A stretch of DNA of 51,896 nucleotides from Nitrososphaerales archaeon (GCA_030039795.1 JASHUU010000007.1:1-51896), one strand, 5' to 3'. Positions 1 through 51,896 are shown, numbered from the stretch's first letter. Numbers and translations are program-made. Notes: generated from the letters alone by a model not told the origin.

Positions 1-243
1 GAGCTGATAGGCACGGGTGTCGCGGTGTCCAAGGCGAGACCCGACCTGATCTCGAGGACCGCCAGACTGGTGCGGGAGTCGGGGTACTCCGGAAAGCTGC
101 TTTGCGGCGCCGGCATAGTCACAGGAAAGGACGTCTCCAGGGCCATAGAGCTGGGGGCCCAGGGTGTCATGGTCTCCAGCAGCGTCGTGAAGGCGAAGGA
201 CTGGGAGCGGAAGCTCGAAGAGCTGGCCCGCTCTCTCCCGTGA
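1..243 (+). CDS. tpiA: triosephosphate isomerase, C-terminal fragment (truncated by window edge)
   Basis: Frame 1 reads ELIGTGVAVSKARPDLISRTARLVRESGYSGKLLCGAGIVTGKDVSRAIELGAQGVMVSSSVVKAKDW, typical of the archaeal TIM C-terminus. Confidence 0.88.
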   Translation, partial: ELIGTGVAVSKARPDLISRTARLVRESGYSGKLLCGAGIVTGKDVSRAIELGAQGVMVSSSVVKAKDWERKLEELARSLP

Positions 244-364
244 GAGAAGGGTCTTGGTCATCCATGTCGATGTGCCGGGGGTCGTCTTCCCGCCGGATGC
301 CGGTGAGGCTCGTTCGAAGAGCCCTCACAAGGCGTAAGTATCTCCGTCCTACAAATGTGCAGGG

Positions 365-628
365 ATGAGAAAGGCCGTCGGCCTCTCCATAGCTGCCGTG
401 GTCGCAGCGAGTGTCGTCTTCTTCGCTCCCGTCGTGTACACCCCCGCCGTCCCGCCCATCTGTAGCCTCACCTGCGCAGACTCGGGCTCGTCTGCCGCCT
501 ACAGGTCGGTCTCAGCTCAGCTTCTGGGGCAAGGCGCCATCTACTGGGTGGTGACTCCAAGCCTTGCCCGGTATTGCATCTCACTCTGGGTCGTGTCTTC
601 CGGCTGCGACTACGGCTACTTCGGCTAG
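365..628 (+). CDS. small secreted/anchored cysteine protein of unknown function (paralog of 8614..8817)
   Basis: N-terminal hydrophobic segment, then APVVYTPAVPPICSLTC; shares spacing and residues with the 8614..8817 ORF. Confidence 0.6.
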   Translation: MRKAVGLSIAAVVAASVVFFAPVVYTPAVPPICSLTCADSGSSAAYRSVSAQLLGQGAIYWVVTPSLARYCISLWVVSSGCDYGYFG

Positions 629-649
629 GCGCCGGCGGCGCCCCGGCGC
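629..649. terminator. GC-rich hairpin directly after the small ORF stop codon
   Basis: GCGCCGG-CGGCGCC-CCGGCGC: perfect 7-bp stem, 7-nt loop, starting 1 nt after the TAG. Confidence 0.35.
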
Positions 650-711
650 AGGGCGTCAGCCTGTCAGAGCCGGAGGCTACGCGTAAATAGGCTATGCGAG
701 GGGCGAAAATC

Positions 712-1992
712 ATGAGCCAGGCGAGTTCGCCGAAGGCGATGAGCCAGTCGAAACCTAACCCGTTCGAGAACGCGCTCGAGCAGCTGAGGATCGCTGCCGA
801 GTACCTGAAGCTTGAAGACGGCATACACAAGATGCTCGCAAGCCCCAAGCGGCAGCTGACCGTCTCGGTCCCCGCGAGGATGGACGACGGCAGCGTGAAC
901 GTCTTCACAGGATACAGAGTCCAGTACAGCGACGTGAGAGGGCCGTGCAAGGGCGGCATCAGGTACCACCCCAACGTCAGCCTCGACGAGGTGAAGGCGC
1001 TGGCCGCCTGGATGACCTGGAAGTGCAGCATAGCCGACATACCGTTCGGAGGCGCGAAGGGAGGGGTCATCTGCAACCCGAAGAGCATGTCCCAGGGCGA
1101 GCTTGAAAGAATGACCAGGAGGTACACGGCAGGCATCGCCGACTTCATCGGGCCCTACAGAGACGTGCCGGCGCCCGACGTGTACACCAACGCCCAGGTG
1201 ATGGCCTGGATCGTCGACACCTACAGCTCGCTGAAGGGTTACATGATCCCTGAGGTCGTCACGGGCAAGCCGGTCCCGCTGGGAGGCTCCCTCGGGAGGG
1301 ACAAGGCCACGGGCAGGGGAGCGGTCTTCTGCACTGTAGAGGCCGCGAAGGTGAAGGGCATGGACCTCAAGAAGTCCACGTTCGCAGTGGAAGGCTACGG
1401 CAACGCAGGCTCGAACTACGCGGAGCTGCTGCAAGCCCACGGAGCCAAGCTGGTCGCGGCGAGCGACTCCAAGGGAGGGGTCACGAGCAAGGCCGGCATC
1501 GACGCCGTGAAGCTCAACGCCTACAAGGAGAAGACGGGGTCCGTCGTAGGGATGCCAGGCACGCAGAGGATAGACGACAACCAGCTGCTGCAGTCGGAAG
1601 TCGACATCCTGTGCCCTGCCGCGCTCGAGAACGCGATCACGCCGGACATCGCGAAGGGCGTGAAGGCCGAAGTGATAGTGGAGTGCGCCAACGGGCCCAC
1701 GACGCCCGCCGCAGACAAGGTCCTCGACGCGAACAAGGTCTTCCTCGTCCCGGACGTCCTTGCTAACTCGGGCGGAGTCATCGTCAGCTATCTCGAGTGG
1801 GTGCAGAACCTCGACAGAATCAGCTGGCCAGAGGCAGAGGTGAACTCGAGGCTTGAGGCCAAGATAACGGGCGCCTTCAAGGAGGTCCACCAGACCTCTC
1901 AGAAGCGCGGGACGTCGATGAGGACGGCCGCTCTCATCGTGGGCGTGGGCCGCGTAGCCGACGCCATCAGGACGCTGGGAATCTTCCCGTAG
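712..1992 (+). CDS. gdhA: glutamate dehydrogenase (Glu/Leu/Phe/Val dehydrogenase family)
   Basis: GPCKGGIRYHPNVSLDEVKALAAWMTWKCSIADIPFGGAKGGV; ATG at 712 is ~25 nt after TATA-like taaata (an alternative in-frame ATG lies at 694). Confidence 0.95.
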   Translation: MSQASSPKAMSQSKPNPFENALEQLRIAAEYLKLEDGIHKMLASPKRQLTVSVPARMDDGSVNVFTGYRVQYSDVRGPCKGGIRYHPNVSLDEVKALAAWMTWKCSIADIPFGGAKGGVICNPKSMSQGELERMTRRYTAGIADFIGPYRDVPAPDVYTNAQVMAWIVDTYSSLKGYMIPEVVTGKPVPLGGSLGRDKATGRGAVFCTVEAAKVKGMDLKKSTFAVEGYGNAGSNYAELLQAHGAKLVAASDSKGGVTSKAGIDAVKLNAYKEKTGSVVGMPGTQRIDDNQLLQSEVDILCPAALENAITPDIAKGVKAEVIVECANGPTTPAADKVLDANKVFLVPDVLANSGGVIVSYLEWVQNLDRISWPEAEVNSRLEAKITGAFKEVHQTSQKRGTSMRTAALIVGVGRVADAIRTLGIFP

Positions 1993-1993
1993 G

Positions 1994-2893
1994 CTAGCCG
2001 CTGGTCGCCGAGACCGCCTTTTCGAGGTCCCGGACGACGTCCGCCGATCCGATGTACGCGGGGGAGGGCTCGGGGAGGGTCTTCGGCTCGATGTCGAGTA
2101 TGTTCCTCTTCCCGTCCGACGCGTATCCCCCGGCCTGCTCGTTGATGTAGGCCATCGGCGCCGTCTCATAGAGGAGCCTGAGCTTCCCCTGCGGCCTGTT
2201 GACGAGCTCCGGATAGGCGAACATCCCTCCCCTCGAGAGCACTTGGTTGTAGTCCCCGACGAACGTGCCGCAGTACCTCACCCTGAGCCCGCGCCCCTCC
2301 AGCGAGTCAACGAAGTCCCTGACCGCGGGTACCCACTCCCGCCTGGAGCCTCCCACGCCGTACACCTCAGGCCTCTCCGGGAGCCTTATGTTGACGCCCA
2401 TCAGCTCGAAAGACGTCTCCGCCGGGCCCCGCACCGCGACGAACCTGTGGACGCCCTTGCCGAACGACAGGGTCACCGTAACCATGCTGCCGTAGGTGAC
2501 GTACAGCGCGCCGACCAGGCTCCTCCCGCTGGCGGGCAGGCTCCTGGAGTAGAAGCCGAAGATGCTCCCGAGGGGGTTGTTGGTCTCGACGTTGGAGCTG
2601 CCGTCGAGGGGGTCCATCGCCACGCTTATCGAGCCCTTGGCCTTCACTGGCTCCTCCATCTCCTCGGAGGCTATCTCCTTGGCCGCCCCCGTCGCGGCCA
2701 GCGCCTCAGCGAACTCATCGTTCGAGAAGACGTCTATCGCCTTCTGGCGCTCTCCGGAGGGGTTGACGCCGGCCACCATCCCTGACTTGAAGGGGATGCT
2801 CTCCCAGACCGTCAAGCTGCTCTTAGCCACAGCCATGGCCAGGGCGCCAAGCTCATCGGGGGCGTTGAGCCGCAGGAACTCGTCCAGCTTCAA
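1994..2893 (-). CDS. fbp: class I-type fructose-1,6-bisphosphatase
   Basis: SISVAMDPLDGSSNVETNNPLGSIFGFYSR and GKLRLLYETAPMAYINEQAGGYASDG motifs; TTG start inferred. Confidence 0.87.
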   Translation of the reverse strand: MKLDEFLRLNAPDELGALAMAVAKSSLTVWESIPFKSGMVAGVNPSGERQKAIDVFSNDEFAEALAATGAAKEIASEEMEEPVKAKGSISVAMDPLDGSSNVETNNPLGSIFGFYSRSLPASGRSLVGALYVTYGSMVTVTLSFGKGVHRFVAVRGPAETSFELMGVNIRLPERPEVYGVGGSRREWVPAVRDFVDSLEGRGLRVRYCGTFVGDYNQVLSRGGMFAYPELVNRPQGKLRLLYETAPMAYINEQAGGYASDGKRNILDIEPKTLPEPSPAYIGSADVVRDLEKAVSATSG

Positions 2894-3004
2894 CGGACGC
2901 CCGCACCTCCGCCGTCCGCGCAGCCCTCCCGGGACGTTCCGACCGCGGCCACGGGGCCGTTCTTCCGAAAGCACCGTTAAATACCGTGCGGCGCAGTTGC
3001 AGAC

Positions 3005-3763
3005 ATGAGACAGGACAGGATGTCGCCCTTCCTGAAGGACGGAAGGAGCCTCCTGCTCGCGTATGACCAAGGGCTGGAGCACGGGCCCTCCACTGACTTC
3101 GACGATAGGAACGTGGACCCCTCGTTCGTGATGGACGTGGCGGCAAGGGGGAGGTTCAACGGAGTCGTCTTCCAGAAGGGAGTGGCGGAGAGGTATTACG
3201 ACGGCAGGGTCCCGCTCCTGGTCAAGCTCAACGGGAAGACGAGCCTCCCGAGAGGCGAGCCCGTCTCGAGACAGGAGTGCAGCGTGGAGCACGCCGCTTC
3301 CCTCGGGGCGAAGGGTGTCGGGTACACGATCTATCTCGGGAGCCAGCACGAGGCCGTGATGCTGTCGGAGTTCGGGAAGGTCCAGGAGGAGGCGCACGAC
3401 CGCGGCCTCGCGGCAGTCGCATGGATCTATCCGCGCGGCGAAGCGGTGAAGGACGACACCTCCAAGGAGATAGTATCCTACGCAGCGAGGGCCGGGCTGG
3501 AGCTCGGCGCCGACGCCGTGAAGATCAAGTACTCGGGGGACGCAGCGAGCTTCTCATGGGCCGTGAAGTCGGCCGCCGGCGTCAAGGTGTTCATGAGCGG
3601 AGGGCCGAAGGCGCCCACTGACGACGCCTTCCTCAAGCAGGTCGAGGGCGTCATGGAAGCGGGGGCGACGGGCGTCGCCGTCGGGCGCAACGTCTGGCAG
3701 AACAGCGACCCGTTCGCCATGGCAGAGAAGCTCAGGAGCGTCGTCTTTCGCAAGACGGACTAG
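3005..3763 (+). CDS. class I fructose-bisphosphate aldolase (DhnA/archaeal type)
   Basis: LLLAYDQGLEHGPSTDF, AVAWIYPRGEAV, DAVKIKYSGD, VFMSGGPK, GATGVAVGRNVWQ. Confidence 0.92.
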   Translation: MRQDRMSPFLKDGRSLLLAYDQGLEHGPSTDFDDRNVDPSFVMDVAARGRFNGVVFQKGVAERYYDGRVPLLVKLNGKTSLPRGEPVSRQECSVEHAASLGAKGVGYTIYLGSQHEAVMLSEFGKVQEEAHDRGLAAVAWIYPRGEAVKDDTSKEIVSYAARAGLELGADAVKIKYSGDAASFSWAVKSAAGVKVFMSGGPKAPTDDAFLKQVEGVMEAGATGVAVGRNVWQNSDPFAMAEKLRSVVFRKTD

Positions 3764-3815
3764 CTCTAGTCACCTGCGGCGGCAGTTCCTACAGAGCGAA
3801 GCCAGAACCTGCCTG

Positions 3816-3833
3816 CCTCCGCAAAGGCGGAGG
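3816..3833. terminator. hairpin between convergent genes
   Basis: CCTCCGC-AAAG-GCGGAGG, perfect 7-bp stem. Confidence 0.35.
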
Positions 3834-3845
3834 GAGCGGCAGTCC

Positions 3846-4232
3846 TCAGGACGTCACGTGCTCGGGCTGGATCTTGATGATGACTCTCGGGTCGTCTGCC
3901 TTGTGGTAGTTGTACTTGGTCCCGTGGTACTTCATGGAGAGCTTGTCTATGTGCTCCTCGGCTCCTGCCTCCGTCATCTCCACCACCCTGCCCCGTATCA
4001 TGACATTGGAGTAAGGGTTCGAGGAGTCGAATATCGAGATGGCCACCCGTGGGTCCCTCTTCAGGTTCTTGTAGCGTTGCCTCGAGATCGTGGCGTTGAG
4101 CAGCACTATGTCGCCCTCCCTGTCCACCCAGACCGGCGCGACCTGCGGCGAGCCGTCGGGCATTACCGTGGCAACGCTCCCGAAGTTCTTGCCGTCCAGC
4201 AACGTCTTGGCCTGCTCGGTCAGCTTGGTCAT
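3846..4232 (-). CDS. PPOX-class (pyridoxamine 5'-phosphate oxidase-like, possibly F420-dependent) protein
   Basis: FGSVATVMPDGSPQVAPVWVDREGDIVLLNATISRQRYKNLKRDPRVAISIFD. Confidence 0.85.
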   Translation of the reverse strand: MTKLTEQAKTLLDGKNFGSVATVMPDGSPQVAPVWVDREGDIVLLNATISRQRYKNLKRDPRVAISIFDSSNPYSNVMIRGRVVEMTEAGAEEHIDKLSMKYHGTKYNYHKADDPRVIIKIQPEHVTS

Positions 4233-4296
4233 AGCCGGGTCAGCGCGCGGCCATAGAGATTAACCTTGCCCCGGGAACCCGTCGGACGGCAGGCTT

Positions 4297-5619
4297 CTAC
4301 TTTGGGCTCTCGGCCTGGGCAGGCGCAGGGTCCGCTTCCCAGGGCAGCTGGACCCTGTAGGTGTCGATCTGGAAGGAGACGTTCTTCAGCTCCTTGGGCT
4401 CGAGCTTGACGAGCTTGTACTGGACCTTGTTCCTTATCTGATCGTAGACCTGCTCCGAGATGCAGATGCCTCCCCCGGTCGCCAGCGGCTCGATCCTTGA
4501 CGCTATGTTCACCGCGTCCCCGTAGACGTCCCCGCCCTCGTGTATCACGTCGCCTACGTGTATCCCTATCTTCAGCCTGACCTTCTCGGAGTCCGGCTCG
4601 TGCAGGTCGTGGAGCGTCTTCTCCATCTCGACCGCGCACTCGGTCGCCTCCAGCGCGCTGTTGAACTCGACAAGGAATGCGTCTCCTATGGTCTTCACCT
4701 CCCGCCCGGAGTACTTCGGGAAGATCGGCCGGATCAGCTTCCTGTGCTTCTTGAGCAGCTTCATCGCCTTCGACTCGTCGGTCTGGGTCAGCGCCGTGTA
4801 GCCTACTATGTCGGTGAACATTATGGCCGCCAGCCGTCTCGTGGGCTCGCCCGACTCCTCGGGCTGCTGAGGGGCCTTCGGGGCGAGGTCCGGGACGGAC
4901 CCGATCACCCCGCCAGCGGCGAACTCGGCCAGCGCCGCGACTATGAAGAGGTAGGTCCCTGTGCCGAAACCCCAGCTGACCGTCGACGTGCCGACCGCTC
5001 CCGAGCCTCCTGCTGGGTTCGAGGAGATCGTCGTCAGGAAGGAGCTGCCCGCCGCCGAGAGCTGCTGGCCCCCGACCGCGCTCGAGATTGCCGGGACGAG
5101 GCCTGGCAGGTCTGACGCGAAGGCCAGGACCAGTACCAACGCTATGAGGAGGATGATGGCGCTATCGACATACTTCCTGCTCAGGGCGGTCCCGCGGGTC
5201 ACCGCGAGGGTGTCCAACATGAGGAGCGGGATGACTATCGCGAAGATTACCCCCAGGGGCGCGTCCACGGCCACCACGCTGCTGAGAGTAGGTGCCGCGG
5301 TCGCGTTCCCTCCTGTGAGGACGCTCACGCCGATGCCGTGGAACCCGTTGACGTAGATTAGCTGCGTCGACGCCCCCACCGCCGGCTTCGCGGTGGCCAC
5401 ATACCAAGGGAAGAAGAGCGCAACTATCGTGATGAGCATCCCGACCACGCCGACGGCGAAGCCTGCGCCGCCCCTCCCCTTCAGGAACTTCCAGAACAGC
5501 AGGCCTCCGTTCTTCCACTGCTTCCATATCTCGCGGACCTTCCAGGCCGCGAACGCCGCGAAGATGAGGAGCCATACCAAGAGGAAGTTGTCTACGAGCC
5601 AGGAGATGAAGTACTCCAA
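4297..5619 (-). CDS. membrane protein with C-terminal class III adenylate/guanylate cyclase domain
   Basis: Several hydrophobic segments, then RRLAAIMFTDIVGYTALTQ, VKTIGDAFLVEF, GDAVNIASRIEPLATGGGICIS; TTG start at 5619 inferred. Confidence 0.88.
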   Translation of the reverse strand: MEYFISWLVDNFLLVWLLIFAAFAAWKVREIWKQWKNGGLLFWKFLKGRGGAGFAVGVVGMLITIVALFFPWYVATAKPAVGASTQLIYVNGFHGIGVSVLTGGNATAAPTLSSVVAVDAPLGVIFAIVIPLLMLDTLAVTRGTALSRKYVDSAIILLIALVLVLAFASDLPGLVPAISSAVGGQQLSAAGSSFLTTISSNPAGGSGAVGTSTVSWGFGTGTYLFIVAALAEFAAGGVIGSVPDLAPKAPQQPEESGEPTRRLAAIMFTDIVGYTALTQTDESKAMKLLKKHRKLIRPIFPKYSGREVKTIGDAFLVEFNSALEATECAVEMEKTLHDLHEPDSEKVRLKIGIHVGDVIHEGGDVYGDAVNIASRIEPLATGGGICISEQVYDQIRNKVQYKLVKLEPKELKNVSFQIDTYRVQLPWEADPAPAQAESPK

Positions 5620-5768
5620 AACGGGTACTTCGACCTGCCCGCGGCCATTAGATAAGATTAGCCCGACCGGGCCATCGCAGGCCTTCGCTCCGACAATGGT
5701 TGGGAGGCGCTTCCGAGCCGACAGGCAAGACTGGAGGGGTGTCTGGTCCGCCGAGGGGCGCTCCGGGC

Positions 5769-6221
5769 TCACCAGGCCGCGTGCGACTTCACATGGACGT
5801 CGTACAGCTCTCGGTACTGGGTGACGAAGCCGCAGCTGGCGAAGGGGCACTTCAGCAGGTTCGGGGGCAGCATCTGGCCCGTGTCCTTTCTGCCCCTGGA
5901 CCGCACCAACGGGTCCGGTGTGTGGACCACGATGTCCCCTCCGTCTGCCTCGACCGAGTACAGCTGGGCCTCCTTCCGCTTCGACACGAACTGCGCGACG
6001 ATTTGTTGGACGTCGCTGACAGAGACCTTCCCTCCGAAGGTGTCCAGCACTATCTTGGCGTCCTTGATGAGGCCGATCGCCCTGCCGACCAGGCCTTCAG
6101 AGATGGCTGATGCAAGCGCAATCTGCTCGTCAACCGTCATCTCGCTGCAGTCGACTTCGACCAATCCACGCTCTCCCCTCGCCGGAGGCTTAAACGACTT
6201 TCTCGCGCCCCCCGGTCTCAC
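5769..6221 (-). CDS. C2H2-type zinc finger protein, archaeal, unknown function
   Basis: C-terminal CPFASCGFVTQYRELYDVHVKSH (C-x4-C-x12-H-x3-H); start codon uncertain. Confidence 0.6.
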   Translation of the reverse strand: MRPGGARKSFKPPARGERGLVEVDCSEMTVDEQIALASAISEGLVGRAIGLIKDAKIVLDTFGGKVSVSDVQQIVAQFVSKRKEAQLYSVEADGGDIVVHTPDPLVRSRGRKDTGQMLPPNLLKCPFASCGFVTQYRELYDVHVKSHAAW

Positions 6222-6528
6222 TCTCGTCCACGCAGAGCGGTAACGCGAGCCGTCCTGGTTGCAGGCCCGTTGACACAGGGCAAGCGGGACGTGATGCCTT
6301 CTGCCTAAGTTCCTCTTGAGCTAGTAGAAAGTAGTTCGACTAGACCACTATGGTGTGGTCAGTATCACGAGAAGAAGGTCGTCTGAATGGATTCGCTCTT
6401 CCAGGAGTGGCTCCTATGTCGCTCGACCTCTTGTGGGCATGAACTCGTGTCGAAGGCCGTCGGCCTGCTGTTTCAGCCTTTCTATGAAGCAAGACTGGGT
6501 CATTAGGGCGCCCGGCCGCTGGGTCGCG

Positions 6529-7170
6529 TCATATGTCATCAGAATGGGGCTGAGTCTGTCCTCGTCTAAGGGTGACTTGGGTAGCCTGGCTTTCCGTAGG
6601 AGGTCCAGACTGCGCTTCAGTCTTCTGGAGCTCTCCGATTAGTTGTACCAGCTTATTGCCTCTTCGTGTGGTTTGGTAGAGCCTTACGTTCCCATACGCG
6701 GTGACTTCCTCTATCAGCCCATATTTGAGAAGGACTCCAATGTGCCGGTCTATCACGTTCCAGTCGCACCCGAGCTCTCGGGAGAGCTCCAACCTGTTCT
6801 TCGACGTAGTCAATGATCGGAGCAGGCGAGTCCTTGTAGAGCCTCCTCTCGTCCGCATTAGAATTTGAAAGACATCGGGGTCGAAACCCGCCTTCCTCCA
6901 GTTCGAGGTTGTTCGCTGGTACCATAATGACGTGATGACAACAGATCCCCACCCTCCTGAAGCCAAGGCAGGGGATTGCTCCACGAACCCCTGCACAAGT
7001 CCGGACCGCTCGAATCCGAGTGCTCCCATAATGGAGCAGATTCCGCCCCCTGTGCATAGTGGAACTGAAACGCCGTGAGGCACGAGCAGCGAATACAGTG
7101 CGGCGACAGTGGTGAGAAGGGAGAACGCTAAGAGAAGGTGAAGCAGAACTCGAATAGAGCGGATAAGCAT
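6529..7170 (-). CDS. membrane-anchored winged-helix transcriptional regulator
   Basis: N-terminal hydrophobic helix, then ILMRTRGGSTRTRLLRSLTTSKNRLELSRELGCDWNVIDRHIGVLLKYGLIEEVTAYGNVRLYQTTRRG (ArsR/wHTH pattern). Confidence 0.75.
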   Translation of the reverse strand: MLIRSIRVLLHLLLAFSLLTTVAALYSLLVPHGVSVPLCTGGGICSIMGALGFERSGLVQGFVEQSPALASGGWGSVVITSLWYQRTTSNWRKAGFDPDVFQILMRTRGGSTRTRLLRSLTTSKNRLELSRELGCDWNVIDRHIGVLLKYGLIEEVTAYGNVRLYQTTRRGNKLVQLIGELQKTEAQSGPPTESQATQVTLRRGQTQPHSDDI

Positions 7171-7201
7171 GAGGCAATAAATCGTTCCGAACAGTTAAGT
7201 T

Positions 7202-7223
7202 TTTGTCGGAATGCTCCGACAAA
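7202..7223. promoter_or_regulatory. perfect inverted repeat between divergent genes, candidate operator
   Basis: TTTGTCGGA-ATGC-TCCGACAAA. Confidence 0.5.
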
Positions 7224-7259
7224 CCCAGATATCGTCCTCTAGCCAATGCGCTAGCGACA

Positions 7260-8530
7260 ATGTCGGGCTTATTCTGCGCGCGGTTCGCATCTCTACTTGT
7301 CCTTGGATTGCTAGGCTTCACCTGTATTTCTGGCCTGAGCGTGGTCCAGACAAGTTCTGCCACGACGAAGTCGCAGGTCACCCTGTCTTCTTCCGGAAGC
7401 ACCCTAGTGGGAGGCGAACTCTGGCTGAATAACTCATATCCCTTCGAATCCGAAGCCAGGTCTTCCACAATCCTCGCACTGCCGACCTTGTCCGCGTGGT
7501 TGAGTTCACACGGTATTTCCATCGATCAGCTCAGACCGTATGTCACTCTATGGTCTTCACAGGGGAACCCTTACGACTATGCCCAAGGAACGGTAGGGTT
7601 CGCGGGTAATGGCACTGTGTACAAGGATTATGACTACATCCTTCCAAATGGAACCGTCATCGGCGTGGCGGTGTCTGAAGGAAGTCCAGAGGTCGTGGCG
7701 GCAGTCAGTACGTTCCCTTCGCAGGATAACACTCTTTCGTCTACGGGATACACGGTCGACAGCGAAAATGGGGCGGGACACCAAGCAGAAGGTCCAAACT
7801 CACTAACAAACTACTTTGACGGAGCGGAGTACAACACCACGGTTTTCTCGGACTTGACCAACCTTCTAGCTGTGGCACCTATTGCTGGTATTGGGTCAAC
7901 TGGTTGGGGACGAGCAACTACGACTGGACGAGTGGCCCTGGCAGCAGTCCATTCTTCTTCCAAGTTGAATTGGCCTACTGGGGAGGTAATGAAGGGGAAC
8001 CGTCTAACTGTGGGTCGAGCTCATACACGTCAAACTGTGTTTTCTTCCAATACGCCTTGGACAGCACCACACTGAACACCTATACGCCTACGCCGAACAT
8101 AGGTGACTGGGCCGCCGGCGATAGCGTTACAATGGAATGGACACCGCCCACTGCCAACTGCTCCCCTCAGGGTGGAGTTAGCGGATTCGAAGACTGGGTG
8201 GTGAACCTGAAGGTAACCAATCAGGCCACCGGCCAGTATGTAAGTTATGGGGTATGTTTCCCTGACAACCTATACCTTCAGTTCCTTGAAGAACGACCCC
8301 TGATTTCGGGCACGACTCCTGCGCAGAACCCCGAGTTTGGGACTCACGATTTCTCGGGAGTCGTGTACAAGGGGGGGAGTTGGGTTGCGCTAAACTCTGG
8401 TCCAAACACCTGGAAGCTGAACATGTACAATGCGGCTGGCTCGACTGAGTTGGTTTCTAGTACCACCCTGAGCAACGGGGCGAGCGGCAGTACATGGAGC
8501 GACTCTTGGCTCTCATCATCCTATCCATGA
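7260..8530 (+). pseudogene. secreted protein with possible G1 (eqolisin)-like beta-sandwich, interrupted by an apparent -1 frameshift near 7817-7856
   Basis: Signal peptide MSGLFCARFASLLVLGLLGFTCISG; frame 0 to ~7850, then frame 2 continues as DQPSSCGTYCWYWVNWLGTSNYDWTSGPGSSPFFFQVELAYWGG...FLEERPLISGTTPAQNPEFGTHDF to 8530. Confidence 0.55.
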
Positions 8531-8613
8531 GCCATTTGCGGAGCCCAAGTTCCTTTGAGGTAAGAACAGTGAAGTTCAAGAGAACGGGAGGTAGTCGGCA
8601 AATTAGGCGAAAG

Positions 8614-8817
8614 ATGGAAGTCATGGCCGTGCGGATTGTTCCCGTCTTGGTCGTATTGCTGGTTTCCGCTCCGATTGTCTACATTCCGGCGGCCAGGCCG
8701 AGCGGTTGTAACTACTCGTGTGTGTCAGGTGGCCACGAGTCTATGCTGGTCTCTGTGACCAAGACTCTGTTTGGCTTTGGAGCTTGCGTCAGAGGATCGG
8801 ACTACCTACTCTGTTAA
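8614..8817 (+). CDS. small secreted/anchored cysteine protein (paralog of 365..628)
   Basis: MEVMAVRIVPVLVVLLVSAPIVYIPAARPSGCNYSCVSGG. Confidence 0.55.
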   Translation: MEVMAVRIVPVLVVLLVSAPIVYIPAARPSGCNYSCVSGGHESMLVSVTKTLFGFGACVRGSDYLLC

Positions 8818-8970
8818 CCGCCGCCTCGACTAGCGATACGGCGCGAAGGTTGTCGACAAGAGCAAACCTCGCCTGGAGAAAAGAGGAAGATAGGGGTCTG
8901 ATTCTACTCCGCCTAGTTTGACGTGAGCTGTTCGGAAACGGAAGGTATCCCGCACCGTGCCGAGGGACAG

Positions 8971-8982
8971 ATAGCCCGGCTA
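8971..8982. repeat. direct repeat of the tRNA-Gln 3' end (candidate att remnant)
   Basis: ATAGCCCGGCTA, identical to 10126..10137. Confidence 0.4.
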
Positions 8983-9269
8983 CAATACCTCCGCGTTGGA
9001 ACGATTCAGCGCAACATCGATTGCCAAACCGGGATACGAACCTATTCTTTTATTCAGAACAGGAGTTGGTTAGCATGGACAGAAGGAGGCTCAACGACCC
9101 CAGGATCCTCGGATAGATGTGTGCCAGCCTCTTGATGAACCAGGGAGGGCGGGAAGCAGCAGCACCCTTTTAGCTCGTCATGGATGTTGTTGTGGGCATC
9201 TTCATGAATTGAGCCTATAACTTGCAGAAAGTTCCCTCAGGGCTGAGCTAATTCGCAGAAGATGAGTAA

Positions 9270-10027
9270 GTGAAATCCATCAGCAGAAGCCTGCGCATAG
9301 GCTGTTTCGCCACCGGCCTGCAAGCGAAGCAGGTTAGTTTATCTTTCATTGACGCTGTAGGCCCTTCCTTGAGCTCGGCTCGGGCGTATCGCCTTTCGTT
9401 TCTGAAAGGCGCGCCGAAGAGATTTGTTCAGGAGGTTGGACCGATCGTAAGTGAAGCTGTTGTCTCAACCCAGCGAATATTACCACTGGAGACCCAAGTC
9501 CAGCTTCGGATGACCCCGGATACGCGCGAAGCTGTATCGACCTACATGCATGGAACCGCAGGTTACACACCCGACAGCAAACATGTCTACCTTGGGGTCG
9601 ACATTCGAGTGAAAGACTGGAGAGACTCGCTGACAAGTTCCGTGGCGCACGAGCTCAACCACACTGTGAGGCATCACAGGATGGGGACACATCGGGGGCA
9701 ATTGAACATGCTAGATACCCTTGCGTTTGAAGGGCTGGCCCAATGCTTTGAAAAGGAAGTGTGCGGAAAGTTGCCACCTTACTCTTCTCCTCTTTCTGCC
9801 CAGCAGATTCGCAAAGTCTGGGATGTAATCAAAGATGAACTGGATAGCTTAGACGAAGCATTGTATCGGCGAGTCTTCTTCGCAAGGAAGACAAGGGGAT
9901 GCCTACTTGGGCTGGATACAGACTTTCTTATAGGATTGTGAGCAAGAGCATCAGGCGGCTGAAACTGAATTGGGATACATTGATGGGTATGAGTGCTGAG
10001 GAAATCATGGGTCGGAGTTTACCCTGA
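9270..10027 (+). pseudogene. DUF2268-like predicted Zn metallopeptidase with apparent frameshift at GGGG (9895-9898)
   Basis: SVAHELNHTVRHH (HExxH-like) in frame 0; the C-terminus continues in frame 2 as MPTWAGYRLSYRIVSKSIRRLKLNWDTLMGMSAEEIMGRSLP*. Confidence 0.65.
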
Positions 10028-10126
10028 TTCTTAGGAGTGGTCTGCTTTACGCCCTAGGAACCCTTAGCGAAGCAGCGGTTTCGAACTTGCCGCGGTGAAG
10101 TGCGCTAAATCGTTCTGAGAGATAAA

Positions 10127-10199
10127 TAGCCCGGCTAGGATTCGAACCTAGGTCGAAGGCTCCAGAGGCCCCCATCCTTGACCACTAGACGACCGGGCT
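10127..10199 (-). tRNA. tRNA-Gln (CTG anticodon)
   Basis: AGCCCGG/CCGGGCT acceptor, anticodon loop CTCTGGA, T-arm TAGGTTCGAATCCTA, discriminator A. Confidence 0.88.
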
Positions 10200-10254
10200 A
10201 CGGTTTCGGCGGCCCGTCCCGCCGTAGTTAAACTGATTTCTTGCGCGGGGAGGC

Positions 10255-11379
10255 TCAGCGCTCCGCCGGCGCGGCCCTGGGCGCCGTCTCCTTGAGCGCG
10301 GCCAGCGTGTCGCCCAGCGAGCCGAGGGCGCCCCTGAGTTCCGCAGGAGTAAGGATCCCGAAGTGGCCGACCCTTATCACGGAGTCCTTCTGCTCGGCTA
10401 TCCCCCTGGCGACGACCACTCCGTGGTCTGTCTCGAGCTTCTTCTGGACCTCGCCCGCCGTACCATTCCTGACGAAGAACGAGGTGACCGTGTCGGCCCT
10501 GTGCCCCTCCTCGGCGACGAAGTCCAGCCCCCAGTTCCCGACGCTGTCCCTCGTGATCTCGCCCAGCGCCCTGTGCCTCTCCCACCTCTTCTCCACTCCT
10601 TCCTCCTTGAGCTCCGTCAGGGCTTCCCTGAGAGCCAGAAGGACCTGGGTCGCAGGCGTGGCCAGGTACATCCTGGGGTCGTCCATTATCGGCTTCCACC
10701 TGAGCAGGTTCATGTAATACGACCCGATCGGCTCCTTGCGCGACGCCATCGCGTCGAGGGCCCTCTGGGAGGCCGCCACGAGGACGGCGCCCGGGGCGCT
10801 CGAGAGCGCCTTCTGCGAAGCGGTGAAGACGATGTCGGCGCCGAGCCTGTCGAAGTCCAAGGGGACTCCGCCCACGCTGCAGACCCCGTCCACCACGGAG
10901 AGCGCCCCCGCCCTGTTGCACTCCTCCACCAGCTCCCTGACCGGGTTGGATATCGAGGTCGAAGTGTCCACATGGGTGATGAACACCGCAGAGTACTTCG
11001 TCTCCGCGAGCTTCTTCCTCAGGTCGTCGGGGTCCGCGTGCGCCCCGTCTCGGTAGTCGATCGAGCCGGCCTTCGCCCCGTGGATCTGGTTGAGGAGCAG
11101 CATCCTCTTCCCGAAGTAGCCGGTGCTCAAGGTCAGCGTCCTGTCGCCCCGCTGGACGAGGCTCACTATCGACGACTCCATTCCTATCGTCCCCGACCCT
11201 GTGAAGACGAACTGGACGCCCTTCTCGTTCCTGAAGGCGTACCTCGCCAGGCCCAGCGTCTCCTTGAACGCCGCGTAGAACTCCGGCCCGACGTGCGGCA
11301 GCTGGGGCTCGGACATGACGCTCCTCACCCTCTTGGACAGGTTCGTGGGGCCAGGTATCAGCAGCATCTTGTCGTACAT
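10255..11379 (-). CDS. class V aminotransferase (alanine-glyoxylate/serine-pyruvate type)
   Basis: MLLIPGPTNLSKRVRSVMSEPQLPHVGPEF, FTGSGTIGMESSIVSLV, SVVDGVCSVGGVPLDFDRLGADIVFTASQKALSSAPG. Confidence 0.9.
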   Translation of the reverse strand: MYDKMLLIPGPTNLSKRVRSVMSEPQLPHVGPEFYAAFKETLGLARYAFRNEKGVQFVFTGSGTIGMESSIVSLVQRGDRTLTLSTGYFGKRMLLLNQIHGAKAGSIDYRDGAHADPDDLRKKLAETKYSAVFITHVDTSTSISNPVRELVEECNRAGALSVVDGVCSVGGVPLDFDRLGADIVFTASQKALSSAPGAVLVAASQRALDAMASRKEPIGSYYMNLLRWKPIMDDPRMYLATPATQVLLALREALTELKEEGVEKRWERHRALGEITRDSVGNWGLDFVAEEGHRADTVTSFFVRNGTAGEVQKKLETDHGVVVARGIAEQKDSVIRVGHFGILTPAELRGALGSLGDTLAALKETAPRAAPAER

Positions 11380-11423
11380 GCCGGTCTCCTCGGCCGACAA
11401 GGGTGGCGGGTTAAAAGCACTCC

Positions 11424-12059
11424 TCAGAGGTGCAGGAATATGTCGGACAGCCTCTCTATGTGTATGATCCCCTTGTCGGGCACCCTCGTGGTGTGCGCGA
11501 GCATGAACCCCATCGCCGCCGACTTCAGGAACGCTAGGTCGTAGACCGTGTCGCCCACCGCGACCGTCTTCGACGGCGGAATCCCCCGCTTGGAGAGCAT
11601 CCTCAGGTACGCGCGGTCCTTCCTCGTCGGGTCCACTCTCCCGACGCCGTCTCCCAGGAGCCTCCCTCCGCGGTCGAACCTGAGGCCGTTTGCGACCCAT
11701 CGGTCCATCTTGAGCTCCCCCGCCACCTTCTCCGCGAGCATGTCTATGCCTGAGGTGACAAGCGCAGTCTCGATGCCGCGCGCCCTCAGCCTCTCCATGG
11801 TCTCGGCTGCGTCTTCCCTGACGCTGTAGCCCGAGAGTATCTCGTCGATCTCGCGCTTCGTCGTTCCCTGGGGCCAAGAGGCGATGTCCCGCCGCATGAA
11901 CTCCCGGTACCCTATCCTGCCCTCGCTGTAGAGCCTCAGCGCCGCTTCCCCGACGTGCTCGGTCTTGAAGTGACGGTGGATGGCCGCCCAGCTGCTCTCC
12001 TGCTGGAGGACCGTCCCGTCCATGTCGAAGGCCGCGAGCAGTATCTCCTTCCGGCTCAT
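11424..12059 (-). CDS. HAD-superfamily phosphatase (SerB-like)
   Basis: LLAAFDMDGTVLQQESSW, ALVTSGIDMLAEKVA, TVAVGDTVYDLAFLKSAAMGFML. Confidence 0.87.
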   Translation of the reverse strand: MSRKEILLAAFDMDGTVLQQESSWAAIHRHFKTEHVGEAALRLYSEGRIGYREFMRRDIASWPQGTTKREIDEILSGYSVREDAAETMERLRARGIETALVTSGIDMLAEKVAGELKMDRWVANGLRFDRGGRLLGDGVGRVDPTRKDRAYLRMLSKRGIPPSKTVAVGDTVYDLAFLKSAAMGFMLAHTTRVPDKGIIHIERLSDIFLHL

Positions 12060-13954
12060 ATCCTGGTCCTGTAGGGGATGCCTATCAGCGTCATGGACTT
12101 CGCGAGCACCTTGCTCGAGGCGTCGACCAGGGCCAGCCTCGCGTCCCTGAGCGCGGGGTCCGCCTCCTTGTTCACCTGGACGTTCTCGTAGAAGTCGTTG
12201 AAGGCGACCGCGAGCTCGTGGGCGAACTTCGCCACCTCGCGCGGGGAGAGGTACTCGCCCGCCTTCGACGCGGCCGCGTCCAGCATCGACATCCTCTTCA
12301 CCAGGCGGAGCTCCTGCGGCTTCGTCATCTTCGCGGCCGAGCCGAGGTCTATGCTCGGGCGGCCGTCGGTCTTGTCGAGTATCCGCCTCGCCCTGGCATA
12401 GGTGTACAGGAGGTAAGGCCCCGTGTCCCCCTGGAGGCGGAGGGCCTCGTCGGCGTCGAAGACGATTATCTTGTCAGGGTCCTGCTTGAGCAGCTCGTAG
12501 CGCAGCGCCGAGATCGCCAGCGCCTCGGACACGTCGTCGACCCACGCGTCCGTCTCGCTCAGGCTCCTCTTCCTGGTCTCCGCGCGCGCCCTCTCCTTCA
12601 GGGATGCCAGCATCGTGTCGACGTTGACGTATAGGCCCGCCCTTCCTGACATGTGGGCGAACTCCCCCTCCACCTCGAACCCTAGGCGTTCGGCGGTGGC
12701 CTTCGAGAGAGCGACGACCTCGTACGCCCTGTGCAGGTACCGCTTCGACGCGCCCTCGTTCATGCTGTCCAGGACCTTCGCCACTATCTTCTGGAGGTAT
12801 CCCTGGCGGACGTCGATGACCGATATCGCGATGTCGGCGCCGGAGAAGTCCATCCCCTTCACCCCTCCGGAAAGGACGGTAGAGTTCAGGACCGCTCCGT
12901 CCGGCTGCTTCGCCCCGTACACCTGGTACTCGAACGGGTCGCCCACCAGCCCTATCTTCCAAGCCGCGTAGGGTATGTCCTTGGCCACGTAGACCGCCGT
13001 GCCGTCGGACCTGACGACGACCTTCTGCTCCCCGGTCTCGGTGTCTGGGATCACCCAGCATCCGGCGTTCTCTCCCTGACTCTCGAGCTTCACGACCCCC
13101 ATGGACTTCAGCCGGCCGAATATCTCGTCCCACATCCCGGAGTGGACTATCTGGGACTCCCAGTTCAGCAGGTCGTAGGACGCCCCCAGCCTCCAGCACG
13201 TCTCCAGCTGCGCCGCTAGGATCTTGCCGACTATCTTCTTGGCGTACTCCGCGAGCTCGCCTTCCCCCTTCTCTATCTCCCTGAGGACCAGGGACTCCTT
13301 CTCCTTCAGTCCAGGGCTCTTGGCGTACTCCTGCGTCACCCTGGTGTATATCCTGTCGCCGCAGTATGCGTCGAACTTCACGCCGGCCGGGGCTTCGTCG
13401 GGGAGTCCCAGGAACTTCAGGCCTACTATCACGTCGGCGAACTGCGACCCCGAGTCGTCTATGTAGTTGAGCGCCCGGACGTCGTCCCCCAGGTACCTCA
13501 GGACGTTCACGAGCGAGTCCCCCAGCACGAGGTTGCGAGCGTGCCCTATGTGGAGGGCCTTGTTCGGGTTTACGTTGGTGTGCTCGACCAGGACCTTCCT
13601 GCCCGTCTTGGGCATAGCGCCCAGGTCTCCCCTGAGGATGTCTCCGATGGAGTCGCAGGAGAACCTGGCGTAGTCGAGCGTGAAGTTGAGGTACCCGGCC
13701 CTGTGCGGGACCACCCCGGCGACGTATCTGGTGCCCTTTGCCTCCTCGGTCATCTTCGAGGCCATCTTCAGTGCGACGTCCGCGGGGCTCTGCGACGTCT
13801 TCTTGGCTATCCGCAGGGACACCGCGCTCGAGAGGTCCCCATACCCTTCCCCCGGCGGCGGTCCCACTTCGACCTCGACCTCGCCGTATCCCAGGGACGC
13901 GCAGGCCCTGGCGACGAGCTCCTCGACCTCCTTCTCGAACTCGCGGAACCGCAC
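12056..13954 (-). CDS. argS: arginyl-tRNA synthetase
   Basis: VEHTNVNPNKALHIGHARNLVLGDSL, GDTGPYLLYTYARARRIL; C-terminal anticodon-binding domain. Confidence 0.95.
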   Translation of the reverse strand: MRFREFEKEVEELVARACASLGYGEVEVEVGPPPGEGYGDLSSAVSLRIAKKTSQSPADVALKMASKMTEEAKGTRYVAGVVPHRAGYLNFTLDYARFSCDSIGDILRGDLGAMPKTGRKVLVEHTNVNPNKALHIGHARNLVLGDSLVNVLRYLGDDVRALNYIDDSGSQFADVIVGLKFLGLPDEAPAGVKFDAYCGDRIYTRVTQEYAKSPGLKEKESLVLREIEKGEGELAEYAKKIVGKILAAQLETCWRLGASYDLLNWESQIVHSGMWDEIFGRLKSMGVVKLESQGENAGCWVIPDTETGEQKVVVRSDGTAVYVAKDIPYAAWKIGLVGDPFEYQVYGAKQPDGAVLNSTVLSGGVKGMDFSGADIAISVIDVRQGYLQKIVAKVLDSMNEGASKRYLHRAYEVVALSKATAERLGFEVEGEFAHMSGRAGLYVNVDTMLASLKERARAETRKRSLSETDAWVDDVSEALAISALRYELLKQDPDKIIVFDADEALRLQGDTGPYLLYTYARARRILDKTDGRPSIDLGSAAKMTKPQELRLVKRMSMLDAAASKAGEYLSPREVAKFAHELAVAFNDFYENVQVNKEADPALRDARLALVDASSKVLAKSMTLIGIPYRTRI

Positions 13955-14039
13955 AACCTCTCTCGGTTTGGACGCGATAAAAGCGCTCTGACCTTTCGGG
14001 CTCGAAACTGTTCTTAACCGACGGCGGGCGGGGTAGTCC

Positions 14040-14130
14040 GGGCCCGTAGCCCAGCACGGATTAGGGCGTCAGCCTCCGAAGCTGAAGAGCGCGAGCGCAG
14101 ATACCATGGGTTCGAATCCCATCGGGCCCG
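14040..14130 (+). tRNA. tRNA-Arg (CCG anticodon) with ~20-nt variable region
   Basis: GGGCCCG/CGGGCCC acceptor, D-stem GCCC/GGGC, anticodon arm TCAGC-CTCCGAA-GCTGA, T-arm ATGGG-TTCGAAT-CCCAT; variable region AGAGCGCGAGCGCAGATACC. Confidence 0.87.
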
Positions 14131-14319
14131 GTTAGTTTTGGCCGAGTGCTCATCACCGACTCGACAAGTCGTTCGTTGGCCCAGGGCTAGAGGGCGGCAC
14201 TTCCACTAGCGGGTGACCGCAGCGTCAAGCGACCAAGGCTGAACGGGCTTGTAGCCGAGGCTTCGCTCTAAGCTTTGACGCCAAGACGCCGGGTCCCAGA
14301 GGACTCTGCGGACCTGAGT

Positions 14320-15204
14320 TCACGTCTGAATGCTAGGAAGTATCATGAGTGTTACCAGCTGGTTGTGAGAGACGCCATTGACAGACTCCGAAACTGCCAA
14401 GGTCAGGTTCTGAGTCTGAAGACTAGCCTCCCCAGAAACGTACGGCGGAAGGCTGGCGCTGTTGTCTTCGTCAAGTGCGACGTAGCAGGGAATGTAAGGC
14501 GTCAGACTACAGGAGTGGCTGGAAAGACTTACGCTTAACCACGAGGGAAGCGTAGTGACCGAGTCATTCGCGTACACGCCCAATATGCTGAACTCGGCCT
14601 CTTGAGCTGTCTGTGTGCCGGAGTTTGCAGTCGCCGAAGGTGAGTAGACCATGCCGAAGACATATGGGCCAGCCGCCCCTGCAGACACTTCTATGGAGCT
14701 TGGAAGTAGGTTGCTACTCGCGTTCAGAACCAGTGACTCTTGGATGCCAATCTGAGCTAACGGCAACGAGGTCTGGTAGCTCATGCCTGCCATCTGCGAG
14801 GTCAATATCAAGTCGAAGTCTCCAGATCCCGACAGCGGCCTGACCGCGCCTATGACATATAGTTCATCCGCTGAGCCAGACGCTGAGGCCTGTACTTGGT
14901 CGCTCTTCAGGAAGGCGAAGACTCCCATAGGGACTCCCTCCGCTCGAACACTGGCAGTTTCGACCGAAGTAGACGCGACGGTCAACGGGAACTCTTCATA
15001 TCCGATGAACCTAACGCTAGTGCCGGAGTAATTGAAAGAGAACGTGTGGAGAGTGGGTGCGCTAACGGTAATCCCCGGCGTTGGAGGATCATCGCCTCGT
15101 GTTTGTTGTTTTGAATGCACAGGGACCACTGTAGCCGCCAGTATCACTAGGAGCAGAATCGTGACGGAAGTCGAGACCAAGAGGGGTTTGCGCAATTCCT
15201 TCAC
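14320..15204 (-). CDS. secreted/anchored Ser/Thr-rich protein, unknown function
   Basis: N-terminal signal/TM KPLLVSTSVTILLLVILAATVVPVHS; extracellular beta-rich composition; lower-GC segment. Confidence 0.6.
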   Translation of the reverse strand: MKELRKPLLVSTSVTILLLVILAATVVPVHSKQQTRGDDPPTPGITVSAPTLHTFSFNYSGTSVRFIGYEEFPLTVASTSVETASVRAEGVPMGVFAFLKSDQVQASASGSADELYVIGAVRPLSGSGDFDLILTSQMAGMSYQTSLPLAQIGIQESLVLNASSNLLPSSIEVSAGAAGPYVFGMVYSPSATANSGTQTAQEAEFSILGVYANDSVTTLPSWLSVSLSSHSCSLTPYIPCYVALDEDNSASLPPYVSGEASLQTQNLTLAVSESVNGVSHNQLVTLMILPSIQT

Positions 15205-15542
15205 CAGATGATGTCAACAGAGTCGATGTACATCTTAGCACTGTACCCGTTGTTGTCGGTAGCAAGAATCTTGATGTATTGTATACTGGAGGTCGTCCCA
15301 ACGTCAATCCAAGAGGGCCCTGAGGCGGGGTCCAAGGTCCCGGAGTAGACTTTTGTCCAAGTAGCATTGTTGATGCTGGTGTACACGATGATTGACGTAT
15401 AGTATGCGGGCCTGAAGTTGTATAAAAAACCGATACGGCATGGATTCTGTTGCGTTCGTTGCACGGAGAGCGAGGCTTGAGTGAATGGAACCTCTCCCCA
15501 ATTCCAGCGTAAAATTACGTCCTTAAGCGGGCCACTCCCCAC
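15201..15542 (-). CDS. possible F5/8 type C-like carbohydrate-binding domain protein or fragment
   Basis: IIVYTSINNATWTKVYSGTLDPASGPSWIDVGTTSSIQYIKILATDNNGYSAKMYIDSVDI; overlaps the start of 14320..15204 by 4 nt. Confidence 0.5.
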   Translation of the reverse strand: MGSGPLKDVILRWNWGEVPFTQASLSVQRTQQNPCRIGFLYNFRPAYYTSIIVYTSINNATWTKVYSGTLDPASGPSWIDVGTTSSIQYIKILATDNNGYSAKMYIDSVDIIW

Positions 15543-15600
15543 CTTGGTGCTTCAGTCTCCTTCCTTCGTGGAAGAGACTCGGACCTACAATGGGCCTGGC

Positions 15601-15614
15601 CCCATCGGGGCCCG
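15601..15614. repeat. imperfect direct repeat of the tRNA-Arg 3' end
   Basis: CCCATCGGGGCCCG versus tRNA-Arg 3' end CCCATCGGGCCCG (14118..14130), one extra G. Confidence 0.35.
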
Positions 15615-15778
15615 CATCCTCCGCGAGTCTGAGCACCCTCTCCAGACTCTGGTCCGGAACCCGCGAGGGCCAGACAAAAGTAGTGCGGGAGGACTCCAGA
15701 AGCAGGCCAAGGAGTCCCGTGGACTCCACGCCCCAAGAAGCGGACAGGCCCGAAGCCGGTCTCGCACGCGGCGACGCT

Positions 15779-17788
15779 CTACTTGGCCTGCCTGAGCGCC
15801 GCCTGCCTCTTGATCAAGTCGACAATCCCGGGGTCGCTCCTGGCCGGGGCGTAGATAGGAGAGTACATCAGCTCGAGCAGCGGCAGGCTGTGGAGCTCGA
15901 ACGCCTTCTCCATGCACTCCGCGAAGGCCTGCGTGTCGCCCAGGGCGAAGTGGATGAACCCAGGGAACATTACGAGCTCGCCTCCGCCCGACTTCTTCTG
16001 CAGGAGCCCTATCATCCGCCGTGCGGTCTCTTCATCCCCCGTCTTGGCCGCAAGGATCCCGCGGTAGGTCAGAGTCCACGCCCTCTCCGGACCGAGCCTC
16101 TCGAGCTCGGCTACTGTATCCGCGGCCCGGGCGTAGTCTCCCTTGCCAATGTAGTACTCGCTCATGTGCGCGGCGGTCCTGTAGGCGACGAGGGGCCTTG
16201 TCCTCTCCCAGTGGGCGAGCGCCTCAGCCTCCCTCCCGGAGTACGCGTACGCGCGCCCGAGGAACGCGATCACGTTGTTGTCGAGTGGGTCGACCGCCTC
16301 CGCCGCCTCCAGCAGACGAACCGCCTCGTCGATCTTCCCTTCCCCCGCGGCTATCTGGGCCAGCCACCGGTAGGGATCAGAGAGGCTCGGGTTGAGCTCC
16401 ATGGCCCTGCGCGCCTCCCTCTCGCAGCCGGCCATTTCGTCCTCTCCGAGCATGAGGCCCGACAGGGCGGAGTGGGCCTCGGCCAGTTCGCCGTCGAGGC
16501 TCAGAGCTTCGGTCAGCTCCTTCCGGGCCCTGCTCACCGACTCCGCATGGTTGGTCTCGCCTTCGACGGCAAGCCAGAGGAGCGCCTCGGCTATCCCCAC
16601 CCTCGCCCTTGGAAAGGAAGGGTCCCTTTGGACGACCTCCTCGAAGAGCCCCAGCGCCTGCCTGATCGTCGCGGCCGACCTCCTGTCGTTCAGGAGCTTC
16701 CTCCCCCGCAGAAAGGTGGTGTACGCCCCCATGTCCTTGGTGAACGAGTTCGCCTTCGCGTGCACCTGCGGCCCAGGCTGCGTCGGGGCGGCTCCGGAAA
16801 TCGAGCTGGCTATCTGCCCTGCGATCCTTGAGGCGATCTCCGTCTGGACGGCAAAGACGTCGTCCAGCTCCCTGTCGTATCTGTCCGACCAGACGTGCTC
16901 CTCGGTGGCGACGTCTATCAGCTGAATCGTGATCCTGATCCGGCTCCCGGCCTTTCTCACGCTCCCTTCGACCAGCGTTCCCACGCCCAACTCCCTGCCT
17001 ATCTCGGAGACCTTCCGCTCCTTCCTTCGGTAGCCCATCACGGACGTCCTCGCGATGACCCTGAGGCCCTTCACTTGAGCGAGCCTGTCGATGAGCTCCT
17101 CGGTCATGCCGTCGGCGAAGTACTCGTCATTGGCGTCTGGGCTGATGTTGCTCAGCGGGAGGACCGCCACCCTCTCCTTCGACAGGCCGCTCTTCGACGC
17201 GGGCCTGGGGGCCGCCTCTCCTAGCCCTACGATCCGGTACAGTTCGACGGGTCTGCTCACATTCTTGAGGTCGGGGACGCCCAGCGACTCGAACTCGTAT
17301 CCCACCCTGTTGACGACGCTCTGGAAGACCTGGGCGCTTACGCAGACGCCACCAGGGGGCGAGAGCGGTTCTATCCGCGACGCAACGTTGACGGCATCCC
17401 CGGCCACGTCCGTCCCCTGATGGACCACGTCCCCGAGGTGGATTCCTATCCGGAGCCTGATCTCGGGCCGCTCCGGCCTGCGGACGTTCAGCTCCCTGAC
17501 GCCAGTCTGGATCTCCACGGCGCACTCCACCGCGTCCTGGGCGCTGCCGAACTCAACAAGGAACGCATCCCCGATGGTCTTCACCTCCCTCCCGTCGTGC
17601 CTGGCGAGTATGGGCCTGATCAGCTCCCTTTGCTCGTCCACCAGCGCCAGCGAGAGGTCTTCGTCCCTCTGGCCAAGCGAGGTATAGCCGACCATGTCGG
17701 TGAACATGATGGCAGCGAGCCTGCGCCTTTTCTCCTCCAACGGGCGCCAAGTGGGAGTCATACGCTGCTCAAAAGGAGTGTGCAGCAT
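15779..17788 (-). CDS. class III cyclase domain - TolB/FlgO-like domain - TPR protein
   Basis: RRLAAIMFTDMVGYTSLGQRDED, VKTIGDAFLVEF, GDAVNVASRIEPLSPPGGVCVS; ERVAVLPLSNISPDANDEYFADGMTEELIDRLAQVKGLRVIARTSVMGY; C-terminal TPR-like repeats. Confidence 0.92.
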   Translation of the reverse strand: MLHTPFEQRMTPTWRPLEEKRRRLAAIMFTDMVGYTSLGQRDEDLSLALVDEQRELIRPILARHDGREVKTIGDAFLVEFGSAQDAVECAVEIQTGVRELNVRRPERPEIRLRIGIHLGDVVHQGTDVAGDAVNVASRIEPLSPPGGVCVSAQVFQSVVNRVGYEFESLGVPDLKNVSRPVELYRIVGLGEAAPRPASKSGLSKERVAVLPLSNISPDANDEYFADGMTEELIDRLAQVKGLRVIARTSVMGYRRKERKVSEIGRELGVGTLVEGSVRKAGSRIRITIQLIDVATEEHVWSDRYDRELDDVFAVQTEIASRIAGQIASSISGAAPTQPGPQVHAKANSFTKDMGAYTTFLRGRKLLNDRRSAATIRQALGLFEEVVQRDPSFPRARVGIAEALLWLAVEGETNHAESVSRARKELTEALSLDGELAEAHSALSGLMLGEDEMAGCEREARRAMELNPSLSDPYRWLAQIAAGEGKIDEAVRLLEAAEAVDPLDNNVIAFLGRAYAYSGREAEALAHWERTRPLVAYRTAAHMSEYYIGKGDYARAADTVAELERLGPERAWTLTYRGILAAKTGDEETARRMIGLLQKKSGGGELVMFPGFIHFALGDTQAFAECMEKAFELHSLPLLELMYSPIYAPARSDPGIVDLIKRQAALRQAK

Positions 17789-18061
17789 CGCGGCACCGGC
17801 GGCCCGTCACCCTCCTTGAGGCGCTCACCGCGACCGAACATCTGGGCCGTTGCCGCTCGCACGACGAGCAGGTCCCTGGCTCACTCGCGCGGCGGGGAGT
17901 CAGTCAAGCCATCCGCCACCCCGCAGGAGGGCTGAAGAGCGACGATAAGGGAGAGCCGGACCAGGATTAAGGACGGGAACGTGCCTGTGCTGCCGATATT
18001 GCGACGATAAGTGGTGGGTACGCACCGAACACCCGGTGTTTATCGACGAGAAACGCTTTTG

Positions 18062-18710
18062 GTGTCCGACCGGCAGGGCCCTTCGTTGCAGATACTCGAC
18101 TCGACGCTGAGAGAGGGGGAGCTGTTCAGGTTCCTCCCGGCCGAGTCCAGGATGAGGGTGGCTTCCAAGATCGCCGACTCTGGGGTGCGCCTGATGGAGG
18201 TCACCGTGGACTATCCTCGCAGGACGTCGTACGAAGACAACGTAGGGGTGGTGAAGGCGCTCAAAGACAGAGGCGTCGAAGTCGTCCTCCACGGCCGGGC
18301 CACGCAGGAGGACCTGTCGTCAATGGCCAGATACGACGCCTACGGGTGCGCCGTCTACATCGCCGTGAGCCAGCTCCACAGGGAATTCAAGCTCCACGGG
18401 ATCACGCGCGAGGCGGCGGTCGAGCAGCTCGTGGAGGCCGTGTCGAGGGCGCGAGGGCTCGGCTTCCGGTACATCCGGGCCACGATGGAGGACGCCTCGA
18501 GGCTCTTCCTCCAGGAAGGCGAGCTCGGCCTGGACTTCGTCAGGACGTCAGCCGAGAGGCTCCGCTCGGCAGGCGCCCCACATCAAGGAGCGGCTCCTCA
18601 GCGGGGCCGACGAGGTCGGTCTGACCTTCTCTCGCTACGAGGCGGCCATCGCCGAGTACGAAAGGCGCGCGCCTGCTTACCTGCAGCGACCCCCAGCTCC
18701 GGGACCCTAA
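18062..18710 (+). pseudogene. HMGL-type TIM-barrel (2-isopropylmalate/homocitrate synthase-like), frameshifted and apparently missing the second half of the barrel
   Basis: LQILDSTLREGELFRFLPAESRMRVASKIADSGVRLMEVTVDYP...RATMEDASRLFL; frame change at CCCC (18576-18579), then HIKERLLSGADEVGLTFSRYEAAIAEYERRAPAYLQRPPAPGP*. Confidence 0.6.
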
Positions 18711-18813
18711 CGCTCCTGCGGCAAGCCATAGGACCGAAAGGAGGCTGCCTCGTGGCCGACTCTTCCGGCGCAGGGCAGTTCCGTGGAGCTGCACGCAGCT
18801 ACGCTTTAATACG

Positions 18814-19503
18814 ATGAGAGCCGTCGCCTTCGAAGGCTTGAAGCTGTTCCTCGACACGGCCAACCTCGAGTGGATAAGGAAACTGAACAGGATGGGCTTG
18901 GTCGACGGCGTCACCACCAACCCTACGCTCGTGGCGAAGGAGCAGGGGGACTTCGAAGAGATGGTCGGAAGCATCTGCAGGGAAGTGAGGGGCGACGTAA
19001 GCGCGGAGGTGGTGAGCACCGACTACGACGGGATGGTAAGGGAGGCGAAGCACCTGTCCTCGATAGCGCCCAACGTCGTGGTCAAGATACCGATAATCCC
19101 GGAAGGGCTGCGGGCGACGAAGACAGTGAGCGGCCTGGGGATGCGCGTGAACATGACGCTTGTCTTCTCCGCCAACCAGGGCCTCCTCGCCGCGAAGGCT
19201 GGAGCCTCCTTCATCAGCCCCTTCATCGGGAGGCTGGACGACGTCGGCCAGAGAGGGATGGAAGTGGTCGAGGACCTCGTGAAGATCCGCGACAACTACA
19301 GACTGAAGTCAGAGGTCCTTGTGGGAAGCATAAGGCACCCCCAGCACGTCCTGGAGGCGGCCAAGATAGGCGCGGACATCGCGACCATGCCGCCGGAGAT
19401 CATGGAGAAGATGATGCAGCACCCACTGACGGACGCGGGACTGAAGAGGTTCCTAGAGGACTGGGAGCGGGCGAAGAAGGCGAAGCCCTCCATCACGGCG
19501 TAG
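18814..19503 (+). CDS. transaldolase-family protein (fructose-6-phosphate aldolase/MipB-TalC type)
   Basis: KLFLDTANLEWIRKLNRMGLVDGVTTNPTLVAKE, VVVKIPIIPEGLRATK, NMTLVFSANQGLLAAKAGASFISPFIGRLDD. Confidence 0.93.
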   Translation: MRAVAFEGLKLFLDTANLEWIRKLNRMGLVDGVTTNPTLVAKEQGDFEEMVGSICREVRGDVSAEVVSTDYDGMVREAKHLSSIAPNVVVKIPIIPEGLRATKTVSGLGMRVNMTLVFSANQGLLAAKAGASFISPFIGRLDDVGQRGMEVVEDLVKIRDNYRLKSEVLVGSIRHPQHVLEAAKIGADIATMPPEIMEKMMQHPLTDAGLKRFLEDWERAKKAKPSITA

Positions 19504-19538
19504 ACAACTTTTTACACGCCTCGGGGGCGGCTCGCCTC

Positions 19539-20141
19539 ATGGCAAAGACATACACGCTTCCACCTCTCCCGTACAAGTACTCTGACCTCCAGCCGCACAT
19601 CTCCGAGAAGATAATGACCCTGCACCACGACAAGCACCACCAGGCCTACGTCACCGGGGCCAACACGGCCCTGGACAAGCTGGAGAAAGCCAGGAAGGGC
19701 GAGATCCAGATCGACGTGAGGGCGGTCCTACGTGACTACAGCTTCAACGTCGACGGACACATCTTGCACTCCATCTTCTGGCCCAACATGGCTCCGCCCG
19801 GAAAGGGCGGAGGCTCGCCGGGGGGCAAGATAGGCGACGCAATCGCAAGGGACTTCGGTGGCTTCGACAAGTTCAAGGCGCAGTTCAGCGACGCCGCGAA
19901 GACCGTAGAAGGCAGCGGATGGGCGCTCCTGCTCTTCGACGCGGAGACGTCGCAGCTCGTCCTCACCCAAGTGGAGAAACAGAACTTCATGCATCTCGCA
20001 CAGATGAAGATACTCCTTGGGCTGGACGTATGGGAGCACGCCTACTACCTCGACTACATGAACGACAGGGCGAAGTACGTAGAGGCATGGTGGAACGTAG
20101 TCAACTGGTCCGACGTGGATGCGAGGCTCTCGAACGCCTAG
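19539..20141 (+). CDS. sod: Fe/Mn superoxide dismutase
   Basis: YTLPPLPYKYSDLQPHISEKIMTLHHDKHHQAYVTGAN, LDVWEHAYYLDYMNDRAKYVEAWWNVVNW. Confidence 0.96.
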   Translation: MAKTYTLPPLPYKYSDLQPHISEKIMTLHHDKHHQAYVTGANTALDKLEKARKGEIQIDVRAVLRDYSFNVDGHILHSIFWPNMAPPGKGGGSPGGKIGDAIARDFGGFDKFKAQFSDAAKTVEGSGWALLLFDAETSQLVLTQVEKQNFMHLAQMKILLGLDVWEHAYYLDYMNDRAKYVEAWWNVVNWSDVDARLSNA

Positions 20142-21459
20142 GCCCCGCGTCCCCGTCCTCTTTCTTTCTGCGGCCGTCGGCGAACTCGCCGCTGAGACGG
20201 ACGAGCGTGTCAATGTCACTCTCCGAGTGCGCGGTTGAGACCCCCCCTGCGTGGCCGGGGAGGAGGAACGCGCCCCTCGACATCAGGTGAAGCGCATACG
20301 AGTGGGATGCCTCCTTGTCTTCCGCGGCCGCCTCCTCGGCGTTCCGCGGCTTCCTTCCGAAGTGCGTGAGGAAGAGCGACCCGACCCCCGACGTGAAGGT
20401 CTGCACGCCCCGCGCGGAGAACTCGGCGTCGACGCCTCTCCGCAGCTTCCCGCCCATCCTCTCCAGGCGAGGGTAGACCGAGCCCGCGTTCCTCCGGAGA
20501 TAGCGCAGGGTCGCCAGCCCAGCCGTCATGGTCATCGGGTTCTCGGAGAACGTGCCTCCGCCTATCGAGACGAAGTCTCTGCGCCTCGCCGGGTCCGCCA
20601 GCGAGACGATCTCCCTGCCTCCGCACACGAGCCCTATGGGCAAGCCCCCGCCGACTATCTTACCGAGGGTGGCGAGGTCCGGCTCGACCCCGTACATCTC
20701 CTGCGCCCCCCCGAGGGCGACCCTGAACCCCGTGATCACCTCGTCGAAGGCGAGCACGATCGACTTCCTGTCGGCCAGCTCCCTCAGGCCCCTGAGGTAG
20801 TCCGAGTCGGCGGGGATGCACCCGCCCGCGCCGAGGACGGGCTCGAGCAGGATCGCGGCCGCGTCGCCTTCCGCCCTCCTGACGGCGTCCTCCGCCGAGG
20901 CCAGGTCGTTGAACCTGGCGGTCAGGACGTGGGCCTGCTCGTCTGCCACTATCCCCGCGCTCTCCGCCCTGTCGAAGGGCGAGTGGACTCCCTTGTTCAG
21001 CTCCGTGTTGTACCCGTGCCACCCGCCCGCCATCTTGACCACCACCCTCTTCCTCGTGTAGGCCCTCGCGAGCCTGACGAGATACATCGTCGCTTCCGCC
21101 CCGGTGTTGCAGAACCTCGTCATCTCGGCGCACGGGACGCTCCTGCTGACCTCCTCGCCAAGCTCCACAGACAGCCTGCTGGGCATCCCGTAGTGCGTGC
21201 CATGCGAAAGCTGCGAGGCCAGCGCGGCGACCACCACCTCGGGCGAGTGCCCGAGAATCAGGGCCATGTGTCCCATCCAGTAGTCGGTGTAGGCGTTCCC
21301 GTCCTCGTCCCAGACCTTGCTTCCCTCCGCCCTCCTTACGAAGATCGGATAGGGCTCGTAGAACCTAGCGTTGTGGTTGACGCCGCCCGCGAAGACCTTC
21401 CGCGCCCTTGCGAAGAGCCGCGCCGACTCGCGCGTCCTCCTCTCGTACGCCCCTGCCAT
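20101..21459 (-). CDS. hemL: glutamate-1-semialdehyde 2,1-aminomutase-like class III aminotransferase
   Basis: YTDYWMGHMALILGHSPEVV, EVSRSVPCAEMTRFCNTGAEATMYLVRLARAYTRKRVVVKMAGGWHGYNTELNKG, LAFDEVITGFRVALGGAQEMYGVEPDLATLGKIVGGGLPIG; 3' end overlaps sod by 41 nt. Confidence 0.87.
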   Translation of the reverse strand: MAGAYERRTRESARLFARARKVFAGGVNHNARFYEPYPIFVRRAEGSKVWDEDGNAYTDYWMGHMALILGHSPEVVVAALASQLSHGTHYGMPSRLSVELGEEVSRSVPCAEMTRFCNTGAEATMYLVRLARAYTRKRVVVKMAGGWHGYNTELNKGVHSPFDRAESAGIVADEQAHVLTARFNDLASAEDAVRRAEGDAAAILLEPVLGAGGCIPADSDYLRGLRELADRKSIVLAFDEVITGFRVALGGAQEMYGVEPDLATLGKIVGGGLPIGLVCGGREIVSLADPARRRDFVSIGGGTFSENPMTMTAGLATLRYLRRNAGSVYPRLERMGGKLRRGVDAEFSARGVQTFTSGVGSLFLTHFGRKPRNAEEAAAEDKEASHSYALHLMSRGAFLLPGHAGGVSTAHSESDIDTLVRLSGEFADGRRKKEDGDAGPRRSRASHPRRTS

Positions 21460-21534
21460 CGGCGCCCGACCTGCACTCAGGTATATCGGACTATTGGAAA
21501 AGGTCAACTAAGGCCGGCGTCCCTCGCGCCCGGG

Positions 21535-22449
21535 TTGGAGTTCAACGTCCGCCTCGAGCGCCCCTTTAACCTCCAGTACACGCTAGAGAGCGGGCAGGTA
21601 TTCAGGTGGGAGAGGCAGGGAGACTGGTGGCTCGGGGTGGTCCCTGGGGGGGCGGTCAAGCTGCAGCAGGAGGGGGACTGGCTCAGGTGCGTCTCCTCCG
21701 GCGAGTCCCTCGGGAGCGCCTTCGTGACGAGCTACTTCAGGCTGGACGACGACCTGGAGGGCATCCTCGCAGCACTGACGACCGACAAGACCATCGCCGC
21801 CGCGGCGCAGAGGTTCTATGGTATGCGCCTGGTCAGGCAGGAGAAGTGGGAGTGCCTGGCCTCCTTCACCCTGGCCACGAACGCCAACATACCTAGGATA
21901 AGGAAGATGGTGGCCGCAGTCTGCGACAGGTTCGGAGAGCCCTTCCAGTTCGGCGACCTGGCCCTGCACTCCTTCCCCACTCCCGGGGTCCTGGCGTCCC
22001 AGACTGCCGCCGACCTCAGAGGCTGCGGCCTAGGATACAGGGCCGCATTCCTCAGGCACGTGGCGTCCGCGGTCGAGGAAGGGATGATCGACCTCTCCGA
22101 GCTCTCGATGCTGGACTACGAGGACGCCCGCGCCCGCCTCGTGGCCGAGCTCTCCGGCGAGAAGCTCCTGCTCGGCGTCGGCCCCAAGGTCGCGGACTGC
22201 CTCCTCCTCTACGCCTGCGGCAAGGACGAGGCCTTCCCGGTGGACGTCTGGATAGGCAAGGCGCTGGCGCGGTGGTATCCGAGGATGTTCAATCCTGCCC
22301 TCAGGAGGAAGCTCGTCAAGGACGGGAAGGCGAGGCTGAGCGGGGCGGACTACTCCATGGTGTCGCGCGTCGCCAGGGGCCGCTTCGGCGAGAACGCGGG
22401 GTACGCCCAGCAGTATCTCTACGCCCTCGCGCGCTCGGAAGGGGTCTGA
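21535..22449 (+). CDS. ogg: 8-oxoguanine DNA glycosylase/AlkA-like (HhH-GPD) DNA glycosylase
   Basis: FNLQYTLESGQVFRWERQGDWWLGVV, GYRAAFLRHVASAV, LLGVGPKVADCLLLYACGKDEAFPVDVWIGKAL. Confidence 0.87.
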   Translation: MEFNVRLERPFNLQYTLESGQVFRWERQGDWWLGVVPGGAVKLQQEGDWLRCVSSGESLGSAFVTSYFRLDDDLEGILAALTTDKTIAAAAQRFYGMRLVRQEKWECLASFTLATNANIPRIRKMVAAVCDRFGEPFQFGDLALHSFPTPGVLASQTAADLRGCGLGYRAAFLRHVASAVEEGMIDLSELSMLDYEDARARLVAELSGEKLLLGVGPKVADCLLLYACGKDEAFPVDVWIGKALARWYPRMFNPALRRKLVKDGKARLSGADYSMVSRVARGRFGENAGYAQQYLYALARSEGV

Positions 22450-22457
22450 AGGCGCCG

Positions 22458-22958
22458 CTACTGGCCCTTCGGTTTGCCTAGCCCCCACGCCACTGAGATC
22501 GCCCCGGCGGCGGTGAGGAGGGCGCCGGCGAGCGTGTACCAGAAGTTGTGGAGCACCACGTATCCCGGCACGAGGACCACGTCGATCCCGACGAGCAGAA
22601 GCGCGACGCCGAACGCGAAGAAGCCCAGGCTGAAGACTATGGCCGGAGCGGGAGGCAGCGGCGCGACTCCAGGGACTCCTATGCCGGGCTGGCCCGGCTG
22701 GTGAGGCTTCCTGAACGTCGGGAGCCCGCCCTTCATCAGGCCCATGGGCAAGAACAGGACCCCCAAGGCAAGGAGGATGCTCGAGGTCCCCTGTGCCGCC
22801 CCTGGCTCGGGGCTGGAGATCAAGCAGTAGCATCCGTCACCCGCGGGCGTCATCACGGGTATGATGGACCCGTTGTAGAATATGCTGCTGAAGAGTATGA
22901 TGCCAGTCAGTCCCAGCAGCATGAAGATGAACGACAGCGCAAGAAACTCGTCGTCCAA
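22458..22958 (-). CDS. membrane protein, unknown function
   Basis: Multiple hydrophobic helices (FIFMLLGLTGIILFSSIF, IVFSLGFFAFGVALLLVGIDVVLV). Confidence 0.6.
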   Translation of the reverse strand: MDDEFLALSFIFMLLGLTGIILFSSIFYNGSIIPVMTPAGDGCYCLISSPEPGAAQGTSSILLALGVLFLPMGLMKGGLPTFRKPHQPGQPGIGVPGVAPLPPAPAIVFSLGFFAFGVALLLVGIDVVLVPGYVVLHNFWYTLAGALLTAAGAISVAWGLGKPKGQ

Positions 22959-23013
22959 GTTTCTACTCTCCTTCGGACCCTTGCATCTTTTCTTAAGGGT
23001 TTCGAGGCACTGC

Positions 23014-23250
23014 CTATCTCTGGGGCGTGGCCCGCCTGAACATCAACCCCGCCGCCACCACTCCGAGGATGACGACTCCGAGCCCCGCCACGTTGGCGAC
23101 GCCCAGTGACAGGAGGCCTTTGCTCGAGCTGAGCGCGCCGAAGACGAAGTACCCGACTATCACCAGGGCCACCAGGACGCCGGCCTGCCAGAACTTCATC
23201 GGCGGGCGGTCGCGGCCGCAGCCGCCTTTGAGTCTTGCGGACAGGAGCAT
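23014..23250 (-). CDS. small two-TM membrane protein
   Basis: FWQAGVLVALVIVGYFVFGAL and ANVAGLGVVILGVVAAGLMF. Confidence 0.5.
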   Translation of the reverse strand: MLLSARLKGGCGRDRPPMKFWQAGVLVALVIVGYFVFGALSSSKGLLSLGVANVAGLGVVILGVVAAGLMFRRATPQR

Positions 23251-23491
23251 GGTCCCGCGGGTCGGACGCTTAGCGCCTTTCGGCGCATTTGAGCCGACGA
23301 CACTCCGGTGACTGTGGCCTGTGTAGGCTGGACGGGTCAGCCAGGGCCGACCGCTACAGCCGGAAGCTTTTGGTCCTCTCTGCGAGGTCTACCAGGCTGA
23401 GCTACCGCGGGACTGATGGCTCGCGCGCCTGCAAGTTTCTTAAGCCTTGCTGAAACGGGAAAAGCAAAATACAAGAAGGTGGGCGGACGGA

Positions 23492-24370
23492 ATGTTGCAG
23501 TCTGGCGCAAGGCTCTCGGACTATCTGGCGCTGACAAAGCCGAAGATAATCCCGCTCCTCCTCCTCGCGTCCCTGGGGGCCGCGGTGGCCGCAGCGAGGG
23601 GCGTCCCGACGCTCTCCGTCATAGTCGGTCTACTGGTCGGAGGCTCGCTGGCCTCAGGAGGCGCGCTGGCCCTGAACAGCTACCTCGAGGTCGGGACAGA
23701 CTCGAAGATGAAGAGGACGAGGAACAGGCCTCTGCCGGCCGGGCGGATCGTCCCTCCCAGGCACGCCCTCTACCTCGGGCTCGGGCTGATAGCCGCCGGC
23801 GTCGTGGTGGCGGCACTCACAGTGGACGCGACCGCCGTCTTCTTCATAGCCCTCGGGGCCTTCGTCTACGTCCCGATCTACACCGTCATCCTGAAGCCGC
23901 GCACGAGCTGGAACATCGTCCTCGGAGGCTTCGCCGGGAGCTGCGCGGCGCTCGCGGGCTGGTACGCGGTCACCTCTGCGAACGCGCTCACGGGCTGGGT
24001 GCTCGCCGCCCTGGTCTTCGTGTGGACGCCGAGCCACTTCTGGTCTCTGGCGGTCCTCACAGAGCAGGACTACTCGAGCGTGGGGATCCCGATGCTCCCC
24101 TCGGTGGTAGGGCCTGAGGCCGCGACGAAGTACATAGTAGCGAACACGCTCCTGCTCATCCCTGTGAGCCTCCTGTTCGCCTTCTACTTGGCGGGCGTCG
24201 GGCTGGCCGTATACCTTGCAGTAGCTGTGGCCTTCGGAGCGGCGCTGCTGGGCACGAACATAAAGCTGTACAGGGACCCGTCGAAGGCCAATGCCTGGCT
24301 CGCCTTCAAATTCTCCAGCCCCTACCTGGCCGTCATCTTCGCCGCCGCTATGGTGGCCGTCGTAGTGTGA
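23492..24370 (+). CDS. ctaB: protoheme IX farnesyltransferase (heme o synthase)
   Basis: DYLALTKPKIIPLLLLASLGAA, NSYLEVGTDSKMKRTRNRPLPAGRI, FVWTPSHFWSLAVLTEQDY. Confidence 0.94.
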   Translation: MLQSGARLSDYLALTKPKIIPLLLLASLGAAVAAARGVPTLSVIVGLLVGGSLASGGALALNSYLEVGTDSKMKRTRNRPLPAGRIVPPRHALYLGLGLIAAGVVVAALTVDATAVFFIALGAFVYVPIYTVILKPRTSWNIVLGGFAGSCAALAGWYAVTSANALTGWVLAALVFVWTPSHFWSLAVLTEQDYSSVGIPMLPSVVGPEAATKYIVANTLLLIPVSLLFAFYLAGVGLAVYLAVAVAFGAALLGTNIKLYRDPSKANAWLAFKFSSPYLAVIFAAAMVAVVV

Positions 24371-25686
24371 CGGCCGGCCAGCAACCCTTTTCTTCCGTCC
24401 AGCCTGTCTGCCGGTCCTTGTCCCGGACCTTCGTCGTCCACTACTCGGAAGTGGCTCTCAAGGGGAAGAACAGGCCGGAGTTCGCTAGGGCCTTGACGAG
24501 GAACATCAAGAGGGCGCTCTGGGGGATGAACGCGACGGTGAGCCAGTCGGAGAGCCGGATCTTCGTCGAGGTTGACGACCGAGAGCAGGAGGTAGCCGAG
24601 AAGCTCTCTAGGGTGTTCGGAGTCTCGTGGTTCGCCCCTGCCTCATCCGTCCCGCCGGACTACGAGTCTGTGAGGGACGCGGCGCTGAGGTGCGCCGCTT
24701 CGCTGCCTGGCAGGACGTTCCGGATCAGCGCGAGGCGGAGCGACAAGTCCTTCCCCATGACCTCAGGCGAGCTCGACAGGACGCTGGGGTCCGAGGTCGT
24801 CGGGCTGACGGCCAGACCCGTGGACCTCTCCAGCCCTGACGCCACGATCCACGTCGACGTTCTGAGGCGGAGGGCCCTGGTCTACTCCGCCAGGACCAGG
24901 GGGCCGGGCGGGCTCCCTGTCGGGACCGCCGGGAGGACTATGCATCTCTTCTCAGGAGGGATAGACTCTCCCGTTGCGGCCTGGCTCCTGATGAAGAGGG
25001 GCTGCAGGCCGGTCTACCTCCACTTCCACGCCTCTCCTCCAGGGGAGGCCCCCATGGACGGGAAGGTCGCGAGGCTTGTGAAGGTCTTGGCGGGCTACTG
25101 CGGCAAGAGCACGCTGGTCCTGGTCCCGTTCGCCGAGTACCAGATCGCGACCATGGACGCCCCAGGGGAGCTCGAGCCCTCGCTCTTCAGAAGGTTCATG
25201 CGCATATCGGCCGAGGCCCTTGCGCCCGCCTTCAACGCCTCCGGCATATCGACGGGCGACTCTCTCTCCCAGGCGGCCTCCCAGACCCTCTGGAACATCA
25301 GGACCTTCGACGAGGGGTCCTCCCTGCCGGTCCTCAGGCCGCTGCTGACGTACGACAAGGAGGAGATAGTCAGCCTTGCCAGGGAGATAGGCACCTACGA
25401 GCTTTCGCTCGAGGAGTACAAGGACTGCTGCTCGATAGTGTCCAGGCACCCGAAGACGCGCGCCAAGGCAGCCACGGTGTCCGAGTTCGCGACCAGGCTA
25501 GCCTTCAGCGACTTCGCCTGGAAGTCCTTCGACCAGGGGACGCTCATTTCATATGACCCGGAGAGGCCGGAGCCGAAGGTCCTTCCGCTGGGCGACGCTC
25601 TTCGCCGGGCGGCGTCCAGGGACGCGGCTCCACGGCCCTTGGCGAGCCGGCAGGATGACGCGGGCCTTCGCAGCGGCAAGCCTTAG
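24367..25686 (+). CDS. thiI: ThiI-type tRNA sulfurtransferase (THUMP + PP-loop)
   Basis: VVHYSEVALKGKNRPEFARALTRNIKRAL, MHLFSGGIDSPVAAWLLMKRGCRPVYLHFH; 4-nt overlap with ctaB. Confidence 0.93.
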   Translation: MTAGQQPFSSVQPVCRSLSRTFVVHYSEVALKGKNRPEFARALTRNIKRALWGMNATVSQSESRIFVEVDDREQEVAEKLSRVFGVSWFAPASSVPPDYESVRDAALRCAASLPGRTFRISARRSDKSFPMTSGELDRTLGSEVVGLTARPVDLSSPDATIHVDVLRRRALVYSARTRGPGGLPVGTAGRTMHLFSGGIDSPVAAWLLMKRGCRPVYLHFHASPPGEAPMDGKVARLVKVLAGYCGKSTLVLVPFAEYQIATMDAPGELEPSLFRRFMRISAEALAPAFNASGISTGDSLSQAASQTLWNIRTFDEGSSLPVLRPLLTYDKEEIVSLAREIGTYELSLEEYKDCCSIVSRHPKTRAKAATVSEFATRLAFSDFAWKSFDQGTLISYDPERPEPKVLPLGDALRRAASRDAAPRPLASRQDDAGLRSGKP

Positions 25687-26061
25687 CTATGACTCAGGTT
25701 GCGAGGTAGCCTGGTCATGTTTCTCGGTCTCCCTTCTATCTTCCTCGTCCAGCACCGCCTTCCAGTTGCCCTCCGTGAAGGAGCCGTACTGCAGCTTCTC
25801 TTTCCCTAGAAGCTCCTCCGTGAAGGTAGGCTTCTCCTCAGGTCTTGACGGCAGAAAGAGAGATGTGATGAGCAGGGAGAACCCTACAACCGCGAACGCG
25901 GCGGCAGCGAAGAAGTAGTATAGCCCTAAGCTCGACGGGACCCCTCCGAACATGTCCTCCAGCACTGAAAACACAAGAGTGCTTGCAAAGGGGACAAGGA
26001 CCAGGGCAAGGCCGGTCCTCAATGCCTTCTGCCTGTAGAAGCGCCTTCGCAATCTCGCCAC
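25687..26061 (-). CDS. two-TM membrane protein, unknown function
   Basis: TGLALVLVPFASTLVFSVLEDMF and LYYFFAAAAFAVVGFSLLITSLFL. Confidence 0.6.
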   Translation of the reverse strand: MARLRRRFYRQKALRTGLALVLVPFASTLVFSVLEDMFGGVPSSLGLYYFFAAAAFAVVGFSLLITSLFLPSRPEEKPTFTEELLGKEKLQYGSFTEGNWKAVLDEEDRRETEKHDQATSQPES

Positions 26062-26203
26062 CGTGCCATATTGAGGCGTCTCTCTAAAACGGATTGCGCC
26101 CTCAGGCTGTGTCGTGTGGTCCGGCCGCCCCGGCGGAAGCCTTGCAGAGGCAGCCGGCAGACAAAATTATAAGCAGGCGAGCCGGCGTCGTGCAAGGATT
26201 AAG

Positions 26204-26539
26204 ATGGAGAACGGCGTCACGCACGTCAACGGAAAGCAGTTCCAAGAGGAGGTCGTGAAGTCCGGCACGCCCGTTGTGGTGGACTTCTATGCCGACTGGT
26301 GCGGCCCCTGCAAGGCAATGGCCCCAGTCTTCGAGCAACTGTCGAAGGAGTACGACGGGAAGGTGAAGTTCGTGAAGGTCGACACGGACGACAACCAGGA
26401 GCTCGCGAGCCAGTTCGGGATAATGAGCATCCCGACGATGATGTTCTTCTCGAAGGGCAAGGTCGAGGACATCGTGGTCGGGGCGGTGCCTTCCACGGTC
26501 TTGAAGACCAAGCTAGACTCTCTCGTCAAGAGCCCGTAA
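26204..26539 (+). CDS. trxA: thioredoxin
   Basis: VVVDFYADWCGPCKAMAPVFEQLSKEYDGKVKFVKVDTDDNQELASQFGIMSIPTMMFF. Confidence 0.96.
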   Translation: MENGVTHVNGKQFQEEVVKSGTPVVVDFYADWCGPCKAMAPVFEQLSKEYDGKVKFVKVDTDDNQELASQFGIMSIPTMMFFSKGKVEDIVVGAVPSTVLKTKLDSLVKSP

Positions 26540-26573
26540 AACGCTTTTACGCTCACTCTTCGGCCGCTCCAAC

Positions 26574-27074
26574 GTGAACGGGAGAAACGCGCTGCTGGCT
26601 GCGAGCGTCGTCCTCCTCTTCGCCCTCCTCGTGGTGGGCGCGGCGGTGACGGCGGGAAACTTCGGCGAGGAGTGTGGAGTGAACATGTTCGAGCAAGACT
26701 GGCCGCTCTGCAACGGCCACCTGCTCCCTCCCTTGGTCCTAGGTCCGATAGTCGAATACTCCCATAGGATCCTGGCCTCTCTCTCGGCGCTCTTCCTTGT
26801 CCTCACCTCGGTGTCATTCTGGAGGGCCGAGCGGCCAAAGCCGAGCGAACGGAACCTCGTCTACGCGTCCACGGGCCTGATCTTCGTGGAGATAGGCGTC
26901 GGGGCTGCAGTGGTGAACACTTCACTCTCGGCGGCGGTCGTGACGTTGCACCAGGGGCTGGCCATCCTCATCTTCGGCCTTGCGGTCGCGGCCGCGGCCA
27001 GGGCCATGCAGAAGCGCGCGGACGGCGCGACGAAGGATGCGGGAAGCCGCCCTGCCCCCATGGTCGCGACGTAG
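26574..27074 (+). CDS. ctaA: half-size heme A synthase-like membrane protein
   Basis: VVGAAVTAGNFGEECGVNMFEQDWPLCNGHLLPP..IVEYSHRILASLSALFLVL..VTLHQGLAILIFGL (His-containing 4-TM unit). Confidence 0.75.
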   Translation: MNGRNALLAASVVLLFALLVVGAAVTAGNFGEECGVNMFEQDWPLCNGHLLPPLVLGPIVEYSHRILASLSALFLVLTSVSFWRAERPKPSERNLVYASTGLIFVEIGVGAAVVNTSLSAAVVTLHQGLAILIFGLAVAAAARAMQKRADGATKDAGSRPAPMVAT

Positions 27075-27125
27075 CACTCTCAGACCATAATCGGTTTATT
27101 ATCCCCTCTCAAGCACGACGACCGC

Positions 27126-28214
27126 TTGGATCTTGAGACCAGACTCTCCTATGTGAAGAACGTCGGAGAGGAGATCATCACGGAGGAAGAGCTCCGCACC
27201 CTGTTCGCGTCCAACGACCGCCCCACTGCATACGACGGCTTCGAGCCCAGCGGGCTCGCGCACATAGCCTTCGGGATCCTCAGGCCGCTCAACATCCAGG
27301 ACCTGCAGAAGGCGGGGGTCAGGTTCAAGCTCTGGATAGCGGACTGGTTCGCATGGCTCAACTCCAAGATGGGAGGAGACCTGGAAAGGATCCAGCAGGT
27401 GGGCGCCTACTTCACCGAGGTGTGGAAGGCCGCCGGGCTGGACATGGGGTCGGTCGAGGTCCTCTGGACCAGCGACGCGGTCAAGAGCGAAGACTACTGG
27501 AAGAGGGTGGTGCGGGTCGCGCAGAACGTCACCTTGGAGAGGAGCAGGAGGGCGATAAGCATCATGGGGAGGACATCGAAGGAGCTGGTCCAGACGTCCC
27601 AGCTCTTCTATCCGATGATGCAGGTATCGGACGTCTTCTGGCTCGACGTGGACATATGCCAGCTGGGCCTCGACCAAAGGAGGGCCAACATCCTGGCCCG
27701 AGAGGTCGCCAGGAAGCTAAGCTGGAAGGTCCCAGTGGCGGTGCATCACCACATGCTGATGGGGCTCCAGGGGTCGAAGCAGCCCGAGGGCTTCGACGAC
27801 GACGCTTCGGTTGACTCGGAGATCGCGAGCAAGATGAGCAAGAGCAGGCCCGAGACGTCCATCTTCGTCCACGACAGCACCGACGAGATAGCGAGGAAGG
27901 TCAACTCGGCGTACTGCCCTCCCAAGGTGACGGCAGGGAACCCGCTGATCGACTACGCGAGGTACATCATCTTCCGGAAGGTGAAGTCGTTCAGAGTGGA
28001 GCGGCCGGAGAAATACGGCGGGAACGCCGAGTTCTTCTCCTACCCTGAGCTCGAGAGGGAGTACATCGCGGGGAAACTCCACCCGTCTGACTTCAAGAGG
28101 GGGGTAGCGGAGTCACTCGACGAGATAATCAGGCCTGTCAGGGAACACTTCGAGAGGTCCCCGTCGGCTTCGAAGCTGTATCAGGCCGTCAAGGCCGGCG
28201 AGACAACCAGATAA
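27126..28214 (+). CDS. tyrS: tyrosyl-tRNA synthetase
   Basis: YDGFEPSGLAHIAFGILRPLNIQDLQKAGVRFKLWIADWFAWLN, SKMSKSRPETSIFVHD. Confidence 0.94.
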   Translation: MDLETRLSYVKNVGEEIITEEELRTLFASNDRPTAYDGFEPSGLAHIAFGILRPLNIQDLQKAGVRFKLWIADWFAWLNSKMGGDLERIQQVGAYFTEVWKAAGLDMGSVEVLWTSDAVKSEDYWKRVVRVAQNVTLERSRRAISIMGRTSKELVQTSQLFYPMMQVSDVFWLDVDICQLGLDQRRANILAREVARKLSWKVPVAVHHHMLMGLQGSKQPEGFDDDASVDSEIASKMSKSRPETSIFVHDSTDEIARKVNSAYCPPKVTAGNPLIDYARYIIFRKVKSFRVERPEKYGGNAEFFSYPELEREYIAGKLHPSDFKRGVAESLDEIIRPVREHFERSPSASKLYQAVKAGETTR

Positions 28215-28239
28215 CCCGGCGCGCGCCTGCAGCGGCGCC

Positions 28240-28977
28240 ATGCAGGTGAAGCTGGTGGCGGACGCGATGCTCGGCTCGACGGCCAGGAAGCTCAGGGCGT
28301 TCGGCTACGACACCGCCTACTTCAGGGAAGGAGACGACTCGAGCCTGGTGGAGCTCGCGCAGAGCGAAGGCCGCGTCCTGCTGACCGCCGACCGGGCGCT
28401 GCTCGCACGCGCGAAGGCCCGGGGAGTCCGGGCGGTCCTCGTCGACGGGCCGACCGAAGGAAGGAGGATGGAGCAGCTCAGGGACGCCATGGACGAGCTG
28501 GGGCTGATGGGAGGCAGAGGAGGCTCCAGGTGCTCGTCGTGCAACGGGCCGCTCGTGAAGCTGGACAGGAAGGAGGCCTTTGGGAGGGTCCCGGACCCGG
28601 TGGCAAGGCGGCACAGGCTGTTCTACAGGTGCGTGGACTGCGGGAAGGTCTACTGGAAGGGCGGCCACTGGAAAAAGTTAAGGTCGCTCGGCAGGCGCCT
28701 CGATTCGAAGCCCAGTGGAACTGTCACTCGAGGAAGGAAGGACCGCAGTCTCGCTGGCAAGGGAGGCTCTCGAAGCCCGCGTAGCAGGCAAGGCAAGCCC
28801 TTCCAGAGCGGGGCTCGCGCCCGTGTTCTCCGAGAAGAGGGGAGTATTCGTGACGCTCAACTTGGCCCGAGCCGCCGGCGAGAGGCTGAGGGGGTGCATC
28901 GGGTTTCCCTATCCGGTGAAGCAGCTCGCCGAGGGGATAGGGGAGGCGGCGGCGATGGCCGCGACCGAAGACCCTAG
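28240..28977 (+). CDS. Mut7-C RNase-domain protein (PIN-like plus zinc ribbon); C-terminal tail doubtful
   Basis: KLVADAMLGSTARKLRAFGYDTAYFREGDDSSLVELAQSEGRVLLTADRALLARA; CSSCNGPLV..YRCVDCGKVYWKGGHWKKLR; the last ~88 codons overlap AMMECR1. Confidence 0.8.
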   Translation: MQVKLVADAMLGSTARKLRAFGYDTAYFREGDDSSLVELAQSEGRVLLTADRALLARAKARGVRAVLVDGPTEGRRMEQLRDAMDELGLMGGRGGSRCSSCNGPLVKLDRKEAFGRVPDPVARRHRLFYRCVDCGKVYWKGGHWKKLRSLGRRLDSKPSGTVTRGRKDRSLAGKGGSRSPRSRQGKPFQSGARARVLREEGSIRDAQLGPSRRREAEGVHRVSLSGEAARRGDRGGGGDGRDRRP

Positions 28978-29332
28978 GTTCGAGCCCGTGAGCGAAGGCG
29001 AGCTCCGCAGCATCGTGGTGGAGGTCAGCGTGCTCACGATTCCCAGGCGGCTGAACCCGAGTGATAGGAGGGGACTCCCGTCCAAGGTCGAGATAGGCAG
29101 GGATGGGCTGATCGTCTCGAACCGCTTTACGAGCGGGCTCCTGCTGCCTCAGGTCGCCACCGACTTCCGGATGGACGCCACCGAGTTCCTCTCTCAGGCG
29201 TGCATGAAGGCCGGACTGACGCCGGACTCCTGGCTCGACAAGGAGGTAGAGGTGGACACCTTCCAGGCGGACATATTCGCCGAGGTCGAGCCCTCGGGAG
29301 AAGTCAGGAGAGTGCGGCTGAGAGAGTCGTGA
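28715..29332 (+). CDS. AMMECR1-domain protein
   Basis: GVFVTLNLARAAGERLRGCIGFPYPVKQLAEGIGEAAAMAATEDPRFEPVSEGELRSIVVEVSVLT. Confidence 0.93.
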   Translation: MELSLEEGRTAVSLAREALEARVAGKASPSRAGLAPVFSEKRGVFVTLNLARAAGERLRGCIGFPYPVKQLAEGIGEAAAMAATEDPRFEPVSEGELRSIVVEVSVLTIPRRLNPSDRRGLPSKVEIGRDGLIVSNRFTSGLLLPQVATDFRMDATEFLSQACMKAGLTPDSWLDKEVEVDTFQADIFAEVEPSGEVRRVRLRES

Positions 29333-29333
29333 A

Positions 29334-30500
29334 TTGAGAGTCTACATCGGGTGCTTCGGCTCGGGGCTGGGGCACGCCAGCAGGATGCTCGAGGTCGCTG
29401 GCGAGCTGAGGTCCAGGGGGGCCGAGGTCAGGCTGTCCTCGTCGGAAGAGGCCGTGACCTTCACTCGCGGGCGCGGCTTCGAGTGCAACGATCTCCCCCT
29501 GGCTGACGTCACCTACTCCGGCGAGGGCGCGTTCTCCTTGCGCGCCACCCTCCGCGACTCCCCGAGGACGCTGACGCGCGCGGCGCAGCAGGTGGGGCTG
29601 GAGATCGAGAATATCGAGGCCTTCGGCGCCGACGCCGTCCTCAGCGACTCGGCCCTAGCCACGGCCGTGGCGGCGAGACTCCTCCGCGTGCCCACCTTCA
29701 CGGTCCTGAACCAGCTGAACTTCACCGGGCCCAATGGGAGCGAAGGCACGGACAGCAGGGTCATCGGGGCCGGGGTATCGGGCGTCCTCGGGAAGCTGTG
29801 GGAGCTGAGCGACAAAGTGTTCCTTCCAGACCTTCCTCCTCCTTACACGATAAGCGAGAGGAACCTCTGGGGGAGCGGCGTGGCGAACACCGAGTACGTC
29901 GGGTTCCTCACCCCGACCGACGCCCCCGGCCCTGACCCCCTGGAGGCAGAGATGCTAGGCGAGAAGCTCCCCCGGGTCTTCTGGCCGGTCTCGGGGCCGC
30001 CGGCAACCAGGGGGAGCTTCCTCAGCGCCGCGCTGGCCTCGGCTGCCGCCCTCTCGGACAGGTACCTCTTCGTCGTGACCGGCGGGGACCCCGCCTCCGA
30101 CCACCGACCCAGGAGGGTACCGGGCGGCTGGTTCTACGGCTGGTGCGACGCCCCCGGGCGCTACTTCAGGACCTGCGACGCCGTGGTGTCAAGGGCGGGG
30201 CACGTGACGATAGCCCAGAGCATCCTGTCGTCAAAGCCGTCCGTGCTCGTGCCTATACCAGGGCAGCCCGAACAGCAAGGCAACGCGGAGAAGGCCGCGA
30301 GGCTCGGCGTCTCGGTCGAAGTCAGGCAGGAGAGCCTCGGAGTGTCCAGGCTCCGAGAGGCGCTCGGCGACGTCCTTCGCGGGGGGTTCTCGGAGCGAGC
30401 CGCGGAGATCGGCTCCATTGCAAGGAGGTTCAACGCCAAGGCGAGCATCGCCGACGCGGTCGAGGCCGCGGCGCGCGGCCGGCACCGCACCGCTGCTTGA
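29334..30500 (+). CDS. MGT/COG1819-like glycosyltransferase
   Basis: YIGCFGSGLGHASRMLEVAGELRSRGAEVRLSSS; CDAVVSRAGHVTIAQSILSSKPSVLVPIPGQPEQQGNAEKAARLG. Confidence 0.82.
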   Translation: MRVYIGCFGSGLGHASRMLEVAGELRSRGAEVRLSSSEEAVTFTRGRGFECNDLPLADVTYSGEGAFSLRATLRDSPRTLTRAAQQVGLEIENIEAFGADAVLSDSALATAVAARLLRVPTFTVLNQLNFTGPNGSEGTDSRVIGAGVSGVLGKLWELSDKVFLPDLPPPYTISERNLWGSGVANTEYVGFLTPTDAPGPDPLEAEMLGEKLPRVFWPVSGPPATRGSFLSAALASAAALSDRYLFVVTGGDPASDHRPRRVPGGWFYGWCDAPGRYFRTCDAVVSRAGHVTIAQSILSSKPSVLVPIPGQPEQQGNAEKAARLGVSVEVRQESLGVSRLREALGDVLRGGFSERAAEIGSIARRFNAKASIADAVEAAARGRHRTAA

Positions 30501-30554
30501 CCCATCCGCGCTCCGCGTCACGCTTTTAGCGCCAGTCGGAGTGGCCCATCCGCC

Positions 30555-31859
30555 TTGGGCGAGGAAGAGTTCAGGCCAGCCACCGCTGCGGAGATCGCCG
30601 CCGGCTCGGCCGGGCCGAACGTCGAGGTCAGAGGGTGGGTCGCGCGGAAGCACGCGGTCGGCGGCTTGGTCTTCGCGATAGTCAGAGACGGGTCGGGCTA
30701 CATCCAGCTCTCGGCGCGGAAGGGCTCGCTGAAGGCCGCCGACTTCGAGGCGGCGAAGGGCGTCACGAGGGAGTCGGCTGTGAGGGCGCAGGGGACGGTC
30801 AGGTCCGACGAGCGGGCCCCGGGCGGGAAGGAGGTCTCGGTCTCGAGCTTCGAGGTCGTGGCGAAGGCCGAGAGCTGGCCCATAACGAAGACGGCGGCGC
30901 GCTCGGCTTCGTACCTCTTCGACAAGAGGCACCTCAGCATACGGGGGCCGAAGGCGATCGCCGCGATGAAGATCAGGACAGAGGTGATAGGGGCGGCCTT
31001 CGACTACTTCAGGGAGAACGGCTTCTACCTGATCAGCGCCCCTACCTTCGTCCAGGCGGCGGTGGAAGGGGGGTCCACGCTGTTCAAGGTCGACTACTTC
31101 GGAAAGGAGGCGAACCTCAGTCAGAGCGCCCAGTTCTACGAGGAGGCGGCGCTGCCGGCCCTCCAGAAGGTCTGGATATTCCAGCCCGCGTTCAGGGCGG
31201 AGAAGTCCAAGACTCCGAAGCACCTCACGGAGTTCTGGATGATTGAGGCGGAGCAGGCCTTCGTCGAGCAGTCCGAGAACATGAAGGTGCAGGAGGAGCT
31301 CCTCTCCAAGGCCGTGGAGAGGGTCCTTGAGAACAGGCAGGCGGAGCTGAAAACGCTCGGGCGCACGCTGAAGCAGCCCGAGGTCCCATTCCCACGGATC
31401 TCGTACGACGAGGCGCGCAGCATGGCGGAGAAGAAGGGCCTGGGCTTCGAGTGGGGAGAAGACGTCCCGACGGAGGCCGAAAGGGCGGTCAGCCTGTCGC
31501 AGGAGTCGCCCTTCTTCATCACCGACTACCCGCTCTCGGCCAGGAGCTTCTATCACATGACCTACTCTGACAGGCCGAAGGTCACGAAGTCCGCCGACCT
31601 CATCGCCCCGGAGGGGATAGGGGAGCTCGCCACGGGCGGGCAGAGGATCCACGACTACGACGAGCTGATGGGCAGGATCAGAGGGCAGGACCTACCTGCG
31701 GAGTCGTTCGCCTGGTACCTGGAGCTGAGGAAGTTCGGCATGCCGCCCCACTCGGGCTTCGGCATTGGGGTGGAGAGGACGACGCGATGGATAGCCGGCC
31801 TCAAGCACATACGCTCGGCGAGCCTCTTCCCCAGGACCACGTCCAGGATCTCGCCCTAG
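30555..31859 (+). CDS. asnS: archaeal asparaginyl-tRNA synthetase (class IIb)
   Basis: KRHLSIRGPKAIAAMKIRTEVIGAAFDYFRENGFYLISAPTF, FQPAFRAEKSKTPKHLTEFWMIEAE, HSGFGIGVERTTRWIAGLKHIRSASLFPRT. Confidence 0.9.
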   Translation: MGEEEFRPATAAEIAAGSAGPNVEVRGWVARKHAVGGLVFAIVRDGSGYIQLSARKGSLKAADFEAAKGVTRESAVRAQGTVRSDERAPGGKEVSVSSFEVVAKAESWPITKTAARSASYLFDKRHLSIRGPKAIAAMKIRTEVIGAAFDYFRENGFYLISAPTFVQAAVEGGSTLFKVDYFGKEANLSQSAQFYEEAALPALQKVWIFQPAFRAEKSKTPKHLTEFWMIEAEQAFVEQSENMKVQEELLSKAVERVLENRQAELKTLGRTLKQPEVPFPRISYDEARSMAEKKGLGFEWGEDVPTEAERAVSLSQESPFFITDYPLSARSFYHMTYSDRPKVTKSADLIAPEGIGELATGGQRIHDYDELMGRIRGQDLPAESFAWYLELRKFGMPPHSGFGIGVERTTRWIAGLKHIRSASLFPRTTSRISP

Positions 31860-31937
31860 CCGCGGACAAAATGGAAACAGTTTCAGACACCTCCCCCCAG
31901 GTCATGCTTAATTACCGCAGACGGTCGCGCAGGAACA

Positions 31938-34430
31938 TTGCCTGAAACCGACAAGGAACTCGAGCTCGACACGCTTCCAGGCGTCGGCCCGGCTACGAAG
32001 CAGAAGCTGAAGGACGCGGGCATCGAGACGATACTGGACCTCGCGACCGCAGGGCCGATGGACATCTCCGAGGCGGTGGACATCGACGTGTCCAAGGCAG
32101 TCGAGCTGAACAACAAGGCGAGGAAGAAGCTCGTGGAAATGAACAGGCTCGAGCCCGACTTCATGAGCGCGGCCGACCTCCTCGCGAAGAGGAAGGCCAT
32201 CGAGAGGGTCTCAACAGGTTCGAAGAACCTCGACGACCTCCTCGGGGGAGGCATCGAGACATGGGCGATGACGGAATTTTTTGGCGAGTTCGGCAGCGGG
32301 AAGTGCGTCGCAGGAGACACCAAGGTCTTCTATACGAATGACGCTCAAGTCCACTTCGAGGACATCTCTGACACGTACGAAAAGTACGCCGCCATGCACG
32401 GCGAGAGAAGGTTCGAGGAAGGTTTCATCGTTCCACTGAGAGAAGTGAACGTCATAGGACTGGACGCCCTGCCAACGCCAGCTTCGTACATCTACCGCGA
32501 GAGGGTCAGGAAAATACTCGAAGTAGGTACAGAGAGAGGAAGGAAGCTGAGGCTCGCCAAGGAGCACATGGCGCTGGTTCTGGGGAGTGAGGGGCTGAAA
32601 TGGGTTCCTGCAAGGATGCTCGCGGTGGGGGACAAAGTGGCGACGCCAAAGTCGGTGTCGCTAAAGGGCACAAAAACGATCTCAGACGACGACGCGTTCT
32701 TCCTGGGATTCTTCGTAGCCGAAGGGACGAGGAACCCCCTCTCGATAACGAATGAAGACAGGCTGCTCCTGAAGTGGACGGTAGACTATGTGCGACGACG
32801 CTTCGGCTTCGAGCCGACCGTCCGGGAGTCAGACGGGCACTCCAGCGTGGTCCTCCTTAGGAACCCAGTGAAGTCACTGCTCGGACGGCTGGCAGAGTCG
32901 AACTCGTACACGAAGTCGGTTCCTGACGAAGTCCTCAACGGGGACCTGGACATAGTCAGGAACTTCCTGGCAGGCTACCTTGAAGGAGACGGCAGAGTGA
33001 AAGGCAGCGAGATTGAGGTCTCGTCCAACAGCAAACTCCTAATCGAGGGGGTGTCATACCTCTTCGCAAGGCTCGGGATAGCGACCACCTTCGGCACGAA
33101 GAAGACCAAGACGGGCCCCCACTACAGGCTGCGTGTGTCGGGGTTCGACCGCGAGAAAGTCTCACAGGTGCCGTTCAAGAGCAAGGCCGCCCCTGCTGTC
33201 AAAACACGCAACAGCAAGTTCGGCGTCCCAATAGGAGACATGCTCAGGACGACCTACAGGACGGCCGTCACGTCGAGCAGGTGGCACGTTAGGAGGGACG
33301 GCGCGCTCCGGAAGAATGGCACGCTCTACGAGGCCCTCACCAGGTCGGCGTATGGAAAGACGGCGATGAGCGACCGGCAGCTCAAAGAGCTGATTGACTT
33401 CTTCGAAGGAATCCGAGGCAAGCTAAAGGCCAACCTGGCCGACCTTGACGAGGCGGACCTATCATCTTCGGCCGGATTCAGGAGGTTCGCGAGCTCGCTG
33501 GCATTCCCGGCGAACACCATGGCCGGAGCGATGGGGCTCACCAAGAGCGGGGTAAACAACTACTTCAACAGGGGAGTTTCGGAAGGGAGGGTAGATTCGT
33601 ATAGAGTCGCAACCAGACAGGAATTGGAGAAGAGACTGAGGCTCGTGGGCCGCCAGATCGCCACCATCGAAGAGGCGATGAAGTTCAACTGGGACACCGT
33701 AGAGGACATCGAAGAAGTGCCATACGACGGCTATGTGTACGACTTCGAAGTGCCGGAAGGGCATGCCTTCGTCAGCGGGAACCTCCCCACAATCATGCAC
33801 AACAGTCAGATATGCCACACGCTATGCGCGATGGTCCAGCAGCCGAAAGGAGAGGGAGGGCTGGACGGCGGCGCGGTGTACATCGACACCGAGGGGACCT
33901 TCAGGCCGGAGAGAATAGCGGAGATCTCGGAGGCCCGCGGCTTCGACCCCGAGAAGGTGCTGTCTAGGATAACCGTAGCGAGGGCCTACAACAGCGCGCA
34001 CCAGGAGCTCATAGTGAAGGAGCTGGGCAGAGTGATCGAGCCGAACGGCGTCAAGCTCGTCATCCTCGACAGCGCCGTGGCGCACTACAGGGCGGAGTTC
34101 CTTGGGAGGGGGACCCTGTCGGAGAGGCAGCAGCGCCTCAACAGGTTCATGCACCAGCTCCTCAGGACCGCGGAGATCTACAACATAGCCGTGGTGCTCA
34201 CCAACCAGGTCCAGGCCGCCCCGGACACCTTCTTCGGCGACCCGACCAAGCCGACGGGCGGGCACGTCGTGGCACACACCAGCACCTACAGGATATACCT
34301 GCGAAAGGCGGCGAAGAACCGCATTGCTAGGATGGTCGACAGCCCCTACCACCCCGAGCGAGACGCGGTCTTCATGCTCGACGAAAAGGGGGTCGACGAC
34401 CCTTCGGAAGAGAGCACCCGCAGGAAGTAG
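31938..34430 (+). CDS. radA: DNA repair/recombination protein RadA with in-frame intein
   Basis: LDTLPGVGPATKQKLKDAGIETILDLATAGP; FGEFGSGK // SQICHTLCAMVQ; IDTEGTFRPERIAEISEARG; LTNQVQAAPDTFFGDPTKPTGGHVVAHTSTYRIYLRK. Confidence 0.97.
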   Translation: MPETDKELELDTLPGVGPATKQKLKDAGIETILDLATAGPMDISEAVDIDVSKAVELNNKARKKLVEMNRLEPDFMSAADLLAKRKAIERVSTGSKNLDDLLGGGIETWAMTEFFGEFGSGKCVAGDTKVFYTNDAQVHFEDISDTYEKYAAMHGERRFEEGFIVPLREVNVIGLDALPTPASYIYRERVRKILEVGTERGRKLRLAKEHMALVLGSEGLKWVPARMLAVGDKVATPKSVSLKGTKTISDDDAFFLGFFVAEGTRNPLSITNEDRLLLKWTVDYVRRRFGFEPTVRESDGHSSVVLLRNPVKSLLGRLAESNSYTKSVPDEVLNGDLDIVRNFLAGYLEGDGRVKGSEIEVSSNSKLLIEGVSYLFARLGIATTFGTKKTKTGPHYRLRVSGFDREKVSQVPFKSKAAPAVKTRNSKFGVPIGDMLRTTYRTAVTSSRWHVRRDGALRKNGTLYEALTRSAYGKTAMSDRQLKELIDFFEGIRGKLKANLADLDEADLSSSAGFRRFASSLAFPANTMAGAMGLTKSGVNNYFNRGVSEGRVDSYRVATRQELEKRLRLVGRQIATIEEAMKFNWDTVEDIEEVPYDGYVYDFEVPEGHAFVSGNLPTIMHNSQICHTLCAMVQQPKGEGGLDGGAVYIDTEGTFRPERIAEISEARGFDPEKVLSRITVARAYNSAHQELIVKELGRVIEPNGVKLVILDSAVAHYRAEFLGRGTLSERQQRLNRFMHQLLRTAEIYNIAVVLTNQVQAAPDTFFGDPTKPTGGHVVAHTSTYRIYLRKAAKNRIARMVDSPYHPERDAVFMLDEKGVDDPSEESTRRK
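32304..33803 (+). mobile_element. RadA intein (500 aa) with LAGLIDADG homing endonuclease domain, inserted in Walker A
   Basis: Starts CVAGDTKVF, ends FVSGNLPTIMHN before Ser+1; endonuclease motifs FFLGFFVAEGT and FLAGYLEGDGR. Confidence 0.95.
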
Positions 34431-34478
34431 ACAGTCCTAACGGTTTTATAGGGTAAAGCAACCGAGCCTCCGTTCTTC

Positions 34479-37223
34479 TTGAGAGGTTACGGCAGGGCGC
34501 TCTCCCTCGCGGTGCTGGCGCTCCTCCTGCTCAGCACGGTTCCCGCCCAGACGGTCACGGCTCAGACGGGCTACTCGCAAAAGCTGCAGGTGTACATCGC
34601 CGGCTCCGACGCGCTCTGGTACATGACGTTCAGCGGGATAAACGCCTCGTCGAAGCTCTCCTCCTTCGAGTCCGCGCCGGGCCTGCAGTGGTACAACATA
34701 ACCGCGGTCGACACCAGCACCTGGCAGACAGGGTTCCAGGTCTTCGGGCCGGACGGGTACAACCTGATCCCCGTCCCGTTCGTGCCGTCGCAGGGCGCGT
34801 TCCTGACCGTCGGATCCGACTCGTTCGCTGACGCGTCCGCCGCGGCTTCCGCGCTCGACTCGTACCTGCTCACCTCCTTCGTGTCGCTGTCGAACTCGAC
34901 GAGCTCCTCGGGCGGCACGTACACGTTCTACAGCCCGCTGACCTTCAGCGCCGTGGTCCCCAAGACGCTCCTCGACTCCCTGCCTGTGGCGGACGGAGGG
35001 TTCACGAGCGCGCTCAACGCCTCGTCCTTCGCGTCTAGCGCGTCGCCCATCGTCGTCCTCAGCGGCGAGAAGTCGCCCTCGGGCTTCGACACGTCGCTGA
35101 CCCTCGGTTCGATTAGCACCACCGCGCTGGGATCCAAGGGCGCCCCCGACCTCCTCAGCTACTTCGGGACCACGATCTCTTCCATCGACGCGGGGAACAA
35201 GAGCACGTCGTCGACGATCCAGATAAACGTCCTCGACGGCCTGATCTCCTCCAAGGACACGGCGGCGGTCGTGACGAACGACACCTCGGCCTTCTCGAGC
35301 TCGTACACGCTCACGCTGAAGCGCAACAGCGAGGTCTTCGCCATAAACGCGACCGTCATGCAGCAGCCCGCGGGCCTGCTGGCGTACAGGTCGATCTATC
35401 CCGGCGTCCTGTCGTACGGACAGAACATGTCGGTGACGGTGACGATGACCGACCTGTCGTCGACGACCGCCATCAAGATCTCAAACTTCACCGACGACTG
35501 GTGGCAGGCTCCGGAGTACGAGGGACTCTTCAAGCTGGTCAGCAACATCACGTCCGTCTTCCCCACAAGCATCTCCGCGAGCTCGACCGAGACCCCGGTC
35601 TACGTCCTCGAGTACGTGGGTAGCGCGACCGAGCGGATCGTCATACCGCCCTCTGTGATCTCCTATACGTTCACGAAGAACGGGGCCACCTTCGAAGGGC
35701 AGACCAGGCTCAACCCTGTCCCCGTACTGCTCGGCGAGAGCGGGGTCGACGTGGTGACCTACGAGAAGTTCCTCTCCTCCAGCTCGAACGCCGAGGTCGG
35801 AACGAACGTGACCATGAGCATAACCGCGGTCAACGAAGGCAACCTTCCAGCCGCATCGGTGACGGTGGCAGGAAAGCCCGTTCCGGGCCTCGCCGCCAAC
35901 GGCGGGAGCGCGACGGTCAACGCCACGGTGGCGGCGTCGAGCTTCTTGGGCTTCATACAGTCCGCGGAGTATTCGACGAAGTACGTCAACCCCACCGACC
36001 CTTCCGTAGTCTACAACTCGACCACGAACGCGCTCAGAGTCTACTTCTCGCACGGCTCGATGGCGGTAGGCTTCCCGGCTCTGACCGTCGACGAGTACGT
36101 GGCGCCCTCCGTGGGAGGGGGGACGAAGCTGGTGGTGACCTACACGACCTCCAACGAAGGGGCCGCGAACGTGACATCCTTCACGGCCACCGGAGCGCTG
36201 CCGGAGGGACTGGGGTGCGGCACGGTGGGAGGCAAAGGCATAACCTGCTCCTCGGGCACGGTCGAGCTCGACTACGCCAACCTCGAGAAGAACACGTCTG
36301 AGACGGCCACCCTCACCTACAACGTGACGAAGCCGCAGAACTTCATCATAGCGCCGATGTCCTTCTCAGGCCGGAGCGCGGGGACCCTGGAGACCGGGTC
36401 CTCGAACGCGATGTCAGTCCCGACCGGGCTGCAGACGACCAAGAGGTTCGACGCCGCCGACGTCTTCCAGGGGATGACCTCGGGCGTGAACATCACGGTC
36501 TCGAACGCCGGGCCGTTCACAGTCTACAATGCGACCATCGCCTCGACTGCCGACAGCTTCGACAAGCTCGTCACCGGGTCCGTCAGCTCGAAGTCCTACG
36601 TGACGCTCACGCCAGGGACAGAGGAGAACTTCTCTTACACGATCTCAGTGACGTCAGGCTCCGGGAGCATAGCGCCGTCCAACGCGACGTCGGAGTTCTA
36701 CTTCGGAGGGGTGCTCTTCGAGATACAGTCTCCGACCCCCACCGAGCAGGTCTTCAAGCCCCTCGCGGCCTCCGTGTCCACGACACCGGTCTCGCCCACA
36801 GAGGGGAAGCCGTTCAAGATAGCCATCACGATCACAAACCCCGCGAGCGTGAGCGTCTCCGACGTGACCTTCACCCTGTCGCTTGGGAAGGGCTCCACCT
36901 TATCGGCGCTCGACGGCTTGACGGCCTCCAGCGGGACGCTCACCGTGTACAACGCCACGCTCTCCCCCCACGGGGTCCTCAGCGCGAGCGTCGAGGTAGT
37001 CGCGGGCTCCGGGACGTCGGTGGACTTCAGCGCCGCCTCCCTCACGTTCAGCTACGGGGGACAGAAGCTCACGGGAACTCTTCCGTCGGGGAGCGTAGCC
37101 GTGGGGGTGGACGTGACCACTCGCTACCTGGTGCCGATAGCCCTCGTGTTCCTGGCCATGCTCGCCACGACCTACTACGTGAGAAGGAAGGCCGTCCCTA
37201 GCGGCCAGACTTCCCAGAAGTGA
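34479..37223 (+). CDS. large surface-anchored protein (S-layer/CARDB-like, C-terminal TM anchor)
   Basis: Signal peptide SLAVLALLLLSTVPAQTVTA; repeated beta-sandwich NxT/S-rich segments; C-terminal YLVPIALVFLAMLATTYYVRRKAV. Confidence 0.8.
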   Translation: MRGYGRALSLAVLALLLLSTVPAQTVTAQTGYSQKLQVYIAGSDALWYMTFSGINASSKLSSFESAPGLQWYNITAVDTSTWQTGFQVFGPDGYNLIPVPFVPSQGAFLTVGSDSFADASAAASALDSYLLTSFVSLSNSTSSSGGTYTFYSPLTFSAVVPKTLLDSLPVADGGFTSALNASSFASSASPIVVLSGEKSPSGFDTSLTLGSISTTALGSKGAPDLLSYFGTTISSIDAGNKSTSSTIQINVLDGLISSKDTAAVVTNDTSAFSSSYTLTLKRNSEVFAINATVMQQPAGLLAYRSIYPGVLSYGQNMSVTVTMTDLSSTTAIKISNFTDDWWQAPEYEGLFKLVSNITSVFPTSISASSTETPVYVLEYVGSATERIVIPPSVISYTFTKNGATFEGQTRLNPVPVLLGESGVDVVTYEKFLSSSSNAEVGTNVTMSITAVNEGNLPAASVTVAGKPVPGLAANGGSATVNATVAASSFLGFIQSAEYSTKYVNPTDPSVVYNSTTNALRVYFSHGSMAVGFPALTVDEYVAPSVGGGTKLVVTYTTSNEGAANVTSFTATGALPEGLGCGTVGGKGITCSSGTVELDYANLEKNTSETATLTYNVTKPQNFIIAPMSFSGRSAGTLETGSSNAMSVPTGLQTTKRFDAADVFQGMTSGVNITVSNAGPFTVYNATIASTADSFDKLVTGSVSSKSYVTLTPGTEENFSYTISVTSGSGSIAPSNATSEFYFGGVLFEIQSPTPTEQVFKPLAASVSTTPVSPTEGKPFKIAITITNPASVSVSDVTFTLSLGKGSTLSALDGLTASSGTLTVYNATLSPHGVLSASVEVVAGSGTSVDFSAASLTFSYGGQKLTGTLPSGSVAVGVDVTTRYLVPIALVFLAMLATTYYVRRKAVPSGQTSQK

Positions 37224-38262
37224 ACGACTCGAAGGCGACCTTGGCCTCCGGATAGGGCATCTGGACGGGCGGGTGCTTGAAGCAAAACGCGGAGATGCTC
37301 TCGAGCCTCCCGCTGACGCCCCTGTCGAGCGCCACCTTCGTGCCTCTTATCGCGTCGACCATGACGCCCCCGCTGTCGTAGGCGTCAACGACGTGGAGCT
37401 TCACGTCGACCTTCACCACGGTCCCCCCGAAGTACCTTCCCTTGAGCCATATGTAGCACACCTTGTCGTTGTCGAGGAACGGGACGTAGTCTGACGGGCC
37501 TATCCTGGTCGGCACCTCGTAGGGGGCCATCGCCCTGACCGCGCTCGTCTTGCTCTCGCGCTTGTCTTTGAGCCTGCTCTCCTCCAGCATGTTGAGGAAG
37601 TCCGCGTCCCCTCCGATGTTCAACTGGTATGTCTCGTCCACCTTCACCCCTCTGTCCACGGCCATCTTCACGAGCGTCTTGTGGAGGACGGTGGCGCCCA
37701 CCTGGCTCATCACGTCGTCCCCTGCCACGGGCAGGCCGGCCTTTGCGAACCTCGCCGCCCACGCCTTGTCAGAGGCGACGAAGACCGGGATGGCGTTGAT
37801 GAACCCGAGGCCGGCCTCAAGCGCCGCCTCGGCGTAGGCGCGGGTCGCTGCGGTGCTCCCCACCGGCAGGTAGTTCACCAAGATGTCCGCGCCGCTCTTC
37901 TCCAGCTCTTCCACCACGTCCGCCTCCGCGCGGGGGTCCACCGGCACGACGCCTTTCAGGTACTTGCCTATGCCGTCCAGCAGGGGGCCCCTCATCACCT
38001 TCACCCCCGTCTTCGGCACCTCGGCTATCTTCACAGTGTTGTTCGGCGGCTGGAGTATGGCGTCGGCCAGGTCCCTGCCCACCTTCCTTGAGCTCACGTC
38101 GAAGGCCGCGACGAACTCGATGTCGGAGGGGCCGTACCCGCCGACCCTTTCGTATGTCAACCCTCCTTCCTCGTACCCGTGCTCCTCGTAGTACCTGATC
38201 CCCTGGACTATGGCCGAGGCGCAGTTGCCTACTCCGGCCAGGGCTACCTTTACCTTCCCCAA
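37198..38262 (-). CDS. ino1: myo-inositol-1-phosphate synthase, archaeal type
   Basis: VALAGVGNCASAIVQGIRYYEE, VNYLPVGSTAATRAYAEAALEAGLGFINAIPVFVAS, GDDVMSQVGATVLHKTLVKM, NIGGDADFLNM. Confidence 0.94.
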   Translation of the reverse strand: MGKVKVALAGVGNCASAIVQGIRYYEEHGYEEGGLTYERVGGYGPSDIEFVAAFDVSSRKVGRDLADAILQPPNNTVKIAEVPKTGVKVMRGPLLDGIGKYLKGVVPVDPRAEADVVEELEKSGADILVNYLPVGSTAATRAYAEAALEAGLGFINAIPVFVASDKAWAARFAKAGLPVAGDDVMSQVGATVLHKTLVKMAVDRGVKVDETYQLNIGGDADFLNMLEESRLKDKRESKTSAVRAMAPYEVPTRIGPSDYVPFLDNDKVCYIWLKGRYFGGTVVKVDVKLHVVDAYDSGGVMVDAIRGTKVALDRGVSGRLESISAFCFKHPPVQMPYPEAKVAFESFTSGKSGR

Positions 38263-38266
38263 GTCC

Positions 38267-38289
38267 CAATTTTTACGGCCGTAAAATTG
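38267..38289. promoter_or_regulatory. near-perfect palindrome in the ino1 promoter region, candidate operator
   Basis: CAATTTTTACGGCCGTAAAATTG; perfect core TTTTACGGCCGTAAAA at 38271..38286, 5 nt upstream of the ino1 start. Confidence 0.55.
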
Positions 38290-38408
38290 CTATAAAACGA
38301 TTTTGCGGGCAGGCAGGCTCGCAGCGTCGTCCCCGCAGACCTGGCGGAGGGCCGGCAGGCGCGCGGCCTCCGGAACGCTAATAATCGGCGGCGGCCGCGT
38401 CTTCTCGC

Positions 38409-38846
38409 ATGGAAGAGCGGTCGGCCGGGGCCGTCGTCTTCAGGCTTGCAGGCAAGGACAGGGAGTACCTCCTCCTGCAGAACGCCGGGCGGTGGGACTT
38501 CCCGAAGGGAGGGATAGAAATGGGGGAGGAGGAGCTCGACACCGTCAGGCGGGAGGTAGGGGAAGAGACAGGTCTCAAGGACCTGGCCATAGTCCCGGGG
38601 TTCAGGCGGGTCATCGAGTACTTCTACAGGAGGGACAACAAGAACATCCACAAGGAGGTCGCCTACCACCTCGCGAGGACCGACGAGGCCAAGGTCGAAA
38701 TCTCCTTCGAGCACCAGGCCTTCGGGTGGTTCACGTACCAGGAAGCCCTGCAGAGGGCGTCCTACGAGAACTCGAAGAAGACGCTCGCGGAGGCCGAGAG
38801 GTTCATGGCCAAGGCGGCGAAGCCTCAGAACTCCACCAGCGGGTGA
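38409..38846 (+). CDS. NUDIX hydrolase (Ap4A hydrolase-like)
   Basis: SAGAVVFRLAGKDREYLLLQNAGRWDFPKGGIEMGEEELDTVRREVGEETGL (Nudix box). Confidence 0.93.
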   Translation: MEERSAGAVVFRLAGKDREYLLLQNAGRWDFPKGGIEMGEEELDTVRREVGEETGLKDLAIVPGFRRVIEYFYRRDNKNIHKEVAYHLARTDEAKVEISFEHQAFGWFTYQEALQRASYENSKKTLAEAERFMAKAAKPQNSTSG

Positions 38847-39445
38847 GGGCCCGCGAGCCTCACCACCTTGATGTAGTGATACCCAGGCTCGTCCGTCTTC
38901 TTCACGTACATCGTCTCCGTTATCCTGTCATAGGAGTACCTCAGGAACCCCAGGGGCTCGTCTGACACGGACGCGTAGAAGAATATGGACGCCTCCTCGT
39001 AGTCGTCTATCCTTGCGAACGTGCCGACCACCCTGCCCTTGCCGCCCTTGAACGTGAACAGGGGGAGGGGCGGCTCCTCGAAGAGCGTCTTGTAGGCCCC
39101 TATCTTCACCAGGCTGGGTATGTTCTCGACCTCCACCGACATGAACCTCTCGGGGAAGCCCTCCTTCTCGAGGAGCGGCTGGGGCATCTTCTGCACCCTG
39201 ATGACGGGCGCGTACAGGTAGGATGCGTTGTTCGCCGAGTTCACGAGCTGGACCTCCTCTCCCTCCCCGGTGGTGCGGTAGGCGAGGAACTCGTCCACGC
39301 TCCCGTTGTCGAAATAGTAGAAGATCGGCGTGCCCATGTAGAGGTCGGCCTGGGCCGCGATCCTGACGTCGTCCTTGTGCTTGAAGGCGAAGAGCGGGAA
39401 GGGCGCCCTCTCGAGCGCGCACGACAGCCTCCCGAGCTCGAGCAT
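38825..39445 (-). CDS. conserved archaeal protein of unknown function
   Basis: Coherent codon usage; reads MLELGRLSCALERAPFPLFAFKHKDDVRIAAQADLYMGTPIFYYFDNGSVDEFLAYRT. Confidence 0.6.
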   Translation of the reverse strand: MLELGRLSCALERAPFPLFAFKHKDDVRIAAQADLYMGTPIFYYFDNGSVDEFLAYRTTGEGEEVQLVNSANNASYLYAPVIRVQKMPQPLLEKEGFPERFMSVEVENIPSLVKIGAYKTLFEEPPLPLFTFKGGKGRVVGTFARIDDYEEASIFFYASVSDEPLGFLRYSYDRITETMYVKKTDEPGYHYIKVVRLAGPHPLVEF

Positions 39446-39601
39446 CGACTCGAGGCCGACGTAGCAAGCGCCGCCTATCCTCTGTTCCTCCTTCTTCGGC
39501 AAATTTGCAGGTCCGGCTTCCGTGTCCGTTATAAATCTGAACGCTGTCGAGCGCCTGCCGGAGGCGTCGCAGTCTAAAGCAGCGCGAAGTCCCGCCCTGC
39601 C

Positions 39602-39997
39602 GTGAGCGACTGGAGGGAGGAGACCTCGCTCGACCTGAAGGACGCGAGGCTGAGGATAGAGGCCGCCATCGGCTCCATCTCTGGAGACCCGACGGAGGCG
39701 CAGGTCCGGTCTATCTGGCTCGCCTACGTCTGGCTGGAGAAGAGCATAGTCTTCATCAGGTTGGAGATACACGAAGAGAACCCCGGCAGGTTCATCTCCG
39801 CCAAGGCATACCGCGTCCCAGACGAGAGGCAGGCGCTCCAGTTCGCCCTGCGTAACCTCGTGAAGGGGTCGCAGAGCTTCGAGGCCGGGGCGTTCGGGCA
39901 GGCGCTCAAAGAGCTCCGCGAGGCGCGCAACTATCTACGTGTCCTCGTGAAGGAGCTTTGGGCGAGAAGGAACCGCGCCCGGAGACAGCCCGGCTAG
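39602..39997 (+). CDS. small helical protein (HEPN-like?), unknown function
   Basis: Alpha-helical composition, IRLEIHEENPGRFI; ends 4 nt inside the convergent gene. Confidence 0.6.
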   Translation: MSDWREETSLDLKDARLRIEAAIGSISGDPTEAQVRSIWLAYVWLEKSIVFIRLEIHEENPGRFISAKAYRVPDERQALQFALRNLVKGSQSFEAGAFGQALKELREARNYLRVLVKELWARRNRARRQPG

Positions 39998-40515
39998 GCC
40001 TCGGGTTCGTCCGCTTCTTCCTTCTTCTCGTCCTTTTCTTCAGCCTGCTTCTTCTTCTTCGCCTGCGCCTTCTTCTTGGATGTCTTCGGCTTCTCGGCCT
40101 TCGCGGCTTTCGCCGGGGTCGCCTGGCCCTCCTTCGCGGACGCCTCAGCCTGGCCTTCGTCCTTCGGCGTCTCCTCAGGCTCCGGCGCCGGCAGCTTCGG
40201 CTTCTCTTGCTGCTCCTTCTTCGCCGCCTTCTCCTTCTCCTTCTTCTCTTCCTCCTCCTTCTCGCCCAGGATTATCTCCTGTATCGCCAGCTCCTTCCCT
40301 GTCACGAAGACCCTGTACTTCTTCCTCTCTCCGTTCATGAACAGGTACCGCTTGATGTACGTCTTCACGTGCCTCGGCTTCACGCCAGACCTGACCGCCT
40401 CGTCCTCTATCTCAATCGAGTCGGCTTCCACGGTCGGCTTCGTCCCCACCCTCGGCTCCAAGAAGGCCGCTATGTCCTCCCCCTTGTCCTTCAGGCTGCC
40501 GAGTTCTACCTTCAA
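39994..40515 (-). CDS. possible eL22 (L22e)-like ribosomal protein with long Lys/Ala/Glu tail
   Basis: AAFLEPRVG..SIEIEDEAVRSGVKPRHVKTYIKRYLFMNGERKKYRVFVTGKELAIQEIILGEKEEEEKKEKEK resembles the eukaryotic L22e core. Confidence 0.6.
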   Translation of the reverse strand: MKVELGSLKDKGEDIAAFLEPRVGTKPTVEADSIEIEDEAVRSGVKPRHVKTYIKRYLFMNGERKKYRVFVTGKELAIQEIILGEKEEEEKKEKEKAAKKEQQEKPKLPAPEPEETPKDEGQAEASAKEGQATPAKAAKAEKPKTSKKKAQAKKKKQAEEKDEKKEEADEPEA

Positions 40516-40591
40516 GTCAGGCTCCTCCTCCTCTCTCCCGTTATAACGATTGTTGCGACGAGGGCCCTTCGGCCGGCCTCCCTCGCACAGG

Positions 40592-41374
40592 TCACTTCCC
40601 GTACCTCCTCCGCCTCTTCTGGTAGGTCCTCACCGCGCGCAGCAGGTCGATGAACCTGAACGCCGGCCAGAAGACGTCCACGAAGACAAGCTCAGAGTAC
40701 GCCCCCTGCCAGAGGAGGAACCCGCTCATCCTCTCCTCTCCCGATGTCCTGATTATCAGGTCCGGCTCCTGGTTGGGAAGGAACGAGGTGTAGAGCCTCT
40801 TCGAGACGGTCTCCTCGCTTATCTCCCCCGGGTTCAGCCTGCCGTTCCTCACGTCCTGCGCCACGGACCTGACCATGTCGGTTATCTCAGCCCTCCCGCC
40901 GTAAGCGAGCGCTATGTTCAGGTAGTGGCCGTCGTACTCCGAGGTCTTCGCCTCGATCTCCGTGAGGAGCTGCCTGACGGACGACGGCAGGAGCCCGAGC
41001 TCGCCTATCGCCTTGACCTTCACCCTGTACCTCACTATCCTCTCGTCGGTGAGGAGCTTGGCCAGGCGCGCCTGGATGAGGGTGAAGAGGGCCGCCAGCT
41101 CCTCGGGCGTCCTCTCGAGGTTCTCAGTGGAGAGGACGTAGAGCGTGACCGTCTTGATGCCTATCTGGTGGCACCACTCGAGGAGCTCCTCCGCGCGGTT
41201 GGCTCCCTCCTCGTGCCCCACGCCCTTGGAGAGCCGCTGGCTCGCCGCCCATCTCCTGTTGCCGTCCAGCACTATCCCTACGTGCGACGGGACCTCGTCC
41301 CTCTCCACCTGCGACTTCAGCCGCCTCTCGTACACTTTGTAGACGCCCAGCACGTTGAGGGCTGACTCGAGCAA
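40592..41374 (-). CDS. uppS: cis-prenyltransferase (undecaprenyl diphosphate synthase family)
   Basis: HVGIVLDGNRRWAASQRLSKGVGHEEGANRAEELLEWCHQIGIKTVTLYVLSTENLERT, PDLIIRTSGEERMSGFLLWQGAYSELVF. Confidence 0.96.
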   Translation of the reverse strand: MLESALNVLGVYKVYERRLKSQVERDEVPSHVGIVLDGNRRWAASQRLSKGVGHEEGANRAEELLEWCHQIGIKTVTLYVLSTENLERTPEELAALFTLIQARLAKLLTDERIVRYRVKVKAIGELGLLPSSVRQLLTEIEAKTSEYDGHYLNIALAYGGRAEITDMVRSVAQDVRNGRLNPGEISEETVSKRLYTSFLPNQEPDLIIRTSGEERMSGFLLWQGAYSELVFVDVFWPAFRFIDLLRAVRTYQKRRRRYGK

Positions 41375-41386
41375 CTGAGACCCGCT

Positions 41387-42496
41387 TCAGGGCGCCGCCC
41401 TGGTCCTAACCTTCGGGTAGATGGCGACAGTCAGGGTGAAGATGGCGGCCAGGCCTATCAGGACGTAGGAGACCAGGAGGAACGACGCCTCCGCGGCGCC
41501 GTTCTCAAGGAAGACGGAGAAGGTCCGTATGGGGAAGTACAGGATCGCCAGCATCAAGAGGAGGAACCCGTCCCGCCTCCACCTTATGCTGTCCCTAGCG
41601 ATGTGAGAGAGGAGCGCGCCCGCCGAGTAGATGGCCACGCCGCCCCACACGAGCGCGAGACTGCCGCCGATCATGTATCCCGCGAGCTGGGCGCCGTACA
41701 CGAGGAGCGCCGACGGGTGAGACACGACCTGGCTCCACCCCTGGGCGCCTGTCATCGCGTTGTACCCTGCCAGAAGGCCGGCGACCACGATCAGGACGCT
41801 CGCGATCATCGAGAAGAGCCTCATGTATCCGGTCGGCCCCCTGTGGAGAAGGACCGCCACCGTCCTGTCTATGTTGAAGCCTCTGATCAGGAACGCGCCC
41901 CCGACTATCAGGAGGGTCGCGAGCTCCGCGTCGAAGACCTGCCCCGAGATTATGAGCACACCCGCGAGGATCAGGATCAGCCCGGGCACCCCGAGGCTCC
42001 ACCTCGAGTAGCGCGAGTCGAATATCAGCATCCTGAGGTACCTTCCAAGGACCTGGTACGTCTCCTCCACGGTCTGGCTGTGCTTCACCGCTACCCTCTC
42101 GACGGACACGATGGGCTTTATGCTCTGGACGATCGGGATCACGTTCTCGTCTTCCCCCCCGTCCGAGACCAGGACCACGCCGGCGTACTGCCCGGCGCCA
42201 AGGACGCTCGCAACCTCCTTCCCTATCCTCCTGTCGGCGTCGAACCCCCCGTTGACGTCCCCGCAGACTATCGCGACCTCGCAGGGGGTCCCAGACCTCC
42301 TGAGGTCGTCGCACTTCTTGACGGCCGCGAAGATCGCGTTCGCGTCCGCCTCCTCGGGATCCGCGAGGGCAAGCTTCGTGGCTGCGGCGACGGCCTCGTC
42401 CCTCCCCACGACCGGCGTAGGGACCCTCGCCTTGGCTCCCAGGTCGTCGTCCCTGTCCACGCACAAGACAAGATACGTCTCATCTTGCTCCGCCAT
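41387..42496 (-). CDS. DUF373-family membrane protein
   Basis: YLVLCVDRDDDLGAKARVPTPVVGRDEAVAAATKLALADPEEADANAIFAAVK, GDVNGGFDADRRIGKEV; multiple TM helices. Confidence 0.88.
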   Translation of the reverse strand: MAEQDETYLVLCVDRDDDLGAKARVPTPVVGRDEAVAAATKLALADPEEADANAIFAAVKKCDDLRRSGTPCEVAIVCGDVNGGFDADRRIGKEVASVLGAGQYAGVVLVSDGGEDENVIPIVQSIKPIVSVERVAVKHSQTVEETYQVLGRYLRMLIFDSRYSRWSLGVPGLILILAGVLIISGQVFDAELATLLIVGGAFLIRGFNIDRTVAVLLHRGPTGYMRLFSMIASVLIVVAGLLAGYNAMTGAQGWSQVVSHPSALLVYGAQLAGYMIGGSLALVWGGVAIYSAGALLSHIARDSIRWRRDGFLLLMLAILYFPIRTFSVFLENGAAEASFLLVSYVLIGLAAIFTLTVAIYPKVRTRAAP

Positions 42497-42555
42497 CGCA
42501 CCTTCGCGGAAAAAGTCCGCTCGTCCATACTTAAGTATAGTCCGGCCCCAACCGG

Positions 42556-44238
42556 ATGAAAGGCTTGGAACCGCGCGCCTGGGACAAGTCTTGGCCTGTC
42601 GGCCTCCCCAAGGAGGCGTCCGTCGGCCCCGCCCCGCTCTACTCGATACTCACGGAGTCCGCGAAGAAGTTCGGAGCGAGGCCCTGCCTGCGGTACCAGG
42701 GGCGGACCCTCACCTACTCCGACGTCGACGACCTGTCCTCGAGGGTGGCGTCCGGCCTCCTCTCGCTAGGGCTCTCGGACGGCGACCGGGTGGCCATACT
42801 CTCGCCCAACACGCCTCAGTTCGTGGCCAGCTACTTCGGCATCCTCAAGGCGGGAGGCGTCGTAGTCCCATGCAGCCCGCTCTACAAGGAGAGGGAGCTG
42901 GAGTCGCAGCTCCGCGACTCGGGGGCGTCCATGATAGTGGCTGCCAACGACGTCGTCGGGGGCAACGACCTCTACGCGAGCCTGCAAGGGTGCAGAGGCA
43001 GGCTCGAGCTCAGGCACGTCATAACCGCGAGCGTGACGGACTACCTCCCCTCGGCCAAGCGAGCTCTCGCGGGCCTGGCCAAGGTGAAGAACGTAAAGAG
43101 GGCTGACACCGTCGAGTTCAAGGAGCTGGTGAAGGGCAGCCGCCCTCTCGAGTCGCCCGTCCGGGTGGACCCTGAGCGGGACCCTGCCGTCCTGCAGTAC
43201 ACCGGGGGGACGACGGGGGTCTCCAAAGGGGCCGTCCTGACGCATTACAACCTGCTGGCCGCCACCTCGATAGCCCAACTCCCGATCGGCCTAGGCGAGG
43301 CGGACGTCACGATGGCGGTCCTCCCCCTGTTCCACATATTCGGCATGATCGCCTCGATGAACCTCCCGATGCTCACGGGCGGGCGGGCGGTGCTCCTTCC
43401 GAGGTTCGACGTCAGGGAGGTCATGCGCGCGATAGGGCGGGAGGGCGCGACCTTCTTCCCCGGCGTGCCTACGATGTACATCGCGATCAACAACCACCCG
43501 GACGCAGCGAAGTTCAGGCTCAAGAGCGTCAGGGTCGCGTTCTCAGGTGGAGCGCCCCTCCCTGCGGCCGTGAGGCAGAGGTTCAACGAGCTGACGGGCG
43601 GGAACCTGGTCGAGGGCTACGGGCTGACTGAGACCTCCGCGGTCGGCTGCACGAACCCCATCAGGGGAGGGAAGTCGAGGGACGGGTCCGTCGGCATGCC
43701 CTTCCCTTCCACGGACGCGAGGATAGTGTCTCTCGACGACCCCGGGCACGAGCTCGGGCCGGAGGAGGTGGGCGAGCTGGCCCTCAGCGGACCACAAGTG
43801 ATGAAAGAGTACTGGCGGAACGAAGGCGAGACGAGGGCGGTGCTGTCCGGCGGCTGGCTCCTGACCGGGGACGTCGCGAAGATGGACGCGGAAGGCTATT
43901 TCCACATAGTCGACAGGAAGAAGGACATGGTAAGCGTAGGAGGGCTCAAGGTCTACCCCCGCGAGGTGGAGGAGGTGCTCTTCGAGCACCCGGCGGTGAA
44001 GGAGGCCGCGGTCGTCGGAGTCCCCGACCCCTACATGGGGGAGTCGGTCAAGGCGTTCGTAGTCCTGAAGGATCCCTCGAGGCAGGCCACGGCGGAGGCC
44101 GACATAGTCTCATTCTGCGCGGAGAGGCTCGCCAAGTACAAGGTCCCGCACTCGGTCGCGTTCGTCCCCGAGCTCCCCAAGACGCTCGTGGGGAAGGTGC
44201 TGAGGAGGAGGCTCAGGGAAGGTCCGGCTACCGGCTGA
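42556..44238 (+). CDS. AMP-forming acyl-CoA synthetase (long-chain fatty acid-CoA ligase type)
   Basis: LQYTGGTTGVSKGAVLTHYNLLA, GYGLTETSAVGCTNP, GWLLTGDVAKMDAEGYFHIVDRKKDMVSVGGLKVYPREVEEVL. Confidence 0.95.
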   Translation: MKGLEPRAWDKSWPVGLPKEASVGPAPLYSILTESAKKFGARPCLRYQGRTLTYSDVDDLSSRVASGLLSLGLSDGDRVAILSPNTPQFVASYFGILKAGGVVVPCSPLYKERELESQLRDSGASMIVAANDVVGGNDLYASLQGCRGRLELRHVITASVTDYLPSAKRALAGLAKVKNVKRADTVEFKELVKGSRPLESPVRVDPERDPAVLQYTGGTTGVSKGAVLTHYNLLAATSIAQLPIGLGEADVTMAVLPLFHIFGMIASMNLPMLTGGRAVLLPRFDVREVMRAIGREGATFFPGVPTMYIAINNHPDAAKFRLKSVRVAFSGGAPLPAAVRQRFNELTGGNLVEGYGLTETSAVGCTNPIRGGKSRDGSVGMPFPSTDARIVSLDDPGHELGPEEVGELALSGPQVMKEYWRNEGETRAVLSGGWLLTGDVAKMDAEGYFHIVDRKKDMVSVGGLKVYPREVEEVLFEHPAVKEAAVVGVPDPYMGESVKAFVVLKDPSRQATAEADIVSFCAERLAKYKVPHSVAFVPELPKTLVGKVLRRRLREGPATG

Positions 44239-45406
44239 CGACCATCGCCACGGCGTTCCCGCCCCCGAGGCAGAGGGTGGCGAGCCCTGTCTTCTTGCCC
44301 GTGCTCCTCATGGAGTGCACGAGGGTGGTCAGCACCCTGGCCCCGCTGCATCCTATGGGATGCCCGAGCGCCACGGCCCCTCCTCTGACGTTGAACCTGT
44401 CTTCGGGCACCCGCAGCTCTCTGCGGACGGCTATCGACGCCGTCGAGTAAGCCTCGTTGTGCTCAAAGAGGTCCACGTCCTCGACCGTCATCCTCGCCCG
44501 CTTCAGGAGGGCCCGCGTGGTGGGGATCGGCGCCTCCATCACGCGCGCCGGCTCGAGCCCGCCCGTCCCGTAGGCCACTATCCTCGCTATCGGCTTCGCG
44601 CCGAGCCTGTCTGCCGCCTCCTCTGACGCCACCACCAGCGCGGCGGCGCCGTCGCTGAGCTGCGACGAGTTCCCGGCCGTGAGGACGCCGCCGGGCTTGA
44701 ACACTGGCTTCAGCTTTGACAGCTTCTCGACGGTCGTGTCCCCCCTGATGCATTCGTCCTTCCGGAAGTCGGTCACCGTCCCGTCCTCGTGCTCTATCTG
44801 CACGTCGACTATCTCGTCTTCGAAGAGGCCCCCGTCGGACGCCTTAGCCGCGCGCGTGTGGCTCGAGTACGCGTACTCGTCAGCCTCCCTCCTGGTGATC
44901 CCGTACTTCTTCGCCACGAGCTCGCCCGTGATGCCCATGTGGTAGTCGTGGTAGGCGTCCCACAGGCCGTCGCTGGTCATCGCGTCCTGGAAGAGGACGT
45001 CCCCGAACTTTATCCCCCACCTCGCCTTCTTGACCAGGTAGGGTGCGTTGCTCATGTTCTCCATCCCGCCCGCGACTATCACGTCGGCGTCGCGCGCCTT
45101 GATGGCCTGCGCGGCGAACATTACCGCCTTGAGGCCGGAGCCGCAGACCTTGTTGACCGTGACCGAGCCCACAGAGAACGGGACCTTCGCATGTATGGCG
45201 GCCTGCCTCGCAGGGTTCTGGCCCAGCCCGGCGGAGACGACGTTCCCGAGGATCACTTCGTCGACCTCCGAGGTCGGGACGCGCGCCCTTCCCAGCGCCT
45301 CCTTGACGACCACCGCGCCGAGCTTCGGCGCGCTCACGCCGACGAGGCCCTTCCCGAACTTCCCTATCGCCGTCCTGCAGGCTGAGAGTAGGACGGCCTC
45401 GGTCAA
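44228..45406 (-). CDS. acetyl-CoA C-acetyltransferase (canonical thiolase)
   Basis: TVNKVCGSGLKAVMFAAQAI (catalytic Cys), NVRGGAVALGHPIGCSGARVL, TLCLGGGNAVAMVV. Confidence 0.95.
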   Translation of the reverse strand: MTEAVLLSACRTAIGKFGKGLVGVSAPKLGAVVVKEALGRARVPTSEVDEVILGNVVSAGLGQNPARQAAIHAKVPFSVGSVTVNKVCGSGLKAVMFAAQAIKARDADVIVAGGMENMSNAPYLVKKARWGIKFGDVLFQDAMTSDGLWDAYHDYHMGITGELVAKKYGITRREADEYAYSSHTRAAKASDGGLFEDEIVDVQIEHEDGTVTDFRKDECIRGDTTVEKLSKLKPVFKPGGVLTAGNSSQLSDGAAALVVASEEAADRLGAKPIARIVAYGTGGLEPARVMEAPIPTTRALLKRARMTVEDVDLFEHNEAYSTASIAVRRELRVPEDRFNVRGGAVALGHPIGCSGARVLTTLVHSMRSTGKKTGLATLCLGGGNAVAMVVSR

Positions 45407-45499
45407 TGCGCTTCGCGTCGTCAAACGACGATAATAAAACCTCCTCAAGAAGGCGGCCCCTCACGCCTAAATAGAGTCGGGGGTCGGCTTGCGCACGCG

Positions 45500-46417
45500 T
45501 TGAAGTCCCTCTCCGCGATATGGATGGACGGCAGGTTCGTTCCCTGGGACGAGGCCAAGATCCACGTGCTCACCCATGGCCTGCACTACGGGTACGCCAT
45601 CTTCGAGGGGATAAGGTGCTATTCGACTGACGCAGGCCCGGCGATATTCAGGCTGGACGAGCACATAGAGAGGTTCCTGAACAGCGCCAAGATCTACAGG
45701 ATGGACCTGGGGCACTCAGCAAAGGACCTGTCGAAGGCCTGCGTCGAGGTCGTCAGGAGGAACAAGGTGACCGAGTGCTACATCAGGCCCATAGCCTACA
45801 GCGGGTACGGCGAGATGGGCCTCAACCCGCTCACCAGCAAGATCAACGTGGCCATCGCCGTCTGGGAGTGGGGCCCGTATCTCGGGCGGGAGGCTCAGAC
45901 CGAGGGAGTCCGCGCGATGGTCTCCAGCTGGGCCAGGATAAACGCCCGCGCGATGCCGATCCAGGCCAAGTGCTCCGCCAACTACGCGAACAGCGCGCTC
46001 GCCAAGATAGAGGCGCTCGACGCCGGGTACGACGAGGCGATAATGCTCAACCACGACGGCATGGTCGCCGAGGGGCCCGGAGAGAACATCTTCAGAGTGA
46101 AGGACGGCATCCTCAGCACGCCCCCGGCCAGCTCCGGCATACTCAGGGGCATCACGAGGGACACCGTCATCGAGTTCGCGCACGAGCTGGGGCTCACGTT
46201 CTACAGGAACGACGCCACGAAGGAGGAGCTCTACACCTCAGACGAGCTCTTCTTCAGCGGCACGGCAGTGGGGATCGCCAAGATACGCGAGGTGGACGGC
46301 AGGAAGATAGGCTACGACGGCTTCCCTATCACGGACAAGATCCAGAAGATGTACTCCGACGCGGTCCACGGCAGGTCCAAGAAGCACGCGAAGTGGCTGA
46401 CCCCGGTAAGGCCGTAG
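45500..46417 (+). CDS. ilvE: branched-chain amino acid aminotransferase
   Basis: WMDGRFVPWDEAKIHVLTHGLHYGYAIFEGIRCY, NSALAKIEALDAGYDEAIMLNHDGMVAEGPGENIFRVKDG. Confidence 0.96.
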   Translation: MKSLSAIWMDGRFVPWDEAKIHVLTHGLHYGYAIFEGIRCYSTDAGPAIFRLDEHIERFLNSAKIYRMDLGHSAKDLSKACVEVVRRNKVTECYIRPIAYSGYGEMGLNPLTSKINVAIAVWEWGPYLGREAQTEGVRAMVSSWARINARAMPIQAKCSANYANSALAKIEALDAGYDEAIMLNHDGMVAEGPGENIFRVKDGILSTPPASSGILRGITRDTVIEFAHELGLTFYRNDATKEELYTSDELFFSGTAVGIAKIREVDGRKIGYDGFPITDKIQKMYSDAVHGRSKKHAKWLTPVRP

Positions 46418-46882
46418 CTATCTTACGACGAACTCTTCGATGTCGAGGACCGTCCCTGTCCTCTTCCCCTTCTCCCTGAACCTCGGAGCCACGGCCGAGC
46501 CCACCCCGAGCCCCTTGCCCGAGGCGTAGTGGATGAGCCCCCCCGTGGCCCCCTTGAACGTGACGAAGGCGAATGTGCGCGGCCGGGCCAGCGCCTTCCC
46601 CTCGAAGTCGACGTAGCTCTCGGCCAGGGCGGCCACGGTGGCTGCCGGGCCCACCTCCTCGTACTTCCTGATCTCGACGAAGCAGTCCGTGCAGTACATC
46701 TTCGGCGGCACGTACCTCTTCCCGCACTCCTCGCACGCCGAGGCGAGTATCCTCCCGTCCTTGAACCCCCTCAGGAACCTCTCTCCGGCTACGCCCGCGG
46801 TGTATTCGTAGTGGAACGGTATCTGGTCGGTCCAGCTCCTCAGGCTCTCCACGCTCGTGAGCCTCTCCAGGGGTGCCATCAT
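46418..46882 (-). CDS. DUF35 Zn-ribbon/OB-fold protein
   Basis: RILASACEECGKRYVPPKMYCTDCF and OB region ALARPRTFAFVTFKGATGGLIHY. Confidence 0.9.
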   Translation of the reverse strand: MMAPLERLTSVESLRSWTDQIPFHYEYTAGVAGERFLRGFKDGRILASACEECGKRYVPPKMYCTDCFVEIRKYEEVGPAATVAALAESYVDFEGKALARPRTFAFVTFKGATGGLIHYASGKGLGVGSAVAPRFREKGKRTGTVLDIEEFVVR

Positions 46883-47391
46883 TTCCTCCTCGGCCGAAAG
46901 TACGCGATGTCCGTTATCGCGCCCTTCCTCTCCGCCTTCGGCCGCCAGACCGCCTCGACCTTCATCCCCACCTCCACCTCGGAGGGGTCCACCTCCCCCA
47001 TCAGGTGCAGTATCCCCATCTCGGGCGAGGCCCCGTCTATCTCTATGACCGATACCACGATGGGCTTCTCGCGCCTGCTTGCGTCGTTGTTCACGTAGCT
47101 TATCGAGAACGTGTTGACCTTCCCGGTGTCCTTGACCTTCACCCACTCGTCCGTGGGGCGGAAGTCCTCCTCGCAGTACATGCGAGGGGGGATCATCACC
47201 CTGCCGCACTCGTTGCACTTCCTCGCCCAGAGCTCGCCCTCCTTCAGGCCGTCGAGGAACCTGCTCACCGCGACCCCCGAGGTCCAAGAGTAGCGGAGAG
47301 TCGTCCTGTAGCCGGTCGAGAGGACGCTCCCGGCCTTGAGAGCGTCGAGGTCGACCTCGCTCCCGGGGTACTCCCGAATCTTCGAGCTCAT
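46879..47391 (-). CDS. DUF35 Zn-ribbon/OB-fold protein
   Basis: ELWARKCNECGRVMIPPRMYCEEDF, PIVVSVIEIDGASPEMGILHLMGEVDPSEVEVGMKVEAVWRPKAERKGAITDIAYFRP. Confidence 0.9.
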   Translation of the reverse strand: MSSKIREYPGSEVDLDALKAGSVLSTGYRTTLRYSWTSGVAVSRFLDGLKEGELWARKCNECGRVMIPPRMYCEEDFRPTDEWVKVKDTGKVNTFSISYVNNDASRREKPIVVSVIEIDGASPEMGILHLMGEVDPSEVEVGMKVEAVWRPKAERKGAITDIAYFRPRRK

Positions 47392-49370
47392 CCGCCCCTG
47401 CCCTCCTCGGATGCGGATTTCAAACTTTCCCAGCCCCCCTTCGAAAGCCTGACGTAGAAGTCTACCGACGAAGGGTCGGAGAGGGAGTCCCTGTTCAGGA
47501 CCTTCTCCGGGTCGGCCCCCATCATGACCCGCTTGATCGGGACCTCGAGCTTCTTCCCGCTGACCGTCCTCGGGACCGAGGGGACCTGCAGGAGGACGTC
47601 TGGGACGTGCCTGGGCGAGAGGTCCGACTTCAGCCTGCCGTTGATCTTGCCCCTTAGCCCGTCGTCGAGCGTCTTCCCTGGCGCGAGCGCGACGAACAGC
47701 GCGAGCCTGCTCTCTTCTCCCGGAGAGCCGAGGTCCACCGCGAGGGAGTCGGCGACCTCCTCGATCGACTCGACGGCCCTGTAGATCTCGCTGGTCCCCA
47801 TCCTCACGCCGTGGCGCTTCAGAGTCGCGTCCGACCTCCCGTAGATCCTGCACGTCCCTCTCTCCGTGACCTCGATCCAGTCGCCGTGCCTCCAGACCCC
47901 GGGGTAGGTCGAGAAGTAGCTCTCCGTGTACCTTCTCCCGTCCGCGTCGCCCCAGAGGAACAGTGGCATGCTGGGCATGGGCTCTGTGATCACCAGCTCG
48001 CCCGTCTCCCCGACGACAGGCCTCCCGTCGGAGTCGTAGGCTTCGACCTTGGCGCCGAGGCACCGGCACTGGATCTCTCCCGCGTTGACCGGGAGGGTGG
48101 GGGAGCCTCCCACGAAGGCGGTGCAGACGTCAGTCCCCCCGCTTATCGAAGCGAGCCAGACGTCAGGCTTCGCCTTGGAGTAGACCCACTCGAAGCACTC
48201 GGCCGAGAGAGGGGAGCCCGTGGAGCCGATGCCTCTCAGCTTGGGCAGCCTGTGGGTCGAGGCGGGCTCCGTCCCTGCCTTCAGACACGAGGAGAGGAAG
48301 GCGGCGCCCGTCCCGAGGAAGGTGACTTCTGCCTTCTCGGCGAGCCCCCAGAGCGCGTCCAGGTCCGGGTATCCGGGGCTCCCGCTGTAGAGGACGAGCG
48401 TGGCTCCCAGGAGGAGGCCTCCCACCAGGTAGTTCCACATCATCCAGCCTGTGGTCGTGAACCAGAAGAACCTGTCATTCGGCCTGATGTCGTTGTGGAA
48501 CGACAGCTCCTTCAGCAGCTCGACCGTTATCCCACCGTTGCCGTGGACTATGGGCTTGGGCGGGCCTGTCGTCCCGGAAGAGTAGAGTATCCAGAGCGGA
48601 TGGTCGAAGGGGAGGGGCTCGTACTCGGGGCTCGCCTTCCCGGCCGTGGCGTCCTCCCACGAGACCGCCCCGTACCCCGGGCTCTCCTCCTCGCCCGCCC
48701 TGACCTCTATGACGCTCTTCACCGTGGGCAGGGCCGCTGCCATCTTCCTCACCTCCTCGGTCCTCGAGTGCCACTGGCCGTTGTACGCGTACCCGTCGGA
48801 CGCGAGCAGGACCTTGGGCCCGACCTGCCCGAACCTGTCGACCACCGCCGGGACGCCGAAGTCCGGCGAGCAGCTCGTCCAGACCGCCCCGATGCTGGCG
48901 CAAGCCAGGACCCCGACGACCGCCTCGGCGCCGTTGTGTATGAACGCCGCCACCCTGTCCCCCTGCTCGACGCCCATCGCCCTGAGGCTGGAGGCGAGCG
49001 CCGCGGTCTTCTTCTCCAGCGCGTCCCACGTCATGGTCTTCGGCCGCGACCCCTCGGCCCTGGCCTCGAGGGCGACCCCGTCCTGCTTCGCGCTGAAGAC
49101 CCGCTCGGCGAAGTTGACGTCCGCCCCGGAGAACCACTTCGCGCCGGGCATCTTCCTTTCCTCCAGGACGATGTAGTCGGCGTCGGAGACGTCGAAGTAC
49201 TTCCAGACTGTCGCCCAGAATGCCTCCAGGTCGTCCACGGACCACTTCCACAGGTCCTGGTACCCGTCGAAGGCGATTCCCCTCTTCTCGAGCCACTTCA
49301 GGTAGGCGGCGATGTTCGTCTTCCTCGCCGACTTCGGGTCGGGCTTCCAGAGGAGCCTGCCAGGTTTCAA
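47388..49370 (-). CDS. acetoacetyl-CoA synthetase-like AMP-forming ligase
   Basis: HPLWILYSSGTTGPPKPIVHGNGGITVELLKE, WFTTTGWMMWNYLVGGLLLGATLVLYSGSPGYPD, SGGTDVCTAFVGGSPTLPV. Confidence 0.92.
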   Translation of the reverse strand: MKPGRLLWKPDPKSARKTNIAAYLKWLEKRGIAFDGYQDLWKWSVDDLEAFWATVWKYFDVSDADYIVLEERKMPGAKWFSGADVNFAERVFSAKQDGVALEARAEGSRPKTMTWDALEKKTAALASSLRAMGVEQGDRVAAFIHNGAEAVVGVLACASIGAVWTSCSPDFGVPAVVDRFGQVGPKVLLASDGYAYNGQWHSRTEEVRKMAAALPTVKSVIEVRAGEEESPGYGAVSWEDATAGKASPEYEPLPFDHPLWILYSSGTTGPPKPIVHGNGGITVELLKELSFHNDIRPNDRFFWFTTTGWMMWNYLVGGLLLGATLVLYSGSPGYPDLDALWGLAEKAEVTFLGTGAAFLSSCLKAGTEPASTHRLPKLRGIGSTGSPLSAECFEWVYSKAKPDVWLASISGGTDVCTAFVGGSPTLPVNAGEIQCRCLGAKVEAYDSDGRPVVGETGELVITEPMPSMPLFLWGDADGRRYTESYFSTYPGVWRHGDWIEVTERGTCRIYGRSDATLKRHGVRMGTSEIYRAVESIEEVADSLAVDLGSPGEESRLALFVALAPGKTLDDGLRGKINGRLKSDLSPRHVPDVLLQVPSVPRTVSGKKLEVPIKRVMMGADPEKVLNRDSLSDPSSVDFYVRLSKGGWESLKSASEEGRGG

Positions 49371-49438
49371 TGACTTGCGCCGCTCCGGGCGCGCCGGTGG
49401 TTATAAGGCGAGCAAGGCCGATGGCGGGCGCGACCAGG

Positions 49439-50596
49439 TCAGCGCTTCATCGTTATGACGGTCCCCACCTGTAAGAGGTCCCCCCAGGCCTGAGCCAGCC
49501 CGCGGTCGACTTCCTTCTTCACCTGCCTCTTCCCGGCCTCTCCCTTCAGCTGCCAGTACAGCTCGCAGACCTTCATCACACCCGCGGCTGCGATCGGGTT
49601 GCCCACGCCGAGCAGCCCTCCTGACGGGTTGATGGGGAGGTCCCCGTCTCTCTGGGTGACCCCCTCTCTGGTGAGCTTCGGCGCCTCGCCCTTGTCCGCG
49701 AGGAGGACGCCCTCCATGTGGTGGAGCTCCTTGTAGTCGAACGGGTCGTAGACCTCGGCGAAGTCGATCTGCTTCTTCGGGTTGTCTATCTTCGCCATCT
49801 TGTACGCCATCCTGGCCGCCTCCTCCACGTACCTCGGGTAGTAGAGGTCGCGGTTGGTCCAGTACTGCGTGTCCACGTTCCACCCCACGCCGTCGATCCA
49901 GACGGGGTCGTCGGTGTACTTCCTCGCCACGTCCTCCGACGCGAGCATCACCGCCGCCGCGCCGTCGGAGGTCGGAGACACGTCGAGCCGCTTGACTGGG
50001 AGGCAGATGGGCTCGCTCTTCATCACGTCGTCTACCGTGATCCTCGCAGGGAGCTGGGCGCAGGGGTGGTCCAGGGCGTTGCCCTTGTTCTTGACAGAGA
50101 CGAGCGCGATGTCCTCCTCCCTCACCTTGTGGACGTGCATGTATCTGCGCATCTCCAGCGAGAATATCCAGAGGAGGGTGACGCCTAGGGGCCTCTCTGT
50201 CGTGTGGTCGAAGATGCTCCAGAATGCGTACTGGGGGTGCGGATGCAGCGGGGACATCTTCTCCTCGCCCACCACCAGGCACGTGTCGAACTGGCCCGAG
50301 GCCACGTGCCACCATCCGGCGACAGGCACGAAGACGCCTGTGCCGCCGCCCACGTACACCCTGCTGTATGGCCTGTTGGTCCCGCCCGCCCCGTCCATCA
50401 GGTACTCGCCTTTCATGTGGACGCCGTCAAAGGCGTCGGGAGCGGTCCCCAGGACCACCGACTCCACGTCCTTGATCTCCATGCCGGCGGAGTCCATCGC
50501 CATCCTGCTGGCTTCGAAGGACATCTCCCGGCCGGTCTCCAGCATCCTCCGCCTGAACTTCGTCATGCCCGCGCCGATCACGGCTACTCTCTTCAC
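49439..50596 (-). CDS. non-canonical thiolase-fold protein (SCP-x/Ltp-like)
   Basis: VAVIGAGMTKFRRR, SPTSDGAAAVMLASED, NPSGGLLGVGNPIAAAGVMKVCELYWQLKGEAG. Confidence 0.88.
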   Translation of the reverse strand: MKRVAVIGAGMTKFRRRMLETGREMSFEASRMAMDSAGMEIKDVESVVLGTAPDAFDGVHMKGEYLMDGAGGTNRPYSRVYVGGGTGVFVPVAGWWHVASGQFDTCLVVGEEKMSPLHPHPQYAFWSIFDHTTERPLGVTLLWIFSLEMRRYMHVHKVREEDIALVSVKNKGNALDHPCAQLPARITVDDVMKSEPICLPVKRLDVSPTSDGAAAVMLASEDVARKYTDDPVWIDGVGWNVDTQYWTNRDLYYPRYVEEAARMAYKMAKIDNPKKQIDFAEVYDPFDYKELHHMEGVLLADKGEAPKLTREGVTQRDGDLPINPSGGLLGVGNPIAAAGVMKVCELYWQLKGEAGKRQVKKEVDRGLAQAWGDLLQVGTVITMKR

Positions 50597-50600
50597 GCCT

Positions 50601-51728
50601 TCATCTCCCTCCTGACAGCGCTATTGCCGCTCCGGTAGCCGTCGGGTTCCCCCTCCACGACAGGGCGAGCGCCGTCTCCGGCCTCCTCACCTGGTTGCCT
50701 CCCGCCTCGCCTCTCAGCTGGAGGACGCACTCGAGGACCTTGTGCGAGCCCGTGGCCTCGATGAGGTAGCCGGTCCCAAGAGAACCGCCGCTCGGGTTGA
50801 CCCTCCCTTCCTCAACCATCTCGACTCCCGCCGACCTGCCCACCCCGATGGAGGCGAGGTGCTGGAGGAGCTTGTAGGAATAGGTGTCATCCAACTCAAG
50901 GACGTCGAAGGCGCGCGCGCCCTTCGCCCCGGACTGCTTCGCGACCGACTTGAACGAGTCGGCTGCGTACGCCGGCTCCTCCACGTCGCCCCCTTCGAAC
51001 CAGGGGGTGCTGGAGCGCCAGGTCAGCCCGTCGACGGACACGCCGTCCTTCTTGTTCTTCTTCGCCCACCTCTCGGACGCCAGTACGACCACTATTCCCG
51101 CCTCCGCGAACTCGGCCTTGTCGTTCTTCATCAGGGGGGCCGCTATCGGGCCGGTCCCGCCGATCTCCTTGAGGCTGAGCCTCCCGCCGTAGCTCGAGCG
51201 GGGGTTGCGGAGGGCCCTGGCCTTCTCCGCCTTCACGGCGCAGCTCAGGTCGTCCCTGGTCACGCCGGACCTCTTCATGAAGGCGCTCATCTCGAGCCCT
51301 GCAAGGACGTCGTAGTTGGCGCCGACCGGCCTGTGGTAAACCGGGTCGAGCGCGAGGTTCTCGACGGCCGTCTTGTCGAGGACGTCGGCCACCTTGCTGT
51401 GCGCCTCCACCGACACCACGTCGGCGACGCCCGAGCGTATGTGCATCACCGCATGACCCATCCCGATTATCCCGTCGCCGGGCACGGTGCAGACCGGGCG
51501 CCTGGCGCCCCCGACCTGGTCCGGGACCATCTCGTCTGTGATGCTCCACCCTTCCCAGAAGTCCTCAGTGCAACAGATGAACGAACCTACGTCCTTCCTC
51601 GGGTCGACCCCTGCGTCGGCGTATGCCTTCGAGGCCGCGAGGTACATGAGCTCCCTGGTCGAGACATCGGTGATGGAGGGCCTGAAGCCCTCGTAGCCGA
51701 CGCCTACTATACAGACGCCGTCAGGCAC
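50601..51728 (-). CDS. non-canonical thiolase-fold protein (SCP-x/Ltp-like)
   Basis: VCIVGVGYEGFRPSITDVSTRELMYLAASKAYADAGV, VNPSGGSLGTGYLIEATGSHKVLECVLQLRGEAGGNQV. Confidence 0.87.
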   Translation of the reverse strand: MPDGVCIVGVGYEGFRPSITDVSTRELMYLAASKAYADAGVDPRKDVGSFICCTEDFWEGWSITDEMVPDQVGGARRPVCTVPGDGIIGMGHAVMHIRSGVADVVSVEAHSKVADVLDKTAVENLALDPVYHRPVGANYDVLAGLEMSAFMKRSGVTRDDLSCAVKAEKARALRNPRSSYGGRLSLKEIGGTGPIAAPLMKNDKAEFAEAGIVVVLASERWAKKNKKDGVSVDGLTWRSSTPWFEGGDVEEPAYAADSFKSVAKQSGAKGARAFDVLELDDTYSYKLLQHLASIGVGRSAGVEMVEEGRVNPSGGSLGTGYLIEATGSHKVLECVLQLRGEAGGNQVRRPETALALSWRGNPTATGAAIALSGGR

Positions 51729-51896
51729 GCGGACCCCACCCAGCCCTGCATAGATATCGGTTTTGCGCGCCGAACACCCTGGACCTCGTTGACGCCACCA
51801 TCGGGCGCATTGCCGCGTCTCTCCGTTCGTGGCCTCGCGCGCCCAACGTCAGGAGGCTGCGCTGGTCCCGTTGGGAAAGACGCCAGGGGTGAAGTA

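Follow-up and report, generated by a model that had tools for sequence, protein, structure and literature searches.

The window, a whole contig of 51,896 nucleotides (C85) from a Nitrososphaerales archaeon, carries a minus-strand operon in which two thiolase-fold proteins without thiolase catalytic residues (T1 and T2) are encoded together with two DUF35 proteins (DUF35a and DUF35b) and an acetoacetyl-CoA synthetase (AACS). The T1-T2-DUF35a-DUF35b set may represent an archaeal acyl-CoA C-C lyase, a retro-aldolase with T2 as its catalytic subunit, which would act in a leucine-type or branched-chain setting and deliver a ketone by way of acetoacetate to AACS; we give this reading a probability of roughly 0.45. 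Counting for it are the location of Y283 of T2 at the catalytic Tyr of the aldolases Ltp2 and Sal, a shared 50-residue spacing, the contrast between T2 and T1, the co-occurrence with AACS, the locus in genome G262, the catabolic neighbours and the absence of canonical HMG-CoA lyase from the genomes tested. Counting against it, the Tyr may be convergent and put to a different use, T2 is closer to archaeal thiolases, Asn takes the place of Tyr344, PF01039 and PF08882 are missing from the window's genome (G000), and most modules lack AACS.

Organization of the operon

The five ORFs were confirmed in the order T1, T2, AACS, DUF35a and DUF35b (Table 1). Gaps of 4 nt and 68 nt separate T1 from T2 and T2 from AACS, respectively, and overlaps of 4 nt join AACS to DUF35a and DUF35a to DUF35b. 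These coordinates agree with a sequence-only reading of the same DNA, which had described five tightly packed genes with a 4-nt overlap of the DUF35 pair and had stated, also correctly, that the neighbouring thiolase retains CGSG and GHPIG. The start of T1 lies within 168 nt of the contig end, so the operon may be truncated on its 5' side. The host is an archaeon of soil- or groundwater-type.

Table 1. Coordinates and assignments of the operon genes and their neighbours in the window
Feature	Position	Strand	Assignment
T1	50601..51728	-	PRK06066-like thiolase-fold protein lacking Cys/HDCF/GHP; probably a non-catalytic partner of T2
T2	49439..50596	-	Thiolase-fold protein, NCBIfam PRK06065; probable catalytic C-C lyase subunit
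AACS	47388..49370	-	Acetoacetyl-CoA synthetase (AMP-forming), predicted from TIGR01217/PRK03584 scores and ligase motifs
DUF35a	46879..47391	-	zf-ChsH2 + OB_ChsH2_C (OB fold)
DUF35b	46418..46882	-	zf-ChsH2 only
Branched-chain amino acid aminotransferase IlvE	45500..46417	+	Divergent neighbour, also next to the operon in relatives
Canonical acetyl-CoA C-acetyltransferase	44228..45448	-	CGSG and GHPIG present
Fatty-acid-type acyl-CoA ligase	42556..44238	+	Conserved neighbour

The AACS prediction rests on 797 bits against TIGR01217 (cut-off 520.9, passed), 930 bits against PRK03584, and the ligase motifs YSSGTTGPPK and TVSGKKLE. The zinc ribbon of DUF35a reads CxxC-x10-CxxD, with Asp in place of the fourth Cys, and that of DUF35b is complete (CxxC-x10-CxxC). 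The nearest solved structure to DUF35b is the Sulfolobus DUF35 protein SSO2064 (3irb, 86 bits), for which acyl-CoA binding has been proposed (PMC2954200).

Loss of thiolase residues and a predicted new site in T2

Both T1 and T2 contain a Thiolase_C_1 domain (Pfam), and their AlphaFold models match thiolases at a TM of about 0.9, the top PDB match being 6et9 in each case (T1, pLDDT 91.4, TM 0.90; T2, pLDDT 86.5, TM 0.92). In the family scan T2 scored 680 bits against PRK06065, passing the cut-off of 455, and the top family of T1, PRK06066, was matched with 380 bits, below the cut-off of 516. In NCBIfam both families (NF004721 and NF004722, respectively) are titled 'thiolase domain-containing protein' with no assigned function; the T2 family is thus already recorded there, uncharacterised, and with its wide occurrence among archaea T2 is not a local oddity. 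No functional study of it was found in the literature searched.

The earlier statement that both proteins are without catalytic Cys and His is borne out by their motifs. The nucleophile segment, the HDCF site and the GHP site read VPGDG, DDTY and GTGYLIEATG in T1, and VYVGGGTGV, YDPF and GNP in T2. Across 54 aligned T2 sequences there is no invariant Cys; the corresponding consensus sites are GG(G/A)TGV, YDPFxYKELHHxE and GNPIAAAG, and Y283, D284, P285, F286, Y288, K289, E290, L291, H292, H293, E295 and N333 are invariant. T2 homologues are 69-94% identical to the T2 of the window. All 77 T2 sequences lack the nucleophilic Cys, the His and Cys of HDCF and the His of GHP, yet Cys, HDCF and GHP are retained by the Cys-bearing SCP2-type thiolases encoded on the same contigs, so the loss cannot be attributed to chance or sequencing error; a frameshift or a local pseudogene is likewise ruled out by its invariance. 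As judged from the alignment, T2 is a protein with a single rigid, new putative active site from which the thiolase machinery is gone. T1 varies freely at the very sites where T2 is conserved, and for this reason looks like a degenerate partner subunit of T2. On this evidence the two proteins are evidently unequal, a point absent from the sequence-only account.

Comparison with known thiolases and aldolases

At the HDCF site, Ltp2 (Y294DHF) and Sal (Y302DCY) use the Tyr as catalytic base, and in Sal the thiolase Cys is replaced by Gly (PMC12329534). The hallmark of these enzymes as compared there, Tyr replacing the His of HDCF and Gly replacing the nucleophile Cys, is found in T2 with both residues invariant, and HMMER alignments with solved SCP2-type thiolases place Y283 at their HDCF His. 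In all three proteins 50 residues separate this Tyr from the second site (294/344 in Ltp2, 302/352 in Sal and 283/333 in T2). However, the catalytic acid of Ltp2 (the second Tyr) and of Sal (the Cys of YDC) is not in T2: the second site is Asn333 instead of Tyr344 or Gln352, an equivalence based on spacing and on the GHP alignment, and two residues past the base T2 has Pro (P285, YDPF) where Sal has Cys and Ltp2 has His. The Ltp2-ChsH2 (6ok1) and Sal-Shy (9myr) complexes further resemble the proteins of the window in having a thiolase fold without Cys and a zf-ChsH2/OB-type DUF35 partner, and differ in that no steroid genes were seen near the T2 locus. To our knowledge, no second thiolase-fold subunit has been described for Ltp2 or Sal.

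The resemblance to Ltp2-DUF35 that had been noted earlier is thus upheld for the position of the catalytic Tyr but not for overall closeness. When the T2 profile was compared with 23 PDB sequences, Ltp2 (6ok1) ranked 17th with 103 bits, against 207 bits for the Pyrococcus thiolase PFC_04095 (7yvy), 190 for the thiolase of the HMG-CoA synthase (HMGCS) complex and 118 for Sal (9myr). The structural comparison suggested in the sequence-only reading likewise went against Ltp2, with the T2 model matching 7yvy at TM 0.87, Sal at 0.85 and Ltp2 at 0.81-0.83, all below 6et9. Sequence and predicted fold both place T2 closer to the acetoacetyl-CoA thiolases of archaea than to Ltp2 or Sal, and we have therefore not filed it as an Ltp2 member; the T2 tree took in no Ltp2 or Sal sequences. 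The closest proteins, the Methanothermococcus HMGCS-complex thiolase (6esq/6et9), which also has a DUF35 partner, and Pyrococcus 7yvy, keep the His of HD(C/A)F and GHxxGATG, in contrast to T2. A plasmid 'lipid-transfer protein' considered as a proxy for Ltp2/Sal was rejected, since it has the Cys and HDCF of an ordinary SCP2 thiolase.

Heteromeric thiolase-fold/DUF35 complexes, such as the one that the genes of the window would specify, are represented by PhlABC (5m3k) and the benzoylsuccinyl-CoA thiolase BbsAB (7pxp). Both have a different chemistry and are more distant from T2 than the archaeal thiolases are, and the alignments show that BbsB, unlike T2, has retained GHP and the His site. 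In PhlABC an active thiolase-fold subunit is combined with an inactive one and with DUF35 (PMC2954200), a layout that the conserved T2 and the degenerate T1 may share. T2 could accordingly be pictured as a synthetic or non-classical acyltransferase that builds an unknown archaeal metabolite by condensing a second molecule with acetoacetyl-CoA from AACS or with a different acyl-CoA; AACS would yield the activated substrate, and the closest folds include Claisen enzymes. This seems rather unlikely to us, as PhlC is the described active thiolase of PhlABC, the C88S structure of a PhlC relative (9skm) marks Cys88 as the likely nucleophile site, and T2 has no invariant Cys; moreover, its neighbours are catabolic (acyl-CoA dehydrogenase, ETF and 2-oxoacid dehydrogenase). 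We regard it as improbable that T1 and T2 are non-enzymatic pseudo-thiolases that bind CoA esters or regulate or scaffold AACS, acyl-CoA dehydrogenase and DUF35. Although nucleophile and acid/base residues are gone from both proteins and some DUF35 members have been assigned non-catalytic roles (PMC6996347), the newly invariant polar residues in YDPFxYKELHHxE and GNPIAAAG exceed what is expected of a scaffold, and the pseudo-enzyme look is limited to T1.

Distribution and linkage to AACS

T2 relatives were found on at least 507 contigs of a GTDB-based collection, among them contigs from many groups of Thermoproteota, from Bathyarchaeia and from Asgard archaea. The synteny check proposed in the sequence-only reading showed the T1-T2-DUF35-DUF35 layout again in these lineages and in others. 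Its neighbours include IlvE, acyl-CoA dehydrogenase and ETF, and in one T2 clade (f17/f32) also 2-oxoacid dehydrogenase E1 subunits. Few Thermoproteota encode AACS (23 of the 300 genomes sampled), and the T1-T2 pair is present in 21 of these 23 genomes versus 40 of the 277 others (Fisher p 2e-14, uncorrected for relatedness). AACS is physically linked to the module at 12 loci in the clade of the window and again in the separate f17/f32 clade, where the order is, with some variation, AACS - acyl-CoA dehydrogenase - T1 - T2 - DUF35 - DUF35. Genome G262 encodes a paralogous pair that is likewise Cys-less (YDAF). A MaoC hydratase gene lies immediately upstream of this pair, and downstream come DUF35, acyl-CoA dehydrogenase, AACS and genes of acetone-carboxylase type, one of them PF08882 (129 bits). 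The linkage behind the previously suggested acetoacetate or ketone pathway is therefore real and recurrent.

Most archaeal T1-T2 modules lack an adjacent AACS, so acetoacetate is not a feature of the family as a whole. Those of Sulfolobales have acetate-CoA-ligase-type ligases instead, and several in Bathyarchaeia adjoin methylmalonyl-CoA mutase, MeaB and a predicted cobalamin adenosyltransferase. The Bathyarchaeia neighbours would fit an aldolase that converts an alpha-methyl-branched substrate derived from valine or isoleucine into propionyl-CoA and an aldehyde, and not a beta-methyl, leucine-type substrate into a ketone; the corresponding steroid-degradation enzymes take off a propionyl residue (PMC12502768). 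Nevertheless, AACS would have no place in such a pathway, yet it is linked in two T2 clades and in the G262 paralogue, and we think there is little chance that this substrate class is the right one. A divergent archaeal mevalonate complex (acetoacetyl-CoA thiolase/DUF35/HMGCS), brought to mind by the DUF35 proteins and by 6et9, the thiolase of that complex, as top fold match of T1 and T2, is highly improbable and was rejected, in line with the sequence-only reading, which had seen less resemblance to it than to Ltp2-DUF35, because the catalytic Cys is missing, the operon is without HMGCS, and a full archaeal HMGCS (460 bits) adjoins another thiolase in the same genome (C41:4734-7000).

Proposed retro-aldol route

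From the genes, motifs, conservation, synteny, predicted folds and co-occurrence we infer a lyase in which T1, T2, DUF35a and DUF35b would assemble as one complex, with T2 as the catalytic subunit retaining the CoA-binding thiolase fold, T1 as a degenerate thiolase-fold partner, and the DUF35 proteins as scaffold or substrate-channel subunits. Tyr283, replacing the thiolase Cys/His, would deprotonate the beta-hydroxyl of a beta-hydroxy, probably beta-methyl-branched, acyl-CoA, and the reaction would run in the direction of retro-aldol cleavage to acetyl-CoA and a ketone. If the beta-hydroxyl is tertiary, oxidation to the beta-keto form and subsequent thiolysis are impossible, and this would account for the remodelling of a thiolase. 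In the lineage of the window the product would be acetoacetate or would be converted into it, AACS would form acetoacetyl-CoA, and the neighbouring canonical thiolase would then give two acetyl-CoA. The route would probably serve the degradation of leucine or of a different branched-chain acid; candidate substrates are HMG-CoA, which would release acetoacetate directly, and 3-hydroxyisovaleryl-CoA, which would lead there by way of acetone.

More broadly, T1-T2-DUF35 might open a leucine-type route without methylcrotonyl-CoA carboxylase (MCC) and HMG-CoA lyase that feeds acetoacetate or acetone into AACS, with other ligases and other branched acids elsewhere among archaea and a Tyr chemistry separate from that of the bacterial steroid aldolases, although in this full form the proposal is doubtful. 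Databases annotate T2 relatives as thiolase-like despite the loss of the thiolase catalytic residues; if T2 is an acyl-CoA aldolase, this step is wrongly assigned in many reconstructions of beta-oxidation and amino-acid degradation in archaea. The handling of branched-chain acids in archaea without MCC and HMG-CoA lyase would become directly testable, and the finding would suggest that thiolases have given rise to tyrosine-based aldolases more than once.

Genes of leucine and acetone metabolism

Absence was assessed by family searches of the 79%-complete assembly and of its relatives. Canonical HMG-CoA lyase exceeded the threshold in none of 33 genomes, G000 included, and the weak matches were LeuA-type where inspected. 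The biotin carboxyltransferase family (PF01039) was missing from G000 and from eight of 12 relatives; the PF01039 genes inspected in G304 and G311 adjoin an apparent methylmalonyl-CoA mutase, not an MCC-like cluster. The classical leucine pathway through MCC and HMG-CoA lyase was rejected on the lack of HMG-CoA lyase and the lack of PF01039 in G000 and many AACS genomes. In the PF01039 searches, no source of HMG-CoA from leucine was visible in the genomes examined. Acetone carboxylase (PF08882) was not found in the lineage of the window (G000 and its 12 relatives), and strong matches came only from G262, where the gene is linked, and from G176, where no pair lies within the 15 kb read. Most genomes have PF02538 matches, which by their scores are ordinary hydantoinase-B proteins.

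Gene organization of the module

The sequence-only reading had proposed five minus-strand genes for two thiolase-fold proteins that lack the thiolase Cys and His (T1 and T2), an acetoacetyl-CoA synthetase (AACS) and two DUF35 proteins (DUF35a and DUF35b); all five were found as ORFs at the proposed positions. The 4-nt overlap described for the DUF35 genes is present, and AACS and DUF35a also share 4 nt. In Pfam and NCBIfam scans, T2 belongs to PRK06065 (680 bits, cut-off 455) AACS to TIGR01217 (797 bits, cut-off 520.9) and both DUF35 proteins to zf-ChsH2, and T1 is nearest to PRK06066 at 380 bits, under the cut-off of 516. The nearby canonical thiolase with CGSG and GHPIG motifs was recovered as well (ORF 44228-45448). 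The window is one entire contig of a genome assembly (G000; 1.29 Mb, 97 contigs, 79% complete) and T1 starts 168 nt from its end, so genes upstream of T1 may be missing.

Coordinates and assignment of the genes of the module and of a paralogous cluster
Feature	Position	Strand	Description
T1	51728-50601	-	First in transcription order; PRK06066-like
T2	50596-49439	-	Second; PRK06065
AACS	49370-47388	-	Third; TIGR01217
DUF35a	47391-46879	-	Fourth; zf-ChsH2 protein
DUF35b	46882-46418	-	Fifth; zf-ChsH2 protein
G262 compact cluster	L161 (G262:C13) 341-16490		Thermoproteota genome; also two acyl-CoA ligases; acetone/acetophenone-carboxylase-like genes

The DUF35a zinc ribbon of the window reads CxxC-x10-CxxD, with Asp for the fourth Cys, as in loci L058, L076, L081 and L123; this position is Cys in 118 of 127 DUF35a proteins. 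A C3H1 variant is on record for Shy, the DUF35 partner of a steroid side-chain retro-aldolase (PMC12329534). Elsewhere in the window, an intein with a LAGLIDADG homing-endonuclease domain splits a RadA/Rad51 recombinase (31938-34430, plus strand; Rad51 270 bits, Intein_splicing, LAGLIDADG_3), and a 517-aa archaeal protein (4297-5850, minus strand) carries an adenylate/guanylate cyclase catalytic domain (PF00211, 81 bits).

Active sites, fold and phylogeny

Our alignment combined 72 T1 and 77 T2 sequences with 21 further thiolase-fold sequences encoded on those contigs; most of these 21 are ordinary thiolases that keep Cys, HDCF and GHP, and the remainder are T1 genes missed by automatic sorting. 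Invariant or nearly so in T2 are GG(G/A)TGV, YDPFxYKELHHxEG and PSGGLLGVGNPIAAAG, and a 54-sequence T2 profile contains no invariant Cys. T1 lacks Cys at the nucleophile place, and its HDCF place is variable (DD, HD, SE and TE forms). In HMMER alignments, Y283 of the T2 YDPF motif falls on the His of HDCF in solved thiolases. The motif Tyr is the catalytic base in the retro-aldolases Ltp2 (Y294DHF) and Sal (Y302DCY); in Sal, a Gly stands in place of the thiolase Cys (PMC12329534). The second Ltp2/Sal site (Tyr344/Gln352) lies 50 residues past the Tyr, where T2 has N333, in the former GHP motif. Thus the proposed likeness to Ltp2 holds for the Tyr-for-His change, which is common to T2, but not for the known proton donors, which are not matched. 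Judged from sequence, the likeness to Ltp2 and Sal would be one of mechanism; membership of their group is not established.

The T2 model (pLDDT 86.5) best matches 6et9, the thiolase of the archaeal HMGCS complex (TM 0.92), compared with 0.85 for Sal and 0.81-0.83 for Ltp2; the T1 model (pLDDT 91.4) matches 6et9 at TM 0.90. The T2 profile scores a Pyrococcus thiolase at 207 bits, the HMGCS-complex thiolase at 190 and Ltp2 at 103. In an IQ-TREE phylogeny built without Ltp2 or Sal sequences, T1, T2 and the Cys thiolases are each set apart from the remaining sequences by a strongly supported branch (100/99, 100/99 and 100/100).

Distribution and AACS linkage

Of 300 Thermoproteota genomes sampled, 82 encode relatives of T1; in the best 30 loci T1 and T2 adjoin, and a DUF35 gene is often visible nearby. 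Across GTDB genomes, T2 relatives were located on at least 507 contigs. Among the 80 of these that were fetched are Nitrososphaerales, Gagatemarchaeum, Bathyarchaeota, Marsarchaeota, Thorarchaeota and Hermodarchaeota, one Thermoplasmata-type MAG and a few MAGs that carry a bacterial label. Synteny in related MAGs, suggested earlier as a check, gave T1-T2-DUF35-DUF35 as the usual order. The module on four bacterial-labelled contigs (L055, L065, L106 and L111, including Armatimonadetes and Anaerolineales MAGs) reflects either gene transfer or misbinned archaeal contigs.

Neighbouring genes vary. In families that we infer to be Sulfolobales-type and related, the module often adjoins an acetate-CoA-ligase-type ligase and an acyl-CoA dehydrogenase. 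In some Bathyarchaeia (L075, L078, L082, L093, L095, L099 and L100) the genes after it encode the large and small subunits of methylmalonyl-CoA mutase, MeaB and a probable cobalamin adenosyltransferase, and a DUF35/Cys-thiolase pair often flanks the module divergently.

Only 23 of the 300 Thermoproteota genomes encode AACS, and a T1/T2-type pair is present in 21 of these 23 versus 40 of the remaining 277 (Fisher p 2e-14, related genomes not being independent). Among the fetched T2 loci, those with AACS next to T2 are confined to 12 near relatives of the window; AACS also adjoins the module in families f17 and f32, where the order, with some variation, is AACS, acyl-CoA dehydrogenase, T1, T2, DUF35a, DUF35b. 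AACS is divergent in some of these genomes, and several have 2-oxoacid dehydrogenase E1 genes nearby. The T2 proteins of the two AACS-linked clades lie in separate parts of the T2 tree. The T1 branches to both clades (window T1; L152-L160) are long (0.68 and 0.87), so T1 may have changed, diverging faster, when AACS joined the module.

Possible function

The most economical reading, to which we give a probability of 0.45, is that the module is an acyl-CoA C-C lyase. T2 would be the catalytic subunit, T1 its degenerate partner, and the DUF35 proteins scaffolds, on the model of other thiolase/DUF35 complexes. A tertiary beta-hydroxyacyl-CoA, formed by hydration of a beta-methyl-branched enoyl-CoA, cannot undergo oxidation and thiolysis; retro-aldol cleavage of it yields a ketone. 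The module may use this cleavage to get past the tertiary beta-hydroxyl. If the ketone is acetoacetate, or acetone that is carboxylated afterwards, AACS together with the nearby canonical thiolase (44228) could complete the route.

The nearest named relatives of the window point to a Nitrososphaerales-type archaeon as its source. Described Gagatemarchaeaceae are predicted aerobic users of organic carbon with genes for branched-chain amino acid degradation (PMC10640624). The neighbouring IlvE is compatible with leucine. G000 encodes a 2-oxoacid dehydrogenase complex (C26) and an archaeal HMGCS with a thiolase beside it (C41:4734-5741). Neither a route from leucine to HMG-CoA nor a recognised acetone carboxylase is visible in it. 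None of 33 genomes searched has a canonical HMG-CoA lyase (NF004283) scoring over the cut-off. Methylcrotonyl-CoA carboxylase requires a biotin carboxyltransferase; this domain (PF01039) is absent from G000, 8 of 12 relatives, and genomes of families f25 and f13 that are 99% complete. Since G000 is incomplete, single absences in it are weak, and agreement with relatives is what counts. A full leucine-type pathway seems unlikely, and the lyase reading itself stays tentative, because each of the two candidate substrates has a gap in G000.

The T1 and T2 families were catalogued earlier, without function. No functional study of the archaeal module was found in the literature, subscription papers being mostly outside coverage. 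As far as this search shows, the invariant tyrosine-type T2 active site, the asymmetry in role between T1 and T2 and the repeated association with AACS are new.

Genome G262 contains a Cys-less paralogous pair whose T2-like member has the motifs TTGGTTG, YDAF and SSNPVGVTG. A MaoC hydratase lies upstream, and DUF35, acyl-CoA dehydrogenase, AACS and HyuB/HyuA/acetone-carboxylase-gamma genes (PF08882, 129 bits) follow. PF08882 was not found in G000 or in 12 relatives. The G262 gene order reads as a route from acyl-CoA through acetone and acetoacetate to acetoacetyl-CoA. The HyuA-like gene of this cluster is split into two frames of 348 and 87 aa.
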